DNA of 64,000 bases from Streptomyces nitrosporeus (GCF_008704555.1 NZ_CP023702.1:6610001-6674000); one strand, 5' to 3'; counted from the stretch's first letter, positions 1 to 64,000 are shown. The notes: generated by a model not told the origin, from the sequence alone. Made by a program: numbers and translations.

Positions 1-290
1 CGCAGCCCGTGCTCCGCCACGGTACGGTCGCGGTACTCCAGGACCTCGGGGAAGTTGTGCCCGGTGTCCACATGGAGCAGCGAGAAGGGCACCGGCGCCG
101 GAGCGAACGCCTTCAGCGCCAGATGCAGCATCAGGATCGAGTCCTTGCCGCCGGAGAACAGGATCACCGGCCGCTCGAACTCCCCCGCCACCTCACGGAA
201 GATGTGCACCGCCTCCGACTCCAGCGAGTCCAGATGACTGAGCGCGTACGGGTGATCGGTGCCCTCCGGCACGGTGACGACGGCACTCAC
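1..290 (-). CDS. cysD: Sulfate adenylyltransferase subunit 2 (CysD), 5' part
   Basis: Small subunit of ATP sulfurylase, which makes APS from ATP and sulfate in the cytoplasm. Only the first 96 codons are in the window; the rest lies beyond the left edge. The PP-loop motif SGGKDS is at residues 46-51, and [13 protein letters not shown] follows at about 72-84, as in CysD. The GTG start overlaps the cysC stop as GTGA (287-290), so the two genes are probably translationally coupled. CysN is expected next, outside the window. With cysC and a sulfotransferase in the same run, this points to a dedicated PAPS supply for sulfation rather than to housekeeping sulfate assimilation, though a housekeeping role cannot be excluded. 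Confidence 0.93.
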
Positions 291-847
291 GCCAGACCCC
301 TCTCGGTGAGCAGCGCGTGCAGCGCCGCGGCGGACTCCTGCACGGTCTGCCGGTGCGACTCGATGCGCAGGTCCGGCGACTCGGGGGCCTCGTAGGGGTC
401 GTCGACCCCGGTCAGCCCGCTGATCTCGCCCGCCGCCTGCCTGGCGTACAGCCCCTTCACGTCACGGACCGAGCACACCTCGACCGGAGTCGCGACATGC
501 ACCTCCAGATAGGGCGTGTCGCTGGCCCGGTGCCGCTCGCGGACCGCCCCGCGGCTGTCGGCGTACGGGGCGATCACCGGCACGAGGGTGGTGATGCCGT
601 TGCGGGCCAGCACCTCCGCCACCAGGCCGATGCGCTGCACGTTGGTGTGCCGCTCCTCGCGGCTGAAGCCGAGACCGGCCGAGAGGAACGAGCGGATCTC
701 GTCGCCGTCCAGGACCTCCACGCGGCGGCCGTCGTCGCGCAACCGTCCGGCGAGTTCGAGGGCGAGGGTCGTCTTGCCCGCGCTCGGCAGGCCGGTGAGC
801 CATACCGTGGCCCCCGGCCGGCAGGTGCATATCGCTTGCTGTTCCAT
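287..847 (-). CDS. cysC: Adenylylsulfate kinase (APS kinase)
   Basis: Phosphorylates APS to PAPS, the sulfate donor of sulfotransferases. The 186 aa length is normal for a single-domain CysC. The Walker A motif GLPSAGKT is at residues 19-26. DGDEIR and the [14 protein letters not shown] stretch that binds APS follow. [14 protein letters not shown] and a final [12 protein letters not shown] segment match the family lid and C-terminus. ATG start at 847. It lies 84 nt downstream of the MFS transporter and is coupled to cysD by a GTGA overlap. I infer that it feeds the sulfotransferase at 5253-6005. Confidence 0.96.
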
Positions 848-931
848 CAGGTCCCTTCCGTTCGTGGTCGTGTCGGCCCCGGTCGCGCACGGGGGTCTCG
901 GAGCTGCGGGCTCCTCTTCCGCCCGGTGCGT

Positions 932-2284
932 TCAGCCCGCGGACGGGACGGAGTTCCTGGGGGAGCCCGGGGCCGTGGCCTTCGCGCCCACGGAACTCTC
1001 CGGCGATCCCTCGCGGGGCAGCTGGAGGGTGAGGAACCCGAGAACCACCGCGACCACCGCGACCACGACGTAATACCACATGAAATCGCCGGTGATGTCC
1101 TTGAGGAATCCTGCCGTGTAGTTCCCGACGATTCCCCCTATTCCTTGCGTCACATTGGTGACGCCGAAGATGACGGTGGCCGCCGCCCCCGATGCCGACT
1201 TCGACACATAGGCGGGGACCAGTCCGTAGATCGGGTAGAACGCGAGGGCGAAGAGGACGCCGGAGACCATCGGGAGAAAACCGACCGGGGCGAGGACGAG
1301 CAGGACCGCAGAAAGGAAGAAGAGCGTGTAACACATCACCAGCGAGGCGCGTACGCCGATCCGGTCGGAGAGCCATCCGACGGCGAAACCGGCGAACATC
1401 CCGATGACGCCGATGGTTCCCCAGACCTGGGCTGCGAAATCGATGTCGAACCCCAGGCCTTCCCGCAGATACGGTGAGAGGTAGTTCTGGAACGGCATGC
1501 AGGCGAAGCCGTTGAGGAATTTCATCGTCCAGACGATGACCACCCAGCGCACCAGCACCATGCGCCAGCCGGCGCGGGCGCTGTCGTCCCCGCCGCCGGG
1601 CGCCGGAGCGTGGCCGCCGCCGGCCGGAACGGCGTCGTCCGGTGTGCCGGCGGCCGGACCGGCGGCCACGTCCTCCTCGCGGCGGAAGAGCCCGAGCCGG
1701 TGGAAGGTGAAGAAGGCCACCGCGGTCACCATCAGGGTGCCGGCCCCGACCGAGTACCACAGGCCCCGCCAGTTGTCGTCCCGGACGAAGCCCGGGACCA
1801 GGAGGCTGTTGACGAAGACCCCGTAACTGGTGCCGCTGGACACGAGCCCCAGCACCTTGCCCCGGTGCCGGTAGTCGATGACCCGGCCCACGATCTCGAC
1901 CAGCGGTACGTACACGGAGGCCGCCGTACCGCCCATGACCGTCAGCAGGACCGCGATCACGACGATGCTGTCGGTCACCGGCACCAGCACCAGGCACAGG
2001 CCGCACAGCGCGACGGACCCGATCACGACCTGCCCGCCGCCCACGCGGGTCGACAGCCAGGTGCCGAGCAGGGCGAACAGCAGGAAGCCGAGCTGTCCCG
2101 CCGCGGTGATGGTCCCGACCACCGTGTAGTCGAAGCCGAGGTCTCTGCGCATGTCGGTGACGAGTTGCGCGAAGAGGTAGAAACCGAATCCGTAGGTCGC
2201 CGCCACAAAACTGGTCAGCAGCACGGTGGTGGCGAATCCGGCAAGCGTGCGGGACCGCTTTCCTTTGGTCTGCTCGGTAGTCAC
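932..2284 (-). CDS. MFS transporter (biosynthetic cluster)
   Basis: A 450 aa major facilitator superfamily permease with about 12 hydrophobic segments and a hydrophilic, Gly/Pro/Ala-rich central loop (about residues 205-235) between the two six-helix halves. The first helix pair carries the FYLFAQLVTDMRRDLGF pattern of small-molecule or organic-acid MFS members. The start is GTG at 2284, immediately preceded by CAGTGA with a weak SD. It sits between the N-methyltransferase (59 nt away) and cysC in the leftward run, so it probably exports the cluster product or imports a precursor. Substrate and direction cannot be read from the sequence. Confidence 0.88.
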   Translation of the reverse strand: MTTEQTKGKRSRTLAGFATTVLLTSFVAATYGFGFYLFAQLVTDMRRDLGFDYTVVGTITAAGQLGFLLFALLGTWLSTRVGGGQVVIGSVALCGLCLVLVPVTDSIVVIAVLLTVMGGTAASVYVPLVEIVGRVIDYRHRGKVLGLVSSGTSYGVFVNSLLVPGFVRDDNWRGLWYSVGAGTLMVTAVAFFTFHRLGLFRREEDVAAGPAAGTPDDAVPAGGGHAPAPGGGDDSARAGWRMVLVRWVVIVWTMKFLNGFACMPFQNYLSPYLREGLGFDIDFAAQVWGTIGVIGMFAGFAVGWLSDRIGVRASLVMCYTLFFLSAVLLVLAPVGFLPMVSGVLFALAFYPIYGLVPAYVSKSASGAAATVIFGVTNVTQGIGGIVGNYTAGFLKDITGDFMWYYVVVAVVAVVLGFLTLQLPREGSPESSVGAKATAPGSPRNSVPSAG

Positions 2285-2344
2285 TGCCGTTGTGGCCTTT
2301 CTGGCTGCTTCACTGCTGACGGCTCAGGAGACGTACTTCACGGC

Positions 2345-3190
2345 TCACGGCTTCCGGGCCACGTGGATGACGAAATCGACCTCGTTGATGTCGAAGTCCT
2401 CCTGGAAGTCGCCGAAGGTCTGGATGGTGTCGAACCCCGAATCGATGAGCAGTGAAGAGAGTTCCGCCGCGAGAACGGGATAGACCTCCAGATGGTGCGT
2501 CCCGCCGTCCTGGAAGTCGTATCGGAAGCGGCACAGCTCCTCGTCCACGTGCGCCACGGTCACGGTCGCCCCGGTTCCGCAGTAGTAGTAGTTCCCGGTG
2601 CTCCGGTAGCGGTGCCGGCGGATCGCGTCGAAGTTCCGGTGGTCGACGATGAGGATCCCGCCGGGGTTCAACGCCTCGTAGAACTCCGAGAGAACCGCCC
2701 GGCGGTCGGCCTCCTGGAACAGGTGCGGGAAGGAACTGCCCAGGCAGACGATCGCGTCGTAGCGCCCGTCGATGTGCCGGCGCAGGCTGCGCCAGTCGGC
2801 CTGCAGGACCGTGAAGGACTGCCCGTGCCGTTCGGCGTTGCGCCGGGTGCGTTCGATCATCTGGGCGCTGCCGTCGGCGGCGGTGACGTCGAAACCCTGC
2901 TGCGCGAGGGTGACCGAGTGGTAGCCGGTGCCCGCGGCCACGTCCAGCACCCGGCGGGCCTCGGCGCCGTTCAGGAGCTCCACGAAGAAGTCCTGCTCGC
3001 TCGCCCGGCGCCGGTCCCAGTCGATCAGCTGGTCCCAGAGGTCCACGAGGGTGGGTATGTACTGGGCCTCGAAGTCGTCCGGGGCCGCGTCCGCCCGGTC
3101 CGGCACGTCCTGGGGGCGCGCGTCCGGGGTGCGGTGCGGGTCCTGTGCGAGGGGGGCGGTGCGGCTGACCCGGGCTGCGGGTGTGGACAT
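2345..3190 (-). CDS. SAM-dependent N-methyltransferase, glycine/sarcosine N-methyltransferase type
   Basis: A 281 aa class I methyltransferase. Motif I, VLDVAAGTGYHS, is at about residues 81-92. The preceding YIPTLVDLWDQLIDWDRR and the later DAIVCLGSSFPHL and LIVDHRNFDAI blocks resemble the halophile glycine/sarcosine N-methyltransferases that make betaine, as I remember them. The substrate is therefore probably an amino group of glycine type, but it could be a cluster intermediate. The N-terminal 40 residues are low-complexity. ATG at 3190 was chosen because the open frame upstream is shadow sequence of the next gene and AGAGAGCCGGAGGACC precedes it. Its SAM demand fits the metK-metF-adoK block on the other side of the regulator. 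Confidence 0.82.
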   Translation of the reverse strand: MSTPAARVSRTAPLAQDPHRTPDARPQDVPDRADAAPDDFEAQYIPTLVDLWDQLIDWDRRRASEQDFFVELLNGAEARRVLDVAAGTGYHSVTLAQQGFDVTAADGSAQMIERTRRNAERHGQSFTVLQADWRSLRRHIDGRYDAIVCLGSSFPHLFQEADRRAVLSEFYEALNPGGILIVDHRNFDAIRRHRYRSTGNYYYCGTGATVTVAHVDEELCRFRYDFQDGGTHHLEVYPVLAAELSSLLIDSGFDTIQTFGDFQEDFDINEVDFVIHVARKP

Positions 3191-3309
3191 GATGGTCCTC
3201 CGGCTCTCTGAAGGCGGTTGCGGTCCGCGCGGCTTTGCGGGCGTGCCGCGCGGACGGACGGGTGTACGCGGGGCGCGGACCGGGACGGGACTCTCCGCGC
3301 CGTGCGGGC

Positions 3310-4452
3310 TCAGCGGTACGTCGCGGCGAACGCCGCGTACTTCGCCGCGAGTTCGGCGGCCCATTCGCCGACGTCGCCGAGCTTCATGCTCCGGCACTCG
3401 TAACCGAGCAGCCGCTTCATGACCGCCATCTCCGCTTCGGCGAAGTAGACCGTCCCCTCGTCGTCGATGCGGTCGATGCCGTCGGCTCGCTGGCACTCCT
3501 CGTTGAGCCGTACCGCCTCCTCCCGTCCCAGGCCCGGGGGGAGGTCGAGGGTGCCGCCGCCGCGGTGGACGCGGACCGGGTAGCCGCCCGGCAGCCCGCC
3601 GGGTGCGGGGGCGTGTGCGAGCACCCTGCTGTCGGTCGCCATGCCTCTGAGCACCCGTACGGCGGAGGACGCGGTCAGCAGCTGGCCGTCGATCCCGCCG
3701 ATCCGCTTCAGCCGGTCGTCGAGCTGGGCGAACAGCGCGTGGTGGTCCAGCTCCGCGGGCCGGCCCCGTACCGTGACCGCGAGGTGGTACGCGCCCTTTC
3801 CGGCGTCGCCGAAGCGCGGCACGTAGTGGCTGAAGTAGTGCTGCGCGGTGAGCCGGAGCTCGATGTCCGAGGGGTGCGCGTCCAGCAGGTGGGCGGCGCC
3901 CAGGGTGAGCGCGGGCACGATGTTGGCGACGTTGCCCACGCCGATCGTGGGGGCCAGGCCCACCTTGCCGAGGACCGGGCCCACCGCGTCGGGGAACGCG
4001 GCGTTGACCACCTCGGCGCCGGTGCCCGAGTTCCGTACCGCCTGCATCAGCAGGTGGTTGAGGCTCAGGTGCATCGGCAGCCACGGTCCGAACTGCGCTT
4101 CGTCGAGCTCCTCGAACACGTCCCGGGGCAGCGTGGTGATGACCCGCCAGGACTGGAGCGAACCGCCCATGAAGATGATGTCGGGGCGCACCCGGGCGAG
4201 GGTCTCGGCCGTGGCGTCCACGTCACAAAGATCGACGTGGACGGTGTCGACCGTGCCGTGCAGGCCGAGGTTGGCGGCGGTGAACAGGGCCAGGTTCCCG
4301 CGCCGGCGGATCGCCTCGGTGTCCCGCCCGGCCAGCACGACCCGGTTGGTCGACGGGTCGCCGAGGAGCATGGTGAGCACCCGGGCGCTCAGGTCGCCCA
4401 TGCCCAGCAGCATGATGAGGGGTTTGTCCGGACCGTCGGTCGGGGAAGTCAA
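3310..4452 (-). CDS. Rossmann-fold NAD(P)-binding protein of unknown function
   Basis: A 380 aa protein beginning with a dinucleotide-binding fold: MLLGMGDLSARVL at about residues 14-26 and VVLAGRDTEAIRR further on, the layout of saccharopine-dehydrogenase-like and related oxidoreductases. The middle contains IIFMGGSLQSW, VVNAAFPDAVGPVLGK and GVGNVANIVPAL, which I do not recognise from a named enzyme. The start is TTG at 4452: a GGAGG lies six bases upstream and no ATG or GTG fits better. It lies 72 nt downstream of the SDR gene. An NAD(P)-dependent step on a cluster intermediate is likely, but no substrate can be assigned. Confidence 0.7.
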   Translation of the reverse strand: MTSPTDGPDKPLIMLLGMGDLSARVLTMLLGDPSTNRVVLAGRDTEAIRRRGNLALFTAANLGLHGTVDTVHVDLCDVDATAETLARVRPDIIFMGGSLQSWRVITTLPRDVFEELDEAQFGPWLPMHLSLNHLLMQAVRNSGTGAEVVNAAFPDAVGPVLGKVGLAPTIGVGNVANIVPALTLGAAHLLDAHPSDIELRLTAQHYFSHYVPRFGDAGKGAYHLAVTVRGRPAELDHHALFAQLDDRLKRIGGIDGQLLTASSAVRVLRGMATDSRVLAHAPAPGGLPGGYPVRVHRGGGTLDLPPGLGREEAVRLNEECQRADGIDRIDDEGTVYFAEAEMAVMKRLLGYECRSMKLGDVGEWAAELAAKYAAFAATYR

Positions 4453-4524
4453 GGGGTGCCTCCATGGCGTGTGGAGAGAAAGCGGCGGCGGGTGCGTGCG
4501 GGGGACGCACCCGCCGGGGGCGGT

Positions 4525-5256
4525 TCAGCGCGGGTAGGAGCCGTTGTCCGCGCGCAGCAGCGCGCCGGTCAGGATCCGGGACCGGTCGCTGAGCAGGTAG
4601 GCGCACACATCGGCCACGTACTCGGGCAGGATGTCGCCGTCGAGCTGCTCCTGGCGCTTGTACTCGGCGTAGCGGTAGTCCGGTATCCGGTCGGCGATGG
4701 CGGTGTTGACGATGAGACCGGGCGACACGACGTTGACCCGGATGTAGGGGGCGAAGTTCATGGCGTTGGACTTGGTGAGGCCGATGACACCCGCCTTGAC
4801 CGTCCCGTAGAGCGCGTCCGAGCTGCCCACCTCGCCCGCCACCGAGGCCAGGTTCACGATCGCGCCGCGCCGCTCGGCGGGCAGCAGGTGGGCGGCGAAA
4901 CGACGGGAGAGCCACACCGGGCCCTTGATGTTCACGGCGATGACCCGCTCGATGGTGGCGTCGTCGTAGTCCTGGACCGGTCGGCCGAGGTAGAGGCCGG
5001 CGTTGTTGACCAGGCCGTTCACTCCGGGGTGCGCGGCGAGGACCCGGTCCATGAAGGCGTCGCACTCCTCGTGCGAGGCGACGTCGGTGACGTGCGTGTC
5101 CAGCGGCCGGCCCCGGTGCTCGTCGGCCAGCGACTTCAGGCCCGGCTCGTCGATGTCGCAGGTGATGACGGTCATGTCCGCGTCCAGCAGCCTGCCCACC
5201 AGGGCCCGGCCGACGCCGCTGGCCCCGCCGGTGACGATGACGGTGTCGACGCTCAT
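4525..5256 (-). CDS. Short-chain dehydrogenase/reductase (SDR)
   Basis: A 243 aa classical SDR. The cofactor motif TGGASGVG is at residues 9-16, NNAG at 84-87, and the catalytic set Ser138, Tyr150 and Lys154 is intact in ASVAGEV...YGTVK. CDIDEPG after strand 2, with Asp at the strand end, favours NAD(H). It overlaps the upstream sulfotransferase gene as ATGA (5253-5256), so the two are translationally coupled. It probably oxidises or reduces a hydroxyl group of the cluster intermediate. Substrate unknown. Confidence 0.92.
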   Translation of the reverse strand: MSVDTVIVTGGASGVGRALVGRLLDADMTVITCDIDEPGLKSLADEHRGRPLDTHVTDVASHEECDAFMDRVLAAHPGVNGLVNNAGLYLGRPVQDYDDATIERVIAVNIKGPVWLSRRFAAHLLPAERRGAIVNLASVAGEVGSSDALYGTVKAGVIGLTKSNAMNFAPYIRVNVVSPGLIVNTAIADRIPDYRYAEYKRQEQLDGDILPEYVADVCAYLLSDRSRILTGALLRADNGSYPR

Positions 5257-6005
5257 GTGTGTGCCTCCTCGGCCGGCTGAAGCCGGTACTGGTCCAGGTG
5301 TTCGTAGAAAGGGCGGCAGTGGCGCTCGAACTCACGCAGGTCGGGCCGTGACTCGTAGGTGAAGCGGTAGGCCCCCCGGGGCCTGCTGAGCCCGTCGCTG
5401 GCCGCCACGTCCGTGTGCCAGCCGCTCCAGGTGGACCACTGCGGCTGCTCGCCCGCGCTCCACCGCAGGGCCTCGGGCAGGAAAGGGATCCCGACCGCGT
5501 CGCAGTAGGCGGCGAGGGTGGCCTCCGGACGGGCGGCGAGGTCCGCGGCGTTGACGACGACCGGTGTGCTGCCCGTCAGTTCCCGTACGAAGTCGAACGT
5601 CCTGGCCAGCTGTTCGTAGCCGAGCACCTCGCGGGTGAGTTCGGGGTGCACCGTGGCGTGGGAGAGGACGGCTTCCCCGGGGTCGCGGATCAGGAAGGTG
5701 TTCACCTGGCCCGACAGGTAGCCGGGATCGTCCAGCAGGTGGTCGAGGCAGTGGTAGGGGAAGTCCTTGTGGAACACCGGGCGTTCGAGGCGCGCGGTCT
5801 CCATCATCCGCTTGATCTCCGGATAGGTGAGCGGATGGTCCGGGTCCGGGTTCTTGTGCGGGATGGCGGCCCGCTCCTCGTGCATGAAGAACACGTAGGC
5901 GAAGGCCTCGTGGAAGACCGTGAAGTCGCGCCGTTCGATGAACGAGCGCTCCAGAGCGGTCGACATCGACCGGGGATGGCTCCAGAGGGCGATGGACTTG
6001 TGCAT
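5253..6005 (-). CDS. PAPS-dependent sulfotransferase family protein
   Basis: A 250 aa protein starting MHKSIALWSHPRSMSTALERS. HPRSMST at residues 10-16 is the 5'-phosphosulfate-binding loop typical of small bacterial sulfotransferases, and TFLIRDPGEAVLSH (about 118-131) matches the 3'-phosphate-binding segment with its conserved RDP. The ATG start has an AAGGAGG at ideal spacing. It is coupled to the SDR by an ATGA overlap. With CysC and CysD at the end of the same run, PAPS-driven O-sulfation of the product or an intermediate is the simplest reading. The subfamily also contains proteins without a proven sulfotransferase activity. Confidence 0.82.
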   Translation of the reverse strand: MHKSIALWSHPRSMSTALERSFIERRDFTVFHEAFAYVFFMHEERAAIPHKNPDPDHPLTYPEIKRMMETARLERPVFHKDFPYHCLDHLLDDPGYLSGQVNTFLIRDPGEAVLSHATVHPELTREVLGYEQLARTFDFVRELTGSTPVVVNAADLAARPEATLAAYCDAVGIPFLPEALRWSAGEQPQWSTWSGWHTDVAASDGLSRPRGAYRFTYESRPDLREFERHCRPFYEHLDQYRLQPAEEAHT

Positions 6006-6066
6006 GACACCTCCTTGACGAGGGGGTACGGGGCCCCGCCCGCGCGCCGGGCGGGTGCCGGACGGC

Positions 6067-7293
6067 TCAGACCAGCAGCAGGGGCCGGGCGGAGGCGGTG
6101 ACGGTCTGGAACTGGTGCGCGACGAAGTCGATCAGCTTCCGGGTGTTCGACATGACCTCGGCGTACGTCGACACGAACGGCCCGTAATGGGCGAACTCCT
6201 CGGGACGCATGCCCTCCGGCTCGTACGCGCGGTGGAAGGAGGGGAGCCACATCAGCTTCTCCAGGACGTCGGCCGGCACCTCCTGGTCGATGGCCGAGGG
6301 GTCGAAGACCGGCAGCTCGCTCTCACGGCGCATGACGTCCGCGATGAACTGCGGTTTGCAGGTGTACGCGACCGCGCCCCCGGCGCTCTGCTCCAGATGC
6401 ATGCTCAGCGTGCCGCCGCCCTGACCGGGCTCGTCGACCTCCAGACTGGACAGCAGCGGCTTGACGGGGTGGCCGTTCTCCCGGATGAGCCGGTGGATGC
6501 GCTTGAGTACGGCGACCTCGGCCCAGCGCAGGTCGGTCCGGGTGAGCTCGATGTCGCGGATGGACGCCTCGTACCGCAGGTCGCTGTTGGAGCCGAAGCG
6601 GCCGATCATGTGGGTGAAGACGGCGCGCCAGCGGCCGGTGCCGATGCCCTGGGAGCGCGCCTCGGCCAGCCCCGCCTCCACGGCCCGGACGCAGGCGCTG
6701 AACTGGGGGACCGTGTAGGAGAGGGTGGAGTTGACGGAGATGCCGCGCGCCACCAGCTGCCGGACGACCCGGTAGCCCTGTTCGGTCCCCGGCACCTTGA
6801 CCATGAGGTTCGGGGATATCCGCGCGATGCGCAGGGCCTGTTCCAGCATGCGGTCGGCGTCGAGCACGTGGCGGGGGTCGAGCTGGCCCGACACCCAGCC
6901 GGACTTCCCGTCGGTGGCGTGCCACATCGGCAGCATCTCGCGGGCCGCCCGGCGCAGGGCCTCCTCGTAGACGAGCGCGAAGGTGCTCTCGATACCGGGG
7001 TTCACCTGGTAGCGGATGAGTTCCTGGATGTCGCCGCGCCAGCTGTCCGGGGAGGCCAGCACGCTCTGCGCGACCAGGGACGGATTGGTCGTGACGCCGC
7101 GCACCAGGCACCGGTCGGGTGTCGCGGGACACAGGAACCGGTCCAGCTGCTCCTGCCAGCGGTCCCTCGTCTCCTTGTCGGGCGCGGCGGCCAGCTGCTG
7201 CCGGCGCCAGCGGGGGAAGTCGAGGGGCGAGGAGTCCCACCAGATCTCCGCCGACTCACCGGCCTGTTGAAGCTCGTGAAGAACACTCGGCAT
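6067..7293 (-). CDS. Transaldolase family protein with Schiff-base Lys but Gln in place of the catalytic Glu
   Basis: A 408 aa transaldolase homologue. The Schiff-base lysine is present in NLMVKVPGT (Lys166), the N-terminal Asp in IWWD (Asp20), and the TTNPS motif at 68-72. Where transaldolases have an acidic residue in the VSxExD strand, this protein reads VSGQLDP, with Gln137. The C-terminal about 80 residues are the usual family tail. It probably transfers or condenses a three-carbon (dihydroxyacetone) unit onto an aldehyde to build the carbon skeleton. The start is ATG at 7293, 48 nt from the HAD gene. A second homologue with the reverse substitution pattern lies at 14090-15199. Confidence 0.83.
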   Translation of the reverse strand: MPSVLHELQQAGESAEIWWDSSPLDFPRWRRQQLAAAPDKETRDRWQEQLDRFLCPATPDRCLVRGVTTNPSLVAQSVLASPDSWRGDIQELIRYQVNPGIESTFALVYEEALRRAAREMLPMWHATDGKSGWVSGQLDPRHVLDADRMLEQALRIARISPNLMVKVPGTEQGYRVVRQLVARGISVNSTLSYTVPQFSACVRAVEAGLAEARSQGIGTGRWRAVFTHMIGRFGSNSDLRYEASIRDIELTRTDLRWAEVAVLKRIHRLIRENGHPVKPLLSSLEVDEPGQGGGTLSMHLEQSAGGAVAYTCKPQFIADVMRRESELPVFDPSAIDQEVPADVLEKLMWLPSFHRAYEPEGMRPEEFAHYGPFVSTYAEVMSNTRKLIDFVAHQFQTVTASARPLLLV

Positions 7294-7341
7294 GCGGATC
7301 GTGCCTTTCCGACTCGGTGTCTCGGGAGGGGAGGACGGTGG

Positions 7342-8022
7342 TCACCGGAGCGCGCGGGCGGCCGGGAGCCGGGCGGCCCATCCGCTCAGCAGGCCGGGGA
7401 GCTCCTCCATCGATTCGAAGGTCACCGCCCCGGCGGCGGCGAGGCGCGTCGCCGTTCCGTTCCGCGGCGGCGCGTAGGCGAACACCGGCATACCGGCCGC
7501 GATGCCCGCCTGGACGCCGACGAGACTGTCCTCGACCACCACGCAGTGCTCGGGGAGCACTCCGCAACCGGCTGCCGCGTGCAGGAAGAGGCCGGGGTCG
7601 GGCTTCCACGCACCGACCTCGTAGGCGCTGTAGATACGGTCCTGGAAGTAGGGCAGCAGACCTGTCAGGCCCAGGGTGCCGAGGATCTTCTCGCGCGGTG
7701 CGCTGGAAGCCGTGCAGAAGGGCAGGGTGAGCCCCTCCACGACCTGCCGCACCCGGGGGACCGGCCGCAGCTCGGTGGAGAACAGTTCCGCGCACCGGGC
7801 GCGGAACTCCGGGACGAAGCGGGCCGGCAGCGCCCTGCCCAGCATCTCCTCCAGCTGGCCGACCCATTCGGCGACCTTCCGCCCCCGGATGAATTCGAGC
7901 GCCTGCTCCAGCGAGAAGACGGACCCTTCCTCGGCGGCCATGTCCCGCATGACACGCGCACTCAGTGTTTCGCTGTCGACCAGGACCCCGTCGCAGTCAA
8001 ATATGACCAGACCCTTCGTCAT
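7342..8022 (-). CDS. HAD-superfamily phosphatase (beta-phosphoglucomutase-like)
   Basis: A 226 aa HAD hydrolase of the small helical-cap subclass. Motif I is DCDGVLVDSE with the nucleophile Asp9 and acid/base Asp11, motif II is CTASSAP, the conserved Lys sits in GAWKPDP, and motif IV is VVEDSLVGVQAG. It most likely removes phosphate from a sugar phosphate, plausibly the product of the neighbouring transaldolase; phosphomutase activity is the alternative. The ATG at 8022 is preceded by AAGGAAAGG. It is the first gene of the leftward run, so the run's promoter should lie in the 8023-8380 divergent region. Confidence 0.88.
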   Translation of the reverse strand: MTKGLVIFDCDGVLVDSETLSARVMRDMAAEEGSVFSLEQALEFIRGRKVAEWVGQLEEMLGRALPARFVPEFRARCAELFSTELRPVPRVRQVVEGLTLPFCTASSAPREKILGTLGLTGLLPYFQDRIYSAYEVGAWKPDPGLFLHAAAGCGVLPEHCVVVEDSLVGVQAGIAAGMPVFAYAPPRNGTATRLAAAGAVTFESMEELPGLLSGWAARLPAARALR

Positions 8023-8380
8023 GAAGACGCCTTTCCTTATCCGGATACCGGTGCCGGCATCGTGCGTGGGGGTTCCGATGCAGGGACCGGGACCTTCCGG
8101 CGGCGGGACGGCTCCAGTCAAGCAAGGCATTCTTACGATTCGCTCATCGCTCGATACCGAGACATCCGAAAGAGCGGCCATAACAGCCCAATCCGGGCGC
8201 GCGTGACAGAGTCTGCGGCTTTTCCCGGCGCGTCGCCGCCGTGCGGCTAGCCTCGGGACCGTCCTGCCCGACATTCCGGTGCGCGGCCCTCGTCCGGCCC
8301 CAGGCGCCGCCCCGTCGTCCCAGCCGTCCACCTCGGCCGTTGGATTCTTCGACCAGCCGTCCGGTGCGAGAGGATTCCCC
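8023..8380. promoter_or_regulatory. Divergent control region between the leftward run and the SARP gene
   Basis: A 358-base gap without a gene that must carry the promoter of the leftward run and that of the SARP gene. From about 8120 to 8200 it is less GC-rich than its surroundings. Two adjacent copies of GAGCGA(A/T) (read on the minus strand) occur at about 8141-8155, but their seven-base period is not the eleven-base period usual for SARP boxes. The SARP gene has a clear SD (GAGAGGA) at about 8368-8374. No convincing -35/-10 pair can be fixed by eye. Confidence 0.5.
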
Positions 8381-9205
8381 ATGAAGTTCGCGGTTCTCGG
8401 CCCCCTGTCCCTCACGGACGGAAACGGGTCCCTCCTCCCGACCGCGCCCAAGACGCGTCAGCTGCTGGCCCTTCTGCTGCTCCACGCGAACTCCTTGGTG
8501 ACACTGGAGACCTGCCTCCAGGAACTGTGGGGCGAGTCCTCGCCGCGCAGCGCCGTGCAGAGCGTGCACACCCGGGTCTTCCAGATCCGGCAGGCGCTGG
8601 CCGGCGACCTGTCGGGCCGGACGACGGAGGAGAGCAAGCGCATCCTGAAGACGCATCACCAGGGCTATTCACTGGAGGTGGAAAAAGGGTCCCTCGATCT
8701 GGACGTACTCGAAACACACCTGACGAAGTACCGTCGGGCCCAGTCGCGCCAGGACGATGTCGGAGTTTCCACGGAACTCCGCGCCGCGCTCTCCCTGTGG
8801 CGCGGCCGCACTCTGCTGGACATCCAGCAGGGGGAATGTATACAGGCTTATGCGACGGGCATGGAAGATCTCCGTATGACCGTGCTGGAACAGTGCATCG
8901 AAGCGGAATTACGGCTCGGTATGCACCACCGTCTTCTTTCGGAACTGAGCACGCTCGTTTCCCGGTACCCGGTGCACGAGAACCTCCATGCCCAGTACAT
9001 GATCGCCCTGTACCGGTCGGGCCGTACCGTGGAATCACTCAGGACCTATCACCGGCTCCGCAAGACCCTCACGGAAGAACTCGGAATCGAACCTTCCCAC
9101 CGGGTCAGGCAGTTGCAGACCGCCGTACTGGCGAAGAGCACCGAACTCGACGTGGTGCCGCAGGACAGGGCGGTCCTCTCGATGAGTCTGATGTCGGGCC
9201 GTTGA
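8381..9205 (+). CDS. Small SARP-family transcriptional activator with a TTA codon
   Basis: A 274 aa regulator of the AfsR/DnrI/ActII-4 type. The N-terminal OmpR-like winged helix covers about residues 1-95 (MKFAVLGPLSL, KTRQLLALLLLHAN, QSVHTRVFQIRQAL). The bacterial activation domain follows at about 100-245, ending in YRSGRTVESLRTYHRLRKTLTEELGIEP. There is no NB-ARC or TPR extension. SARPs activate biosynthetic clusters by binding repeats upstream of promoters. Codon 177 is TTA (8909-8911), so translation should depend on the bldA tRNA. It is divergent from the leftward run and leads the rightward run, so it is the likely pathway activator. Confidence 0.93.
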   Translation: MKFAVLGPLSLTDGNGSLLPTAPKTRQLLALLLLHANSLVTLETCLQELWGESSPRSAVQSVHTRVFQIRQALAGDLSGRTTEESKRILKTHHQGYSLEVEKGSLDLDVLETHLTKYRRAQSRQDDVGVSTELRAALSLWRGRTLLDIQQGECIQAYATGMEDLRMTVLEQCIEAELRLGMHHRLLSELSTLVSRYPVHENLHAQYMIALYRSGRTVESLRTYHRLRKTLTEELGIEPSHRVRQLQTAVLAKSTELDVVPQDRAVLSMSLMSGR

Positions 9206-9280
9206 CGGCGCTTCGCACCGGGACCCCTCTTCGCCGCAGGCCTTCGACAGCCGTGGCACCGCCGACCGAGGAGAGCGTAC

Positions 9281-10639
9281 GTGTCAGCCGTGGATGTGCA
9301 CTCCGCGCCCGGTCACGGGCCCGGCCCCACCGGGAAGGAAGCCAGACGGATCCGCCGGTTCGAGACCCGGATCGCCGTCTGCGCGGGCGGCGGCGAGATC
9401 TGCGACGGGTGGGTGCTCGGCGTCGTGGGGGCGGCGCTGCCGCTGGCGCGCGACGACCTGCGGCTCACCCCCGCATGGGTCGGCCTGATCGGTTCGGCGT
9501 CGCTGATCGGCCTGTTCCTCGGCGGCCTGGTCTTCGGATGGCTGACCGACAGGATAGGCCGGCAGAAGATGTACCTCATCGATCTGCTGGTCTTCCTGAT
9601 CGGTTCCCTGCTGCAACTCGTGGTCCAGGACCCCGTCCAGCTGCTCGCCGTACGCCTGGTCATGGGAGCGGCGGTGGGCGCCGACTACGCCATCGCGGGG
9701 GCGCTGGTCGCGGAGTTCGTGTCACCCGCGCGACGAGGACGCCTCCTGGCCTCCCTCATCGTCTTCTGGTACGTCGGCTACACCCTGGCGACCGGGCTCG
9801 GCATCGCGATGGCGTCCCTCACCGACGACGCGTCCGCGTGGCGGTGGATACTCGCCAGCAGTGCGCTGCCCTCCCTCGTGGTGCTGCTCGCCCGGCTGGG
9901 AACCCCGGAGTCCCCGAGCTGGCTGGCGAGCAAGGGCCGGATCGCGGAGGCGGAGGCGATCAGCCGGCGACGGCTCGGCCGGGAACTCGAACGGCCCGCG
10001 GCCGAGGACCCGCCCGTACGCACCCGCCACACCACCCTCTTCGCCCCGGAGTATCTCCGCCGCACCCTGTTCACCAGCCTGTTCTGGCTCTGCCAGGTGA
10101 CCCCGTTCTTCGCCATCTCCACCTTCGCGCCCCAGGTGCTCGGCCTGCTCGGCGCCCCGGACAACGGTCTCGGCGAACTGCTGCTCAACGTCTTCCTGCT
10201 GGTGGGCTGCCTGACCGGTATGGCCGTCATCGACAGGGTGGGCCGCCGGGCCCTTCTCCTGTGGCCCTTCTGCGTCACCGCCGTGGCCCTCCTCGTCCTC
10301 GGGCTGTGGCCCCAGGCGCACCAGGGGGTCGTCGCCCTCTGCTTCGGGGTCTTCGCCCTGTTCCACGCGGGGTCGAGTGTGCTCCAGGCCGTCTACCCCA
10401 GCGAGGTGTTCCCCACCGCGATCAGGGCCACCGGCATCGGGCTGGCCGCCGCGGTCAGCCGGATCGGAGCGGCAGCGGGCACCTTCCTCGTCCCGCTGGG
10501 GCTCCAGGCCTGGGGGGTCGGCGCGGTGATGCTGCTGGGCTGCGCAGTCTCCGTGCTGGGGGCCCTGGTGACGGCCGCTTGGGCACCGGAGACCGGCGGC
10601 CTGGAACCGGCCCGGGCGAGCCGCCCGCGAAGCCGCTGA
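9281..10639 (+). CDS. MFS transporter, sugar/organic-acid porter type
   Basis: A 452 aa permease with 12 predicted helices. The loop 2-3 signature LVFGWLTDRIGRQKMYLID, the PESPSWL motif after helix 6 and AVYPSEVFPTAIRATGIGLAAAVSRIGA in the second half are typical of the sugar porter/aromatic-acid MFS subgroup. GTG start at 9281 with AGGAGAG upstream. It follows the SARP by 75 nt and precedes metK by 78 nt. This is the second transporter of the cluster, so one may import a precursor and the other export the product. The sequence does not say which. Confidence 0.88.
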   Translation: MSAVDVHSAPGHGPGPTGKEARRIRRFETRIAVCAGGGEICDGWVLGVVGAALPLARDDLRLTPAWVGLIGSASLIGLFLGGLVFGWLTDRIGRQKMYLIDLLVFLIGSLLQLVVQDPVQLLAVRLVMGAAVGADYAIAGALVAEFVSPARRGRLLASLIVFWYVGYTLATGLGIAMASLTDDASAWRWILASSALPSLVVLLARLGTPESPSWLASKGRIAEAEAISRRRLGRELERPAAEDPPVRTRHTTLFAPEYLRRTLFTSLFWLCQVTPFFAISTFAPQVLGLLGAPDNGLGELLLNVFLLVGCLTGMAVIDRVGRRALLLWPFCVTAVALLVLGLWPQAHQGVVALCFGVFALFHAGSSVLQAVYPSEVFPTAIRATGIGLAAAVSRIGAAAGTFLVPLGLQAWGVGAVMLLGCAVSVLGALVTAAWAPETGGLEPARASRPRSR

Positions 10640-10717
10640 GCGGACCCGCGGCACGGCCCGCCCCCCGTACCCCCAGCCCTTCACCCCGTATCCCGAACCC
10701 CTCTCACCAGGAGTGCC

Positions 10718-11950
10718 ATGTCCCGCCGTCTCTTCACCTCGGAGTCTGTCACCGAGGGTCATCCCGACAAGATCGCCGATCAGATCAGCGACACCGTTCT
10801 CGATGCGCTTCTGCGTGAGGATCCTTCTTCGCGTGTGGCGGTCGAGACCCTGATCACTACGGGTCTCGTGCATGTTGCGGGAGAGGTCACGACCAAGGCT
10901 TATGCCGATATTCCCACTCTTGTGCGTAACAAGGTGCTGGAGATCGGTTACGACTCCTCGAAGAAGGGTTTCGACGGGGCTTCGTGTGGTGTTTCGGTGT
11001 CCATCGGGGCGCAGTCGCCGGACATCGCGCAGGGTGTGGACACCGCGTACGAGAAGCGGGTCGAGGGGGATGAGGACGAGCTCGACAAGCAGGGTGCCGG
11101 TGATCAGGGGCTGATGTTCGGGTATGCCTGTGATGAGACGCCGGAGTTGATGCCGTTGCCGATTCATCTGGCGCACCGGTTGTCGCGGCGGTTGTCGGAG
11201 GTGCGTAAGAACGGGACGATTCCGTATCTGCGGCCGGACGGCAAGACGCAGGTGACGATCGAGTACGACGGTGACAAGGCGGTGCGTCTGGACACGGTGG
11301 TGGTGTCTTCGCAGCATGCTTCGGACATCGATCTGGATTCGTTGCTGGCGCCTGACATCCGTGAGTTCGTGGTGGAGCATGTGCTGGGTCAGCTGGTGGG
11401 GGACGGTATCAAGCTGGATACCGAGGGTTACCGGTTGTTGGTGAATCCGACGGGGCGTTTCGAGATCGGTGGGCCGATGGGGGATGCGGGTCTGACCGGG
11501 CGGAAGATCATCATTGACACCTACGGGGGTTATGCCCGTCATGGTGGTGGTGCTTTCTCGGGGAAGGATCCGTCGAAGGTGGACCGTTCGGCGGCGTACG
11601 CGATGCGGTGGGTCGCCAAGAACGTGGTGGCCGCGGGGCTGGCGGCGCGGTGTGAGGTCCAGGTCGCGTATGCGATCGGGAAGGCGGAGCCGGTGGGTCT
11701 GTTCGTGGAGACCTTCGGTACGGCGACGGTGGACACGGAGCGGATCGAGCACGCGATCGGTGAGGTCTTCGATCTGCGTCCGGCGGCGATCATCCGTGAT
11801 CTCGATCTGCTGCGTCCGATCTACGCGCAGACCGCGGCGTACGGTCACTTCGGGCGTGAGCTGCCCGACTTCACGTGGGAACGCACCGACCGCATCGACG
11901 CACTGCGCGCCCTCACAGGGGGTGTGGACCGTGGAGCCGCCGCCGTGTAG
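10718..11950 (+). CDS. metK: S-adenosylmethionine synthetase
   Basis: Makes SAM from methionine and ATP. Full length at 410 aa: [20 protein letters not shown] at the N-terminus, [13 protein letters not shown] (ATP site) and [16 protein letters not shown] are all intact. AGGAG lies seven bases upstream of the ATG. From 10718 to about 11870 the gene is visibly less GC-rich at third positions (GCTTATGCCGATATTCCC and similar) than every neighbour, and it returns to cluster-like codons near its end. This resembles a highly expressed housekeeping gene. A separate housekeeping metK is expected elsewhere, so this is probably a second copy that lifts SAM supply for the pathway's methylations. Confidence 0.97.
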
Positions 11951-12914
11951 GACGCCCGCCGGCCCCCCGCCCCCGGGGAGCGGCGCCCCCTATGCCTTCT
12001 CCTTCGAGTTCTTCCCGGCGAGGACCGAGGCGGGGGAGCGGGCCCTGTGGCAGGCGATCCGCAGGGCCGAGCCGCTGTCGCCCGCGTTCGTGTCGGTCAC
12101 CTACGGGGCGGGCGGCTCCTCCAAGGCCCGCACGGTCGAGGTCGCCCGGCGCATCGCGGCGGAGACGACGCTGCGGCCCGTCGCGCACCTCACCGCGGTC
12201 GGCCACTCGGTGGCCGAACTACGGGGCATCGTCGGCCGGTACGCGGACGCCGGCGTCCGGGACGTCCTGGTGCTCCGCGGGGATCCGCCCGGGAACCCCC
12301 GGGGGGAGTGGACGCCGCACCCGCAGGGCCTGCGACACGCGTACGAACTGGTGGAACTGGTCCGGTCCCTGGGGAACTTCACCATCGGCGTCGCGGCGTT
12401 CCCCGAACGGCACCCGCGGTCGCCCGACTGGGACAGCGACATCCGGCACTTCGTCGCCAAGTGCCGGGCGGGCGCCGACTACGCGATCACGCAGATGTTC
12501 TTCGACGTGGAGGACTACCTGAGGCTGCGTGACCGGGTGACGGCCGCGGGGTGCGACATCCCGCTCATCCCGGAGATCATGCCGGCCACCGGCATCCGCC
12601 AGGCCGCCCGGTTCGCCGAACTCAGCGGCGCCGTGTTCCCCGCCGGTCTCGCGCGCCGCCTGGAGGCGGCCGGGGACGACAGGGACGCCTCGTACCGGAT
12701 CGGCGTGGAGCACGCGACCGCCATGGGCCGCCGCCTGCTGGCCGAAGGCGCGCCGGGACTCCACCACATCACGCTCAACCGCTCCGGCGCGGCCTTCGAC
12801 GTCCACCACGGCGTCCTCGGCGCGGGGGAGGAAACCCTTGTACCGCCCCCCGCGCGAGCGGCGCGTGCCGTGCCCGGACCGCCCTCCGCGGCCACCGGGC
12901 CCCGGCCGTGGTGA
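11931..12914 (+). CDS. metF: Methylenetetrahydrofolate reductase
   Basis: Reduces 5,10-methylene-THF to 5-methyl-THF, the methyl donor for remaking methionine. It has 327 aa with the MetF core: [53 protein letters not shown] and a C-terminal HHITLNRS. The start is placed at GTG 11931 because AGGGGG lies nine bases upstream. This gives a 20-nt overlap with metK and therefore translational coupling; GTG 11922 is possible. About 30 C-terminal residues (Pro/Ala-rich) extend past the fold. With metK and adoK it forms a compact SAM-regeneration set. Confidence 0.93.
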
Positions 12915-13030
12915 CCACGCGGGCGGGCCCGGCCCCCGCCGGCCCGGACCGGACGGAGAGATCCGGTCAGGGCCCGCCGGAAAGCGGACCGGCCCATGAC
13001 GACCACCGGACACCCCTGGGGGACGACACC

Positions 13031-14014
13031 GTGCGTATCGCGATCACCGGTTCCATCGCCACCGACCATCTGATGACCTTCCCCGGCCGGTTCACGGAGC
13101 AGCTGGTACCGGGCGGGCTCGGTCACCTTTCGCTCTCCTTCCTCGCCGACGACCTGGAGGTGCGGCGGGGCGGGGTCGCCGCGAACATCGCCTTCGGGCT
13201 CGGCCGGATGGGCCTGACGCCCCATCTGGTCGGCGCGGTGGGAGCGGACTTCGACGACTACCGCAGCTGGCTGGAGGAGAACGGCGTCGACACCGGGTAC
13301 GTCCGCGTCTCCAGCCGGCTGCACACCGCACGCTTCACGTGCACCACGGACCAGGACCAGAACCAGATCGCCACGTTCTACGCCGGGGCCATGGCGGAGG
13401 CCGCGCGGATCGACCTCACCGGCCTCGCCGCCCGGCCGGGCGGGCTGGACCTGGTGCTGGTCGCGCCCGACGCCCCCGACGCGATGATCCGGCACACGAG
13501 GCGGTGCGCGGAACTGGGCGTCGCGTTCGCGGCCGATCCCTCGCAGCAGCTCGCCCGGCTCACCCGTGACGAGGCGCGCCTGCTCGTCACCGGGGCGCGC
13601 TGGCTGTTCACCAACGCCTACGAGGCCGGCCTCCTGACCGAACTGAGCGGCTGGGACCGGGAGGAGATCCTCTCCCGGGTGGGGGCCTGGATCGTCACAC
13701 ACGGTGCCGACGGGGTCCGTATGGCCACCGCCGGCGGTGTGCGGGAGTCCTTCCCGGCCGTGCCGTCCGGGAGCGTGGTGGACCCCACCGGCGCCGGCGA
13801 CGCCTTCCGTGCCGGCTTCCTCGCCGCCACCAGCTGGGGGTTCGCACCCGACACGGCGGTCCCGCTCGGCTGCGCCCTGGCGGCCGAGGCGCTGGAAGCC
13901 GTGGGATCCCAGCTCTACCGGGCGTCCGGGAAGGACCTGCTGGCGCGTGTCACGGCGACGTACGGGGAGTTCGTGGGCGCCCGCCTGGCCCCGCACCTGG
14001 AACAGCTGGGGTGA
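13031..14014 (+). CDS. adoK: Adenosine kinase (PfkB family, actinobacterial type)
   Basis: Phosphorylates the adenosine released when S-adenosylhomocysteine is hydrolysed, which pulls SAM turnover forward. It has 327 aa, close to M. tuberculosis AdoK (324). It shares the characteristic opening IAVTGSIATDHLM-like segment, HTARFTCTTDxxxNQIAxFYxGAM, AFAADPSQQLARL and the PfkB catalytic motif DPTGAGDAFRAGF with Asp257. This sets it apart from fructokinases and ribokinases. GTG start with TGGGGGAC upstream. No SAH hydrolase or MetH gene lies beside it, so those steps presumably use the housekeeping enzymes. Confidence 0.92.
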   Translation: MRIAITGSIATDHLMTFPGRFTEQLVPGGLGHLSLSFLADDLEVRRGGVAANIAFGLGRMGLTPHLVGAVGADFDDYRSWLEENGVDTGYVRVSSRLHTARFTCTTDQDQNQIATFYAGAMAEAARIDLTGLAARPGGLDLVLVAPDAPDAMIRHTRRCAELGVAFAADPSQQLARLTRDEARLLVTGARWLFTNAYEAGLLTELSGWDREEILSRVGAWIVTHGADGVRMATAGGVRESFPAVPSGSVVDPTGAGDAFRAGFLAATSWGFAPDTAVPLGCALAAEALEAVGSQLYRASGKDLLARVTATYGEFVGARLAPHLEQLG

Positions 14015-14026
14015 CGGTGCGCCCCC

Positions 14027-14065
14027 GGGCGTCCCCGGTGCCGGGCCCCGGCACCGAGGACGCCC
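14027..14065 (+). terminator. Long intercistronic hairpin between adoK and the transaldolase-like gene
   Basis: Inverted repeat with 18-base arms (14027-14044 and 14048-14065), one mismatch and a three-base loop, with no T run. It ends six bases before the SD (GAGGAG at 14071) of the next gene. It could stop most transcription after adoK, protect the upstream mRNA or lower expression of the downstream gene. Confidence 0.7.
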
Positions 14066-14089
14066 GACGAGAGGAGAAGTGAGTGAACA

Positions 14090-15199
14090 GTGGACGAAGC
14101 AGAGACGGCTCGTAGCGGCTCCGCTCTGTCGGACCTGGCCCATGAAGGGGTCTCCGTCTGGCTGGACGAGGTCACCCGCCGGACCCTCACCGACGGGACT
14201 CTGAGCCGCCTGGTCTCGAACGCCTCGGTGACCGGCGCCCTCCTGCCCCTGCGGGAGCTCGGGCGCGAAGTGCGGGAGGGCACCGCCTACCGCGGGCAGA
14301 TCGGCGCGCTCGGCGAGCGGGGCGCCGGAGCCGAAGAGGTCCTGCGGGCACTGCACCGCCAGGACGCCCGCCGGGCCTGCGACATGCTCGCGGCACGGTT
14401 CGCGTCCACGCACGGGGCGGACGGATGGGTGTGCGCCGAACTGGACCCGAGGTCCGCGGACGACGTCCGCGGCTCGCTCGCCGAGGCGCGCGGCCTGGTC
14501 CGCGCGGTGGACCGTCCCAACCTGCTGATCACGGTGCCCGCCACCGCGGCGGGCCTGCAAGTGGTGAGCGGCTGCCTCGCGGAGGGGATCGGGGTGAACA
14601 TCAGCCACCTCTACGCGCCGCGCGCGTACGAGGAAGCGGCCGACGCCTGCTTCGAAGGGCTCGAACGGGCCCTCGCCGCCGGGCGCCCGCCGGTCCGCGG
14701 CTCGGTCGCCTCCTTCGGCGCGGTCCGGATGGAGACGGCGCTCCGCGAGCGGCAGGGGCGCACGGTGCCGCACGGCCGCTTCGCACTGGCTCTCGCCCGT
14801 GTCGTGTACCACCTGTACGAGGAACGCCTCGGTACGAGCCACTGGCGCAGGCTCCGCAGCGCGGGGGCCGGGCAGCAGCGGCTGCTCTGGTCCGGCGCCG
14901 CGGAGGCGGACGGCGCGACGGCGGTCCGCCGGGCGGAGGACCTGGTGGCGTGGAACACCGTCCAGGCGATGCCGGCGCGCACCGTCGACGCGGTGGCCCG
15001 GCAGGGCCGGCTGCGGGGCGACACGCTCTTGGGGGAGTCCGCGGCCGCGCGGAGAGACCTGTCGGAACTACGGGCCGGGGGTGTGGACATCGAGGAGCTC
15101 GCGGGGGAGGTGGCGTCCGCGGAGCTCCGCGGGCGGGCGGAGGAGCGGGCGGCACTCGCCGGATCGCTGTGGGAACTCGCGGCAGGAGCCGGGGGATGA
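14090..15199 (+). CDS. Transaldolase-like protein lacking the Schiff-base lysine
   Basis: A 369 aa transaldolase homologue: VWLDEVTRR with Asp26, then VCAELDPRS with the acidic Glu117, then NLLITVPAT followed by GVNISHLY. The position that should be the Schiff-base lysine (NLFIKIPAT in ordinary actinobacterial enzymes, as I remember them) is Thr148. The substrate motif TSNP reads SNAS at 43-46. The usual transaldolase reaction is therefore unlikely. It may be a pseudoenzyme, a partner of the homologue at 6067-7293 or an enzyme with other chemistry. GTG start at 14090 with GAGGAGAAG upstream. It is the last gene of the rightward run. Confidence 0.8.
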   Translation: MDEAETARSGSALSDLAHEGVSVWLDEVTRRTLTDGTLSRLVSNASVTGALLPLRELGREVREGTAYRGQIGALGERGAGAEEVLRALHRQDARRACDMLAARFASTHGADGWVCAELDPRSADDVRGSLAEARGLVRAVDRPNLLITVPATAAGLQVVSGCLAEGIGVNISHLYAPRAYEEAADACFEGLERALAAGRPPVRGSVASFGAVRMETALRERQGRTVPHGRFALALARVVYHLYEERLGTSHWRRLRSAGAGQQRLLWSGAAEADGATAVRRAEDLVAWNTVQAMPARTVDAVARQGRLRGDTLLGESAAARRDLSELRAGGVDIEELAGEVASAELRGRAEERAALAGSLWELAAGAGG

Positions 15200-15248
15200 G
15201 GGACGCGGGGCAGGACGGACGAGGCCCTCCGACGGGCGGGCACGGGAC

Positions 15249-15282
15249 CGGGCGGGTGCGGGGCCGGACCGGCGCCCGCCCG
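15249..15282. terminator. GC-rich hairpin between convergent genes
   Basis: Inverted repeat with 11-base arms at 15249-15259 and 15272-15282 containing one G-T pair. It lies between the convergent ends of the transaldolase-like gene (15199) and pabAB (15319) and probably acts as a bidirectional terminator. Confidence 0.55.
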
Positions 15283-15318
15283 CCCCCGCCCCCGGCTCCG
15301 GCCCCGTGCGGATTCGCC

Positions 15319-17511
15319 TCAGGCGGGACGCGTACCGGTGGAGACGTTTTCGGAGGCGGTGTCGCGGCCGGGGAACACGGCTCCCAGCAGTGCCAGCAGC
15401 GGCGCCGCCTTGACGGCCGTCTCCTCGAACTCGGCCTCGGGGTCCGACAAGGCGGTGATCGCCCCGCCGATGCCGTACCTCACCAGGCCGGGCGTGAGGA
15501 GGGCCGTACGGATGGCGATGCTCAGATCGGCCGCCCCGGAGAGCGAGAAGTACCCGATGGCTCCCGCGTAGACGCCGCGTGGGCCGCCTTCGAGCCGGTC
15601 GATGATCTGCATGGTCCGTTCCTTGGGGGCTCCGGTCATGGAGCCGCCCGGATGCGCCGCGCGCACGCAGTCGACGGCACTGCTGCGCGGGTCCAGGACG
15701 GCGGTGACGGTGCTGACGAGCTGGTGGACGGTGGCGTACGTCTCCACACGGAAGACGTCGTCGGCGGCGACCGAACCGGTTCGCGCGCACCGGCCCAGGT
15801 CGTTGCGGACCAGATCGACGATCATCAGGTTCTCCGCCAGCTCCTTCTCGTCGGTGCGCAGTTCGTCGGCCAGGGCGGCGTCGTGCTCGGGTGTGCTCCC
15901 GCGCGGCCTGGTGCCCTTGATGGGCCTCGACTCCGCCGTACCGTCCGCGCCGACGCGCAGGAAGCGCTCGGGGGAACTGCTCAGCACCGACAGCTCGTCG
16001 AACTTCAGCAGCGCCGCGAACGGGGCGGGTGCGAAGCGGCGCAGATACCGGTAGCTCCGCCACGGGTCGAGGTCCACCCGTGCCGAGGCCATGTTGGTGA
16101 GACAGATCTCGTACGACTCACCGGACCTCAGCTCCGCCTGGCAGGCCCTGATGAGGTCCAGGTACTCCTGGCGGCTGTGCCGCAGGTCCACCCGGACACC
16201 GTGGGCGGGCGGCGCGGGGGCGGGTGCCGGTCCGTGGCCCGCCAGGGCTTCGAGACGGCGGGCGGTCCTCGTCAGCCACGCACGTGCCGTGTCCCGCTCC
16301 CCGGCGCCCTCACCGCCAGGGTCCGTGGGCGCGTCGCCGCCGGGGGCCGCCGGTGCCTCGCCCTCCAGGGCGAGGAGGTACGTCATGCCCTCGCGGTGGT
16401 CGAGGACCACGGCACGGTCGGCGAAGAGCATCGCCGCGTCCGGCTCCCGCGAGGGGTGCGCCGCGGCCCTGCCGGAGACGGGGGTCAGCCCGTACCCCAG
16501 ACAGCCGACCCAGCCGAGCGTGAAGTCGAAGGGGAGCCCGGGCACCCGGGTGTCCGTACGGCGCAGGTCCTCGTCGAGCCAGCTCAGGAAGTCACCGGTG
16601 ACGATCTCCGTGCCGGTACGGGAGTCGACGCGCACCGTGCGGCTGGACACGTCGGCCGTGGCGACGCGGGCGAGGGGGCCGGAGGCGTCGCCCATGAACG
16701 AGAACCGGTCAAGTTCGCCGGTGGCGGTGGCACTGTCCAGCCAGAAGGAACGCGGGGCGGCTCCGTACAGGTCCTGGAAGACGGCTTCGCCGTCCCACCG
16801 GGTCCGCAGCCGTCGTGCGCGGACCCGCAGACGGCGTCGTGGGGGCCGGTTCCGCTCCGGGCCGGGCGTCTCCTCCCGCGGGTTTCCGGACTCCCGCGGC
16901 CGGGTGGCGCCGAGAGGGCCTGAGAAGAACGTCCTCCGGCCCGGGGAAAGGTCCACGAAATTCTTCAGGAGCTGCATCCCGTATTCGGTCCCGATCGACT
17001 CCGGGTGGAACTGGACTCCGTGCAGCGGCCGGTGCCGGTGCTGCATCCCCATGAGAATTCCGTCAGACGTCCATGCTGTCGCCTCGATCTCCTCCGGGAG
17101 CCGGGTGACGGCAAGCGAGTGGTACCGTGCGGCGTCGAACGGGGAGGGAAGGCCGTCGAAGACCCCTGCCCCCGTGTGCACCACGGAAGAAATCCTCCCG
17201 TGGCAGGGTTCCGGCGCCGGGGACACCTTTCCGCCGCCGGCCAGAGCGATTCCCTGATGCCCGAGGCACACACCGAGCAGGGGAACCGCGGCCTCGCGTA
17301 CGATGTCCTCGCATATTCCGAAATCGGCCGGGCGCGCGGCGTTTCCGGGGCCCGGTGAAACAACCACCCTGTCGAAATCCGCGAGATGCCCGGAACGCCA
17401 TCCCGGGTCGTCGTTGCGGACGACCGTCGGCTCCTCACCGGAAATCTGTGCCAGGTAGTCGAACAGGTTGTAGGTGAACGAGTCGTGATTGTCGACCAGC
17501 AGAGTGCGCAT
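15319..17511 (-). CDS. pabAB: Fused aminodeoxychorismate synthase (PabA-PabB)
   Basis: Converts chorismate and glutamine to 4-amino-4-deoxychorismate. The first about 190 residues are a class I glutamine amidotransferase: VDNHDSFTYNL near the start, Cys82 in GVCLGHQGIAL and the His/Glu pair in QFHPES. A chorismate-binding domain follows. It reads PIKGTRPRG, and the Lys (residue 532) is the PabB signature; anthranilate synthases have Ala there. GSMTGAPKERTMQIID and GAIGYFSLSGAADLSIAIRT complete it. At 730 aa it matches the fused enzymes of PABA-derived antibiotics. No PabC lyase or PapB/PapC is nearby. It lies 54 nt downstream of the methyltransferase gene, probably in one operon. Confidence 0.9.
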   Translation of the reverse strand: MRTLLVDNHDSFTYNLFDYLAQISGEEPTVVRNDDPGWRSGHLADFDRVVVSPGPGNAARPADFGICEDIVREAAVPLLGVCLGHQGIALAGGGKVSPAPEPCHGRISSVVHTGAGVFDGLPSPFDAARYHSLAVTRLPEEIEATAWTSDGILMGMQHRHRPLHGVQFHPESIGTEYGMQLLKNFVDLSPGRRTFFSGPLGATRPRESGNPREETPGPERNRPPRRRLRVRARRLRTRWDGEAVFQDLYGAAPRSFWLDSATATGELDRFSFMGDASGPLARVATADVSSRTVRVDSRTGTEIVTGDFLSWLDEDLRRTDTRVPGLPFDFTLGWVGCLGYGLTPVSGRAAAHPSREPDAAMLFADRAVVLDHREGMTYLLALEGEAPAAPGGDAPTDPGGEGAGERDTARAWLTRTARRLEALAGHGPAPAPAPPAHGVRVDLRHSRQEYLDLIRACQAELRSGESYEICLTNMASARVDLDPWRSYRYLRRFAPAPFAALLKFDELSVLSSSPERFLRVGADGTAESRPIKGTRPRGSTPEHDAALADELRTDEKELAENLMIVDLVRNDLGRCARTGSVAADDVFRVETYATVHQLVSTVTAVLDPRSSAVDCVRAAHPGGSMTGAPKERTMQIIDRLEGGPRGVYAGAIGYFSLSGAADLSIAIRTALLTPGLVRYGIGGAITALSDPEAEFEETAVKAAPLLALLGAVFPGRDTASENVSTGTRPA

Positions 17512-17565
17512 CGGTGGTGACGTCTCCTGGAAGTCGTGGCCGGCCGGACCGCGGCGGTGCGGGAG

Positions 17566-18327
17566 TCAGCCGCGCACCGGCAGGCCGGAGGCGGTGTCAC
17601 GGGCGCCGCTTTGGGCGTGCCGGCCCGCCGGACGCACTTCGAGCAGGGTGTGCTCGACCGGGTCGGTCCCTTCGAGCACCGTGCGGCGGCGCAGGACCCG
17701 CAGTTCGCGCCCGGTCTCCTCGGCGATGCCCGCCAGCCCGGCCGCGTCGCCCCGTTCGCAGAAATGCAGCAGCGCCGAGCCGGTGTCGGTCAGGTGGTGC
17801 ACCGCCTGCTCCAGGTATCTGCGGTGGGTGCGGTATCCGGCGTCCACGTAAGCGCGTTCGTGGACCGATCCGTAGCGGTAGTCGGCCGGGGCCCTCACGT
17901 AGTTGGAACTCCAGAAGACGCGGTCGAACCGGGCCCCGTCGTCCAGTGCGTCGAACAGGTCGCTGTGCAGCACCGTCAGGCGGTCGGTGACACCGTGCCG
18001 TTCCGCGTTCATCCGGGTGTTCTCGACGGCGCTCCGGTTGATGTCCGCCGCCACGGTCGTGCAGTTGGAAAGGGCGGCCTGAACGGAAATGACCCCGGAG
18101 CCGCAGCCGATCTCCAGCAGGGAGGAAGGTGCTGCCCCGGGGTCCGGTTCGGTGAGTCCGAGGAAATCGAGAGCGATGCTCGTCGAAGGGGAATGGATCG
18201 GTGCGAAAACCTCGTCCAGTAAGTCCCATTCACGGCCGGCGAGGGAGAAGACGCCGGGGCGTTTTGGGTCGGACCTCGAAAGCCTGCTCCGTTCCAGGGA
18301 TTTGAGGTGGCTTCGCACGTCGGACAT
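17566..18327 (-). CDS. HemK/PrmC-like SAM methyltransferase with a TTA codon
   Basis: A 253 aa class I methyltransferase of the small MTS/HemK fold. Motif I is LLEIGCGSGVISVQAAL (about 70-86), and TVAADINRSAVENTRMNAERHG follows. Where PrmC-type enzymes have NPPY, this reads FWSSNYV, so glutamine N-methylation of release factors is unlikely and a small-molecule substrate is more probable. Codon 36 is TTA (18220-18222), implying bldA control. ATG at 18327. It heads the leftward pair with pabAB and may act on a chorismate- or aminobenzoate-derived intermediate. A CRP-like palindrome lies 128-143 bases upstream of the start. Confidence 0.8.
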   Translation of the reverse strand: MSDVRSHLKSLERSRLSRSDPKRPGVFSLAGREWDLLDEVFAPIHSPSTSIALDFLGLTEPDPGAAPSSLLEIGCGSGVISVQAALSNCTTVAADINRSAVENTRMNAERHGVTDRLTVLHSDLFDALDDGARFDRVFWSSNYVRAPADYRYGSVHERAYVDAGYRTHRRYLEQAVHHLTDTGSALLHFCERGDAAGLAGIAEETGRELRVLRRRTVLEGTDPVEHTLLEVRPAGRHAQSGARDTASGLPVRG

Positions 18328-18454
18328 CGGACCTCCGGAACTCGGGGGTGAATCCTGTCTGGCACATTACTCTTCTACGAATTCCCCCGCCGAGGAAGGT
18401 GATCCGGTGACACGTCTGACGGCGGTGGTGGTGACGGGAACACCGTCCATGATG

Positions 18455-18470
18455 TGTGATGCACATCACA
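18455..18470. promoter_or_regulatory. CRP-like palindrome TGTGA-N6-TCACA
   Basis: The sequence TGTGATGCACATCACA matches the classical CRP consensus at all ten specified positions. It lies in the 249-base divergent gap between the methyltransferase/pabAB pair and the PucR-type regulator. Streptomyces has a Crp protein known to influence antibiotic clusters, so this is a candidate operator for one or both directions. The assignment rests only on the motif. Confidence 0.55.
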
Positions 18471-18576
18471 TGGGGTGATGCGGCCCCCTCGCAGGGAAGG
18501 TGCTCGCAGAAAAGTCGTGTAATCAGCGGGTGCGATCGGGAATCGCGCACGCCCTGTCGGACAAGGCAGCCAATAG

Positions 18577-20565
18577 ATGAATTCATCAGGATGTTCCGGT
18601 ATGCGACAGATGCTCAGTGTTCTCGAACTGCTCGCCGCGGAGGCGCCGCTGACCGATATCGAGGACCTGCTCCGACAGGCCCGGAAGGACGCGGGGGAGA
18701 CCGGTGCGGCGCGGTACCTGGAGAGGGCCGGAGACATGGCGGCCGGGATCCACGCCCTGTTCTCGCGCCGGCAGCAGCGCGAGAGCGAACTGTCCGCACT
18801 CGTGGACACCGCGCGCGACCTGATCCTCCCCTACGACCTGGACGCCCTGCTGGCGACCATCACCCGTCGTACCCGTACCCTGCTCGGCCTGGACATGTCC
18901 TACATCAGCTTCCGCGATCCCGGGGCGGGCGACAGCTTCGTCCGCACGGCGGACGGCCACGCGTCCGCCCTGACCGTCGGCTACCGCGTCCCCTACTCCG
19001 CGGGCCTGGGCGACGAGGCCGTCAAGCAGTCCGTACCGATGTGGAGTGCCGACTACCTCGCGGACGAACGGCTGCGGCATACGAGGGTCCTGGACGAGGT
19101 GGTCCGGGCCGAGGGGCTGCGGGCCGTCATCGCGGCCCCGCTGAAGTTCGGCGAGGAGGCGTTCGGGGTGCTGTACGCCGCGGACCGCAACGTGCGGCAC
19201 TTCACCGTCGGCGAGGTGTCCCTGATGAGCTCGCTGGGGGACATGGCCGCCGTGGCCATCGAGAAGACGCGCACCCTGGAGCGGAGCCGTGCCGAGGTGC
19301 TTGCCCTCCAGTCCGAGACGGCACGGGTCACCTCGCGGCTGAACGGGCTCAGGGAGCAGGCGGAACGGCACGCCGGGCTGGTGGACCGCGCTCTCGGGGG
19401 AGGCAGCCTGGGCGTCCTGGTCTCCGGGCTCGCCGAGATGTTCCACGGAGCGGTGGGGGTGCGGGACATGGAGTACCGGCCGCTCGCGGCCTGCGGGACG
19501 ATACCCGAGGCGGACGGGGCCGAGGTACGGGAGGCCTCCGGCAGGGTGTCCGTACGGCGCGGGCCCGTCCTCCTGTCCACGGGCACCTGGGCCGTGCCGG
19601 TGGTGGCGGGAGGCGAAGAGCTCGCCGTCCTGCTCGTGCACCCCGGTGAGCCGCTGGACGGCCCGGACGGGATCTCGCTGCGGCTGGCGGCCCAGTCGGT
19701 CGCGGTGCTGCTCCAGACGCACCGCGGGGAGGCGGCCGCCGCGAGCCCGTTCCGGGACGAACTGTTCGAGGACCTGCTGGCCGCGCCCCACCGGTCCGCC
19801 CAGCAGTTCGTCCAACGCGCCCGAAGACTGGGCGTCGACCTCGAAAGGCCGCATGTCGTCGTGGTCGTACGCCCCGAGGGCGGCGCCCAGGGCAGGGTCG
19901 CGAGCTGGGCGGCGGCCTACGCGCGGCGGACGGGCGGGCTGAGGAGCATGCAGAACGGCTGCATCTCCCTGCTGCTGCCCTCCCGGGACTCCAGCGTCAC
20001 GGCCGCCGAGGTCTCCACCGAACTCGCCCCCCTGCTCGACCACCCGGCGACGGTGGGGGCGGCGGGCCCGGTCTCCAGCCCCGCCCTGGTCCAGCAGGTC
20101 CACCAGGAGGCGCTGCGGTGCCTGGACGCGCTGGTCTCCCTCGACAGGGTCGGCGCCCACGCCTCCACGGAGGACCTCGGTTTCCTCGGTGTGCTCCTGT
20201 CGGACGACCGGGACGCCGCGGGCTTCATCGCCGCCACGATCGGACCGGTCCTCGACTACGACGCCCAGCGTTCGACCGAACTCACCAGGACCATCGACGA
20301 GTACTTCGCCGCCGGAGGCAGCCCGCGCCGTGCCGCGGAGGCGCTCCACGTCCACCCCAACACCGTCTCCCGCCGGCTGGAGAGGATCACCGAACTGCTC
20401 GGTGCCGACTGGCTCGGGCCGGAGCGGGCCCTCGAGGTGCAGGTGGCGCTCCGGCTGCACCGTACGCACGGCGTGCTGCTGCAGAAGAAGGACGACGCGA
20501 GCGGTCAGGCGACCAGGGAGGAGCCGCCCGAGGACCCGGCGGACCGCAGCTCCGCCATCGCGTAG
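18577..20565 (+). CDS. GAF-domain PucR/CdaR-type transcriptional regulator
   Basis: A 662 aa regulator. A helical N-terminus (1-70) is followed by a GAF domain (about 75-225: LVDTARDLILPYDLDALL to LGDMAAVAIEKTR), a linker, a degenerate CdaR GGDEF-like segment and a C-terminal PucR helix-turn-helix with LHVHPNTVSRRLERITELLGADW. Regulators of this architecture sense small molecules and act near metabolic or biosynthetic genes. ATG 18577 has a weak SD; ATG 18601 (MRQML) with AGGA upstream is an alternative start. It is divergent from the methyltransferase/pabAB pair across a CRP-like site. Ligand and targets are unknown. Confidence 0.87.
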   Translation: MNSSGCSGMRQMLSVLELLAAEAPLTDIEDLLRQARKDAGETGAARYLERAGDMAAGIHALFSRRQQRESELSALVDTARDLILPYDLDALLATITRRTRTLLGLDMSYISFRDPGAGDSFVRTADGHASALTVGYRVPYSAGLGDEAVKQSVPMWSADYLADERLRHTRVLDEVVRAEGLRAVIAAPLKFGEEAFGVLYAADRNVRHFTVGEVSLMSSLGDMAAVAIEKTRTLERSRAEVLALQSETARVTSRLNGLREQAERHAGLVDRALGGGSLGVLVSGLAEMFHGAVGVRDMEYRPLAACGTIPEADGAEVREASGRVSVRRGPVLLSTGTWAVPVVAGGEELAVLLVHPGEPLDGPDGISLRLAAQSVAVLLQTHRGEAAAASPFRDELFEDLLAAPHRSAQQFVQRARRLGVDLERPHVVVVVRPEGGAQGRVASWAAAYARRTGGLRSMQNGCISLLLPSRDSSVTAAEVSTELAPLLDHPATVGAAGPVSSPALVQQVHQEALRCLDALVSLDRVGAHASTEDLGFLGVLLSDDRDAAGFIAATIGPVLDYDAQRSTELTRTIDEYFAAGGSPRRAAEALHVHPNTVSRRLERITELLGADWLGPERALEVQVALRLHRTHGVLLQKKDDASGQATREEPPEDPADRSSAIA

Positions 20566-21701
20566 GCGCAGGAAGCCAGGGTCATGTGGCGGTGCCACCC
20601 CCGCAACGAGCGCCCCTCGTAGTCCCGCAGTCCGGCCTGCCTGCCGCGGGTACGCCACCCGGCACCGACCGCGCGGGCCAGCCGTGCCGCACGCAGCAGG
20701 GACGACGGCGAAGGGGCGCCGGCGTTGGTGAGCCACAACTCGGCGGGGTCCCCGCGGAGTTCGTTCCACACGCCGACGAGGGCGAGACCGTCCGCCGGTC
20801 CGGGGCGCCCCGCGTCCGGCGGGCCCGGGAGGCGTACACGCGCCGTCGCGGTCGAGAGCGGGCTCTCCCTGCCCCGCCCCGGGCACCCGGAGCGCGTCCT
20901 GCGCGCCCGGTCGAGAGCGGAGTGCGCCGGAGCGAGGCGCTCATGGCGCCCGGCTCCCGGGCGCCGGGTGTCCACGGCGAGCAGCGTGTGCCCGCTGATG
21001 CGCACGGCGAGAGGGGACGTACGTCCGAACAGCCGGGCCACCCGCTCCTGCTCGTCGTCGCCCCGGGCGTCCGTCACGAACAGCCGCGGGTGGCCCTGCC
21101 AGGCGCAGACGTCGTCCAGGAGATCCGTGACGCAGTCCCGCGCGCCGGGGACACCGGCTTCGCGCGGGAGTTCCCGCCCGGAGCCGGAGCCGGAGCCGGA
21201 GCCGGGCAGGCCGAGCCGCCAGCCGACCGGTGCGATCATCTGTTCGGAGGCGTACCACACCCCGTAGGCCCGCTGCCCGACGATCCGGTGACCCTCCTCG
21301 ACGGAGAAGTGCGGGGACACCCCCACCATGTGTCTGCCCGTCTTGGGTATCGACACCGGCAGGGCGACCCAGGCCGAAACGGGGGCGTTCCCGCACAGGA
21401 AGGCCGCGAGCGCCCTGCGCACCGGGCCCACGGCCCAGCGGGAGCTGCTGACGAAGTGGTGCAGCCGCTGCTCGTCCCCCGGCACGCCGGCCGAGGCCGC
21501 GATGTTCGCGATCGACTTGCGTCCCTCGGCCCGGAGCAGCCCGTCCATGTACTGCCGTGCCAGGACCCGCTGGTCGTAGCCGCAGAACCCGGCGAAGAGA
21601 GCGGCGCAGAGGTCGGTGACGGTGTCCGCGGGGGCGGCGGGGTGAGGGCGCGCCGGACGGGCGGGGCGGGCGAGTCGCCGGAGTGACGGGGTGTCGGGCA
21701 T
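20505..21701 (-). CDS. IS701-type transposase-like protein, probably inactive or domesticated
   Basis: A 398 aa protein with the IS701/DDE_5 layout: QYMDGLLRAEGRKSIANIA, LHHFVSSSRW, a KTGRHMVGV segment and a C-terminal YEGRSLRGWHRHMTLA block that keeps the catalytic Glu. Active members read DDTGFPKxGxHSVGV, but here the position is VALPVSIPKTG (112-122), so the first catalytic Asp is gone. An internal GSGSGSGSG stretch comes from GGAGCC repeats at about 21181-21206. No terminal inverted repeats or target duplications are visible. ATG 21701 was chosen for its GGGAGG. Transposase-derived proteins of this kind sit in several actinomycete clusters and some are thought to be regulators. Its 3' end overlaps the end of the PucR gene by 61 nt. 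Confidence 0.75.
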   Translation of the reverse strand: MPDTPSLRRLARPARPARPHPAAPADTVTDLCAALFAGFCGYDQRVLARQYMDGLLRAEGRKSIANIAASAGVPGDEQRLHHFVSSSRWAVGPVRRALAAFLCGNAPVSAWVALPVSIPKTGRHMVGVSPHFSVEEGHRIVGQRAYGVWYASEQMIAPVGWRLGLPGSGSGSGSGRELPREAGVPGARDCVTDLLDDVCAWQGHPRLFVTDARGDDEQERVARLFGRTSPLAVRISGHTLLAVDTRRPGAGRHERLAPAHSALDRARRTRSGCPGRGRESPLSTATARVRLPGPPDAGRPGPADGLALVGVWNELRGDPAELWLTNAGAPSPSSLLRAARLARAVGAGWRTRGRQAGLRDYEGRSLRGWHRHMTLASCAYAMAELRSAGSSGGSSLVA

Positions 21702-21804
21702 GGGGGCGCCTCCCGGAGCACGAGATGTCCTGCGTACGCACACCAGGTTTCACGCGACGGGCCGCCCGCGGCGAGGTGCGCCGGCGACACCGTGCCCGGC
21801 CGGT

Positions 21805-21823
21805 GTGGTGGCCGGACCACCAC
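21805..21823. repeat. Inverted repeat upstream of the transposase-like gene
   Basis: Perfect seven-base arms (GTGGTGG and CCACCAC) around CCGGA. It lies between the end of the CGNR gene (21917) and the start of the transposase-like gene (21701), both on the minus strand. It may be a terminator of the former or an operator of the latter. Confidence 0.45.
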
Positions 21824-21916
21824 GGAAGGCCCCGTCCGCGGTCCCGCGGGGCCGGGAGGAGCCGCGCGGGTGGTGACCGGGTCACACACCACCCGCCTCG
21901 TGCCCCCTTCGCCGGT

Positions 21917-22534
21917 TCACCGCGGGCCCCGGCCGCCCCCGCGGTCCGGGCGCCTTTCGCCCTCCTGGTGGCGGGCCCGGTAGTTGGCCACGTTCTGGCG
22001 GTTCCCGCACAGGCCGGGCATGCAGTAACGGCGGCGGCCGGCCTTGCTGGTGTCGATGAACATGCCCTCGCAGACGGGGGAGGCGCAGTGCCGGAACCGG
22101 GTGTGGCCGAGGGTGCGCAGCACACCGAGCAGCCCGATCCCCACGAGGGCGCCGAGTTCCTCGGCCGCGGAGGCCCGCGGACCGGTGGTCATGTGCCACT
22201 CCCAGTTCCCGGCGGGGTCCCGGAGCAGGGACAGGCCCGCGGACGCCCGTGCGACCAGTCCGTTCGCACCTTCGGCCACCGCGTCCTCGTGCCCGGCCTC
22301 CAGCAGCGCGCGTGTCTCCCGGCGTAGCGCGAGTGTCTGGGCGAGATCGGTCCCGGTCGGCGGACGGCCCCGGGGCAGGGCGTCCAGCCGTACCTCGTGT
22401 TCGTGCAGAAAGCGTTCCAACGCCCCCGGCCCGGTGAGGACTTCACCGGTGCTGAGCCGGACGGCGGCTGACGTGTTGACGAGGTCGGTGGCGACACCGG
22501 CCCCGAAGCTGTAATCGGAAAAAATAATCTTCAC
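21917..22534 (-). CDS. CGNR zinc-finger (ABATE-domain) regulator
   Basis: A 205 aa protein. The N-terminal and middle part (about 1-145) resembles the ABATE stress-response domain (DLVNTSAAVRLSTGEVL, ALRRETRALLEAG). The C-terminal zinc finger reads RHCASPVCEGMFIDTSKAGRRRYCMPGLCGNRQNVANYRAR, with the defining CGNR and four zinc-binding cysteines. It is a probable DNA-binding regulator of unknown targets. GTG start at 22534, next to an unusually AT-rich intergenic stretch. It is divergent from the short TetR-C-like gene at 22686. Confidence 0.88.
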   Translation of the reverse strand: MKIIFSDYSFGAGVATDLVNTSAAVRLSTGEVLTGPGALERFLHEHEVRLDALPRGRPPTGTDLAQTLALRRETRALLEAGHEDAVAEGANGLVARASAGLSLLRDPAGNWEWHMTTGPRASAAEELGALVGIGLLGVLRTLGHTRFRHCASPVCEGMFIDTSKAGRRRYCMPGLCGNRQNVANYRARHQEGERRPDRGGGRGPR

Positions 22535-22685
22535 GCCTTACCCCCCATGCTACGGTAATGAGAGAAAATCGATTATATCCATTACGCGTTCCCTGTCCTG
22601 GAGCCGGGCCCGGGCCGCGGGCGCCGGTTCTGCGCCCCGGACCGCCCGCAGCGCGCCCGGGGCGCGCCCCACAAGGAGAGACTCC
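22535..22685. promoter_or_regulatory. AT-rich divergent intergenic region
   Basis: A 151-base gap between the CGNR gene and the TetR-C-like gene. About 22540-22585 is strikingly AT-rich for this genome (TAATGAGAGAAAATCGATTATATCC), as expected for promoters or a regulator-binding site. No specific operator can be assigned. Confidence 0.5.
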
Positions 22686-23171
22686 GTGAACACAACCGCG
22701 TTCCTCGCCTACCTCGACGGCCGCCAGGTGCGCTGGAAGCTCGTTCTCGACCGGTGCGCGAAGGCCGCGGACCAGGACCCCCGCGCCCAGCTGGTCGCGG
22801 TCTTCGACGCACTCGGGGAGTGGGCCCACGCGCCGTGCGACGGCCTCCGCAGCAACGCGTTCGTCAACGCGCAGGCGGTGCTGGCCGAGGACGGCGGTGT
22901 GGTCCGTACGGCCGCCGCCCGGCACAAGCGCGCGCTGCGCGGCAGGCTGGCCGCCCTCGCCGGGGAGGCGGGGGCGGCCGACCCCGGTCTCCTCGCGGAC
23001 CAGCTGCTGCTGATCTTCGAAGGGGCGGTCCTCGCCCACGCGCTGGACAGCGTCGCGGAGCCCGTGGAGAAGGCGCGCCACACGGCCTGCCGGCTCATCG
23101 CCGCCGCGACCACCCGGACCCCCGGTGTGCGGGGGGCGACGGGGCGGGGAGCGGAAGGCCCCGGGTTCTGA
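22686..23171 (+). CDS. TetR C-terminal-domain-like protein without a DNA-binding domain
   Basis: A 161 aa protein. The pattern PRAQLVAVFDALGEWAHAP, then AFVNAQAVLAEDG, then HKRALRGRLAALAGEAGAADPGLLADQLLLIFEGAVLAHAL matches the ligand-binding half of TetR regulators such as those with a TetR_C domain. The N-terminal helix-turn-helix is missing: the start is GTG 22686 with AAGGAGAG upstream, and no HTH-coding frame precedes it. It may be a relic of a truncated regulator or a free ligand-binding or dimerisation partner. Divergent from the CGNR regulator. Confidence 0.62.
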   Translation: MNTTAFLAYLDGRQVRWKLVLDRCAKAADQDPRAQLVAVFDALGEWAHAPCDGLRSNAFVNAQAVLAEDGGVVRTAAARHKRALRGRLAALAGEAGAADPGLLADQLLLIFEGAVLAHALDSVAEPVEKARHTACRLIAAATTRTPGVRGATGRGAEGPGF

Positions 23172-23496
23172 CCGCACCGCCACCGTGCCCCGCCCCGCCC
23201 GCCCCGGCGGCCGGCGCGCCCGGGGCGGACGGGCCGGGCGGGCGGCCCCCGGGGCGCGTGTGCGAACGGAGAGGCGCCCGAAGGCCCGACGGGCGAGGTA
23301 CACGGGTCTGTGTCATGCCCCACAGCGGCCAACCCTCCCCGCCGCCCGGAGCCGTACGGGAACAGGGGACCGTGCCCGCCGCGTCCCCGGCGTCCCCGTC
23401 GCTGTGACGCGGATCTCTACCGTGCCGCCCCGGTTCGCTGGCACTGTGTCCGGGTCACGGGGGGACGTCCGACACCGAACAACCGAGCGAGATGCC
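23172..23496. other. Intergenic region, no gene seen
   Basis: A 325-base GC-rich gap between the TetR-C-like gene and the small membrane protein gene. I see no convincing RNA, repeat or promoter. Somewhere around here the accessory cluster gives way to conserved chromosome. Confidence 0.45.
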
Positions 23497-23640
23497 ATGA
23501 CCGCGACCAGCTCTGCCGAGAACCTCCGCCACGCCCGCACCGGCGGCCCCGAGGACGGGCCGAAGATCCTGGAGCACGTCCTGGGCTGGACCCTCGTCGT
23601 CGTCCTCGCCGTGTTCGTCACCCAGGCGGGTCTCATGTGA
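23497..23640 (+). CDS. SCO1431-family small membrane protein
   Basis: A 47 aa protein starting MTATSSAENLRHARTGGPED, followed by GPKILEHVLGWTLVVVLAVFVTQAGLM, which is one transmembrane helix. From memory this is the pattern of the SCO1431 family, small Streptomyces membrane proteins of unknown function. The ATG at 23497 has a weak purine-rich sequence (GAGCGAGATG) upstream. It sits on the conserved-chromosome side, just before the acyl-CoA dehydrogenase gene, which agrees with the S. coelicolor order. Confidence 0.75.
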   Translation: MTATSSAENLRHARTGGPEDGPKILEHVLGWTLVVVLAVFVTQAGLM

Positions 23641-23693
23641 GCCCGGCCGCGCGGCTCTCCTCCCGCGCGGACTCCACGGGTGGCGGGCCCGCC

Positions 23694-23716
23694 CCGGTTG
23701 ACGCTTCGTCAACCGG
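23694..23716. terminator. Perfect inverted repeat after the small membrane gene
   Basis: Ten-base perfect arms (CCGGTTGACG and CGTCAACCGG) around CTT, 53 bases after the stop of the small membrane protein gene and 248 bases before acdH. It may be a terminator hairpin or an operator of TTGACG-N3-CGTCAA type. The rest of 23641-23964 shows no gene. Confidence 0.5.
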
Positions 23717-23964
23717 CCGTGGCCGCCGTGCCCGTACCGCGACCGCCCCGTGATCATCAGGGCTCCGGAACCCGGTGACGGGGACGCTCCTATCGGGCAT
23801 ACTCAAGCCGCCACAGTTGCTGGTCAGCACCCCTCGTGATCCGAGCGGGCGGGATCGGCCGGGCAGCCACAGATCTCCGGGCACCGCCCGGGACCACCCG
23901 GCGGCGCCGCTCACACCCCGCGCGTGCGACCGTCGCAACGCCCGTCAGGGAGGAGAGCGCCGTC

Positions 23965-25137
23965 ATGTCCGACCGTGCCCCGCAGCCGGTGGAACGCCGT
24001 CTGCCCACCGAGGAGTCCCGGCAGCTCGTCGCGCTGGTGCGCGACATCGTGTCGAAGGAGATCGCCCCGAGGGCCTCCGAGGAGGAGGAAGCGGGCCGCT
24101 TCCCGCGTGAACTCTTCACCCTGCTCTCCGAGGCCGGTCTCCTCGCCCTGCCCTACGATTCCGCTTTCGGCGGCGGCGACCAGCCGTACGAGGTCTACCT
24201 CCAGGTACTCGAAGAACTGGCTGCGGCCCGCCTCACCGTCGGCCTCGGCGTCAGCGTCCACTCGCTGGCCTGCCACGCCCTGGCCGGCTTCGGCACCGAG
24301 GAGCAGCGGCTCGCCCATCTTCCGGCGATGCTCTCCGGAGGCCTGCTGGGCGCCTACTGCCTCTCCGAGCCGGCCTCCGGTTCCGACGCCGCCTCGCTGC
24401 GCACCAGGGCCGTGAAGGACGGGGACGACTGGGTCCTCACCGGCACCAAGGCATGGATCACCCACGGCGGCGTCGCCGACTTCTACACGGTCCTGGCCCG
24501 CAGCGGCGGCGAGGGGCCGCGCGGCATCAGCGCGTTCCTGGTGCCCGGGGACGCCACGGGGCTCAGCGCGGCCCTCCCGGAGAAGAAGATGGGCATGAAG
24601 GGCTCGCCCACCGCCCAGCTGCACTTCGACGGCGTACGCGTCCGCGGCGACCGGCTCCTCGGCGCCGAGGGCCAGGGCTTCGCCATCGCCCTGTCCGCGC
24701 TCGACTCCGGGCGCCTGGGCATCGCCGCGTGCGCCGTCGGAGTGGCCCAGGCGGCCCTGGACCAGGCGGTCGGATACGCCGCCGAACGGCGCCAGTTCGG
24801 CCGTCCCGTCGCCGACTTCCAGGGCCTGCGCTTCATGCTCGCCGACATGGCCACCCAGGTCGAGGCCGGGCGTGCCCTCTACCTGGAGGCCGCCCGGCTC
24901 CGCGACGCGGGCCTGCCGTTCTCGCGGCAGGCGGCGATGGCCAAACTCTTCTGCACCGACGCGGCGATGCGGGTCACCACCGATGCCGTCCAGGTCCTCG
25001 GCGGCTACGGCTTCACCCTCGACTTCCCGGTCGAACGGCTGATGCGCGAGGCCAAGGTGCTCCAGATCGTCGAAGGCACCAACCAGATCCAGCGGATGGT
25101 CATCGCCCGCCATCTCGCGGGGCCCGAGACGCGCTGA
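23965..25137 (+). CDS. acdH: Acyl-CoA dehydrogenase
   Basis: A 390 aa FAD flavoenzyme catalysing alpha,beta-dehydrogenation of acyl-CoA. It has the family signatures GAYCLSEPASGSDAASL (FAD/substrate) and RRQFGRPVADFQGLRFMLADM, and the QVLGGYGFTLDFPVERLMREAKVLQIVEGTNQIQ block with the catalytic Glu in VEGT. From memory it matches S. coelicolor AcdH (SCO1428), implicated in branched-chain amino acid catabolism. ATG 23965 follows AGGGAGGAGAG. The conserved neighbourhood supports the assignment; the exact acyl preference is not readable. Confidence 0.93.
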   Translation: MSDRAPQPVERRLPTEESRQLVALVRDIVSKEIAPRASEEEEAGRFPRELFTLLSEAGLLALPYDSAFGGGDQPYEVYLQVLEELAAARLTVGLGVSVHSLACHALAGFGTEEQRLAHLPAMLSGGLLGAYCLSEPASGSDAASLRTRAVKDGDDWVLTGTKAWITHGGVADFYTVLARSGGEGPRGISAFLVPGDATGLSAALPEKKMGMKGSPTAQLHFDGVRVRGDRLLGAEGQGFAIALSALDSGRLGIAACAVGVAQAALDQAVGYAAERRQFGRPVADFQGLRFMLADMATQVEAGRALYLEAARLRDAGLPFSRQAAMAKLFCTDAAMRVTTDAVQVLGGYGFTLDFPVERLMREAKVLQIVEGTNQIQRMVIARHLAGPETR

Positions 25138-25200
25138 GCCGCGCCGGCCGGCCCCGTCCGGGGCGGTGCCCCCACGGCCCGGTCCCCACACGGCCGTGAC

Positions 25201-25226
25201 GGCCCGGCACCCTCCGGGGCCGGGCC
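25201..25226. terminator. Hairpin between convergent genes
   Basis: Eight-base perfect arms GGCCCGGC and GCCGGGCC around a ten-base loop, between the convergent ends of acdH (25137) and the minus-strand gene ending at 25281. Probable terminator. Confidence 0.5.
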
Positions 25227-25280
25227 CGCAGGGCCCGTACGCCGCCGTGCCGGACGCGCGGCGGCGCAAGGGGCAGCCTC

Positions 25281-25679
25281 TCAGGCCGCCTGGCGGCGGC
25301 GCTGCACCGGCAGCCGCAGCGGGCGCGAACCCGGGCCGCCGGCGTGCGAGAAGGGCTGCATCCGCCAGTCCAGCCCCTGCGGGAGCGTCAGCAGCAGCCC
25401 CGCCTCCTGCTCCCGGTCCTCGGGCGACTCGTCGGCCGGGCGCGCCAGCGAGGCGGTGGTGCCCGTGCCGGGGCACACGGTGAGCACGAACGGGTTCCAC
25501 GGGGTGGGGCACAGCGCGTGCTCCGGCAGGACGTCCTCATCGGCCGGCAGGGCGATGGGCCGCGTGCAGGCCGGGCAGATCACCCGGTAGGTCTCGACGT
25601 CGTACGCGTCGTCCTCCGGATCCTCCTCCGTATCGGCGGGGTCCGCCTCGAAACGGCCGGTGAGCTTCAGGCTCTGCAT
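25281..25679 (-). CDS. Conserved hypothetical protein with a CPxC-type zinc-ribbon motif
   Basis: A 132 aa protein of unknown function. It has an acidic N-terminus (DPADTEEDPEDDAYD), then VICPACTRPIALPADEDVLPEHALCPTPWNPF. CPAC plus a later Cys suggest a small metal-binding ribbon, but a second CxxC pair is absent. The C-terminus is basic. ATG 25679 was chosen because GAGGGGGG lies just upstream and the longer open frame has no SD. Divergent from the Lrp gene; no function can be given. Confidence 0.75.
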   Translation of the reverse strand: MQSLKLTGRFEADPADTEEDPEDDAYDVETYRVICPACTRPIALPADEDVLPEHALCPTPWNPFVLTVCPGTGTTASLARPADESPEDREQEAGLLLTLPQGLDWRMQPFSHAGGPGSRPLRLPVQRRRQAA

Positions 25680-25775
25680 GGGAAATTCCCCCCTCGGGTG
25701 GGCCGGCTCTTCGCCACGGCCTCGACCACAGCAAGCACTTCCCACCGGATGCCGGCCGTAACCGCCGGTCCGGTG

Positions 25776-25791
25776 GCTACTGATCCGTAGC
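25776..25791. promoter_or_regulatory. Candidate operator in the lrp divergent region
   Basis: Inverted repeat GCTAC-TGATCC-GTAGC in the 203-base gap between the minus-strand gene starting at 25679 and the Lrp gene. Its size fits an Lrp/AsnC autoregulatory site, which are often in divergent regions. In addition a TAGGTT hexamer at 25870-25875 lies seven bases before the lrp ATG, suggesting a leaderless transcript. Confidence 0.4.
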
Positions 25792-25882
25792 TGTGTGGCG
25801 TTGGTCACATGCCGTCCGAACGTGCCCTTCCAGGGCCCTCGCGGCTGTGCCTGGAGGGGGTCGTGGCCATAGGTTGATCCGC

Positions 25883-26323
25883 ATGGAGGAGCTGGACCGT
25901 CAGATCGTGGAGTTGCTCGTCAAGGACGGGCGGATGAGCTATACCGACCTGGGCAAGGCCACCGGCCTGTCCACCTCGGCGGTTCATCAGCGCGTCCGCA
26001 GGCTGGAGCAGCGCGGGGTGATCCGCGGTTACGCCGCGGTCGTCGACCCCGAGGCCGTCGGCCTGCCCCTCACCGCTTTCATCTCGGTGAAACCCTTCGA
26101 CCCCAGCGCCCCCGACGACATCGCCGAACGGCTTGCCGGGATCCCCGAGATCGAGGCGTGCCACAGTGTGGCCGGGGACGAGAACTACATCCTCAAGGTC
26201 CGGGTGGCCACGCCCCTGGAACTGGAGCACCTCCTCACCCGCGTCCGCACCCTGGCCGGCGTCTCGACCCGTACGACCGTCGTCCTGTCCACCCCGTACG
26301 AGGCACGTCCTCCGAGGATCTGA
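25883..26323 (+). CDS. Lrp/AsnC family transcriptional regulator
   Basis: A 146 aa regulator. The N-terminal HTH reads MEELDRQIVELLVKDGRMSYTDLGKATGLSTSAVHQRVRRLEQRGVI and the C-terminal RAM domain contains AFISVKPF, IEACHSVAGDENYILKVRV and TRTTVVLSTP, a complete single-domain Lrp. ATG 25883 was chosen because it opens the canonical Lrp N-terminus and lies seven bases after a TAGGTT -10-like hexamer. Located between an unknown small protein and an amidohydrolase. The effector is probably an amino acid, but it cannot be identified. Confidence 0.94.
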   Translation: MEELDRQIVELLVKDGRMSYTDLGKATGLSTSAVHQRVRRLEQRGVIRGYAAVVDPEAVGLPLTAFISVKPFDPSAPDDIAERLAGIPEIEACHSVAGDENYILKVRVATPLELEHLLTRVRTLAGVSTRTTVVLSTPYEARPPRI

Positions 26324-26395
26324 GGCACGGGCCGCGAGGCGCGCCGAGAGGGGGGCGCGGACCGGTCCGTTCCGGGCAGGCGGGAAACTGGTCCC

Positions 26396-28045
26396 ATGAC
26401 CGAGAGCACCGCCCCCCAGGGCGAACACCGCACCGTGCTGCTGCGCGGTGGAGACGTCCACAGCCCCGCAGACCCGTTCGCCACCGCGATGGTCGTCGAA
26501 CGCGGCCATGTCGCCTGGGTGGGATCGGAGGGAGCGGCCGACGCCTTCGCGAGCGGCGTCGACGAGGTGGTCGACCTGGAAGGCGCCCTGGTCACCCCGG
26601 CGTTCACCGACGCCCATGTGCACACCACCGCGACCGGTCTCGCCCTCACCGGGCTCGACCTCTCCGCGGCGCGCACCCTCACCGAAGCCCTCGATCTGGT
26701 GCGTGCGTACGCGAACGGCCGCCCCGCCGGCGAACGCGAGGGGATCGTCCTCGGCCACGGCTGGGACGCGGCGCGCTGGCCCGGACAACGGCCGCCCGGC
26801 CGTGCCGAACTCGACGAGGCGGCCGGCGGCCGCCCCCTCTACCTGACCCGGATCGACGTCCACTCCGCCGTCGTGTCCACCGCGCTGCTGGACCTCGTCC
26901 CCGGTGTCAGGGACCTGGCCGGCTACCACCCCGACGCCCCGCTGACCGGCGCCGCCCACCACGCGGTACGCGCCGCCGCCTACGCGGCCGTCACCCCGGC
27001 CCAGCGCGCCGGGGCCCAGCGCGCCGCCCTGGCGCGCGCGGCCTCGCTCGGCATCGGCTCCGTGCACGAGTGCGCGGGCCCGGACATCTCCGACGAGGAC
27101 GACTTCACCGGGCTGCTGCGGATCGCCGCCGAGCGCTCCGGGCCCCGGGTCTTCGGTTACTGGGCCGAGGCGGTCGAGGACGAGAAGGACGCCCGGCGGA
27201 TCCGGGAGCTCGGCGCCGTCGGGGCGGCCGGAGACCTCTTCGTCGACGGCTCCCTCGGCTCGCACACCGCCTGCCTCCACGAGCCGTACGCCGACGCGCC
27301 GCACACCGGCACCGCCCAGCTGGACGCCGCACGGATCGCCGCCCATGTCACCGCCTGCACCCGGGCCGGACTGCAGGCCGGCTTCCACGCCATCGGCGAC
27401 GCGGCGCTGAGCGCCGTCGTCGCGGGCGTACGCGCCGCCGCCGAAACGCTCGGGCTCGCCCGGATCCGCGCGGCCCGGCACCGGGTGGAACACGCCGAGA
27501 TGCTCACCCCCGAGACCGTCGCCGCCTTCGCCGAACTGGGGCTCACCGCCTCCGTGCAGCCCGCCTTCGACGCCGCCTGGGGCGGCGGGAGCGGTATGTA
27601 CGCCCAGCGGCTGGGCGTGGAACGGGCCGCCACGCTCAACCCGTACGCCGCGATGCTGCGCGCCGGAGTGCCGCTGGCCTTCGGCTCCGACAGCCCGGTG
27701 ACACCGCTGGACCCCTGGGGAACCGTCCGCGCCGCCGCCTTCCACCGGACCCCGGAGCACCGCGTCTCGGTACGGGCCGGCTTCACCGCGCACACCCGGG
27801 GCGGCTGGCGGGCGGTCGGCCGTGACGACGCGGGCGTGCTGGTCCCCGGCGCACCGGCCGACTACGCCGTCTGGCGTACCGGGGACCTGGTGGTCCAGGC
27901 CCCCGACGACCGGGTCGCCCGCTGGTCCACCGACCCGCGCTCCGGCACCCCCGGCCTGCCCGACCTCACCCCGGGCGAGGCCCTTCCGGTGTGCCTGCGC
28001 ACCGTTGTCGGCGGCCGGACCGTCCACGAGGGGCCGAACGGGTGA
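26396..28045 (+). CDS. Amidohydrolase (YtcJ-like, Amidohydro_3)
   Basis: A 549 aa metal-dependent hydrolase of the amidohydrolase superfamily. FTDAHVHTTATGLAL (metal-binding HxH) is at about residues 69-83. VDGSLGSHTACL, GFHAIGDAALSAVV, RHRVEHAEML and AFGSDSPVTPLDPW follow in the order of the YtcJ/Amidohydro_3 family. The substrate is unknown; family members hydrolyse formamides, hydantoins or N-acyl compounds. The start is ATG 26396, 72 nt after the Lrp gene, which may regulate it. Confidence 0.9.
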   Translation: MTESTAPQGEHRTVLLRGGDVHSPADPFATAMVVERGHVAWVGSEGAADAFASGVDEVVDLEGALVTPAFTDAHVHTTATGLALTGLDLSAARTLTEALDLVRAYANGRPAGEREGIVLGHGWDAARWPGQRPPGRAELDEAAGGRPLYLTRIDVHSAVVSTALLDLVPGVRDLAGYHPDAPLTGAAHHAVRAAAYAAVTPAQRAGAQRAALARAASLGIGSVHECAGPDISDEDDFTGLLRIAAERSGPRVFGYWAEAVEDEKDARRIRELGAVGAAGDLFVDGSLGSHTACLHEPYADAPHTGTAQLDAARIAAHVTACTRAGLQAGFHAIGDAALSAVVAGVRAAAETLGLARIRAARHRVEHAEMLTPETVAAFAELGLTASVQPAFDAAWGGGSGMYAQRLGVERAATLNPYAAMLRAGVPLAFGSDSPVTPLDPWGTVRAAAFHRTPEHRVSVRAGFTAHTRGGWRAVGRDDAGVLVPGAPADYAVWRTGDLVVQAPDDRVARWSTDPRSGTPGLPDLTPGEALPVCLRTVVGGRTVHEGPNG

Positions 28046-28633
28046 CGGCGAGGTGCCGGGTACAGCCGATCGAAGGCGCCCGCGCCCCCCGGAGGCTGCC
28101 CACGCGCGGGCACTGACCTGGTGCTTTCGGGAGAAACCGCAGGTCGCACAGGTGTTGACAGGGTGCGCCCGGAGGCGGGTAGGTTCGGCCGGGTCCACCA
28201 CTGGACGTCCGGCCGGGCAGACCTCCACGCAGTCGTCGAACGCCGCTGGGTCACGGGGTCGGGGCGCCGCACCGGCACCCCGCCACTGGCAGCCAGGTTC
28301 AGCGCCCGCGCCTCGGGGGCGAGGGAGGGTACCGCCCGGACGGCAGGTGAGACCCGGACGGGGCCCGGAGTTCAGTAGACAACGGCTCTCGGTCGGCCCG
28401 CAGCCAGCGGGCCCCAGGCCGGCCCGAAGGACACCGGGCCCCATCCGCAGCGCCGCCCGGCAGGCCCGGCGGGACACCGGCCCCCGCCCGCGACGGCGCC
28501 CGGTCTGTCCGCGTATCCACGCTTCTCACCGGGCCGCCGGGAGATCCGGCGCCGAACCTCCCCACCGTGTCTCGGTCCGCCGGCCCCACGCTGGATATGG
28601 TGTGCACCTGCGTACGGAGATTAAGGGGCAGTA
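28046..28633. other. 588-base gene-free region with a strong promoter-like element, possible non-coding RNA or long leader
   Basis: No credible ORF. TTGACA at 28155-28160 and TAGGTT at 28180-28185 (19-base spacer) form a good vegetative-promoter candidate, followed by about 430 bases before ppm1. The stretch contains several GC-rich inverted repeats, for example a perfect seven-base stem with a five-base loop at 28395-28413. It could be a long 5' leader of ppm1 or a separate small RNA. I could not match it to RNase P RNA, tmRNA, SRP RNA, 6S RNA or a complete riboswitch. Confidence 0.45.
28155..28185 (+). promoter_or_regulatory. Vegetative-type promoter TTGACA-N19-TAGGTT
   Basis: Perfect -35 hexamer TTGACA and a HrdB-like -10 TAGGTT. 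It points toward ppm1, whose GTG start lies about 450 bases downstream, so any transcript has an unusually long untranslated front. Confidence 0.5.
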
Positions 28634-29401
28634 GTGAACGACGGCGGTCAGAGGCAGTTCGGCCCGCTCGGCAAGGTCCTGGTGATCATTCCGACCTACA
28701 ACGAGGTCGACAACATCAGGCTGATCGTCGACCGGGTGCGCACCGCGGTCCCGGACGCCGACATCCTGGTCGCCGACGACAACAGCCCCGACGGCACCGG
28801 CAAGGTCGCCGACGAACTCGCGGCGGACGACGGCCAGGTGCACGTCCTGCACCGCGAGGGCAAGGAGGGCCTCGGCGCCGCCTACCTCGCCGGTTTCCGC
28901 TGGGGCTCCGAGCACGGCTACGGCGTACTCGTCGAGATGGACGCGGACGGCTCCCACCAGCCGGAGGAACTGCCCCGGCTCCTCACCGCGCTGAAGAGCG
29001 CCGACCTGGTGCTCGGGTCCCGCTGGGTCCCCGGCGGCCGGGTCGTCAACTGGCCCAGGCACCGCGAGATGATCTCCCGCGGCGGCAGCCTCTACTCGCG
29101 GATGCTGCTGGGCCTCGCGGTCCGCGACGTCACCGGCGGGTACCGCGCCTTCCGCACCCCCACCCTCCAGGGCCTCGGCCTCGACGAGGTCGCCTCCCAG
29201 GGCTACTGCTTCCAGGTCGACCTGGCCCGCCGCGCCGTCGAGGCCGGCTACCACGTCGTCGAGGTACCCATCACCTTCGTCGAGCGCGAGATCGGCGACT
29301 CCAAGATGAGCCGCGACATCCTCGTCGAGGCGCTGTGGCGGGTCACCGGCTGGGGCATCACGGGCCGGGCCGACAAGCTCCTGGGCCGCAAGAAGCCCTG
29401 A
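28634..29401 (+). CDS. ppm1: Polyprenol monophosphomannose synthase
   Basis: A 255 aa GT2 glycosyltransferase that transfers mannose from GDP-mannose to polyprenyl phosphate, the donor for protein O-mannosylation outside the cell. Opening VLVIIPTYNEVDNIRLIVDRV, DDNSPDGTGKVAD, the metal-binding DADGSHQPEELP and VLGSRWVPGG are typical of Dpm1/Ppm1. It contains only the catalytic domain; the N-acyltransferase Lnt domain fused in mycobacterial Ppm1 is absent, as usual in Streptomyces. GTG 28634 with AAGGGG upstream. FxsA and RbpA follow, as in S. coelicolor SCO1423-1421. Confidence 0.93.
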   Translation: MNDGGQRQFGPLGKVLVIIPTYNEVDNIRLIVDRVRTAVPDADILVADDNSPDGTGKVADELAADDGQVHVLHREGKEGLGAAYLAGFRWGSEHGYGVLVEMDADGSHQPEELPRLLTALKSADLVLGSRWVPGGRVVNWPRHREMISRGGSLYSRMLLGLAVRDVTGGYRAFRTPTLQGLGLDEVASQGYCFQVDLARRAVEAGYHVVEVPITFVEREIGDSKMSRDILVEALWRVTGWGITGRADKLLGRKKP

Positions 29402-29521
29402 CCGCCCCCGCAGGCGGGCCGCCCCCGGCAGGAGCAGCGAGAGCCCCCGGAGCGGTACCGCGCTCCTCGGGAGCCCGGCCCGCTTACGCGGCGCGGACGC
29501 CGGTACAGGCACACTGGGGGC

Positions 29522-30115
29522 ATGACGACCGGCACCCCGCCCACCCACCGTCCACGGCGCTCGCGCGCCCGTACCCTCCTGCCGCTGTGCCTCGCCGCCT
29601 GGCTGGTGCTGGAGATCTGGCTGCTGACGCTGGTGGCCGGCGCGGCGAACGGCTTCACCGTGCTGCTGCTCCTGGTCGCCGGAGCCGTGCTCGGCGCCCT
29701 GGTGATCAAGAGGGCGGGCCGCCGGGCCTTCCGCAACCTCACCGAGACGCTCCAGCAGATGCCCGGTCAGCCCGGCGCGGGCGCCGCCCCGGCCCCGCCC
29801 GCCTCCGGGAGCAAGGGCAACGGCTTCCTCATGCTGGGCGGCCTGCTGCTGATGATCCCCGGCATGATCTCCGACGTCGCGGGGCTGCTGCTCCTGCTGC
29901 CGCCCGTACGCTCCCTGCTCGGCCGGTACGCGGAGCGTTCGCTGGAACGCCGGATGCGCGACTCGGTGCCCGGAGGGTTCTCGGACGCCTTCCAGCAGGC
30001 CCGGATGCACCGCCCGGACGGAAAGGTCGTCCAGGGGGAGGTCATCCGCGAGGACGGCGCCCCGGCCCGTCCCGACGACGGCACCGGCGACCGGCGTCCG
30101 CCGCTCGGCCGCTGA
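29522..30115 (+). CDS. fxsA: FxsA family membrane protein
   Basis: A 197 aa membrane protein with about three to four hydrophobic segments: LLPLCLAAWLVLEIWLLTLVAG, FTVLLLLVAGAVLGALVI, and GFLMLGGLLLMIPGMISDVAGLLLLLPPVRSLL, the family hallmark. The Arg-rich N-terminus and the C-terminal about 60 residues are cytoplasmic in character. E. coli FxsA relieves phage T7 exclusion by F plasmid; its cellular role in actinobacteria is unknown. It lies 120 bases after ppm1 in the same direction and is closed by the strong hairpin at 30132-30190. Confidence 0.9.
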   Translation: MTTGTPPTHRPRRSRARTLLPLCLAAWLVLEIWLLTLVAGAANGFTVLLLLVAGAVLGALVIKRAGRRAFRNLTETLQQMPGQPGAGAAPAPPASGSKGNGFLMLGGLLLMIPGMISDVAGLLLLLPPVRSLLGRYAERSLERRMRDSVPGGFSDAFQQARMHRPDGKVVQGEVIREDGAPARPDDGTGDRRPPLGR

Positions 30116-30131
30116 CCTCCGGCGACGGCCG

Positions 30132-30190
30132 CACACAGAAGCCGCGGGCCGTGACACCTTGTCGGTGTCACGGCCCGCGGCTTCTGTGTG
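30132..30190. terminator. Perfect 27-bp bidirectional terminator between fxsA and rbpA
   Basis: Perfect 27-base arms (30132-30158 and 30164-30190) with a five-base loop TTGTC. It lies between the convergent fxsA (ends 30115) and rbpA (ends 30209) and should terminate transcription from both sides even without a T run. Confidence 0.92.
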
Positions 30191-30208
30191 CTGTTCTGCT
30201 TACACGGG

Positions 30209-30583
30209 TCAGGCGGACTTCCTGCTGTCCCGCGGGTGCACGGCGATGTTCATGGCTCCCGAGCGCAGGACGGCCAGCCTCTCGGCCAGCACCTCCTCGA
30301 GCTCCTCACGGGTACGCCGCTCCATGAGCATGTCCCAATGCGTACGCGCAGGCTTGCCCTTCTTCTCCTCGGGGCCGTCCCCGTCCACCAGGAGTGCCGT
30401 GGCGCCGCACGCCTTGCACTCCCACTCCGGCGGAATCTCCGCCTCTACCGAGAACGGCATCTCAAATCGATGTCCGTTCGGGCATGCGTACTCCACCGCC
30501 TGGCGCGGGGCCAGATCGATGCCGCGGTCCGTCTCGTAGCTGGTAACCACGAGTCGCGTGCCGCGGAGAGCTCGCTCACTCAT
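30209..30583 (-). CDS. rbpA: RNA polymerase-binding protein RbpA
   Basis: A 124 aa actinobacterial transcription factor that binds RNA polymerase and the principal sigma factors, stabilising the open complex and affecting rifampicin tolerance. It has the N-terminal RLVVTSYETDRGIDLAPRQ segment, the core domain with YACPNGHRFEMPFSVEAEIPPEWECKACGA (a zinc-ribbon-like fold) and the basic linker plus C-terminal sigma-interacting helix EEKKGKPARTHWDMLMERRTREELEEVLAERL. ATG 30583 gives the usual length. A SigR-type promoter lies 62-88 bases upstream, as known for rbpA in S. coelicolor. Confidence 0.98.
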   Translation of the reverse strand: MSERALRGTRLVVTSYETDRGIDLAPRQAVEYACPNGHRFEMPFSVEAEIPPEWECKACGATALLVDGDGPEEKKGKPARTHWDMLMERRTREELEEVLAERLAVLRSGAMNIAVHPRDSRKSA

Positions 30584-30644
30584 GAATCGTGCCTCCCGGG
30601 CTTGTCGCCCACAGGACATGTGTCGCTGTCGTCGTCATCCGGTC

Positions 30645-30671
30645 AACGTCCGGTCGGCGGTAAAGATTCCC
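30645..30671 (-). promoter_or_regulatory. SigR-type promoter of rbpA (GGGAAT-N18-GTT)
   Basis: Read on the minus strand, GGGAAT (30671-30666) is followed after exactly 18 bases by GTT (30647-30645), the SigR consensus. rbpA is an established SigR-regulon member in S. coelicolor, so disulfide stress should induce it here too. The predicted transcript starts about 55 bases before the ATG. Confidence 0.82.
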
Positions 30672-30848
30672 GTTGCCGGTCCTGCGTCGCCCGTCGTGCC
30701 GCTGCCTTTGTCAGGGTCCAGTACCCATCACCGCCCGGTTTGTCACCTCTGACGGAAGATGTCACCCAACGGTTCGGTGTCATCCACTCGCAGTAACGGT
30801 CCTCCGGGCAGGCCAAAGGCGTACACTACCGGCCTTTCACTTCAACGT

Positions 30849-32219
30849 CTAAATCCGGTCCGGAACGGGGTTGCCCGCGGCGGCCACGCCCGCACGCACG
30901 GGAACCCGCGCCAGCAGCACGGCACCGAGCACGAAGAAGATCACCAGGGACAGGATGGCATCCCGGTAGCTGCCCGTCAGCTGATATCCGAGACCGAACA
31001 CCAGTGGCCCGAGCCAGCTGAGCCCCCGGTCGCTCATCTCGTACGCCGAGAAGTACTCCGCCTCCTTGCCGCGCGGCACCAGATGGGAGAACAGCGAACG
31101 CGAGAGGGCCTGGCTGCCGCCGAGCACCAGGCCGATGGCCGCGGCCAGGACGTAGAAGAAGGCGGGCGTGCCGGCGGGCATCGCGAAGGCGCCGGCGAGG
31201 ATCAGCGTCCAGACGGCCAGGGACACCAGCACCGTGCGCTTCGCGCCGTACACCAGGGCCAGCCGGCCCATGCCGAGCGCTCCCGCCACCGCCAGCACCT
31301 GCACCAGCAGCACCGCGGTGATCAGCGTCGTCTGGCCGAGTCCGAGTTCCTCGGAGCCGTACACCGACGCCTGGGAGATCACCGTCTGGATGCCGTCGTT
31401 GTAGACGAGGTAGGCGAGCAGGAACGCCAGGGTGACGGGGTGGCGGCGCATGTCCCGCAGCGTCGCCGCCAGCTGCCGCCAGCCGGAACCCGCGGCCCCC
31501 TCGCCGTCCGGGGCCACCCGCCGGTCCCGCAGGCGGCGCAGCGGTACGAGCGTGAAGGCGCCCCACCACACACCGGCCGACGCCAGGCAGATCCGGACGG
31601 CGTCGCCCTCGGAGAGCCCGAAGGAGTCGTGGCCCGTGTAGAGGACCAGGTTCAGCACCAGGACCAGCGCGCCCGAGGTGTACCCGAAGGCCCAGCCGCG
31701 CGAGGAGACCGCGTCGCGTTCGGCGGGCGTGGCGATCTGGGGGAGGTAGGCGTTGTACATCACCATCGACACCGCGAGCGACGCGTTCGCGACGATCAGC
31801 AGGAAGGCGCCCAGCAGGTAGCGCTCCCCGCCCAGGAAGAACATCCCGGTGGTCGCCGCCGCCCCGGTGTACGCGGCGGCGGCGAGCAGGGGCTTCTTCC
31901 GCCCCGTCCGGTCGGCGGCGGCCCCGGCGAGCGGCATCACGAGCACCGCGAGCACGAGGGACGCCGAGACGGAGTACGGGAAGAGGGATCCCGCGCGCAC
32001 CGGTATCCCCAGCGGGTGCACATACCCCTCGGCGTCGGCCGCGGCCTTCGCGACCGACGTCAGGTAGGGGCCCAGGAAGACGGTCAGGACGCTCGTGGAG
32101 TAGACGGAGCAGGCGAAGTCGTAGAAGTACCAGCCGCGTTGCTCCCGCCGCCGGCCGGCCGGTGCCTCCCCGGCGGGCCCTGCCGCCTCTCCGGTCCCCG
32201 TACCCGTGCCCGTGCTCAC
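30849..32219 (-). CDS. MFS transporter, UMF1/Atg22-like
   Basis: A 456 aa permease with 12 helices. WYFYDFACSVYSTSVLTVFLGPYL near the N-terminus, VMYNAYLPQIATPAERDAVSSRGWAFGYTSGALVLVLNLVL and QTVISQASVYGSEELGLGQTTLITAVLL are the distinctive blocks of the UMF1 family related to the yeast vacuolar amino acid exporter Atg22. The short N-terminus is rich in Gly/Thr/Ala. The substrate in bacteria is unknown, with amino acids or peptides the best guess. It lies between the phosphodiesterase gene (40 nt) and rbpA. Confidence 0.88.
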   Translation of the reverse strand: MSTGTGTGTGEAAGPAGEAPAGRRREQRGWYFYDFACSVYSTSVLTVFLGPYLTSVAKAAADAEGYVHPLGIPVRAGSLFPYSVSASLVLAVLVMPLAGAAADRTGRKKPLLAAAAYTGAAATTGMFFLGGERYLLGAFLLIVANASLAVSMVMYNAYLPQIATPAERDAVSSRGWAFGYTSGALVLVLNLVLYTGHDSFGLSEGDAVRICLASAGVWWGAFTLVPLRRLRDRRVAPDGEGAAGSGWRQLAATLRDMRRHPVTLAFLLAYLVYNDGIQTVISQASVYGSEELGLGQTTLITAVLLVQVLAVAGALGMGRLALVYGAKRTVLVSLAVWTLILAGAFAMPAGTPAFFYVLAAAIGLVLGGSQALSRSLFSHLVPRGKEAEYFSAYEMSDRGLSWLGPLVFGLGYQLTGSYRDAILSLVIFFVLGAVLLARVPVRAGVAAAGNPVPDRI

Positions 32220-32259
32220 CTGGCGCCCCCCGCTCGTCCCGTGCGCGGCCGGAGCGGCG

Positions 32260-33030
32260 TCAGGCCCACGCCCCCCGCTCGTCCAGCACCGTACGCAGCG
32301 TCTCGATGTGATCGGTCATGATGCCATCCACCCCGAGGTCCAGGAGAGCCGCCATCTCCTCCGCTTCGTTGACGGTCCACACGTGGACCTGCAGGCCGCG
32401 CGCGTGCGCGGTGCGGACGAACGCGCGGTCGACGACCCGGATGCCGCTCCGGCTCCGGGGCACCTGGACGCACACCGCCCCCGCCCGCACGGCCGCCGGT
32501 ACGCCGTACGAACGCAGCCGCAGCCCGAGCACCCCGCGGACGCCGTAGGAGGTCGCCAGACGGGGGCCGGCCAGGCGGTGCGCCCTGGCCACCCGCGACT
32601 CCGAGAACGACCCCACGCACACCCGGTCCCAGGCCCCGGTCCTGCGGACCAGGTCGACGAGGGGCCGCAGCGCGGGCTCCGCCTTGATGTCCACGTTCCA
32701 GCGGGCCGCGGGGAACTCCTCCAGCAGCTCCTCGAAGAGCGGCAGCGGCTCGGTGCCGGCGACCCGGGCCCGGGACACCTCGCTCCACGGGAGTGCGGCG
32801 ATCGGCCCCCCGGCGTCCGTCACCCGGTCCAGGGTCGCGTCGTGGAAGGCGACGAGCCGGCCGTCGGCCGTGGCGTGGACATCGGTCTCGAAGTAGCGGT
32901 AGCCCGCGTCCGCGGCCCGCCGGAAGGCGGCCGCGGTGTTCTCCAGCCCGTCCGAGGCCCCGCCGCGGTGGGCGAACGGGATCGTCGAGGGGTGGTCCAG
33001 ATAGGGGTGGCGCCCCGGAGCTGTGTTCAC
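32260..33030 (-). CDS. Glycerophosphodiester phosphodiesterase
   Basis: A 256 aa GDPD-family TIM-barrel enzyme that splits glycerophosphodiesters to glycerol 3-phosphate and an alcohol. FAHRGGASDGLENTAAAFRRA, YRYFETDVHATADGRLVAFHDATLDRVT and WNVDIKAE carry the catalytic His pair and metal ligands; VHVWTVNEAEEM and LGVDGIMTDHIETL close the barrel. No signal peptide. GTG start at 33030 overlaps the stop of the upstream membrane protein gene as GTGA, so the two are coupled. Confidence 0.93.
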   Translation of the reverse strand: MNTAPGRHPYLDHPSTIPFAHRGGASDGLENTAAAFRRAADAGYRYFETDVHATADGRLVAFHDATLDRVTDAGGPIAALPWSEVSRARVAGTEPLPLFEELLEEFPAARWNVDIKAEPALRPLVDLVRRTGAWDRVCVGSFSESRVARAHRLAGPRLATSYGVRGVLGLRLRSYGVPAAVRAGAVCVQVPRSRSGIRVVDRAFVRTAHARGLQVHVWTVNEAEEMAALLDLGVDGIMTDHIETLRTVLDERGAWA

Positions 33031-33698
33031 CGCGGAAGTATCGCTCCCCCCGGTGTCCGGCCGACGGCACCCCGGGGGCCGGCGTCCGGCTCCGGGAGGG
33101 CGAACACACGCAGGAAGAACTGGGCGAGCGGGCCGATCGACAGTGCGTACAGCAGGGTGCCGGCCCCCAGCGACCCGCCCAGCAGGAACCCGGTCACCAC
33201 GACGGCCGCCTCGATCGCCGTCCGCACCAGCCGGACGGACCGGCCGGTCAGCCGGTGCAGCCCGGTCATCAGCCCGTCGCGCGGACCGGGCCCGAAGCGG
33301 GCGGAGATGTACAGCCCGGTGGCCGCCCCGTTGAGCACGATGCCCGCGACCGCCAGGGCGACGCGGGCCGCCGCCCCGTGCGCATCCGGTACGAGGGCCA
33401 GTGTGCCGTCCATCGCGATGCCCACCGCGAAGACGTTGGAGACGGTGCCCAGCCCGGGGCGCTGCCGGATCGGTATCCACAGCAGCAGGACGACGGCCCC
33501 CACGACGACCGAGACGGCACCGATGGAGAGGCCGGTCCGCTCGGCGAGGCCCTGGTGCAGCACGCCCCAGGGTTCCAGGCCGAGTCCGGCGCGTACCAGG
33601 AGAGCCGAACTCGCCCCGTACAGCGCCAGCCCCGCGTAGAGCCGGGTGAGCCGGCGGGCGAGCCGGGCCTCGCCGCCCCGGGCGGTCTGGATGGACAC
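33027..33698 (-). CDS. YczE/YyaS-family integral membrane protein
   Basis: A 223 aa membrane protein with about five to six helices. RLARRLTRLYAGLALYGASSALLVRAGLGLEPWGVLHQGLAERTGLSIGAVSVVVGAVVLLLWIPIRQRPGLGTVSNVF and GPRDGLMTGL are the signatures of the YczE family. GTG 33698 (VSIQTARGGEARL) was chosen over the longer frame because AGGGGG lies six bases upstream. It is divergent from a MocR-type regulator at 33797. YczE genes are commonly controlled by such YczR regulators. It is coupled to the phosphodiesterase gene. Confidence 0.87.
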   Translation of the reverse strand: MSIQTARGGEARLARRLTRLYAGLALYGASSALLVRAGLGLEPWGVLHQGLAERTGLSIGAVSVVVGAVVLLLWIPIRQRPGLGTVSNVFAVGIAMDGTLALVPDAHGAAARVALAVAGIVLNGAATGLYISARFGPGPRDGLMTGLHRLTGRSVRLVRTAIEAAVVVTGFLLGGSLGAGTLLYALSIGPLAQFFLRVFALPEPDAGPRGAVGRTPGGAILPR

Positions 33699-33718
33699 GT
33701 GGTACCCCCTGTGGTGGT

Positions 33719-33791
33719 AGTGGACTGCTCCGTGCCACTCTGTGGCGGGGGAACAGCCGCCAAGTAGGGCCAATTAGAGGAAGGTGGACTG
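33719..33791. promoter_or_regulatory. Candidate MocR/YczR operator repeats
   Basis: The divergent gap between the yczE-like gene and the MocR gene carries GTGGACTG twice (33720-33727 and 33784-33791) and an AGTGG-N11-CCACT inverted repeat at 33719-33739. Tandem repeats of this sort are typical MocR operators, so autoregulation and control of the yczE-like gene are likely. Confidence 0.45.
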
Positions 33792-33796
33792 ATTTC

Positions 33797-35296
33797 ATGG
33801 CGCAGTGGACTTCAAGTGTGGGTGCCGCCCAGCTGGCCCGGCAGCTCCGCGCGCAGCAGCCCCGCCCGGTGCCACCGGGCAGCCGCAGGCCGCCCGCCTA
33901 CCGCGCGCTCGCCGACGGCGTCCGGCTGCTCGTCCTGGAGGGCCGCGTGCCGGTCGCCGCCCGGCTGCCCGCCGAGCGGGAACTCGCGCTCGCCCTCTCG
34001 CTCAGCCGGACCACCGTCGCCGCCGCCTACGAGGCCCTGCGCACCGAGGGCTTCCTGGAGTCGAGGCGCGGGGCCGGCAGCTGGACGGCCGTCCCGGCGG
34101 GCAACCCGCTGCCCGCCCGCGGCCTGGAGCCGCTGCCCCCCGAGTCACTCGGTTCCGTGATCGACCTGGGCTGCGCCTCACTGCCCGCCCCGGAACCCTG
34201 GCTGACCCGGGCCTTCCAGGGCGCTTTGGAGGAACTCCCGCCCTACGCGCACACACACGGCGACTATCCGGCGGGCCTGCCCGCGCTGCGGCGGACGATC
34301 GCCGACCGGTACACCGGGCACGGCGTCCCGACGATGCCGGAACAGATCATGGTGACCACCGGCGCGATGGGTGCCATCGACGCGATCTGCCACCTCTTCG
34401 CGGGGCGCGGCGAGCGCATCGCCGTGGAGTCCCCGAGCTACGCCAACATCCTCCAGCTGATGCGGGAGGCGGGCGCCCGGCTGGTCCCGGTCGCCATGGA
34501 GGAAGGGCTGGGCGGCTGGGACCTGAACCGCTGGCGCCAGGTCCTGCGGGACGCGGCGCCCCGGCTGGCGTACGTCGTGGCGGACTTCCACAACCCCACC
34601 GGCGCGCTGGCCGACGAACAGCAGCGCCGGGCCCTGGTCGAGGCCGCGCGCTCGGCGGGGACGGTGCTGGTCGCCGACGAGACGATGCAGGAACTGCGGC
34701 TGGACCCGGAGGCCGGCATGCCCCGACGGGTCTGCGCCTTCGACCCCGCGGGCAGCACGGTGCTGACCGTCGGATCGGCGAGCAAGGCGTTCTGGGCCGG
34801 GATGCGGATCGGCTGGGTCAGGGCCGCCCCGGACGTCATCCGCAGTCTGGTCGCCGCGCGCGCCTACGCCGACATGGGGACACCGGTACTGGAACAGCTC
34901 GCCGTCAACTGGCTGATGGGGACCGGAGGCTGGGAGCAGGCGGTGACCGTCCGGCGCGCCCAGGCGCTGGAGAACCGGGACGCGCTGGTACGGGCGCTGC
35001 GCCGGGAGCTGCCGGAGTGGGAGTTCGAGGTGCCCCGCGGCGGGCTGACCCTCTGGGTGCGCACCGGCGGACTGTCCGGCTCACGGCTCGCGGTGGCGGG
35101 CGAGCGGGTGGGGGTACGGGTCCCGTCGGGGCCCCGGTTCGGGGTGGACGGTGCCTTCGAGGGCTATGTGCGCCTCCCCTTCACCGTGGGCGGGCCGGTG
35201 GCGGACGAGGCGGCGCTGCGGCTGGCCGCGGCGGCGGAACTGGTCGGCTCGGGCGCCGGCGCGGGAGTGGAGTCCCCCCGGACGTTCGTGGCCTGA
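33797..35296 (+). CDS. MocR-type regulator (GntR HTH fused to aminotransferase-like domain), YczR-like
   Basis: A 499 aa protein. The GntR winged helix is at about residues 30-100 (RALADGVRLLVLEGRVPVAARLPAERELALALSLSRTTVAAAYEALRTEGFLESRRGAGSW). A fold-type I aminotransferase-like domain follows: GYPAGLPALR-like entry, VTTGAMGAIDAIC, PTGALADEQQ and the PLP-binding Lys in VGSASKAFWAGMRIGWVR. MocR proteins sense PLP or its aldimines. It is divergent from the yczE-like gene, which it probably regulates. ATG 33797 has GAGGAAGG 13 bases upstream. Confidence 0.92.
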   Translation: MAQWTSSVGAAQLARQLRAQQPRPVPPGSRRPPAYRALADGVRLLVLEGRVPVAARLPAERELALALSLSRTTVAAAYEALRTEGFLESRRGAGSWTAVPAGNPLPARGLEPLPPESLGSVIDLGCASLPAPEPWLTRAFQGALEELPPYAHTHGDYPAGLPALRRTIADRYTGHGVPTMPEQIMVTTGAMGAIDAICHLFAGRGERIAVESPSYANILQLMREAGARLVPVAMEEGLGGWDLNRWRQVLRDAAPRLAYVVADFHNPTGALADEQQRRALVEAARSAGTVLVADETMQELRLDPEAGMPRRVCAFDPAGSTVLTVGSASKAFWAGMRIGWVRAAPDVIRSLVAARAYADMGTPVLEQLAVNWLMGTGGWEQAVTVRRAQALENRDALVRALRRELPEWEFEVPRGGLTLWVRTGGLSGSRLAVAGERVGVRVPSGPRFGVDGAFEGYVRLPFTVGGPVADEAALRLAAAAELVGSGAGAGVESPRTFVA

Positions 35297-35337
35297 GGCG
35301 TTCGAAGTGCCCTGAGGTCTCCTGAAGTGTTCCGGGG

Positions 35338-36939
35338 TCACCCCTCCGCGGTGGCGGGTGCCGCCACCAGCGGGCCCGTGCGGCCGGGCGCGGGCTCCCG
35401 CCCGTCGCCCTCCGCAGCCCGGCCGGCCGGATCCGCCGCGCCGGGCAGCAGACCGAGCACGGCCTGCCGGTGCGCCTCACCGGTCGCCTCGTCGTACGGG
35501 TCGGGGGTCGCGGGCACCTGGAGCCGCAGCACGGGCCCCGCGCCCAGCCGGGCGTACCCCCGGCCCGGCGGTACCTCGGGCACCGGCGTGGTGTGGGGCG
35601 GGACGCCCAGCACGGCCTCGGCCTGCTCGCGGGTGGCGGGGCCGAGCACGGCACGGGCCCGGGTGTGCCGGAGTACGGCCTCGGACAACGTGTCCAGGCT
35701 GTCGAACTGCTCCGCGACGACGACCGTCACCCCGGCCGCCCGGCCGTGCCGCAACGGCACCTGGAGCAGCTCCTGCGGCTCGGGCCGGCCCTCGGCCGCC
35801 GCCAGGTGGCCCAGGGCGCTCGGCCGGTCCAGCAGGATCCACAGGGGCCGGCGGATGTCCTCCGGCTCGGGGTGGCCGGCCTGGCGGGCGCGGTCGGCGG
35901 CGATCAGCCGGCGCTGTGTCTCGTGCGCGGCCCATTCGAGCGTGGCCAGGGCCCCGGACAGGCCGCACTCGACGGCCAGGACGCCGTCGCGCCCGTTCAG
36001 GAAGCCGTACCCGCCGCTCCCGCCGCCCTCCACGACCAGCAGGTCACCGTGCTGGAGGGCCTGGAGGGCCAGCGAACGCAGCAGGGTCGTGGTGCCGCTG
36101 CCGGGGTGCCCGACGGCCAGCAGATGGGGTTCGGTGGAGCGGGTGCCGGTGCGCCAGAGGACCGGGGCCGCGTCGCGGGTCCCGTCCCCGTCCCGTACCG
36201 GGACCGTGCGCCGCACCGAGCCGTCGTCGGTGAAGCCGAGGACCGTCTCACCCGGGGCGGCCACGAAGCGCTGGGCGGCGATCGTGTCCGGCAGCGGGTC
36301 CAGCACCGTCATCAGCAGGCGGTTGTTCTCCTCGTCCCAGGCGAAGTGGTACTCCCGGCCCCGGCCGGCCTTGGCGTCGAGCACCTGCTCGACACGGGCC
36401 CGCAGGGCCGGGTCGCCGTCGGCGACGTACGCGGGGTAGCTCACCTCCAGACGGGTGAGGCGGCCGTTCCCGTCGAACGCGAACGAGGTGCCGAAGGCTT
36501 TCTCCCAGTCGCCGCCGTGGGCGAACAGCGGGCCGGGGTCGTCGGCTGCCGAGAAGTGCGGCACCAGGGCCTCGTAGAGCGACCGGAGCCGCGCGGCCTC
36601 CGCCTCGCCCGGACCCTTCACCGCGGGGGCCCGGTCCCTGCCCCTCCACGCGGCGGCGCCCATCAGCGAGACGGCCGCCAGCAGGAACCCGTACGGGAGG
36701 AGCGCCACGCCCAGGACGCAGGCCGCGACGAGGAACAGCACGTGCCCGCGCCGGTCCCCGGGTGTCGCGGCCCACCTCCTGCGCCCCGCTCCCGCCAGCA
36801 GCCGCAGGCCGCGGACGATTGTGATCAGCGGATGGAGGACGTCGGTGGCACCGCCGGCGGCGGTGCGCGCGAACGCGCGGCCGCGCGTGATCGAAGCGCT
36901 GCCACCGGTCAGGATGCGGGGGAGGGGTCGCCGGGCCAC
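35338..36939 (-). CDS. FtsK/TraB-like membrane ATPase with a degenerate Walker A
   Basis: A 533 aa protein. The basic N-terminus is followed by a hydrophobic hairpin (about 70-100: VLFLVAACVLGVALLPYGFLLAAVSLMG), a small globular domain and a P-loop domain with DNA-translocase layout. The Walker A position reads GHPGSGTTT (277-285), with Thr instead of the invariant Lys. PLWILLDRP is the Walker B-like strand. A Pro/Ala/Gly-rich tail ends it. GTG 36939 has AGGAGA seven bases upstream. It follows a 64 aa membrane protein gene by 38 bases. No transfer or integrase genes are near, so a conjugative element is not supported; function unknown. Confidence 0.75.
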   Translation of the reverse strand: MARRPLPRILTGGSASITRGRAFARTAAGGATDVLHPLITIVRGLRLLAGAGRRRWAATPGDRRGHVLFLVAACVLGVALLPYGFLLAAVSLMGAAAWRGRDRAPAVKGPGEAEAARLRSLYEALVPHFSAADDPGPLFAHGGDWEKAFGTSFAFDGNGRLTRLEVSYPAYVADGDPALRARVEQVLDAKAGRGREYHFAWDEENNRLLMTVLDPLPDTIAAQRFVAAPGETVLGFTDDGSVRRTVPVRDGDGTRDAAPVLWRTGTRSTEPHLLAVGHPGSGTTTLLRSLALQALQHGDLLVVEGGGSGGYGFLNGRDGVLAVECGLSGALATLEWAAHETQRRLIAADRARQAGHPEPEDIRRPLWILLDRPSALGHLAAAEGRPEPQELLQVPLRHGRAAGVTVVVAEQFDSLDTLSEAVLRHTRARAVLGPATREQAEAVLGVPPHTTPVPEVPPGRGYARLGAGPVLRLQVPATPDPYDEATGEAHRQAVLGLLPGAADPAGRAAEGDGREPAPGRTGPLVAAPATAEG

Positions 36940-36977
36940 GTCGGTCTCCTGGAGGGGGCGGGAACGGATGCGGGGTG

Positions 36978-37172
36978 TCAGAACTTGATCCCGCCCAGCA
37001 TGCCGGCGAGGCTCGCCCCGCCCGCGGTGATGCTGGGCGCGATGGCGGTGCCGGCCAGGTAGAAGCCGAACAGGGCGCAGATGAGGGCGTGGGACGCCTT
37101 GAGCCCGTCCTTCTTGAAGAACAGGAAGACGATGATGCCGAGCAGGACCACGCCCGAGATGGAGAGGATCAT
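36978..37172 (-). CDS. Small two-helix membrane protein
   Basis: A 64 aa protein with two hydrophobic segments: ILSISGVVLLGIIVFLFF and ALICALFGFYLAGTAIAPSI, joined by KKDGLKASH, and a Gly-rich end GGASLAGMLGGIKF. ATG 37172 with GGAGAA upstream (minus strand). It precedes the FtsK-like gene by 38 bases, so the two probably form an operon and may act together at the membrane. I do not recognise the family. Confidence 0.75.
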   Translation of the reverse strand: MILSISGVVLLGIIVFLFFKKDGLKASHALICALFGFYLAGTAIAPSITAGGASLAGMLGGIKF

Positions 37173-37479
37173 GAGCAGTTCTCCTGGTTGAGGGGACAGT
37201 CACCATGAGTACTTACAGCATCACCCGGTGCGTCTATATGAAAATAGATCCAATGGGGTGAAAGGTGATGTTTTTCACCCGGGCGGTGGGGAGAAGGCGG
37301 CTGCCGCCGGCCGCGCCCGCCCGGGGAGACCCGGGCCGGGCCGCAGGTGATCTTTCGCCGCGCATGGGCAGGATCACCGCGTCCGCGGGGCAGTACCCTG
37401 TCGATTCACTCGTACGGCCCTGTGCCGTACCCCACCAGGTCGGCAACGGCGAGAACGGTTATGGAAGGCGGCCCGTCCG
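37173..37479. promoter_or_regulatory. Divergent region with palindrome GGGTGAAA-N9-TTTCACCC
   Basis: A 307-base gap between the small membrane protein gene and the ankyrin gene. A perfect eight-base inverted repeat lies at 37256-37280, in an AT-richer patch (37230-37280) 84 bases upstream of the membrane protein start. This is a good operator candidate for the small-membrane/FtsK-like pair. The rest shows nothing clear. Confidence 0.55.
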
Positions 37480-37872
37480 ATGAGCGAAACCCCCGACCCC
37501 GAGGTGGTCGAGCTGGCGACCAAGGTCTTCGACCTGGCCCGCCGCGGTGAGGCGGACGCCCTGGCCGCCTATGTCGACGCGGGCCTCCCGGCGAACCTCA
37601 CCAACGACCGGGGCGACACCCTGATCATGCTCGCCGCCTACCACGGCCACGCACCGGCCGTCGCCGCCCTCGCCGCCCGCGGGGCGGACCCGGACCGGGC
37701 CAACGACCGGGGCCAGACCCCGCTCGCCGGCGCCGTCTTCAAGGGGGAGCGCGCGGTGATCGAGGCGCTGCTGGCGGCGGGGGCCGATCCGGCCGCCGGA
37801 ACACCCTCCGCCGAGGACACCGCGCGCATGTTCGGCAAGGACGACCTGCTGGAACTCTTCGGTGCGCGCTGA
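37480..37872 (+). CDS. Ankyrin-repeat protein
   Basis: A 130 aa protein made of about three ankyrin repeats: the first around EADALAAYVDAGLPANLTNDRGDTLIMLAAYHGHAPAVAALAARGADPD, then RANDRGQTPLAGAVFKGERAVIEALLAAGADPAAG, then a half repeat ending in LFGAR. It is a protein-protein interaction module without a catalytic domain or signal peptide. ATG 37480 with GGAAGG upstream. Short stand-alone ankyrin proteins are common in Streptomyces; the partner is unknown. Confidence 0.9.
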   Translation: MSETPDPEVVELATKVFDLARRGEADALAAYVDAGLPANLTNDRGDTLIMLAAYHGHAPAVAALAARGADPDRANDRGQTPLAGAVFKGERAVIEALLAAGADPAAGTPSAEDTARMFGKDDLLELFGAR

Positions 37873-37990
37873 GGCGCCCACCGGGCGGGCGGTGGACCGG
37901 TGTGCCGTAAATGTGGTCGCGTCGGCGAAATGGCTGGGCCATCATGACGTCGCGGGTCCGCTCAGGACCACCGACGAGAGGCAGAGGAAG

Positions 37991-38044
37991 ATGAGCACCA
38001 GGCTAAAGACGGCGGCCGGCCGGTCATGTTGTCGCGCGGCCTAG
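37991..38044 (+). CDS. Possible 17-codon leader peptide with tandem Cys codons
   Basis: ATG 37991 follows AGAGGAAG at good spacing and reads MSTRLKTAAGRSCCRAA before a TAG. It ends 63 bases before the HEAT-repeat gene. Two adjacent TGT codons and one rare CTA codon in such a short, GC-rich-organism frame recall attenuation leader peptides. Chance cannot be excluded. Confidence 0.35.
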   Translation: MSTRLKTAAGRSCCRAA

Positions 38045-38107
38045 TCCCCCCGGTACGTGAACAGCACGGTCCCGGTCGCGTCGACAGCTTGATGTGAGGC
38101 TTTCCCC

Positions 38108-39526
38108 ATGTTCGATCCGTTCATAGCGCCGAGCGGCACTCTGCTCGGTCTGCTGCAGAGGGGCCGCGGCGACGGCACACTCCACGCACTCGCAGCACCC
38201 CGTACCGAGGCCCTCGCGGCCCTCAACCACTGCGTCCTGAGCGACCCGCGCCACGACTGGCAGGTCGAGAACCGCTCCCTCTACTACGCCCGCCTGTACA
38301 TCGATCTCGACGGCGGCACCGAGGAGATCGAGCGGCACCTGTGGGACGCCGAGGACCGCCTCGACACCGACGAGTCGCGCACGGGCCTCGCGCTCTCGGT
38401 CCTGGGCCACCTCGCCTCGTACGGGCGTGACGACGCCCTCACGCTGCTGCGGCGCTACGCCGCGACCGGCACCAACTGGGCCTGGGCCCTCGACGAGCTG
38501 GCGCTGCGCGACGACGACGCCGGGCTGCGCTCACTCGCCGGGCCCGTGCTCGCCCGGTTCCCCGCCACCCCGCAGGGCGCGGCCGAGCTGGCCGCCGCCG
38601 TGCGGGACGCCTTCGAGCCCCGGCCCTGGCGGCTCTGGGCCGACGACCCGCGCGAAGCGGTCGGCGCCCGGGTGCGCGCCGCCGGCGAGCAGGGCTCCTT
38701 CGACCGGTGGCAGCGGCAGATGCGGCCCGCCGGGCCCCGGCCCGGCTGGAGCGTCCAGGCGGTGTTCGACTGGGCCCAGCAGGGACTCGAACGCGGCAGC
38801 GTGCTGCATGTGCCCGCCGCCCGCTGCCTGTCGGCCGTCGCCGGCACCGAGGACCGGCCGCGGATCGTCGAGGCGGCCCGGAGCGGCCCGGACGGCGCCC
38901 GCTGCGCCGCCCTGCACTACCTGGCCGAAGCCCGGGACCCCGTCGTGCTGGACCTGATCGAACAGGCCGCCGCGGACCCGTCCCCCACCGTGGCGGAAGC
39001 CGCCGTGGCGGCCTTCGAGCGCATGTGCGACGAGACGGCGGTCGACCGTGCGCGCCGGTGGGCCCGCCGGCCGGACGCCCTCGGCGTCTCGGCGGCAGGT
39101 GTGCTGGCCTGCCGGGGCACGGCCCAGGACGCCCCGCTCGTCCTCGCGGCCCTGCGCGAGGCCGTCCGGGGCGACGGCCCCGACGGCCGGAGCCTGTGGA
39201 CCCTGGTCGACGGGGCGGGCCGCCTCGGCATCGCCTGCGCCGCACCGGTGCTGCGCCACGTCTACCGCGAGACCTCCTCCTCCCATCTGCGCGGCCGGAC
39301 CGCCCGCGCGCTGGCCGCGACCGACCCCTCCTTCGCCACCGGCTTCGCCGTCGAGTGCCTCTGGGACTGCGAGGAGACCACCCGGGAGCTGGCCGCGCTC
39401 CACGCCGAGACCGGCGACATCCGGGTCGCCGAACGCCTGCGCAGGCTCGCCGCCGACCCGGCCGAGGAGGCCGAGGTGCAGACCGCGGTACGCAGCCGCA
39501 TCGGCCCGGACGCGCAGACCGGCTGA
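38108..39526 (+). CDS. HEAT-repeat (PBS-lyase-like) protein
   Basis: A 472 aa all-helical protein. Repeated units such as EALAALNHCVLSDPRHDW, GRDDALTLLRRYAATGTNWAWALDELALRDDDAGLRSL, DPVVLDLIEQAAADPSPTVAEAAVAAFERM and LRGRTARALAATDPSFATGFAVECLWDCEE are HEAT-like. Such proteins are scaffolds. No signal peptide or catalytic motif was seen. ATG 38108 has a poor SD (GAGGC 13 bases upstream). A 17-codon ORF with a better SD lies just upstream. Confidence 0.82.
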   Translation: MFDPFIAPSGTLLGLLQRGRGDGTLHALAAPRTEALAALNHCVLSDPRHDWQVENRSLYYARLYIDLDGGTEEIERHLWDAEDRLDTDESRTGLALSVLGHLASYGRDDALTLLRRYAATGTNWAWALDELALRDDDAGLRSLAGPVLARFPATPQGAAELAAAVRDAFEPRPWRLWADDPREAVGARVRAAGEQGSFDRWQRQMRPAGPRPGWSVQAVFDWAQQGLERGSVLHVPAARCLSAVAGTEDRPRIVEAARSGPDGARCAALHYLAEARDPVVLDLIEQAAADPSPTVAEAAVAAFERMCDETAVDRARRWARRPDALGVSAAGVLACRGTAQDAPLVLAALREAVRGDGPDGRSLWTLVDGAGRLGIACAAPVLRHVYRETSSSHLRGRTARALAATDPSFATGFAVECLWDCEETTRELAALHAETGDIRVAERLRRLAADPAEEAEVQTAVRSRIGPDAQTG

Positions 39527-39685
39527 GGGAGCCGGGAGCCGGGGCGCGGGACGGCTGAGGAGCCGGACGTGCGGGGCCGGTCCCCGCGCAGCGCCCCCGG
39601 GCGGTGGCCCGCCGCCCGGGAACGCCCCGCCGGTCCCGCTCCCCGGCCCGCTGCGGACGGGGGACGGCCGCGCGAGAATGGGGGG

Positions 39686-43303
<3,618 letters not shown>

Positions 43304-43395
43304 CGCACGGGCGCGCCGGAGCGGCCGGGGAGGGCGCCGCGTGCCCGCCGGGCGGCCGGTTCTGCGCCGTTTCGACCGTTGTCGGTGCGAGGACC

Positions 43396-43411
43396 TAATC
43401 TGTGCAGCGTG
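43396..43411 (+). promoter_or_regulatory. -10 element suggesting a leaderless start of the SMC operon
   Basis: TAATCT at 43396-43401 ends seven bases before the GTG start at 43409, with no SD between them. This spacing is that of leaderless mRNAs, which are common in Streptomyces. A weak -35 (TTCGAC) lies 19 bases upstream. Confidence 0.45.
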
Positions 43412-44935
43412 ACTTCGCCTGCCGACACCCACACCGCTGCGCCGCAGCTCAGCGCGGGGCCGCGGCCCGCCCCGGGCCCCGCCGCCGACGAGGGGCTCTC
43501 GCGTCGGCTGCGCGCGCTCGCCTGCACCGCCCCGCTGCACGACCTCGACGCACGCAAGGCGAACCTGGCCGGCGAGTACACGGTCTACGCGATGGCGGAG
43601 GTCGCCCTCGCCGCGATCGACCTGGTCACCCTCAACATGGACTTCGACACGGGCGCGGACCACGACCAGATAGTGGCCAGACTCCTCCCCAGGGTCGGCG
43701 CCCAGGCCCCCGGCCGCCCCGCCACCGAACACGAGCGGGTCGCCCGCTGGGTCCTGGAGAACCTGATCAACGTCGGCAGCGTGGACCGGGGCTTCCGCGC
43801 GGTGTACGGCACCTTCGGCCCGGACGGCGTGTACGTCCGCCGGGACTACGACTTCAAACTCGTCGAGGAGGTACCGGGCCCCGACGGCGCCGTCTACCTC
43901 CGGGCCACCGACGAAGCGGTCAACGTCCTGGTCGGCGCCCTGGACACCGATGTCACCAGCGCGCAGATCGCCGCCGAGGTGAAACTGGAGGTCCTCATCA
44001 GCCGGGGCCGCCTCGCCGACGCCCAGCTCGCCGCCGAACAGGCCCGCTACCGCACCGTGCAGTACGCGGAGACCCTCCGCCGGACCCTGGAGGCGACCCG
44101 GCGCAACGTCCGCGCCGTCGACTGGCTCAACGCCGTCCCCGACATGATCGCCGAAGCCCTCGACCACGTCGCCGACCGCTACCGCCACGAGAACGCCATC
44201 CTCACCAACATCCGCAAGGCCAGGGACGAGGCCGAGGACCCCGAGCACAAACGGCGCGCCGCCGAGCTCGTCGACATCGTCAAGGACTGCATCCGCCGCC
44301 ACACCCAGCTCCAGTCCCGGCTGCTGGAGGCCGGGCCGCTCTTCCGCGCCGAACAGGACCGGCAGGCCTTCGCCGCCCCCGCCTCCCGCCTGGGACTCGA
44401 CCTCTACGGCCAGCTCGTCGCCCCCCTGCTGCCGCTCCCCGTCGAAGAGGCGTCCCGGGTCACCGACGCCTTTTTCACCCACGGCACCGGACTGCGCACC
44501 CCGGTCTCCGTCCGCGTCGGCGACCTCGTCGACCTGCTGCTCACCCCGCCCGTCGAACGGGAGCACCTCGGCGCGGAGATGCCCGAACCCGACCTCGTGG
44601 CCACCCCCGACGACAGCCGGTTCAGCGAGGAGCAGCTCGCGCACGCCCTGGACCTGCTCGACCTGGAGCACGACGCCCCCCGCCGGCTCTCCGGCCTGCT
44701 GGCCGAGGCCCGGCTCCACGACCCCGACCTGCCCTATCTGGTCGCCCTGCTCGCCGTCCACGCGGCGAGCCCCCCGGTCGGCACCGCCTACCGCCAGGGA
44801 GAACGCAGACTGCTCTTCGCGGTCGACGACGGAATCCCGCTGGAGGACCCGGAGTTCGGCGGGGCCGACCTGATAGTGGGCACCGCCCTGCTGGACGCCG
44901 CGGGCATGGCCGCGGACCGCAAGGACGCCTCGTGA
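43409..44935 (+). CDS. Kleisin-like subunit of an SMC complex (JetA/MksF-like)
   Basis: A 508 aa protein, first of three genes. An N-terminal helical/winged-helix part (about 25-180; GFRAVYGTFGPDGVYVRRDYDFKLVEEV, YLRATDEAVNVLVGAL) is followed by a long helical middle (about 185-320; ISRGRLADAQLAAEQARYRTVQYAETLRRTLEATRRNVRAVDW to ELVDIVKDCIRRHTQLQSRLLEAGPLF) and a C-terminal winged-helix-like end. This is the organisation of MukF/MksF/JetA kleisins, which bridge the heads of an SMC dimer. The call rests on this layout and on the SMC-like gene downstream. GTG 43409 appears leaderless. Confidence 0.68.
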   Translation: MTSPADTHTAAPQLSAGPRPAPGPAADEGLSRRLRALACTAPLHDLDARKANLAGEYTVYAMAEVALAAIDLVTLNMDFDTGADHDQIVARLLPRVGAQAPGRPATEHERVARWVLENLINVGSVDRGFRAVYGTFGPDGVYVRRDYDFKLVEEVPGPDGAVYLRATDEAVNVLVGALDTDVTSAQIAAEVKLEVLISRGRLADAQLAAEQARYRTVQYAETLRRTLEATRRNVRAVDWLNAVPDMIAEALDHVADRYRHENAILTNIRKARDEAEDPEHKRRAAELVDIVKDCIRRHTQLQSRLLEAGPLFRAEQDRQAFAAPASRLGLDLYGQLVAPLLPLPVEEASRVTDAFFTHGTGLRTPVSVRVGDLVDLLLTPPVEREHLGAEMPEPDLVATPDDSRFSEEQLAHALDLLDLEHDAPRRLSGLLAEARLHDPDLPYLVALLAVHAASPPVGTAYRQGERRLLFAVDDGIPLEDPEFGGADLIVGTALLDAAGMAADRKDAS

Positions 44936-45002
44936 GCGTCCGCCCGGCCGGCCCCCGCCTCCGCCCCACGAGCGCAGCCACCCGTACCGAGGAGCCCCCG
45001 CA

Positions 45003-45914
45003 GTGACCGAGCAGTACGCCGAACCCGCCGACGCGTGGGCGGACCCGCAGCCCGGGTACACGGCGGACCCCGCCCCGGCGGCGGCCCCCGCCGGGGCCAC
45101 CCCCGCCGACGCGGCCGACGCGGCCCGGCTCGTCTCCTTCGGACTCCAGCCCAGACTGGTGCCCGCCCGGGACGCCGAATACGCCGAACTGCTGCGCCGC
45201 TACCGCGAGGAACCGGCGTTCGCCCGGCTCGCCGACGCCGTCGCCACCGGACTCGGACTCGTCGTCCTGGAGGTCTCCGCCCGCGCCGGTATGGCGGTGA
45301 CCGCCGCGGAGGACTCCGTGTTCGCCGTACGCATGGGCGACTACGCCCGGCGCGCCTCCTCCGACACCGCCGACCGCTTCCTGCACGGACTGGCCCACCT
45401 CGCCGTCGCCGCCATGGCCTTCCCCCGGCCCGAGGACCTCGCCGACGACGCCTACATCGGGCGGATCACGGTCAACGGCGTCGACGCCTTCGTCCGCCAG
45501 GCGTGCCGCCGACTGGAGGAGCGCGCCGAACAGCGGGGCGACAACACCGACCCCGCCTCCGACGCCCCGGGGCTGGAGTCGGGCTGGCGCGTCTACGCCC
45601 GCCGCAGCGCCACCGGAGCCACCAAGGACGCCCGGCGGCTCGCGGGGTCGACCACCGGCATCATCGGCAAGGCCGTCGCCTTCCTCGGCGACTCCGGCTT
45701 CCTCCAGCGCACCGGCGACGACGCGGGCGGCACCTACCGCACCACCGCCCGCTACCAGCTCCAGGTACGCGACATGGCCGGCGGCGCCGCGATGGCCGAG
45801 CTCCTGGAACTCGGTGTCGTACCGGTCACCGACGGGTCGGCCACGCTCCTGCCCCCGCCCGACGCCGACGGCCTGGAGCTCGCCCCCGACGCGGGCCTGC
45901 CCTTCCACTCCTGA
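45003..45914 (+). CDS. KITE-like subunit of an SMC complex (JetB/MksE-like)
   Basis: A 303 aa protein. The first 40 residues are low-complexity; the rest forms tandem winged-helix-like segments: YAELLRRYREEPAFARLADAVATGLGLVVLEV, DDAYIGRITVNGVDAFVRQACRRLEERAE and IIGKAVAFLGDSGFLQRT...YRTTARYQLQVRDMA. Size, order and position between a kleisin-like and an SMC-like gene match MukE/MksE/JetB proteins, which bind the kleisin. GTG 45003 with GAGGAG eight bases upstream, 67 bases after the previous gene. Confidence 0.66.
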   Translation: MTEQYAEPADAWADPQPGYTADPAPAAAPAGATPADAADAARLVSFGLQPRLVPARDAEYAELLRRYREEPAFARLADAVATGLGLVVLEVSARAGMAVTAAEDSVFAVRMGDYARRASSDTADRFLHGLAHLAVAAMAFPRPEDLADDAYIGRITVNGVDAFVRQACRRLEERAEQRGDNTDPASDAPGLESGWRVYARRSATGATKDARRLAGSTTGIIGKAVAFLGDSGFLQRTGDDAGGTYRTTARYQLQVRDMAGGAAMAELLELGVVPVTDGSATLLPPPDADGLELAPDAGLPFHS

Positions 45915-45978
45915 CCCCGCCCGCACTCCCGTGCGGCCGCCGCCCCCCCCGCCACCTGAACGACGAGAGTCCGCCGCC

Positions 45979-48900
45979 ATGTACGAGTTGTCCCGGGTCC
46001 GCCTCTACTCCATCGGACCCGCCGGTGCGCGCTACGCCGACACCGTGCTCGACCTGCGCGGAGTAGGGGAGCCCGTGCCCCACCCCGCCCCGGCCCAGGC
46101 GGAGTTCTTCGAGGAGGAGCCGGTCGGGCCCCCGCGCCGCCCGGCACCCGCGGGAGTGCTCTTCCTGGAGAACGGCGGCGGCAAATCCGTCCTCCTCAAG
46201 CTGATCTTCTCGGTGATGCTGCCCGGGCACCGCAACACCCTGGGCGGCGCCAGCTCCGGCGTACTGCGCAAGTTCCTGCTGGCCGACGACTGCGGGCACG
46301 TCGCCCTGGAATGGCAGCACACACTCACCGGCGAATGCGTCGTCGTCGGCAAGGTCAGCGAATGGCGCGGCCGGCAGGTCTCCAATGACCCGCGCAAGTT
46401 CGCCGAGGCCTGGTACTCCTTCCGCCCCGGCCCCGGGCTCAGCCTCGACAGCCTGCCCGTCGCCGAGGCCACCTCGGTGGGCCGCCCTGCCGAGGGCGCC
46501 TCCGGGGCGCGGGGCCGGCGGCGCACCATGAAGGGCTTCCGCGACGCCCTCATGGACGCAGGCAAGTTCTACCAGCACCTCGACGTGCACTGGGAAGAGA
46601 TCCACGACCGGTGGAACGAGCACCTCGGCGACCTCGGCCTCGACCCCGAACTCTTCCGCTACCAGCGTGAGATGAACGCGGACGAGGGCGAGGCGGCCGG
46701 CCTCTTCGCCGTCAAGAAGGACTCCGACTTCACCGACCTGCTGCTGCGGGCGGTCACCGACACCCGCGACACGGACGGCCTCGCCGACCTGGTCAGCGGC
46801 TTCGGCAACAAACTCGGCCGCCGCGCCGAACTCACCGCCGAACGCGACTTCACCGCCGGATCCGTCGACCTGCTGGGCCGGATCGTCGAAGCCACCGGGG
46901 CCCGGGCCCGCAGCCGCGACATCCACGCCGCGGCCGAGCGGCGCACCCGCACCCTCGCCCGCGGACTGTCCGCCCGCGCCGCCGGGGAACGCGCCCGCAC
47001 CGCGGAACTCGCCGGGCAGGTCACCTCCGCCGCCCGCACCGTCACCGAGGCCGAGAGCACCCGCGGGCACCGCGACCTGATCGCCGCCGAACTCGCCTAC
47101 CGGCACGCCTCGCTGGCCCTCGCCGCCGCGGAGAAGGGCGCGGCGGCCCAGCGCCGTGAACTGGGCGACGCCCGCACCCTGCACGCCGCCTGGCAGGCCG
47201 CCGAGGCGGTCCTGCGCCACCGCGCGGCCGCCGACCGCTCGGCCAGGGTCGCCGTGGCCATCCGCGAGGCCGAACGCGACGCCGCCCCCGCCCTCGCCGC
47301 CCGTGCCACCGCCGCCGCCGATCTCGTACGCGCCCTGCACACCGCCGCCGAGGAAGGCGAGCGGGTCGCCGACGAGGAGGAGGAGCGCTCCGCGGTCCTC
47401 CAGGCCACCGGCGAGGCCGCCCACCGCGACGCCACCACCGCGGCCACCGAGGCCCAGCGCGCACGCAGCGAGGCCGGGCACCTCCGCCAGCGCCTCGTGG
47501 AGGTCGAACAGGAGACCGCGGAAGCCGTGCGGGCGGGCTGGCTCGACGACACCGCCCCCGACGCCGACCCGGCCCGCGCGGCCCTCGCCGCCAACGACGC
47601 GGAGAAGGCCGCCGTCGCGGCCTGGGACACCGCACGGGAGGCGGCCAGGAGCACCGCCGACCACGCCCGCGAGGCGGCGGCGGCCGAAAGCCGGGCCGAA
47701 CTCGCCGCCGCCCGGGCCGCCGACCGCGCCCAGAGCGCCGAGCGGTCGTACGAGGCGGAGCGCGGCGCCGCCGCGTCGATCGCCTCCGACCCGCGCCTCG
47801 CCGAACTCCTGGGACTGCCCGGGGCCGCCGGGGTGCCCCGCCCCCGGCGCACCGCCGGCCCGGACGCACCCGGCCCGGCCGACGGCGCGCCGGCGCTCAC
47901 CGCCGAGGAACTCGACACCGGAGCCGAGGAGGTGCGCGAACTGCTGGAGACGGGCATCGCCGCCGCCGAGCGCAGGCTCTTCGACATGCGTACCGCCGCC
48001 GCCGACGACTCCCGCATCCTCGGCGCCCTCGGCGACGGCGGACTGCTGCCCCCGGGCCCCGACGTCCTGGCCACCGTCGAGTACCTCGGCGAACACGGCA
48101 TCCCCGCACTGCCCGGCTGGCGCTACCTCGCCCAGTCCGTCGACCCCCTGGACCACGCGGCCGTGCTCGCCGCCCGCCCGGAACTCGTCGACGGGGTCGT
48201 CATCACCGACCCGGACGCGCACACCAGGGCCCGCGAGGTGCTCGGCTCCGCCGCCCTGCTGCCCCGCTCCGCCGTGGCCGTCGGTACCGCCGCGGCGCTC
48301 CTGGCGCCCGTACCCGCCGGGGGCGGTCCGGCCGCGGACGGCGTCTTCCTGGTACCGCCGAACCCCGCCATGCACGACGAGCACGCAGCCGACGAGGAAC
48401 GCCAGGCCCTGCGGGCGAGGGCCGCCGCACGGGACGAGGACATCCGCGCGCTCGCCGCGCGGCTCGGGGCCGACCGCGCCCTGGCCGCCAGGATCGGCTC
48501 CTGGCGGGCCGACTGCCCGCCGGGCATGCTCACCGAACTCCGGGAGGCCGCCGCCGCCGCACGCACCGCCGCCGAGACCGCGGAGACCCGTCTCGCGGAG
48601 GCCCGCACCGTCCGGGCCGAGGCGGACGAGGCGGCGGCGGAGGCCGCCCGCGTCCGCGACGAGAGGCAGGAGGCGGCCCAGCGCGCCCGCCGGGCCGCCG
48701 ACGCGCTGGCCGGGCTCGCGCACCGGCTGCGCGACCGGGCGGCCTGGCAGGCCAGGCTGCGGGAACTCACCGACGAGGCGGCCGAGTCCGAGGCCCGTGC
48801 CGCCGCCTGCCTCGACCGGGCCCGCGCCGCCGACGAGGACCGCAGGGCGGCCCAGCGCGCGGCGGACGACGCCCATCGCACCTCCCGCGCCCTGCGCGCC

Positions 48901-50769
48901 GAACGCGCCGAGATCGCCGGTGCCCCGGAAACACCGCCCGACCCCGTGCCCGGTGGCGCACGCGTCTCGCTGCCCGCCCTGCGCGAGGCATACCGGGCGG
49001 CCTCCCAGCTGTACGAGAAGGTCGGTGTCGGCGCGGACCTGCGGGCCGAGCAGGCCCGGGCGGAGAGCGACGAGAGCGCCGCCCTCGCCGAACTCGACCG
49101 CCTCACCAACAAGGTGCGCACCCGCGCCGCCCAGCTCCTGGAGGGCACCGACGGCGCCGACGGACCTTCCCGGCAGGCCGCGGCGGCCCGCGCGGAGTCC
49201 CTCGTACAGCTCCTGGAGACCCGGGCCTCCTCGGCCAGCGAGCAGCTGGGGCGGCTGCGCGGTGAAGCGGAACGCCTCGCACCGGCCGACGGCGAGGCCC
49301 GGCACACCGAACTCCCCGGGGACCTCGTCCCCGCCGACGCGGAACAGGCGCAGGCCCTGCTGCGGACCGCGACCGCCGAACTGGCCGCGGCCACCGCCGC
49401 CCTGGAGACGGCACGCGCCGTCCACACCGAGCTGCTCCGCGCCCACCGCACCGCGGAGGACTCCGCGAGCGGCTTCGACGAGATGGCGGCCCTCCTGCGC
49501 GACCTGCTGCGGGAGGCCGCGTCCGACGAGGCGCCGGAGGAGGACGCCCCCTACCCGGGCACGCTGGAGGAGGCGAGGCGGTCCGCGGCCGAGGCCCGCC
49601 GCTCGCTGCGCGGCTGCTCGGCGGACCTCTCGGCGGCCGAGGGCTCGGTGCGGGAGGCGAGCGACGTGCTCGTACGGCACGCCAACTCCACCCGCTACGA
49701 GCAGGTCCGCACCCCGGCCCGGCAGCAGATCCGTGAACTCCCCGCCTCCGCCCTGCCCGACCACGCGGAGAAGTGGGCCGCGGCCTTCGCGCCCCGGCTG
49801 CGCGTACTCACCGACGAGCTGGCCCAGCTGGAACGCAACCGCGACTCCATCGTGGACCGGCTGCGCGGGCTGGTGGAGTCCGCGCTCACCACCCTGCGCT
49901 CCGCCCAGCGCCTCTCCCGGCTCCCCGAAGGGCTGGGGGAGTGGTCGGGCCAGGAGTTCCTCCGGATCCGTTTCGAGGAACCCGACCAGGCCACCCTCAC
50001 CGAGCGGCTCGGCGAGGTCGTCGACGAGGCCACCCACGCGGCCCTCAGGAAGAACTCCGACCTCCGCAGGGACGGCATGTCCCTCCTGCTGCGCGGTGTC
50101 CAGGCGGCGCTCCGGCCCAAGGGCATCGCCGTGGAGATCCTCAAGCCCGACGCGGTGCTCCGCGCCGAGCGGGTCCCGGTGGGACAGATGGGCGACGTCT
50201 TCTCCGGGGGGCAGCTCCTCACCGCCGCCATCGCCCTGTACTGCACCATGGCGGCCCTGCGGAGCAACGACCGGGGCCACGACCGGCACCGCCACGCCGG
50301 GACCCTGTTCCTGGACAACCCCATCGGCCGCGCGAACGCCACGTACCTGCTGGAACTCCAGCGCGCGGTCTCCGACGCACTCGGGGTCCAGCTGCTGTAC
50401 ACGACCGGTCTCTTCGACACCACGGCCCTCGCCGAGTTCCCCCTGGTCATCAGGTTGAGGAACGACGCGGACCTGCGGGCCGGGCTGAAGTACATCAGCG
50501 TGGAGGAGCACCTGAGGCCGGGGCTCCCGCAGCAGGACCCGCAGGGCGAGACGGTGCATGGTGAGATCACCGCGACCCGGATGTTCAAGCGGGCCGCGCC
50601 GTCCGAGGAAGCAGCGGGCGGGCCGGCGGTCCCGAGGACACGCGCGGAGACCACCCCCCGGCCCCCGGCGGACCGGCCGAAGCCCGCGGATCAGCCGAAG
50701 CCTGCGGATCAGCCGGACCTGGCGGGACAGCCGGACCTGGCGGACCTGGCGGACCGGCCGGACCGCTGA
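45979..50769 (+). CDS. MukB/JetC-like SMC ATPase
   Basis: A 1596 aa protein with the SMC plan. The N-terminal head has Walker A ENGGGKS at 64-70. A long Ala/Glu/Arg-rich coiled coil runs from about 300 to 600, a globular hinge spans about 600-810, and a second coiled coil extends to about 1385. The C-terminal head has the ABC signature SGGQ at 1409-1412 and Walker B TLFLDNPIG, where Asp1446 is followed by Asn instead of the usual Glu. A tail of PADQP-type repeats ends it. It should extrude or clamp DNA with the two preceding gene products. The 64-base spacing argues for one operon. No JetD/MksG nuclease gene is adjacent. Confidence 0.8.
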   Translation: MYELSRVRLYSIGPAGARYADTVLDLRGVGEPVPHPAPAQAEFFEEEPVGPPRRPAPAGVLFLENGGGKSVLLKLIFSVMLPGHRNTLGGASSGVLRKFLLADDCGHVALEWQHTLTGECVVVGKVSEWRGRQVSNDPRKFAEAWYSFRPGPGLSLDSLPVAEATSVGRPAEGASGARGRRRTMKGFRDALMDAGKFYQHLDVHWEEIHDRWNEHLGDLGLDPELFRYQREMNADEGEAAGLFAVKKDSDFTDLLLRAVTDTRDTDGLADLVSGFGNKLGRRAELTAERDFTAGSVDLLGRIVEATGARARSRDIHAAAERRTRTLARGLSARAAGERARTAELAGQVTSAARTVTEAESTRGHRDLIAAELAYRHASLALAAAEKGAAAQRRELGDARTLHAAWQAAEAVLRHRAAADRSARVAVAIREAERDAAPALAARATAAADLVRALHTAAEEGERVADEEEERSAVLQATGEAAHRDATTAATEAQRARSEAGHLRQRLVEVEQETAEAVRAGWLDDTAPDADPARAALAANDAEKAAVAAWDTAREAARSTADHAREAAAAESRAELAAARAADRAQSAERSYEAERGAAASIASDPRLAELLGLPGAAGVPRPRRTAGPDAPGPADGAPALTAEELDTGAEEVRELLETGIAAAERRLFDMRTAAADDSRILGALGDGGLLPPGPDVLATVEYLGEHGIPALPGWRYLAQSVDPLDHAAVLAARPELVDGVVITDPDAHTRAREVLGSAALLPRSAVAVGTAAALLAPVPAGGGPAADGVFLVPPNPAMHDEHAADEERQALRARAAARDEDIRALAARLGADRALAARIGSWRADCPPGMLTELREAAAAARTAAETAETRLAEARTVRAEADEAAAEAARVRDERQEAAQRARRAADALAGLAHRLRDRAAWQARLRELTDEAAESEARAAACLDRARAADEDRRAAQRAADDAHRTSRALRAERAEIAGAPETPPDPVPGGARVSLPALREAYRAASQLYEKVGVGADLRAEQARAESDESAALAELDRLTNKVRTRAAQLLEGTDGADGPSRQAAAARAESLVQLLETRASSASEQLGRLRGEAERLAPADGEARHTELPGDLVPADAEQAQALLRTATAELAAATAALETARAVHTELLRAHRTAEDSASGFDEMAALLRDLLREAASDEAPEEDAPYPGTLEEARRSAAEARRSLRGCSADLSAAEGSVREASDVLVRHANSTRYEQVRTPARQQIRELPASALPDHAEKWAAAFAPRLRVLTDELAQLERNRDSIVDRLRGLVESALTTLRSAQRLSRLPEGLGEWSGQEFLRIRFEEPDQATLTERLGEVVDEATHAALRKNSDLRRDGMSLLLRGVQAALRPKGIAVEILKPDAVLRAERVPVGQMGDVFSGGQLLTAAIALYCTMAALRSNDRGHDRHRHAGTLFLDNPIGRANATYLLELQRAVSDALGVQLLYTTGLFDTTALAEFPLVIRLRNDADLRAGLKYISVEEHLRPGLPQQDPQGETVHGEITATRMFKRAAPSEEAAGGPAVPRTRAETTPRPPADRPKPADQPKPADQPDLAGQPDLADLADRPDR

Positions 50770-50838
50770 CGGTCCGGGAGCACCCCCGGGCTCCCCGGGC
50801 CGCCACCGGCCCCGGGAGCCCGGCCGGCCGCGCCCCGC

Positions 50839-51294
50839 TCAGGCCCGGGAGAGGCCGCCGGCGCCCCGGCGGCGTATTCGGGAGTCACGCCGGGCCTGCG
50901 CCTTCGCGGCCGCCCGCGCCCTGCGCCGCTCACGCCGCATCCGGCGCGCCGTGCTGCTCGGCACCGACACCACACCGTGGCGCTGGTTCCACACCTGGCG
51001 GGTCACCCAGACGTCCAGCACCGACCAGGTGGCGACCACCGTGCTCGCCACGCCGCTGAGGATCATCGGGAACGCCAGCCACGACCCCGCCAGGGTGCAC
51101 AGGAAGGCCACCACGGCCTGGATCAGCGTCAACGACATGATCAGGACGGCCCGCACGGCCGCGGCGCGTACCGGGTCGGGCATCCGTCTGCGTATCGCGG
51201 GCTCCTCCACCCACAGCTGCTGCCGGGGCACCGCGGCGCCGCCCGCCGGCCCCGCTCCCGGCACCGGCGTCCCCCGGCGTCCATCCGTCACCAC
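50839..51294 (-). CDS. Two-helix membrane protein of unknown function
   Basis: A 151 aa protein. A cytoplasm-like N-terminus rich in Pro/Gly is followed by two hydrophobic segments (VRAVLIMSLTLIQAVVAFLCTLAG and LAFPMILSGVASTVVATWSVLDVWV) and a very basic C-terminus (ARRMRRERRRARAAAKAQARRDSRIRRR), which could bind nucleic acid or membrane. GTG start near 51294. Convergent with the SMC-like gene and divergent from the conservon. No family recognised. Confidence 0.75.
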   Translation of the reverse strand: MVTDGRRGTPVPGAGPAGGAAVPRQQLWVEEPAIRRRMPDPVRAAAVRAVLIMSLTLIQAVVAFLCTLAGSWLAFPMILSGVASTVVATWSVLDVWVTRQVWNQRHGVVSVPSSTARRMRRERRRARAAAKAQARRDSRIRRRGAGGLSRA

Positions 51295-51768
51295 GGACCT
51301 TCAACTCCCCTCCGCCGTACGAGTCAGGGGTGGCTGCCCGGTGCGTGCCCGTTCTACGCCGGCGGAGTGCTCCGCCGTGCCGGACGTACCCCGAAAGGTC
51401 GTCTGCCCCCGTACAGGGGGACGAACGCCGGGGTACGAAGATTCCCGTCGAACGCCCTCAATCAGACCCGAATACCCACAGGGCGAAGAGATCCGGCCAA
51501 CTGCCTGCCGCTGAGATGTGGCGTTCGTCCAGGTCTTCTGTGTCACTTGCGCGAATTTCTTCGCCCGGAATACCGGGACAACTGGTGATCAACGCGCGGA
51601 AGGGAGGCCGAAAATCGTCCGGGCACACCTTCGAGTTGTCTGTGAGTCAGTAGTAGGCTCGCGCCGTTTGTTGACGGAACACCGACGATCCTCCGGCGCA
51701 CCACCGGACGACCGGAACGACGCCGGAACGACCAACCCCCGCCGGGCGGGGTCGAGCTGGGGGAGGCC
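51295..51768. promoter_or_regulatory. Divergent region upstream of the conservon
   Basis: A 474-base gap without a gene. A TAGGCT hexamer at about 51653, 18 bases after TTCGAG, is a weak vegetative promoter candidate toward cvnA. From about 51500 to 51670 it is AT-richer than its flanks. No clear RNA or repeat was seen. Confidence 0.4.
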
Positions 51769-54498
51769 ATGCGCTTTCGCGGGAAGTCCATCCGCCGGAA
51801 GATCGTGGCGTTGCTCCTCGTGCCGCTCGTCTCTCTCACGGCCCTCTGGGTCTTCGCCACCTACGTCACAGGCCGGGAGGCCCGCGCCCTGATCGGCGCC
51901 GGTTCCGTCGTGGAGAACATCGGCCACCCGCTTGAAGACACCGTCCGCGCCGTCCAGGACGAACGCCGCCAGACCCTCGTCTTCCTCGCCGACCCCCGCG
52001 CCTCCGACGCCCTGCCGGTCCTCCTGCGGCAACGTGCCGCCACCGACCGGGTCGTGGCCGGTGTCCGCCGCAGCGCCGGGCGCGACGACGTCCGCGACGC
52101 CCTGAGCCCGGACGCCGAGGCCCGGCTCGACTCGATCCTCGGCAAGGTCGACGGACTGGACGCGCTGCGGTCCTCCGTCGAGCGGCGCACCATCGACCGG
52201 ACCAGGGCGCTGGAGTTCTACAACGGCCTGATCGACCCGTGCTACCGCTTCCTGAACGGGCTCCACACCATGGAGAACGTCTCGATGGACAAGCAGGTCA
52301 GGGCGCTGGTCGGCGTGTCCCGGGCCCGCGAGATGCTGTCCCGTCAGGACGCGCTCATCGCCTCCGGCCTGATCGCCGGACGGCTCGGGGCGCCCGAACT
52401 GCGTGCCGTGTCCGACCTCGCGGCGAGCCGCGAGCTCCTCTACGAGGTCAACCTCGAACTGCTCCCGGCCTCCGAACGGGCCCGCATGGAACAGTACTGG
52501 TCCGGCCCCGGCACCGAGCCCCTGCGCACCGCCGAGCAGAAGCTCATCGCCGCCGGGCCGTTCGAGCGGCCGGGGGCCGTCGACGCCGCACGGTGGCAGC
52601 AGGTGGCGCCGCCGGTGCTGGACCACCTGGCCGACGACAGCACCGAGATGGCCAACCGCTTCCAGGACCGTGCCGAGCCCGCGGGCTACCGCGTCCTCAT
52701 CCGGGCCGGGGTGGCCGGTGTCCTCGGATTCGTGGCCCTGGTCGTCTCGGTCTTCGTCTCCGTCCGTGTGGGACGCGCGCTCGTGCGCGATCTCTCCCGG
52801 CTCCGCAAGGACGCCCACGAGGTGTCCGGCGTACGGCTGCCGAGCGTGATGCGGCGCCTCGCCGCGGGCGAGCAGATCGACGTGGAGACCGAGGCCCCGC
52901 ACCTCGACTACGACAAGGACGAGGTCGGCCAGGTCGGCCAGGCGCTCAACACCCTCCAGCGGGCCGCCGTCGAGGCCGCCGTCAGACAGGCCGACATGCG
53001 CCGCGGCGTGTCCGAGGTGTTCGTCAACCTGGCCCGCCGCAACCAGGTGCTGCTGCACCGCCAGCTGACGCTCCTGGACGCCATGGAGCGGCGTACCGAG
53101 GACAGCGACGAACTCGCCGACCTGTTCCGCCTCGACCACCTCACCACCCGCATGCGCCGCCACGCCGAAGGGCTGGTCATCCTCTCCGGGGCGGCCCCCT
53201 CCCGGCAGTGGCGCAAGCCCGTCCAGCTGATGGACGTGGTGCGCGCGGCGGTCGCCGAGGTGGAGGACTACGAACGCATCGAGGTCAGGCGGCTGCCCCG
53301 GATAGGCGTCGGCGGGCCCGCGGTCGCCGACCTGACCCATCTGATCGCCGAACTCCTGGAGAACGCCACCGTGTTCTCGCCCCCGCACACCGCGGTCCAG
53401 GTGCACGGTGAACGCGTGTCCAACGGCTTCACCCTCGAGATCCACGACCGGGGCCTCGGTATGACCCCCGAGGTCCTGCTGGACGCCAACCTCCGGCTCG
53501 CCGAGACCCCGGACTTCGAACTCTCCGACACCGACCGGCTCGGCCTCTTCGTGGTCAGCCGGCTCGCACAGCGGCAGAACGTACGGGTCTCGCTGCAGAC
53601 CTCACCGTACGGGGGGACCACCGCGGTCGTCTTCATCCCGGCGCAGCTGCTCACCGACGCCCCCGACACCCACGGAACGGGCTTCCGCCTCGACCGCAGG
53701 GCCGAGAAGGCCGTCGGGGGCCAGGACACGGGCGGCACCGGAGCGAAGTCCTCCGGAACGGCCGGACCGGGACCGGGCCTCGTACCGGTACCCGCCGGCC
53801 TCGCCCCGCTGGACGGGCCGGTCGAGCTCGAAGGGCCGGTCGAGGCACGGGAACTCGCCGCGGACCCGGCGCTCGACCGCGCCCTCGACCCGGCGCTGGG
53901 ACCGGTCCTCGACGGCGTGTCCGACCTGGAGGACACCGAGAGCGAGCGCGGCGGCATCTTCCGCGCCCGTGGACTGCGCCGCGACGCCGAGCGCGAACAG
54001 CACCAGCAGGCAGCCGACCAGCCGGAGGGGCACACCGCGGAGGTCCGGCCGATGCGGCCCGCCGGACCCGTCCCGCTGCCCCGGCGCAAACCGGCGGGCC
54101 AGGCCGCCCGGACCCGCCGGATCCCCGAGACGGGCCGCGCCCGCCCCGCGCCCGCCGGCCGGACCCCCGGACTCCACGCCGACGGCCCGGCCGGGGACCG
54201 CCGGACACCGGCGGCCCCCGCGCCCGGCACCGCCGCACCCGGCACCATCGGCGGACTGCCCCGCAGGATCCGCCAGGCCAGCATCGCCCCACAGCTCCGG
54301 GAGGACGCCGCAGGGCGGACCACCGGCCAGGCCCCCGCACACACCGTCGATGACTTCGAACGTGACGCGGACGAAGTACGCAACCGCATGGCCTCGCTCC
54401 AACGCGGCTGGCAGCGCGGCCGTCGGCAGAACGCCGAGGACGCGACCGGCCCCGGCGAGACCGCACCAGGAACCACTCCGGGAGGGGACGGTCGATGA
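51769..54498 (+). CDS. cvnA: Conservon sensor kinase-like protein CvnA
   Basis: A 909 aa membrane protein. TM1 (about 12-32), an extracellular nitrate/nitrite-sensing-like helical domain (about 35-300), TM2 (RAGVAGVLGFVALVVSVFVSVRVG, about 310-335) and HAMP come first. The kinase core has LFRLDHLTTRMRRHAEGLVILSG and the N-box HLIAELLENATVFSPPHT with HDRGLGMTP of a histidine kinase ATPase. The last 230 residues are Pro/Arg-rich and disordered. ATG 51769 with GGGGGAGG. It overlaps cvnB as ATGA. Conservons (CvnA-D) form a membrane-bound, GPCR-like signalling complex in Streptomyces that affects development and antibiotic production. Confidence 0.93.
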   Translation: MRFRGKSIRRKIVALLLVPLVSLTALWVFATYVTGREARALIGAGSVVENIGHPLEDTVRAVQDERRQTLVFLADPRASDALPVLLRQRAATDRVVAGVRRSAGRDDVRDALSPDAEARLDSILGKVDGLDALRSSVERRTIDRTRALEFYNGLIDPCYRFLNGLHTMENVSMDKQVRALVGVSRAREMLSRQDALIASGLIAGRLGAPELRAVSDLAASRELLYEVNLELLPASERARMEQYWSGPGTEPLRTAEQKLIAAGPFERPGAVDAARWQQVAPPVLDHLADDSTEMANRFQDRAEPAGYRVLIRAGVAGVLGFVALVVSVFVSVRVGRALVRDLSRLRKDAHEVSGVRLPSVMRRLAAGEQIDVETEAPHLDYDKDEVGQVGQALNTLQRAAVEAAVRQADMRRGVSEVFVNLARRNQVLLHRQLTLLDAMERRTEDSDELADLFRLDHLTTRMRRHAEGLVILSGAAPSRQWRKPVQLMDVVRAAVAEVEDYERIEVRRLPRIGVGGPAVADLTHLIAELLENATVFSPPHTAVQVHGERVSNGFTLEIHDRGLGMTPEVLLDANLRLAETPDFELSDTDRLGLFVVSRLAQRQNVRVSLQTSPYGGTTAVVFIPAQLLTDAPDTHGTGFRLDRRAEKAVGGQDTGGTGAKSSGTAGPGPGLVPVPAGLAPLDGPVELEGPVEARELAADPALDRALDPALGPVLDGVSDLEDTESERGGIFRARGLRRDAEREQHQQAADQPEGHTAEVRPMRPAGPVPLPRRKPAGQAARTRRIPETGRARPAPAGRTPGLHADGPAGDRRTPAAPAPGTAAPGTIGGLPRRIRQASIAPQLREDAAGRTTGQAPAHTVDDFERDADEVRNRMASLQRGWQRGRRQNAEDATGPGETAPGTTPGGDGR

Positions 54499-54938
54499 CC
54501 GCACCGAACGCCACAGCAACCGACACCGCACGCCAGGACTCCGGCCGGCTCAACTGGCTCCTCGACGAACTGGTCGAGCGCGTCTCCAGCATCCGCAAGG
54601 CGCTGGTGCTCTCCAGCGACGGCCTGGCCACCGGCGCGTCCCGGGACCTGGCCCGTGAGGACAGCGAACACCTGGCCGCCGTCGCCTCCGGGTTCCACAG
54701 CCTCGCCAAGGGCGTGGGGCGCCACTTCGACGCGGGCCGGGTCCGCCAGACCGTGGTCGAACTCGACGAGGCGTTCCTCTTCGTCACCGCGGCGGGCGAC
54801 GGCAGCTGCCTCGCCGTCCTCGCCGACGCCGACTCGGACGTCGGACAGGTGGCGTACGAGATGACCCTGATGGTCAAGCGGGTGGGGGCCCATCTCGCCA
54901 ACAGCCCCCGGACGACCGGTATGCCCGCCGGAGGGTGA
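54495..54938 (+). CDS. cvnB: Conservon Roadblock/LC7 protein CvnB
   Basis: A 147 aa Roadblock/LC7-fold protein: LNWLLDELVERVSSIRKALVLSSDGLATGASRDLAREDSEHLAAVASGFHSLAKGVGRHFDAGRVRQTVVELDEAFLFVTAAGDGSCLAVLA. In conservons it interacts with the GTPase CvnD and the kinase-like CvnA. ATG 54495 overlaps the cvnA stop (ATGA), so it is translationally coupled. Confidence 0.95.
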   Translation: MTAPNATATDTARQDSGRLNWLLDELVERVSSIRKALVLSSDGLATGASRDLAREDSEHLAAVASGFHSLAKGVGRHFDAGRVRQTVVELDEAFLFVTAAGDGSCLAVLADADSDVGQVAYEMTLMVKRVGAHLANSPRTTGMPAGG

Positions 54939-54947
54939 GGGGATGGG

Positions 54948-55373
54948 ATGAGCGCCGACTCCGTCCGGAAGACCCCCGCAGCGACCGGCACCCCGGCCGG
55001 CTCCCGCTGGTACGACGCCGAAGCGGGACCGGTGGTACGCCCCTACGCCATGACCAGGGGACGCACCGGCAGCGCCTCCCGCCACCGTCTCGACCTGATC
55101 GCGATCGTCGTCCCCGAACCCGAGGCCGACGATCCCGGCCGGGACCGGACGCTCTCCCCGGAACACGTGGAGATCGTCGAACTGTGCAGCGACATGCCCC
55201 AGTCGATCGCCGAGCTCGCCTCCGGACTGGACCTCCCCGTGGGGGTGGTCCGCGTCCTGGTCGGTGACCTCGTCGAGGAACAGCTGGTGCACGTCACCCG
55301 TCCCGTTCCGCCGGCCGAACTGCCGGACGTGAACATTCTCCGCGAGGTGATCAATGGCCTTCGGGCGCTCTAG
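54948..55373 (+). CDS. cvnC: Conservon DUF742 protein CvnC
   Basis: A 141 aa DUF742 protein with RWYDAEAGPVVRPYAMTRGRT, then SPEHVEIVELCSDMPQSIAELASGLDLPVGVVRVLVGDLVEEQLVHVTRP (a winged-helix-like part) and the typical terminal LPDVNILREVINGLRAL. It is part of the CvnA-D complex. It overlaps the start of cvnD by 20 nt and lies 9 nt after cvnB. Confidence 0.95.
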   Translation: MSADSVRKTPAATGTPAGSRWYDAEAGPVVRPYAMTRGRTGSASRHRLDLIAIVVPEPEADDPGRDRTLSPEHVEIVELCSDMPQSIAELASGLDLPVGVVRVLVGDLVEEQLVHVTRPVPPAELPDVNILREVINGLRAL

Positions 55374-55959
55374 CCGCAAGAAGCGGCCCGTGGAGCCCGT
55401 CACCCTGAAGATCCTGGTGGCGGGCGGCTTCGGGGTGGGCAAGACGACCCTGGTCGGCGCGGTCAGCGAGATCCGCCCCCTGCGGACGGAGGAGAGGCTG
55501 AGCGAGGCCGGGCGCCCCGTCGACGACGTCGCCGGCGTCGAAGGGAAGAACACCACCACGGTGGCCATGGACTTCGGCCGGATCACCCTGCGCGAGGACC
55601 TGGTGCTCTACCTGTTCGGGACCCCCGGGCAGGACCGGTTCTGGTTCCTCTGGGACGAACTGGCCCAAGGAGCCCTGGGCGCGGTCGTCCTCGCCGACAC
55701 CCGGCGGCTGGAGGACTGCTTCGCCGCCGTCGACTACTTCGAGCGGCGCGCCATCCCGTTCACCGTGGCCGTCAACCTCTTCGAGGGCGCGGCGCGGTTC
55801 CCCGTCGAGACGGTACGGGCGGCGCTCGACCTCGACCCGGGTGTACCGGTGCTCATGTGCGACGCACGTGACCGCGCCTCCGTACGCGATGTGCTGGTGG
55901 CGGTCGTGGAACACGCCCTGGCACGCGCGGACGCCCCCAGGGAACCCGTCGGGACCTGA
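55354..55959 (+). CDS. cvnD: Conservon small GTPase CvnD
   Basis: A 201 aa Ras-like GTPase. The P-loop GGFGVGKTT is at about residues 24-32, the switch I Thr lies in the VEGKNTTTVAMDFGRI segment, and GTPGQDRFW forms G3. The G4 NKxD is degenerate (AVNLFEG), as usual in CvnD. ATG 55354 overlaps cvnC. The cytochrome P450 gene (CvnE) that ends some conservons is absent: the next gene is convergent and unrelated. Confidence 0.94.
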   Translation: MAFGRSSRKKRPVEPVTLKILVAGGFGVGKTTLVGAVSEIRPLRTEERLSEAGRPVDDVAGVEGKNTTTVAMDFGRITLREDLVLYLFGTPGQDRFWFLWDELAQGALGAVVLADTRRLEDCFAAVDYFERRAIPFTVAVNLFEGAARFPVETVRAALDLDPGVPVLMCDARDRASVRDVLVAVVEHALARADAPREPVGT

Positions 55960-56033
55960 CGGCCGGGGCACCGGCAGGACCGGACCCGCGTGCGCCCCGC
56001 GCCCGGACCCGCCCGGGCCGGCAGAAGACCCGG

Positions 56034-56073
56034 GCGCGGTCCGTACCCCCGCCGACAGGGGTACGGACCGCGC
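56034..56073. terminator. Perfect 16-bp terminator between cvnD and the DUF962 gene
   Basis: Perfect 16-base arms (56034-56049 and 56058-56073) with an eight-base loop between the convergent cvnD and DUF962 genes. Strong bidirectional terminator candidate. Confidence 0.85.
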
Positions 56074-56153
56074 GCCGGGACCGGCCGGCGACGGCCGTGG
56101 CAGGAGTGTTCACCCACCGTGACCACGCGTCAACCCTGTGCGCCGGAAGGCCG

Positions 56154-56501
56154 TCAGCCGTTCTCCGCCAGCCACTTCTCCGCGGTCTCCGCCAGTTCGT
56201 GGTCCCGCCCGGCGAGCATCATCCGGATCATCTGCGCGTCACCGCGCAGCGACCACGCCGGGTGCCCGAACGTCGCCGGATTGTTCTTCTCGATCAGGAA
56301 ATGCGCCGGCCAGGCGGCTCCGTAACCGAGGAGCGGCAGGGCGGCCAGATACCTCTTCCGGCCACGGGCGAGCCCGTACGCGCTGACGGCGAGCCCGGTC
56401 AGGGTGCCGGTCAGATGGACCCAGCGGGTCGCCGCCTTCGAGTGCATCGCGACGTAGTAGGGCCAGAATTCTTCATACGATCCGAATCTCTGCTGGGACA
56501 T
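56154..56501 (-). CDS. DUF962/Mpo1-like membrane protein
   Basis: A 115 aa protein: FGSYEEFWPYYVAMHSKAATRWVHLTGTLTGLAVSAYG, a second hydrophobic stretch YLAALPLLGYGAAWPAHFLIEKNNPATFGHPAWSLRGD, then a polar end. The H-x-n-H-x-GT spacing and the AHFxIEKNxPATF motif define the family; the yeast member Mpo1 is a dioxygenase of fatty acid alpha-oxidation. ATG 56501 was chosen because the family starts here. No good SD precedes it. Confidence 0.85.
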   Translation of the reverse strand: MSQQRFGSYEEFWPYYVAMHSKAATRWVHLTGTLTGLAVSAYGLARGRKRYLAALPLLGYGAAWPAHFLIEKNNPATFGHPAWSLRGDAQMIRMMLAGRDHELAETAEKWLAENG

Positions 56502-56628
56502 ACAGGCACCGTAACGGTTCCGCTCGCAACCGGACACGCCTCTGCGGCGTCAGGAACAAGTGCGGGCGGCCGGAGCCCACGGGGGTGGTCCCGGTCGCCC
56601 GCACCGGCCGGCCCCGTGCCCGCGCGCC

Positions 56629-57435
56629 TCAGTGCCCCGCCACCGACCGCCGGTCCACCGGGAAGTCGAAGTAGGTGTCCGGGAAGGTCTCCGGCCTGTA
56701 GGTGAAGTGCCACCACTCCTCGGGCAGGTTCACGAAACCGGCGTCGGTCAGCGTCCCCTTGAGGAGTTGCCGGTTCGCCCGCTGCTCGCCCCCGATCCGC
56801 GGATCGTCCGTGTGCGACAGCGTGTCGAAACAGTCGTACCCCGTGCCCATGTCCACCGAGCTGTCCGGGAAACGCTCGCCCCGGGGCGCGTAGCACGGGA
56901 CCAGCTCCTCACCCGGCACGTACGGCCCGGCCGGCCGGGCCGGCAGCCTCACCAGCGTGAGATCGACCGTGCTGCCGCGACTGTGCCCGGACTTCTCCGC
57001 GATGTAACCGTCCGCGAACAGCCGCGACTTGTCGACCCGCGGATAGAACTCGCCCTTCATCACCTGGTCGTCGAGATCCTTCGCCCACCGCACGAAGTGG
57101 TCCACCGCCCGCTGCGGCCGGTAGCAGTCGTACACCTTCAGCGAGTACCCCTGCCGCACCAGCCGCCGCTGTGCCGTGCGCAGGGCCTCGGCGGCCGGAC
57201 GGGTCAGGATGCAGACGGGCCGGCGGTAACCGTCGACCGCCTCGCCCATGAAGGTGTGCGCGGTGGCGTACCGCATCTCGGTCAGGACGGTCGGGTCCAC
57301 GGACCGCAGATCGACGAACTCCCGGGGAGCCCTGGGCTCGGGCACCGCCAGGGCCGGGGGAGAGAACGCGGTCACGGCGAGCAGAGCGGCGGCCGCGGTG
57401 GCCAGGACACGGAGGGTACGGGCAATTCCTGTCAT
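56629..57435 (-). CDS. Secreted D-Ala-D-Ala dipeptidase (VanX/DdpX-like)
   Basis: A 268 aa zinc peptidase with an N-terminal signal peptide (about 1-30, ending PPALA before VPEP). The metal ligands lie in SGHSRGSTVDL (His and Asp) and in EEWWHFTY, with the catalytic Glu; the VanX element MGTGYDCFD is present. Vancomycin-resistance VanX is cytoplasmic, so this exported version probably trims peptidoglycan peptides rather than giving glycopeptide resistance. ATG 57435. No vanHA genes nearby. Confidence 0.9.
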   Translation of the reverse strand: MTGIARTLRVLATAAAALLAVTAFSPPALAVPEPRAPREFVDLRSVDPTVLTEMRYATAHTFMGEAVDGYRRPVCILTRPAAEALRTAQRRLVRQGYSLKVYDCYRPQRAVDHFVRWAKDLDDQVMKGEFYPRVDKSRLFADGYIAEKSGHSRGSTVDLTLVRLPARPAGPYVPGEELVPCYAPRGERFPDSSVDMGTGYDCFDTLSHTDDPRIGGEQRANRQLLKGTLTDAGFVNLPEEWWHFTYRPETFPDTYFDFPVDRRSVAGH

Positions 57436-57495
57436 GGGCACATCGTCTACCAGTTCCACGGTCCCAGGAGAAGAGCGATCGGATACAGTCCGGCC

Positions 57496-57993
57496 GTGAA
57501 GGACTCCCACTGCGGCAGCTGCGGAACCTCCTGGTCCACCGGCACCTGGCCCCGGACCTGCGCCCACTGCGGCCACACCGCCTACCGCAACCCGCTCCCG
57601 GTCGCCGTCGCCCTGCTCCCCGTCACCGGCCCGGCCGCCACCGGCCTCCTGGTCATCACCCGCACCATCGCCCCCCGACGGGGCGGCATCGCCCTGCCCG
57701 GCGGATTCATCGACCACACCGAGGACTGGCGCCACGCGGTCGTCCGCGAACTGCGCGAGGAGACCGGCGTCCTGGCCGAAAGCGGCGACGTACGCCTCGC
57801 GGACGTCCTCAGCTCCCCGGACGGCCACCTGCTGGTCTTCGGTCTGCTCCCGCCCCGGCCCGCCGCCGCCCTCCCGCCCTCCGCGCCCACCGGCGAGACC
57901 TCCGGACACCACGTGCTCCACGCCCCGGACGAACTGGCCTTCCCCCTGCACACCGAGGCCGTACGCAACTGGTTCGCCGGCCGCTACCGCTGA
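57496..57993 (+). CDS. NUDIX hydrolase with N-terminal zinc ribbon
   Basis: A 165 aa protein. The N-terminal four-cysteine ribbon reads CGSCGTSWSTGTWPRTCAHCG. The NUDIX box GGFIDHTEDWRHAVVRELREETGV matches the consensus G-x5-E-x7-REUxEExGU exactly. It hydrolyses a nucleoside diphosphate derivative linked to another moiety; NADH pyrophosphatases have a similar ribbon. GTG 57496 lies 60 bases from the divergent VanX-like gene. Its last 10 bases overlap the end of the convergent glycosidase gene. Confidence 0.88.
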   Translation: MKDSHCGSCGTSWSTGTWPRTCAHCGHTAYRNPLPVAVALLPVTGPAATGLLVITRTIAPRRGGIALPGGFIDHTEDWRHAVVRELREETGVLAESGDVRLADVLSSPDGHLLVFGLLPPRPAAALPPSAPTGETSGHHVLHAPDELAFPLHTEAVRNWFAGRYR

Positions 57994-60353
57994 TCCGCGC
58001 CGGCCGCCCCCCGCACCCGCACCGGATAGGGAACCGCCTCCCGCGAACCGTCCCGCTCGACCACCACCCGCCCGTCCGCCAGCCGCGACGTGTACCGCTC
58101 CGCCTCCGGCCGGACCCACCCGTCGCCCACGTCCCGTACGACCACCCCGCCCCCGCCCCGCCCCGCCACCGGAGCCCACGCCTCCAGCTCCAGGCCGCCG
58201 TCCGCACCCCGCACCGGGATCACCGCACCCGCCCGGGCCAGCACCGGGATCCGCGCCAGGGGCGCTTCCACCAGCACCCGCCCCGGACCCTCGTACACCG
58301 CCCCGGTCGCCGTGTCGTACCAGCGCCCCCGGGGCAGCCGCACCACCCGGTGCTCCGCACCGCTCTCCAGCACCGGCGCCACCAGCAGCCCACCGCCCAG
58401 CAGGAACTGGTCCTCGCAGTCCCGCAGCGCCCGGTCCCCGGGCGCCGACCACCACACCGGCCGCACATAGGGCGCGCCGGTCAGCCGGGCCAGATGGGAC
58501 AGCGTCACGAAATACGGGCGCAGCCGCTCCCGCTCCACCAGCGCCGCCCTGGCGTGCGCCAGCACCGCCGGCCCGAACTCCCACGGCTCCCGCCGCCCCG
58601 CACCGGTTGCCGCGTGCGCCCGGAACAACGGCAGATACGCCCCCAGCTGGAACCACCGCAGATACAGCTCCGGCGACGGCGACCCGCCGGAACCGCCCAC
58701 GTCCGGACCCGAGTAGGGCACCCCGCACAGCCCCGTCCCCAGCACCAGCGCCAGCGACGCGCGCAGCCCCGGCCAGCCCGTCGCCACCTCACCCGACCAG
58801 GCGCCCCCGTACCGCTGCATCCCCGCCCAGCCCGACCGCGAGAACAGGAACGGCCGCTCCTTCGGCCGCAGCCGCCGCAGCCCCTCAGAACCGGCCCGCG
58901 CCATCGCCAGGCCGTACACGTTGTGCGCCTCACGGTGATCGCCCCCACGGCCCTCCAGCACATGCCGGGCCGAACGGGGCAGCGTCGGGTCACCGAACGC
59001 GGAGAAGGCCACCGGTTCGTCCATGTCGTGCCAGACCCCGGAGAAACCCTGCTCCAGCCGCTCCGCGTACAGCCCGCCCCACCACTCCCGCACCAGCGGA
59101 TCGGTGAAATCCGGATAGACGCACTCACCCGGCCGCGCCTCCCCGCGCACCTCGCGCCCCCGCGGATCCCGGACGAACGCCCCCGAGGCACCCACACCCC
59201 GCCCCGCCTCGAACACCGCTTCCCCCGGCGCCGCCCGGACCGCCGGACCGACGGCCGACACCAGCCTGGTCCCGTCCTCCCGCAACTCCTTCGCCAGCCC
59301 CGGCAGACCGGGGAACCGGGAGCGGTCCACGGTGAACACCCGGTGCCCGTCCAGATGGCCGGTGTCCAGGTGCAGCGCCGACAGCGGCAGCCCGTGCTCC
59401 CGGTACCCGGCCGCCACCCGCCGCACCTCGCGCTCACCGCCGGAGCCCCGCCACGCGTGCTGGAGACCCAGCGCCCACGAAGGCGGCACCGCGGGCGCCC
59501 CGGTCAGCGCGGCCCAGCCGCTCAGCACCCGGGCCGGCGTCCCCGCCACCAGCCAGCAGCGCAGCGGACCCCCCTCCATCCGCACCTCACAGGTGCCCGG
59601 CCGGTCATGGCCCGACCCCGCACCCTCCTCGCCCTCCCGGAGCGTCACCCGGCCCGCCCAGCTGTTGTCGTGGAACGCCAGATGGGTCCCCGCGTCCGAC
59701 ACCACCAGCTGCACCGGCATCGTCAGATGCAGCGGATCGTCCCCCGGCCCGAACCGGCCCCCCGGACCGGTGTTCCACAGCCCGTACGTCCCCCCGCGCA
59801 GCCGCGGCCCGCCGGCCCGCCCGCCCAGCCCGAAGAAACGCGCGTCGGCCGGCACCCGGGACCGCTGCACCCACCGTGCCGCGCCCCCGTCCGCCGGCTC
59901 CCACCACCGCGGCGGCAGCTCCCGGCGCAGCAGCACCCCGCCCGGCGTACGCACCTCCACCGCCCCGTGCCGCGACACCGCCACCGTCAGCCGCTCCGAC
60001 ACCACCTGCCAGCCACCGTCGGTGTCCGGCTCCAGCTCCGCCCGCGGATCGGCCTCCGGGGCGGCCCCCGGCAGCGCGTACGAAGGGAGCGGCTCCGCAC
60101 CGTCCCACGACCAGAACACCGCACCGCCCACCGCCACCCGGATCCGCAGCCGCGAGCGGGCGAACCGCACCACACCCCCGCCCGGCCCCGGCTCGGCACT
60201 CACCAGCAGACCCGGCACACGGGCCCGCTCGGCACCACGCGGCGCCAGCGCCCGCGCGTCCGTACGCCGCCGGCGCCATGCCGAGCGCACCGTACGCATC
60301 CCCTGTACAGAACCCGCCGACCTCACCGAGCGCACCAGATCACGACCGTCCAT
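57984..60353 (-). CDS. Glycoside hydrolase family 31 (alpha-glucosidase-like)
   Basis: A 789 aa GH31 enzyme with a beta-sandwich N-domain (FFGLGGRAGGPRLRGGTYGLWNTGPGGRFGPGDDPLHLTMPV), the (beta/alpha)8 barrel and C-terminal sheets. The nucleophile lies in WHDMDEP (Asp443). PYSGPDVGGSGGSPSPELYLRWFQLGAYLPLFRAHA carries the acid/base Asp. No signal peptide is evident; the N-terminus is Arg-rich. It releases alpha-linked glucose or xylose; specificity unknown. The start is set at ATG 60353; ATG 60362 is an alternative. Confidence 0.9.
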   Translation of the reverse strand: MDGRDLVRSVRSAGSVQGMRTVRSAWRRRRTDARALAPRGAERARVPGLLVSAEPGPGGGVVRFARSRLRIRVAVGGAVFWSWDGAEPLPSYALPGAAPEADPRAELEPDTDGGWQVVSERLTVAVSRHGAVEVRTPGGVLLRRELPPRWWEPADGGAARWVQRSRVPADARFFGLGGRAGGPRLRGGTYGLWNTGPGGRFGPGDDPLHLTMPVQLVVSDAGTHLAFHDNSWAGRVTLREGEEGAGSGHDRPGTCEVRMEGGPLRCWLVAGTPARVLSGWAALTGAPAVPPSWALGLQHAWRGSGGEREVRRVAAGYREHGLPLSALHLDTGHLDGHRVFTVDRSRFPGLPGLAKELREDGTRLVSAVGPAVRAAPGEAVFEAGRGVGASGAFVRDPRGREVRGEARPGECVYPDFTDPLVREWWGGLYAERLEQGFSGVWHDMDEPVAFSAFGDPTLPRSARHVLEGRGGDHREAHNVYGLAMARAGSEGLRRLRPKERPFLFSRSGWAGMQRYGGAWSGEVATGWPGLRASLALVLGTGLCGVPYSGPDVGGSGGSPSPELYLRWFQLGAYLPLFRAHAATGAGRREPWEFGPAVLAHARAALVERERLRPYFVTLSHLARLTGAPYVRPVWWSAPGDRALRDCEDQFLLGGGLLVAPVLESGAEHRVVRLPRGRWYDTATGAVYEGPGRVLVEAPLARIPVLARAGAVIPVRGADGGLELEAWAPVAGRGGGGVVVRDVGDGWVRPEAERYTSRLADGRVVVERDGSREAVPYPVRVRGAAGADQR

Positions 60354-60473
60354 GCGGGCCACCCTGCCACTCGCCGGCCCGGCAACGGGCTCCGTTCAGC
60401 CTCCGTTCACCTGCGCCCCGCCCACGGGACGGACAACCGGAGGAACCACCCACCCCGAGGACCCTGGTGCGAA

Positions 60474-60495
60474 GGACGATCACATGGCATCGTCC
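60474..60495. promoter_or_regulatory. Inverted repeat in the GH31 / acetoacetyl-CoA synthetase divergent region
   Basis: Seven-base perfect arms GGACGAT and ATCGTCC around an eight-base spacer, 78 bases upstream of the acetoacetyl-CoA synthetase start and 121 bases upstream of the GH31 start. Candidate operator. Confidence 0.45.
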
Positions 60496-60572
60496 GTAAC
60501 TGCCGCTCACGCGCACACCCCAGCCCGTGCGCGCGAGACGCCCACCCGCGTACCCGTACCAGGAGCCGCCCC

Positions 60573-62549
60573 ATGACCACAGCAGCCGGCGAAGCGCCCC
60601 TCTGGCAGCCCGGCCCCGAACGCATCGGGGCGGCGGCCGTCACCCGCTTCCAGGACTGGGCGGCCGGACGGTACGGCGCCCCCGCCGGCGGCGGCTACGA
60701 AGCCCTGCACCGCTGGTCGGTCGAGGAACTCGACACCTTCTGGAAAGCCGTCGCCGACTGGTTCGGCGTACGCTTCTCCACCCCGTACGAGCAGGTCCTC
60801 GGCGACCGCGCCATGCCCGGCGCCCAATGGTTCTCCGGCGCCGCCCTCAACTACGCCGAACACGCCCTGCGCACCGCCGAGGACCCCCTGCGCGCCGACG
60901 CGCCCGCCCTGCTGTACGTCGACGAGTCGCACACCCAGACCCCGGTCAGCTGGAGCGAACTCCGGCGCCAGGTGGGCTCCCTGGCCGCCGGACTCCGGGC
61001 CCTCGGCGTCACCCCCGGGGACCGCGTCAGCGGCTACCTCCCCAACATCCCGCAGGCCGTCGTCGCTTTCCTCGCCACCGCCGCCGTCGGCGCCGTCTGG
61101 ACCTCCTGCGCCCCCGACTTCGGCGCCCGCAGCGTGCTCGACCGCTTCCAGCAGGTCGAACCCGTCGTCCTGTTCGCGGTCGACGGCTACCGCTACGGAG
61201 GCAAGGAGCACGACCGCACCGCCACCGTCGCCGAACTCCGCGGCGAACTGCCCGGGCTGCGCGCCGTCGTCCACATCCCGCTCCTGGGCACCGAAGCCCC
61301 CGAAGGCGCCCTGGACTGGGCCGCGCTGACCGCCGCCGACACCCCGCCGGTCTTCGAACAGGTCCCCTTCGACCACCCGCTCTGGATCCTCTACTCGTCC
61401 GGGACCACCGGACTGCCCAAGGCGATCGTCCAGTCCCAGGGCGGCATCCTCCTCGAACACTTCAAGCAGATCGGGCTGCACTGCGACCTCGGCCCCGACG
61501 ACCGCTTCTTCTGGTACACCTCCACCGGCTGGATGATGTGGAACTTCCTCGTCTCCGGCCTGCTCACCGGCACCACCGTCGTCCTCTACGACGGCAGCCC
61601 CGGCTTCCCCGACGTCCAGGCCCAGTGGAGGGTCGCCGAACAGACCGGCGCGACCCTCTTCGGCACCTCGGCCGCCTACGTCATGGCCTGCCGCAAAGCC
61701 GGCGTCCACCCCGGCCGGGACCTGGACCTCAGCAGGGTCCAGTGCGTCGCCACCACCGGCTCACCCCTCCCGCCCGACGGTTTCCGCTGGCTCCACGACG
61801 AGATCGCCGAAGACCTGTGGATCGCGTCGGTCAGCGGCGGCACCGACGTCTGCAGCTGCTTCGCCGGAGCCGTCCCCACCCTGCCCGTCCACATCGGTGA
61901 ACTCCAGGCCCCCTGCCTCGGCACCGACCTCCAGGCATGGGGCCCGGCCGGCGAACCGCTCACCGGCGAGGTCGGCGAACTCGTCGTCACCGCACCCATG
62001 CCCTCCATGCCGGTCCGCTTCTGGAACGACCCCGACGGCAGCCGCTACCACGACAGCTACTTCGACGTGTACCCCGGCGTCTGGCGCCACGGTGACTGGA
62101 TCACCCTGACCGACCGCGGCTCCGTCGTCATCCACGGCCGCTCCGACTCCACACTCAACCGGCAGGGCGTCCGCATGGGCTCCGCCGACATCTACGAAGC
62201 GGTCGAACGGCTCCCCGAGATCCGCGAATCCCTCGTCATCGGACTGGAGGAACCGGACGGCGGCTACTGGATGCCCCTCTTCGTCCACCTCGCCGAAGGC
62301 GCCGTACTGGACGACAGGCTCCGCGACAGCATCAGGCGGACCATCCGCGAGAACCTCTCCCCGCGCCACGTACCCGACGAGGTCATCGAGGTCCCCGGCA
62401 TCCCGCACACCCTCACCGGCAAACGCATCGAGGTCCCGGTCAAGCGGCTCCTCCAGGGCACCGCCCTCTCCAAGGCGGTCAACCCCGGCTCCGTCGACAA
62501 CCTGGAACTCCTCCACTTCTACGAGGACCTCGCCCGCAAGCGCCGCTGA
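60573..62549 (+). CDS. Acetoacetyl-CoA synthetase
   Basis: A 658 aa adenylate-forming ligase that activates acetoacetate to acetoacetyl-CoA. It begins LWQPGPERIGAAAVTRFQDW with WFSGAALNYAEH, the AACS-type N-terminus. The P-loop is WILYSSGTTGLPKAIVQSQGG, followed by GWMMWNFLVSGLLTGTTVVLYDGSP, SGGTDVCSCFAGAVPTLPVHIGE, HGDWITLTDRGSVVIHGRSDSTLNRQGVRMGSADIY and the C-terminal TLTGKRIEVPVKRLLQG with the catalytic Lys. ATG 60573 with AGGAG upstream. Matches SCO1393 from memory. Confidence 0.93.
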   Translation: MTTAAGEAPLWQPGPERIGAAAVTRFQDWAAGRYGAPAGGGYEALHRWSVEELDTFWKAVADWFGVRFSTPYEQVLGDRAMPGAQWFSGAALNYAEHALRTAEDPLRADAPALLYVDESHTQTPVSWSELRRQVGSLAAGLRALGVTPGDRVSGYLPNIPQAVVAFLATAAVGAVWTSCAPDFGARSVLDRFQQVEPVVLFAVDGYRYGGKEHDRTATVAELRGELPGLRAVVHIPLLGTEAPEGALDWAALTAADTPPVFEQVPFDHPLWILYSSGTTGLPKAIVQSQGGILLEHFKQIGLHCDLGPDDRFFWYTSTGWMMWNFLVSGLLTGTTVVLYDGSPGFPDVQAQWRVAEQTGATLFGTSAAYVMACRKAGVHPGRDLDLSRVQCVATTGSPLPPDGFRWLHDEIAEDLWIASVSGGTDVCSCFAGAVPTLPVHIGELQAPCLGTDLQAWGPAGEPLTGEVGELVVTAPMPSMPVRFWNDPDGSRYHDSYFDVYPGVWRHGDWITLTDRGSVVIHGRSDSTLNRQGVRMGSADIYEAVERLPEIRESLVIGLEEPDGGYWMPLFVHLAEGAVLDDRLRDSIRRTIRENLSPRHVPDEVIEVPGIPHTLTGKRIEVPVKRLLQGTALSKAVNPGSVDNLELLHFYEDLARKRR

Positions 62550-62574
62550 ACACCCCGGACCGGCCCCGCTGTCA

Positions 62575-62626
62575 GTCCCCCTGTTTACGCTGGGTGAGCA
62601 AGTGATCACCGGTACGACAGGGGGAC
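62575..62626 (+). promoter_or_regulatory. Inverted repeat that would mask the ribosome-binding site of the next gene
   Basis: Perfect ten-base arms, GTCCCCCTGT at 62575-62584 and ACAGGGGGAC at 62617-62626, with a 32-base loop. A further GGTGA/TCACC pair lies inside the loop. The right arm contains the SD (AGGGGGA) of the gene starting at 62629, so pairing would block translation. It could instead act as a terminator for the preceding synthetase gene or an operator. Confidence 0.6.
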
Positions 62627-62628
62627 CC

Positions 62629-63564
62629 ATGGAACGCACCAGGAACCACCGGAACACCGGACACGGCCGCCGGGCCGCCCGCCGCCGGCCCGGCCCGTCC
62701 GCACGGCGCGCGCTGCGCCGCGAAGCACCGAGCACCGTCGGCCTCCTGGTCGACCCCGGCGACTTCGCGGCCATGCGCGACTACCGCACCTTCACCTTCG
62801 ACGACCACACCGAGTACCTGCGGCAGGTCGAGGGCCTCCTCAGGACACTGACCGCCCACGGCACCCACACCACCGTCGCCCTCTTCGACCCCGGGGACTA
62901 CGCGGAGTACTGCGCCGGGTCGGGCCTCGACCCCGACCGGTACGAGAGCCGCAGCCGCTACACCGCGGAGATCGCCGCCACCGGCGCCACCGTGGCGTAC
63001 ACGGGCCAGCCCATCGACACCCTCATCCCCCTGCTGGTCTCCCGCGCCGTCCGCCGCGCCACCTGGGAGTACGCCACGATGCTCCTGGCCGGACTCGGCG
63101 ACTGCGCCGACTGCGGACAGGACGTCGGACGCGCGGCGTTCGACCGGGCCTCCCATCTGCTCTCCCGCCTGCTGGAGACCGCGGGCCCGGGCACGCACCA
63201 CCTGGTCTGCAGCACGCCCGCCCAGGACGAGCAGCTCCTCGCACTCCTGCACACCACGGGGGACGCCGGCGGCGGGAACCACACCGACCCCTCGGAGGGC
63301 GCCGAATTCGCCACGGTCCTCGCGGTGGGCGTCGCCCTCGGGACCGAGGGAGGCGTCGTCCTGCGCACCACCGCGCCCGGCGCCCCGGACCGCGTCCACG
63401 GCTGGCGCCTGATCCGCGGCAGCCTCGTCCCGCTCACCGCCGGCGAGGTCTTCGACGCCTACTGCACGGACGCCGACACCGGGGAGCCCGTGGCACCGGA
63501 GCCGGACGTGGAGTACCGCGCGGGCTTCGACCTCGGCGCCGACCGGCCGGAGGCGCACCACTGA
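62629..63564 (+). CDS. Conserved hypothetical protein
   Basis: A 311 aa protein I do not recognise. The N-terminal 35 residues are very basic (RRAARRRPGPSARRALRRE). Then TVGLLVDPGDFAAMRDYRTFTFDDHTEYLRQVEGLLRTLTAHGTHTTVALFDPGDYAEYC, TGATVAYTGQPIDTLIPLLVSRAVRRATWEYATMLLAG and a CADCGQ motif follow. No signal peptide or membrane segment. ATG 62629 was chosen because AGGGGGA precedes it. It sits between acetoacetyl-CoA synthetase and the convergent ptsI. Confidence 0.78.
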   Translation: MERTRNHRNTGHGRRAARRRPGPSARRALRREAPSTVGLLVDPGDFAAMRDYRTFTFDDHTEYLRQVEGLLRTLTAHGTHTTVALFDPGDYAEYCAGSGLDPDRYESRSRYTAEIAATGATVAYTGQPIDTLIPLLVSRAVRRATWEYATMLLAGLGDCADCGQDVGRAAFDRASHLLSRLLETAGPGTHHLVCSTPAQDEQLLALLHTTGDAGGGNHTDPSEGAEFATVLAVGVALGTEGGVVLRTTAPGAPDRVHGWRLIRGSLVPLTAGEVFDAYCTDADTGEPVAPEPDVEYRAGFDLGADRPEAHH

Positions 63565-63580
63565 CCGGACCGGCACGACG

Positions 63581-63613
63581 GAGGGGTCCCCGCCGGACCG
63601 GCGGGAACCCCTC
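63581..63613. terminator. Bidirectional terminator before ptsI
   Basis: Fourteen-base arms (63581-63594 and 63600-63613) with one mismatch and a five-base loop between the convergent hypothetical gene and ptsI. Confidence 0.8.
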
Positions 63614-63656
63614 ATCCTCACTTCACCCCGGCGCGGACGCGGGCGGGGCCGCGGCC

Positions 63657-64000
63657 TCACTCGCCCGACAGCACCGCCTGCGCCGCCAGCCGCGCCTCCT
63701 CGGCGGAATCCACCGCGCGCGCGGCCGAAGCGGCACGCTCGCACTGCGCGAACGTGTGCTTCGCCAGCGTCGCGCGCACATAGGGGATGGACGCCGCTCC
63801 CATCGACAGCGAGGTGACCCCCAGCCCGGTCAGCACACAGGCCAGCAGAGGATCCGCCGCGGCCTCGCCGCAGACGCCGCAGCTCTTGCCCTCCGCGGCG
63901 GCGGCCTCGGCCGACAGCGCCACCAGATCCAGCAGGGCCGGCTGCCACGGGTCCTGCAACCGGGACACCGCACCGACCTGGCGGTCGGCGGCGAAGGTGT
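63657..64000 (-). CDS. ptsI: Phosphoenolpyruvate-protein phosphotransferase (PTS enzyme I), C-terminal part
   Basis: The last about 114 residues of enzyme I, which takes phosphate from PEP and passes it to HPr in the sugar phosphotransferase system. The segment reads TFAADRQVGAVSRLQDPWQPALLDLVALSAEAAAAEGKSCGVCGEAAADPLLACVLTGLGVTSLSMGAASIPYVRATLAKH. GVCGE holds the conserved active-site-region Cys, as in E. coli Cys502. The 5' part lies beyond the right edge. Confidence 0.95.
   Translation of the reverse strand, partial: TFAADRQVGAVSRLQDPWQPALLDLVALSAEAAAAEGKSCGVCGEAAADPLLACVLTGLGVTSLSMGAASIPYVRATLAKHTFAQCERAASAARAVDSAEEARLAAQAVLSGE

What the first reader, a model, noticed from the sequence alone, without database searches (positions are those of the whole stretch)
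43409..50769. Wadjet/Mks-like kleisin-KITE-SMC operon without a JetD nuclease
Three consecutive genes have the size, order and fold features of JetA, JetB and JetC (MksF, MksE, MksB). JetD, which cuts plasmid DNA in Wadjet, is absent, and the flanking genes are an oxoprolinase and a small membrane protein. It may be a chromosome-organising condensin, a defence system with a distant or different effector, or an unrecorded subtype. Its place in conserved chromosome favours a cellular role.
Basis: partly seen in the sequence, partly recalled or inferred. Interest (0 to 1): 0.75.

Follow-up and report, generated by a model that had tools for sequence, protein, structure and literature searches.

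The report
Nuclease-less Wadjet complex conserved across Streptomycetaceae
Nearly all Streptomyces and their close relatives carry, in their permanent genome, the DNA-looping motor of the Wadjet anti-plasmid system without its DNA-cutting part, behind a DNA-damage-type promoter, so it is probably a second, overlooked chromosome-organising machine.

Summary
Window 43409-50769 encodes kleisin, KITE and SMC subunits (508, 303, 1596 aa). JetA and JetC hit PADLOC Wadjet type III models (626 and 1400 bits). JetB has no sequence hit, but its predicted fold matches JetB/MukE; JetA's matches MukF. JetD is absent beside the operon and from the whole 7.58-Mb Streptomyces genome. The operon is vertically inherited core genome: JetA in 238/240 good Streptomyces genomes, JetC in 117/118 Streptomycetaceae genomes from 17/17 genera. 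A full-length JetD3 is found in under 10%, next to a second, lower-GC, JetABCD-type copy. Core JetA forms one clade (100/100) nested among JetD-bearing lineages, so JetD was lost once, long ago. Walker A, signature and Walker B motifs are intact; dN/dS is 0.07-0.13. New here: jetA lies 7 nt behind a LexA-independent DNA-damage promoter (RecA-NDp, tTGTCRgtg-8-TannnT), also found before recA, uvrB, ruvC, dnaX and ung in this genome. It is kept in 100/103 Streptomyces loci and most other genera. Most likely a domesticated Wadjet III motor acting as a second, damage-responsive condensin, analogous to P. aeruginosa MksBEF. Loop extrusion, induction and phenotype are inferred, not shown.

The parts
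43379..43401 (+). RecA-NDp-type DNA-damage promoter TTGTCGGTG-CGAGGACC-TAATCT, ending 7 nt before the jetA GTG
   Evidence: Only match in the window even with 1 mismatch allowed, 0.03 expected; 15 exact sites in the genome against 0 for the reversed pattern; TGTCR-N11-TAnnnT kept in 100/103 core loci, 0.9% background; consensus in PMC5656591.
43409..44935 (+). jetA: kleisin subunit (JetA3/MukF-like), 508 aa
   Evidence: PADLOC PDLC00567 626 bits; AF2 model pLDDT 75; best fold matches MukF, Foldseek E 6.3e-4, VIA-align Z 13.7 over residues 181-321.
45003..45914 (+). jetB: KITE subunit, 303 aa
   Evidence: No sequence-family hit; AF2 model pLDDT 74; best fold matches MukE and JetB of P. aeruginosa and E. 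coli Wadjet, Z 7.4-8.1.
45979..50769 (+). jetC: SMC ATPase subunit (JetC3), 1596 aa
   Evidence: PADLOC PDLC00588 1400 bits; intact Walker A (ENGGGKS), signature (FSGGQ), Walker B (LFLDNP).
50839..51231 (-). small putative membrane protein, convergent with jetC; conserved neighbour, probably not a subunit
   Evidence: No Pfam hit; found in 74 of 83 core loci, median 78% identity.

Best explanation
A Wadjet type III JetABC motor that lost its JetD nuclease in an ancestor of Streptomycetaceae and was kept as a cellular SMC complex. JetC dimers, bridged by the JetA kleisin and held by JetB, would hydrolyse ATP and extrude DNA loops on the chromosome. With no nuclease there is no cleavage, so the complex would compact, align or tether DNA. 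Expression is probably raised after DNA damage through a LexA-independent RecA-NDp (PafBC-type) promoter, so the likely job is holding or organising chromosome segments during repair, replication restart or segregation. Shown here: subunit identity, intact ATPase motifs, JetD absence, single origin and family-wide vertical inheritance, purifying selection, promoter conservation. Inferred: complex assembly, loop extrusion, damage induction, chromosomal target.
For: Subunits. No JetD in own genome; no remnant in 84 core loci. JetA in 238/240 genus genomes against full-length JetD3 in about 20. JetC in 117/118 family genomes, 17/17 genera; strong JetD3 in about 10 of 118. 15 loci from 14 other genera: JetABC without JetD, same JetA clade. 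Every complete second copy examined in Streptomyces has JetD. Core JetA and JetB each form one clade among JetD-bearing lineages, and a nearby lineage (L164/G651) has JetD on its next contig. Native GC 0.76 against 0.68 for JetD-linked copies; dN/dS 0.07-0.13, about half that of JetD-linked copies. Position about 16% from a chromosome end, transcribed away from the centre in 41/44. Promoter; PafC homologue present. One canonical SMC in this genome. Precedent: P. aeruginosa MksBEF probably arose from JetABCD by JetD loss and organises the chromosome (PMC10586767).
Against: No experiment, no Hi-C and no expression data were available. Streptomyces work describes chromosome organisation by SMC alone, so any effect may be mild or conditional (PMC13121528). 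The strict TTGTCRGTG form is present in only 26/103 core loci; many have TTGTCAGAC, and 3 of 15 other-genus loci lack even the relaxed form. A motif search in S. venezuelae by others did not find the PafBC motif (PMC9380542). JetD-linked copies sometimes carry the same promoter, so damage control is not specific to a cellular role. A nuclease unlike JetD, acting in trans, is not excluded.
Confidence: 0.6

Rival explanations
1. It is still an anti-plasmid or anti-phage system: JetABC finds small circular DNA and a different nuclease, encoded elsewhere, cuts it.
For: JetABC is the shape sensor in Wadjet, with JetD as executor (PMC10586767). Wadjets in Streptomyces are reported enriched towards chromosome ends (PMC10482375), and the core operon sits about 16% from an end. 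JetD-linked relatives in the genus are defence-like.
Against: No JetD-family protein in this genome. Near-universal, vertical, slowly evolving distribution is unlike a defence system. No conserved nuclease gene beside it.
Confidence: 0.15
2. It restrains invading or extrachromosomal circles without cutting, by compacting or silencing them, as proposed for Smc5/6 on viral episomes.
For: An intact motor without nuclease; a DNA-damage-type promoter could respond to incoming single-stranded DNA.
Against: No direct evidence; genome-wide conservation and position suit a chromosomal role better.
Confidence: 0.12
3. It is a decaying remnant of a defence system with no function.
For: Loss of the effector gene.
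Against: Complete frames in 75 of 80 loci, the other five cut by contig ends; dN/dS 0.07-0.13; intact ATPase motifs; conserved promoter.
Confidence: 0.02
4. A condensin-like cellular complex, but for normal growth or sporulation, with the promoter motif being fortuitous or a constitutive element.
For: Co-conserved downstream neighbour is a conservon signalling operon; the strict motif is present in only a quarter of core loci.
Against: The motif keeps its exact spacing across other genera with diverged spacers and is shared with recA, uvrB, ruvC, dnaX and ung in the same genome.
Confidence: 0.11

Closest known systems
Wadjet type III (JetABCD; PADLOC JetA3, JetC3, JetD3)
   Same: JetA, JetB and JetC are homologous and in the same order; JetA3 and JetC3 profile scores are high; JetD-bearing relatives occur in the same genus.
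   Different: JetD is missing from locus and genome; core-genome vertical inheritance instead of patchy accessory copies; gaps between genes instead of overlaps; native GC; slower evolution.
MksBEF of Pseudomonas aeruginosa
   Same: [quoted passage not shown] used alongside SMC-ScpAB.
   Different: The Streptomycetaceae complex comes from type III Wadjet, so it looks like a separate loss; its cellular function is untested.
MukBEF of Escherichia coli and relatives
   Same: Kleisin and KITE folds match MukF and MukE best.
   Different: MukBEF replaces SMC-ScpAB; here a canonical SMC is also present. No detectable sequence similarity to the solved MukBEF chains.
MksBEFG / EptABCD of Corynebacterium and Mycobacterium
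   Same: SMC-kleisin-KITE operon in Actinomycetota.
   Different: The Corynebacterium system is a type I Wadjet with the MksG/JetD nuclease and acts on plasmids (PMC10123090).

Membership tests
Wadjet type III | JetA3 kleisin | tested here: met
   PDLC00567, 626 bits; MukF-like fold.
Wadjet type III | JetB KITE | tested here: met
   No sequence-family hit, but the predicted fold matches Wadjet JetB and MukE, and it is homologous to JetB of JetD-bearing operons.
Wadjet type III | JetC3 SMC ATPase with intact motifs | tested here: met
   PDLC00588, 1400 bits; Walker A, signature and Walker B present.
Wadjet type III | JetD nuclease encoded with the operon | tested here: not met
   Absent from locus and genome.
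Wadjet type III | Cleavage of, or protection against, small circular plasmids | not testable with these tools
   Needs an experiment.
MksBEF-like cellular condensin | SMC, kleisin and KITE without nuclease partner | tested here: met
MksBEF-like cellular condensin | Conserved, vertically inherited chromosomal gene set | tested here: met
   238/240 genus genomes, 117/118 family genomes, single clade.
MksBEF-like cellular condensin | Role in chromosome organisation or segregation | not testable with these tools
   Needs deletion and Hi-C or microscopy.
RecA-NDp (PafBC) DNA-damage regulon | tTGTCRgtg - 8 nt - TannnT promoter | tested here: met
   Exact match at 43379-43401; consensus from PMC5656591; relaxed form in 100/103 core loci.
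RecA-NDp (PafBC) DNA-damage regulon | Induction by DNA damage through PafBC | not testable with these tools
   A PafC homologue is encoded, but no expression data were available.

The most novel reading that the evidence does not exclude
A second, DNA-damage-inducible condensin, made by domesticating an anti-plasmid Wadjet III motor, is part of the core machinery of all Streptomycetaceae and acts on their linear chromosomes during repair or replication stress.
Probability: 0.45. Interest if true: 0.85.

Novelty: new variant of a known kind. Interest (0 to 1): 0.73.

Why it matters
Streptomyces chromosome biology is described with SMC as the condensin. An intact, near-universal second SMC complex with a DNA-damage-type promoter would be an overlooked part of how these linear chromosomes are organised or repaired. 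It would also be an apparently separate case, after P. aeruginosa MksBEF, of an anti-plasmid SMC system losing its nuclease and becoming a cellular gene, with JetD-bearing relatives still present in the same genus for comparison. One deletion in a laboratory strain with mitomycin C, Hi-C and plasmid assays would decide between the readings.

Tried and rejected
Sequence search of solved structures with profiles of all three subunits gave only chance coiled-coil matches, so fold comparison was used. A divergent JetD or JetD remnant next to the operon was sought with JetD queries on 84 core loci: best E 0.04, scattered, no consistent place. The small membrane protein as a replacement effector: conserved neighbour but convergent, no domain, no support. 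My guess that the S. coelicolor copy lies at SCO1631-1634 was wrong or unsupported: SCO1632 and SCO1633 are tatC and tatA; no S. coelicolor locus tag is claimed. An ordinary sigma-70 -35/-10 reading of the promoter: the gap between TTGTCR and TAnnnT is 11 nt, too short, and spacers of 9, 10, 12 and 13 gave no hit.

Full report
What is there. Three genes run in one direction: jetA 43409-44935, jetB 45003-45914 and jetC 45979-50769. JetA (508 aa) matches PADLOC JetA3 with 626 bits and JetC (1596 aa) matches JetC3 with 1400 bits; JetB (303 aa) matches nothing in PADLOC, Pfam or NCBIfam. AlphaFold models (pLDDT 75 and 74) were compared with solved structures. JetA's best matches are MukF chains (Foldseek E 6.3e-4; VIA-align Z up to 13.7 over residues 181-321, rmsd 2.6 over 141 residues, with unrelated helical proteins at Z 12 just below). 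JetB's best matches are MukE and the JetB subunits of P. aeruginosa and E. coli Wadjet (Z 7.4-8.1, about 170 residues). These are modest scores but consistent for both subunits. JetC keeps Walker A (ENGGGKS), the signature (FSGGQ) and Walker B (LFLDNP), as in JetD-bearing relatives.

JetD is missing. The own genome (complete, 7.58 Mb) has no match to Pfam JetD_C or PADLOC JetD3. The JetD3 model does find JetD beside related operons in other genomes, including one that JetD_C alone missed (L101), so the tool is sensitive enough. JetD queries against the window and 83 other core loci gave only chance matches.

How widespread. JetA is present in 241 of 247 Streptomyces genomes and 238 of 240 good ones; the two good genomes without it have over 1000 contigs. 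JetC is present in 117 of 118 good Streptomycetaceae genomes and in all 17 genera sampled. A full-length or near full-length JetD3 occurs in only about 20 of 247 and about 10 of 121. Where the locus was read, JetD sits next to a further JetABC copy: in Streptomyces all complete second copies examined carry JetD, mostly with gene overlaps, while 80 of 80 core loci from named Streptomyces have none. One genome (G193) shows both: a JetABCD set in a lower-GC region with transposase-like fragments (L104) and the JetD-less core operon beside a conservon (L105). Fifteen loci from 14 other genera of the family have JetABC without JetD. In the order sample, twelve of fifteen genomes from outside the family had no match.

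History. Maximum-likelihood trees put all core JetA sequences in one clade (100/100 in Streptomyces, 97/100 with other genera) nested among JetD-bearing lineages; JetB agrees (99/96). The lineage with the most similar JetA (L164, G651, 58% identity) has its JetC continuing on another contig, followed by JetD. The simplest account is one loss of JetD in or before the family ancestor, followed by vertical descent. Caveat: some branches are long, and the order of the JetD-bearing lineages nearest the core is open.

Selection. Median dN/dS in closely related pairs is 0.07 (A), 0.07 (B) and 0.13 (C), about half the values of JetD-linked copies (0.14, 0.15, 0.27). Core JetC has native GC (median 0.76) against 0.68 for JetD-linked copies; in 44 mostly single-contig assemblies (lengths rounded) the core operon lies a median 16% of the chromosome from an end and points away from the centre in 41. 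The gene is therefore kept for use.

Promoter. Immediately before jetA lies TTGTCGGTG-CGAGGACC-TAATCT, followed 7 nt later by the GTG start, so the transcript may be leaderless (inference). This fits the LexA-independent DNA-damage consensus tTGTCRgtg-8 nt-TannnT (PMC5656591), which in mycobacteria is served by PafBC (PMC6789036, PMC8223512). The exact form occurs 15 times in the own genome and never as the reversed control. Downstream genes include recA, dnaX, uvrB and ung and ruvC followed by ruvA (identified by sequence inspection). Eight other Streptomyces genomes have 10-40 exact sites against 0-1 for the control. At jetA the relaxed form with exact spacing is kept in 100 of 103 core loci, against 0.9% of random 200-mers, and no other spacing gives a hit; the loci are related, so this is not 100 independent events. 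In other genera 12 of 15 keep it although the spacer has diverged. Nine of 26 JetD-linked or outgroup jetA genes also have the relaxed form, six of them the exact form, so the promoter may be older than the loss of JetD. A PafC homologue is encoded. Published work on S. venezuelae reported that an initial search did not find the mycobacterial motif (PMC9380542); the genome counts here suggest that this deserves a second look.

Interpretation. What it works like: an SMC loop extruder without a cutter. The motor parts are intact, so ATP-driven extrusion is expected but not shown. In P. aeruginosa, MksBEF probably came from JetABCD by the same kind of loss and contributes to chromosome organisation and segregation (PMC10586767). 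Whether it is a member of Wadjet: no, because the defining nuclease was tested and is absent. Given family-wide conservation, a DNA-damage-type promoter and the presence of only one canonical SMC, the best reading is a second, damage-responsive cellular condensin (0.6). A defence role with another nuclease (0.15) or non-cutting restraint of circles (0.12) is not excluded. I found no description of this complex in the searched open-access library; subscription papers and preprints were not searched.

Noticed in passing
G000 sites read as L181-L195; window 43379-43401: The RecA-NDp/PafBC-type damage motif is clearly present in Streptomyces (15 exact sites here, control 0; recA, dnaX, uvrB, ung, ruvC among the downstream genes; 10-40 sites in eight other genomes), although a published initial search in S. 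venezuelae reported it as not conserved.
   Followed up: partly
L104, L147, L150, L163, L164, L167 upstream of jetA: JetD-bearing Wadjet III operons also carry the exact damage-type promoter, so some true Wadjets may be DNA-damage regulated.
   Followed up: partly
window 51769-55959: Conservon operon (NIT/HAMP sensor kinase, Roadblock, DUF742, GTPase) downstream of the jet operon, retained next to it in many but not all Streptomyces loci.
   Followed up: partly
window 50839-51231 (-): Small putative membrane protein of no known family, conserved beside jetC in 74 of 83 core loci.
   Followed up: partly
JetB N-terminus, window 45003-45100: Core JetB has a Pro/Ala-rich N-terminal extension of roughly 25-40 residues that most JetD-linked JetB proteins lack; in type I Wadjet the JetB N-terminus contacts JetD.
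   Followed up: no
L157 (G603), 8648-10426: A JetD with only a fragment of JetC before it, apparently a decayed accessory Wadjet, in a genome that keeps the intact core operon.
   Followed up: no
L101 (G386), 9749-11959: JetA N-terminal part joined in frame to a JetC C-terminal part, followed by JetD; probably an internal deletion or an assembly artefact.
   Followed up: no
window 48885-48962 and 49325-49410 (-): ARAGORN tRNA-Arg and tRNA-Pro calls inside jetC on the opposite strand, probably false positives of high-GC coding sequence.
   Followed up: no
window 37480-39526: Ankyrin-repeat and HEAT-repeat proteins upstream, found in only a minority of related loci.
   Followed up: no
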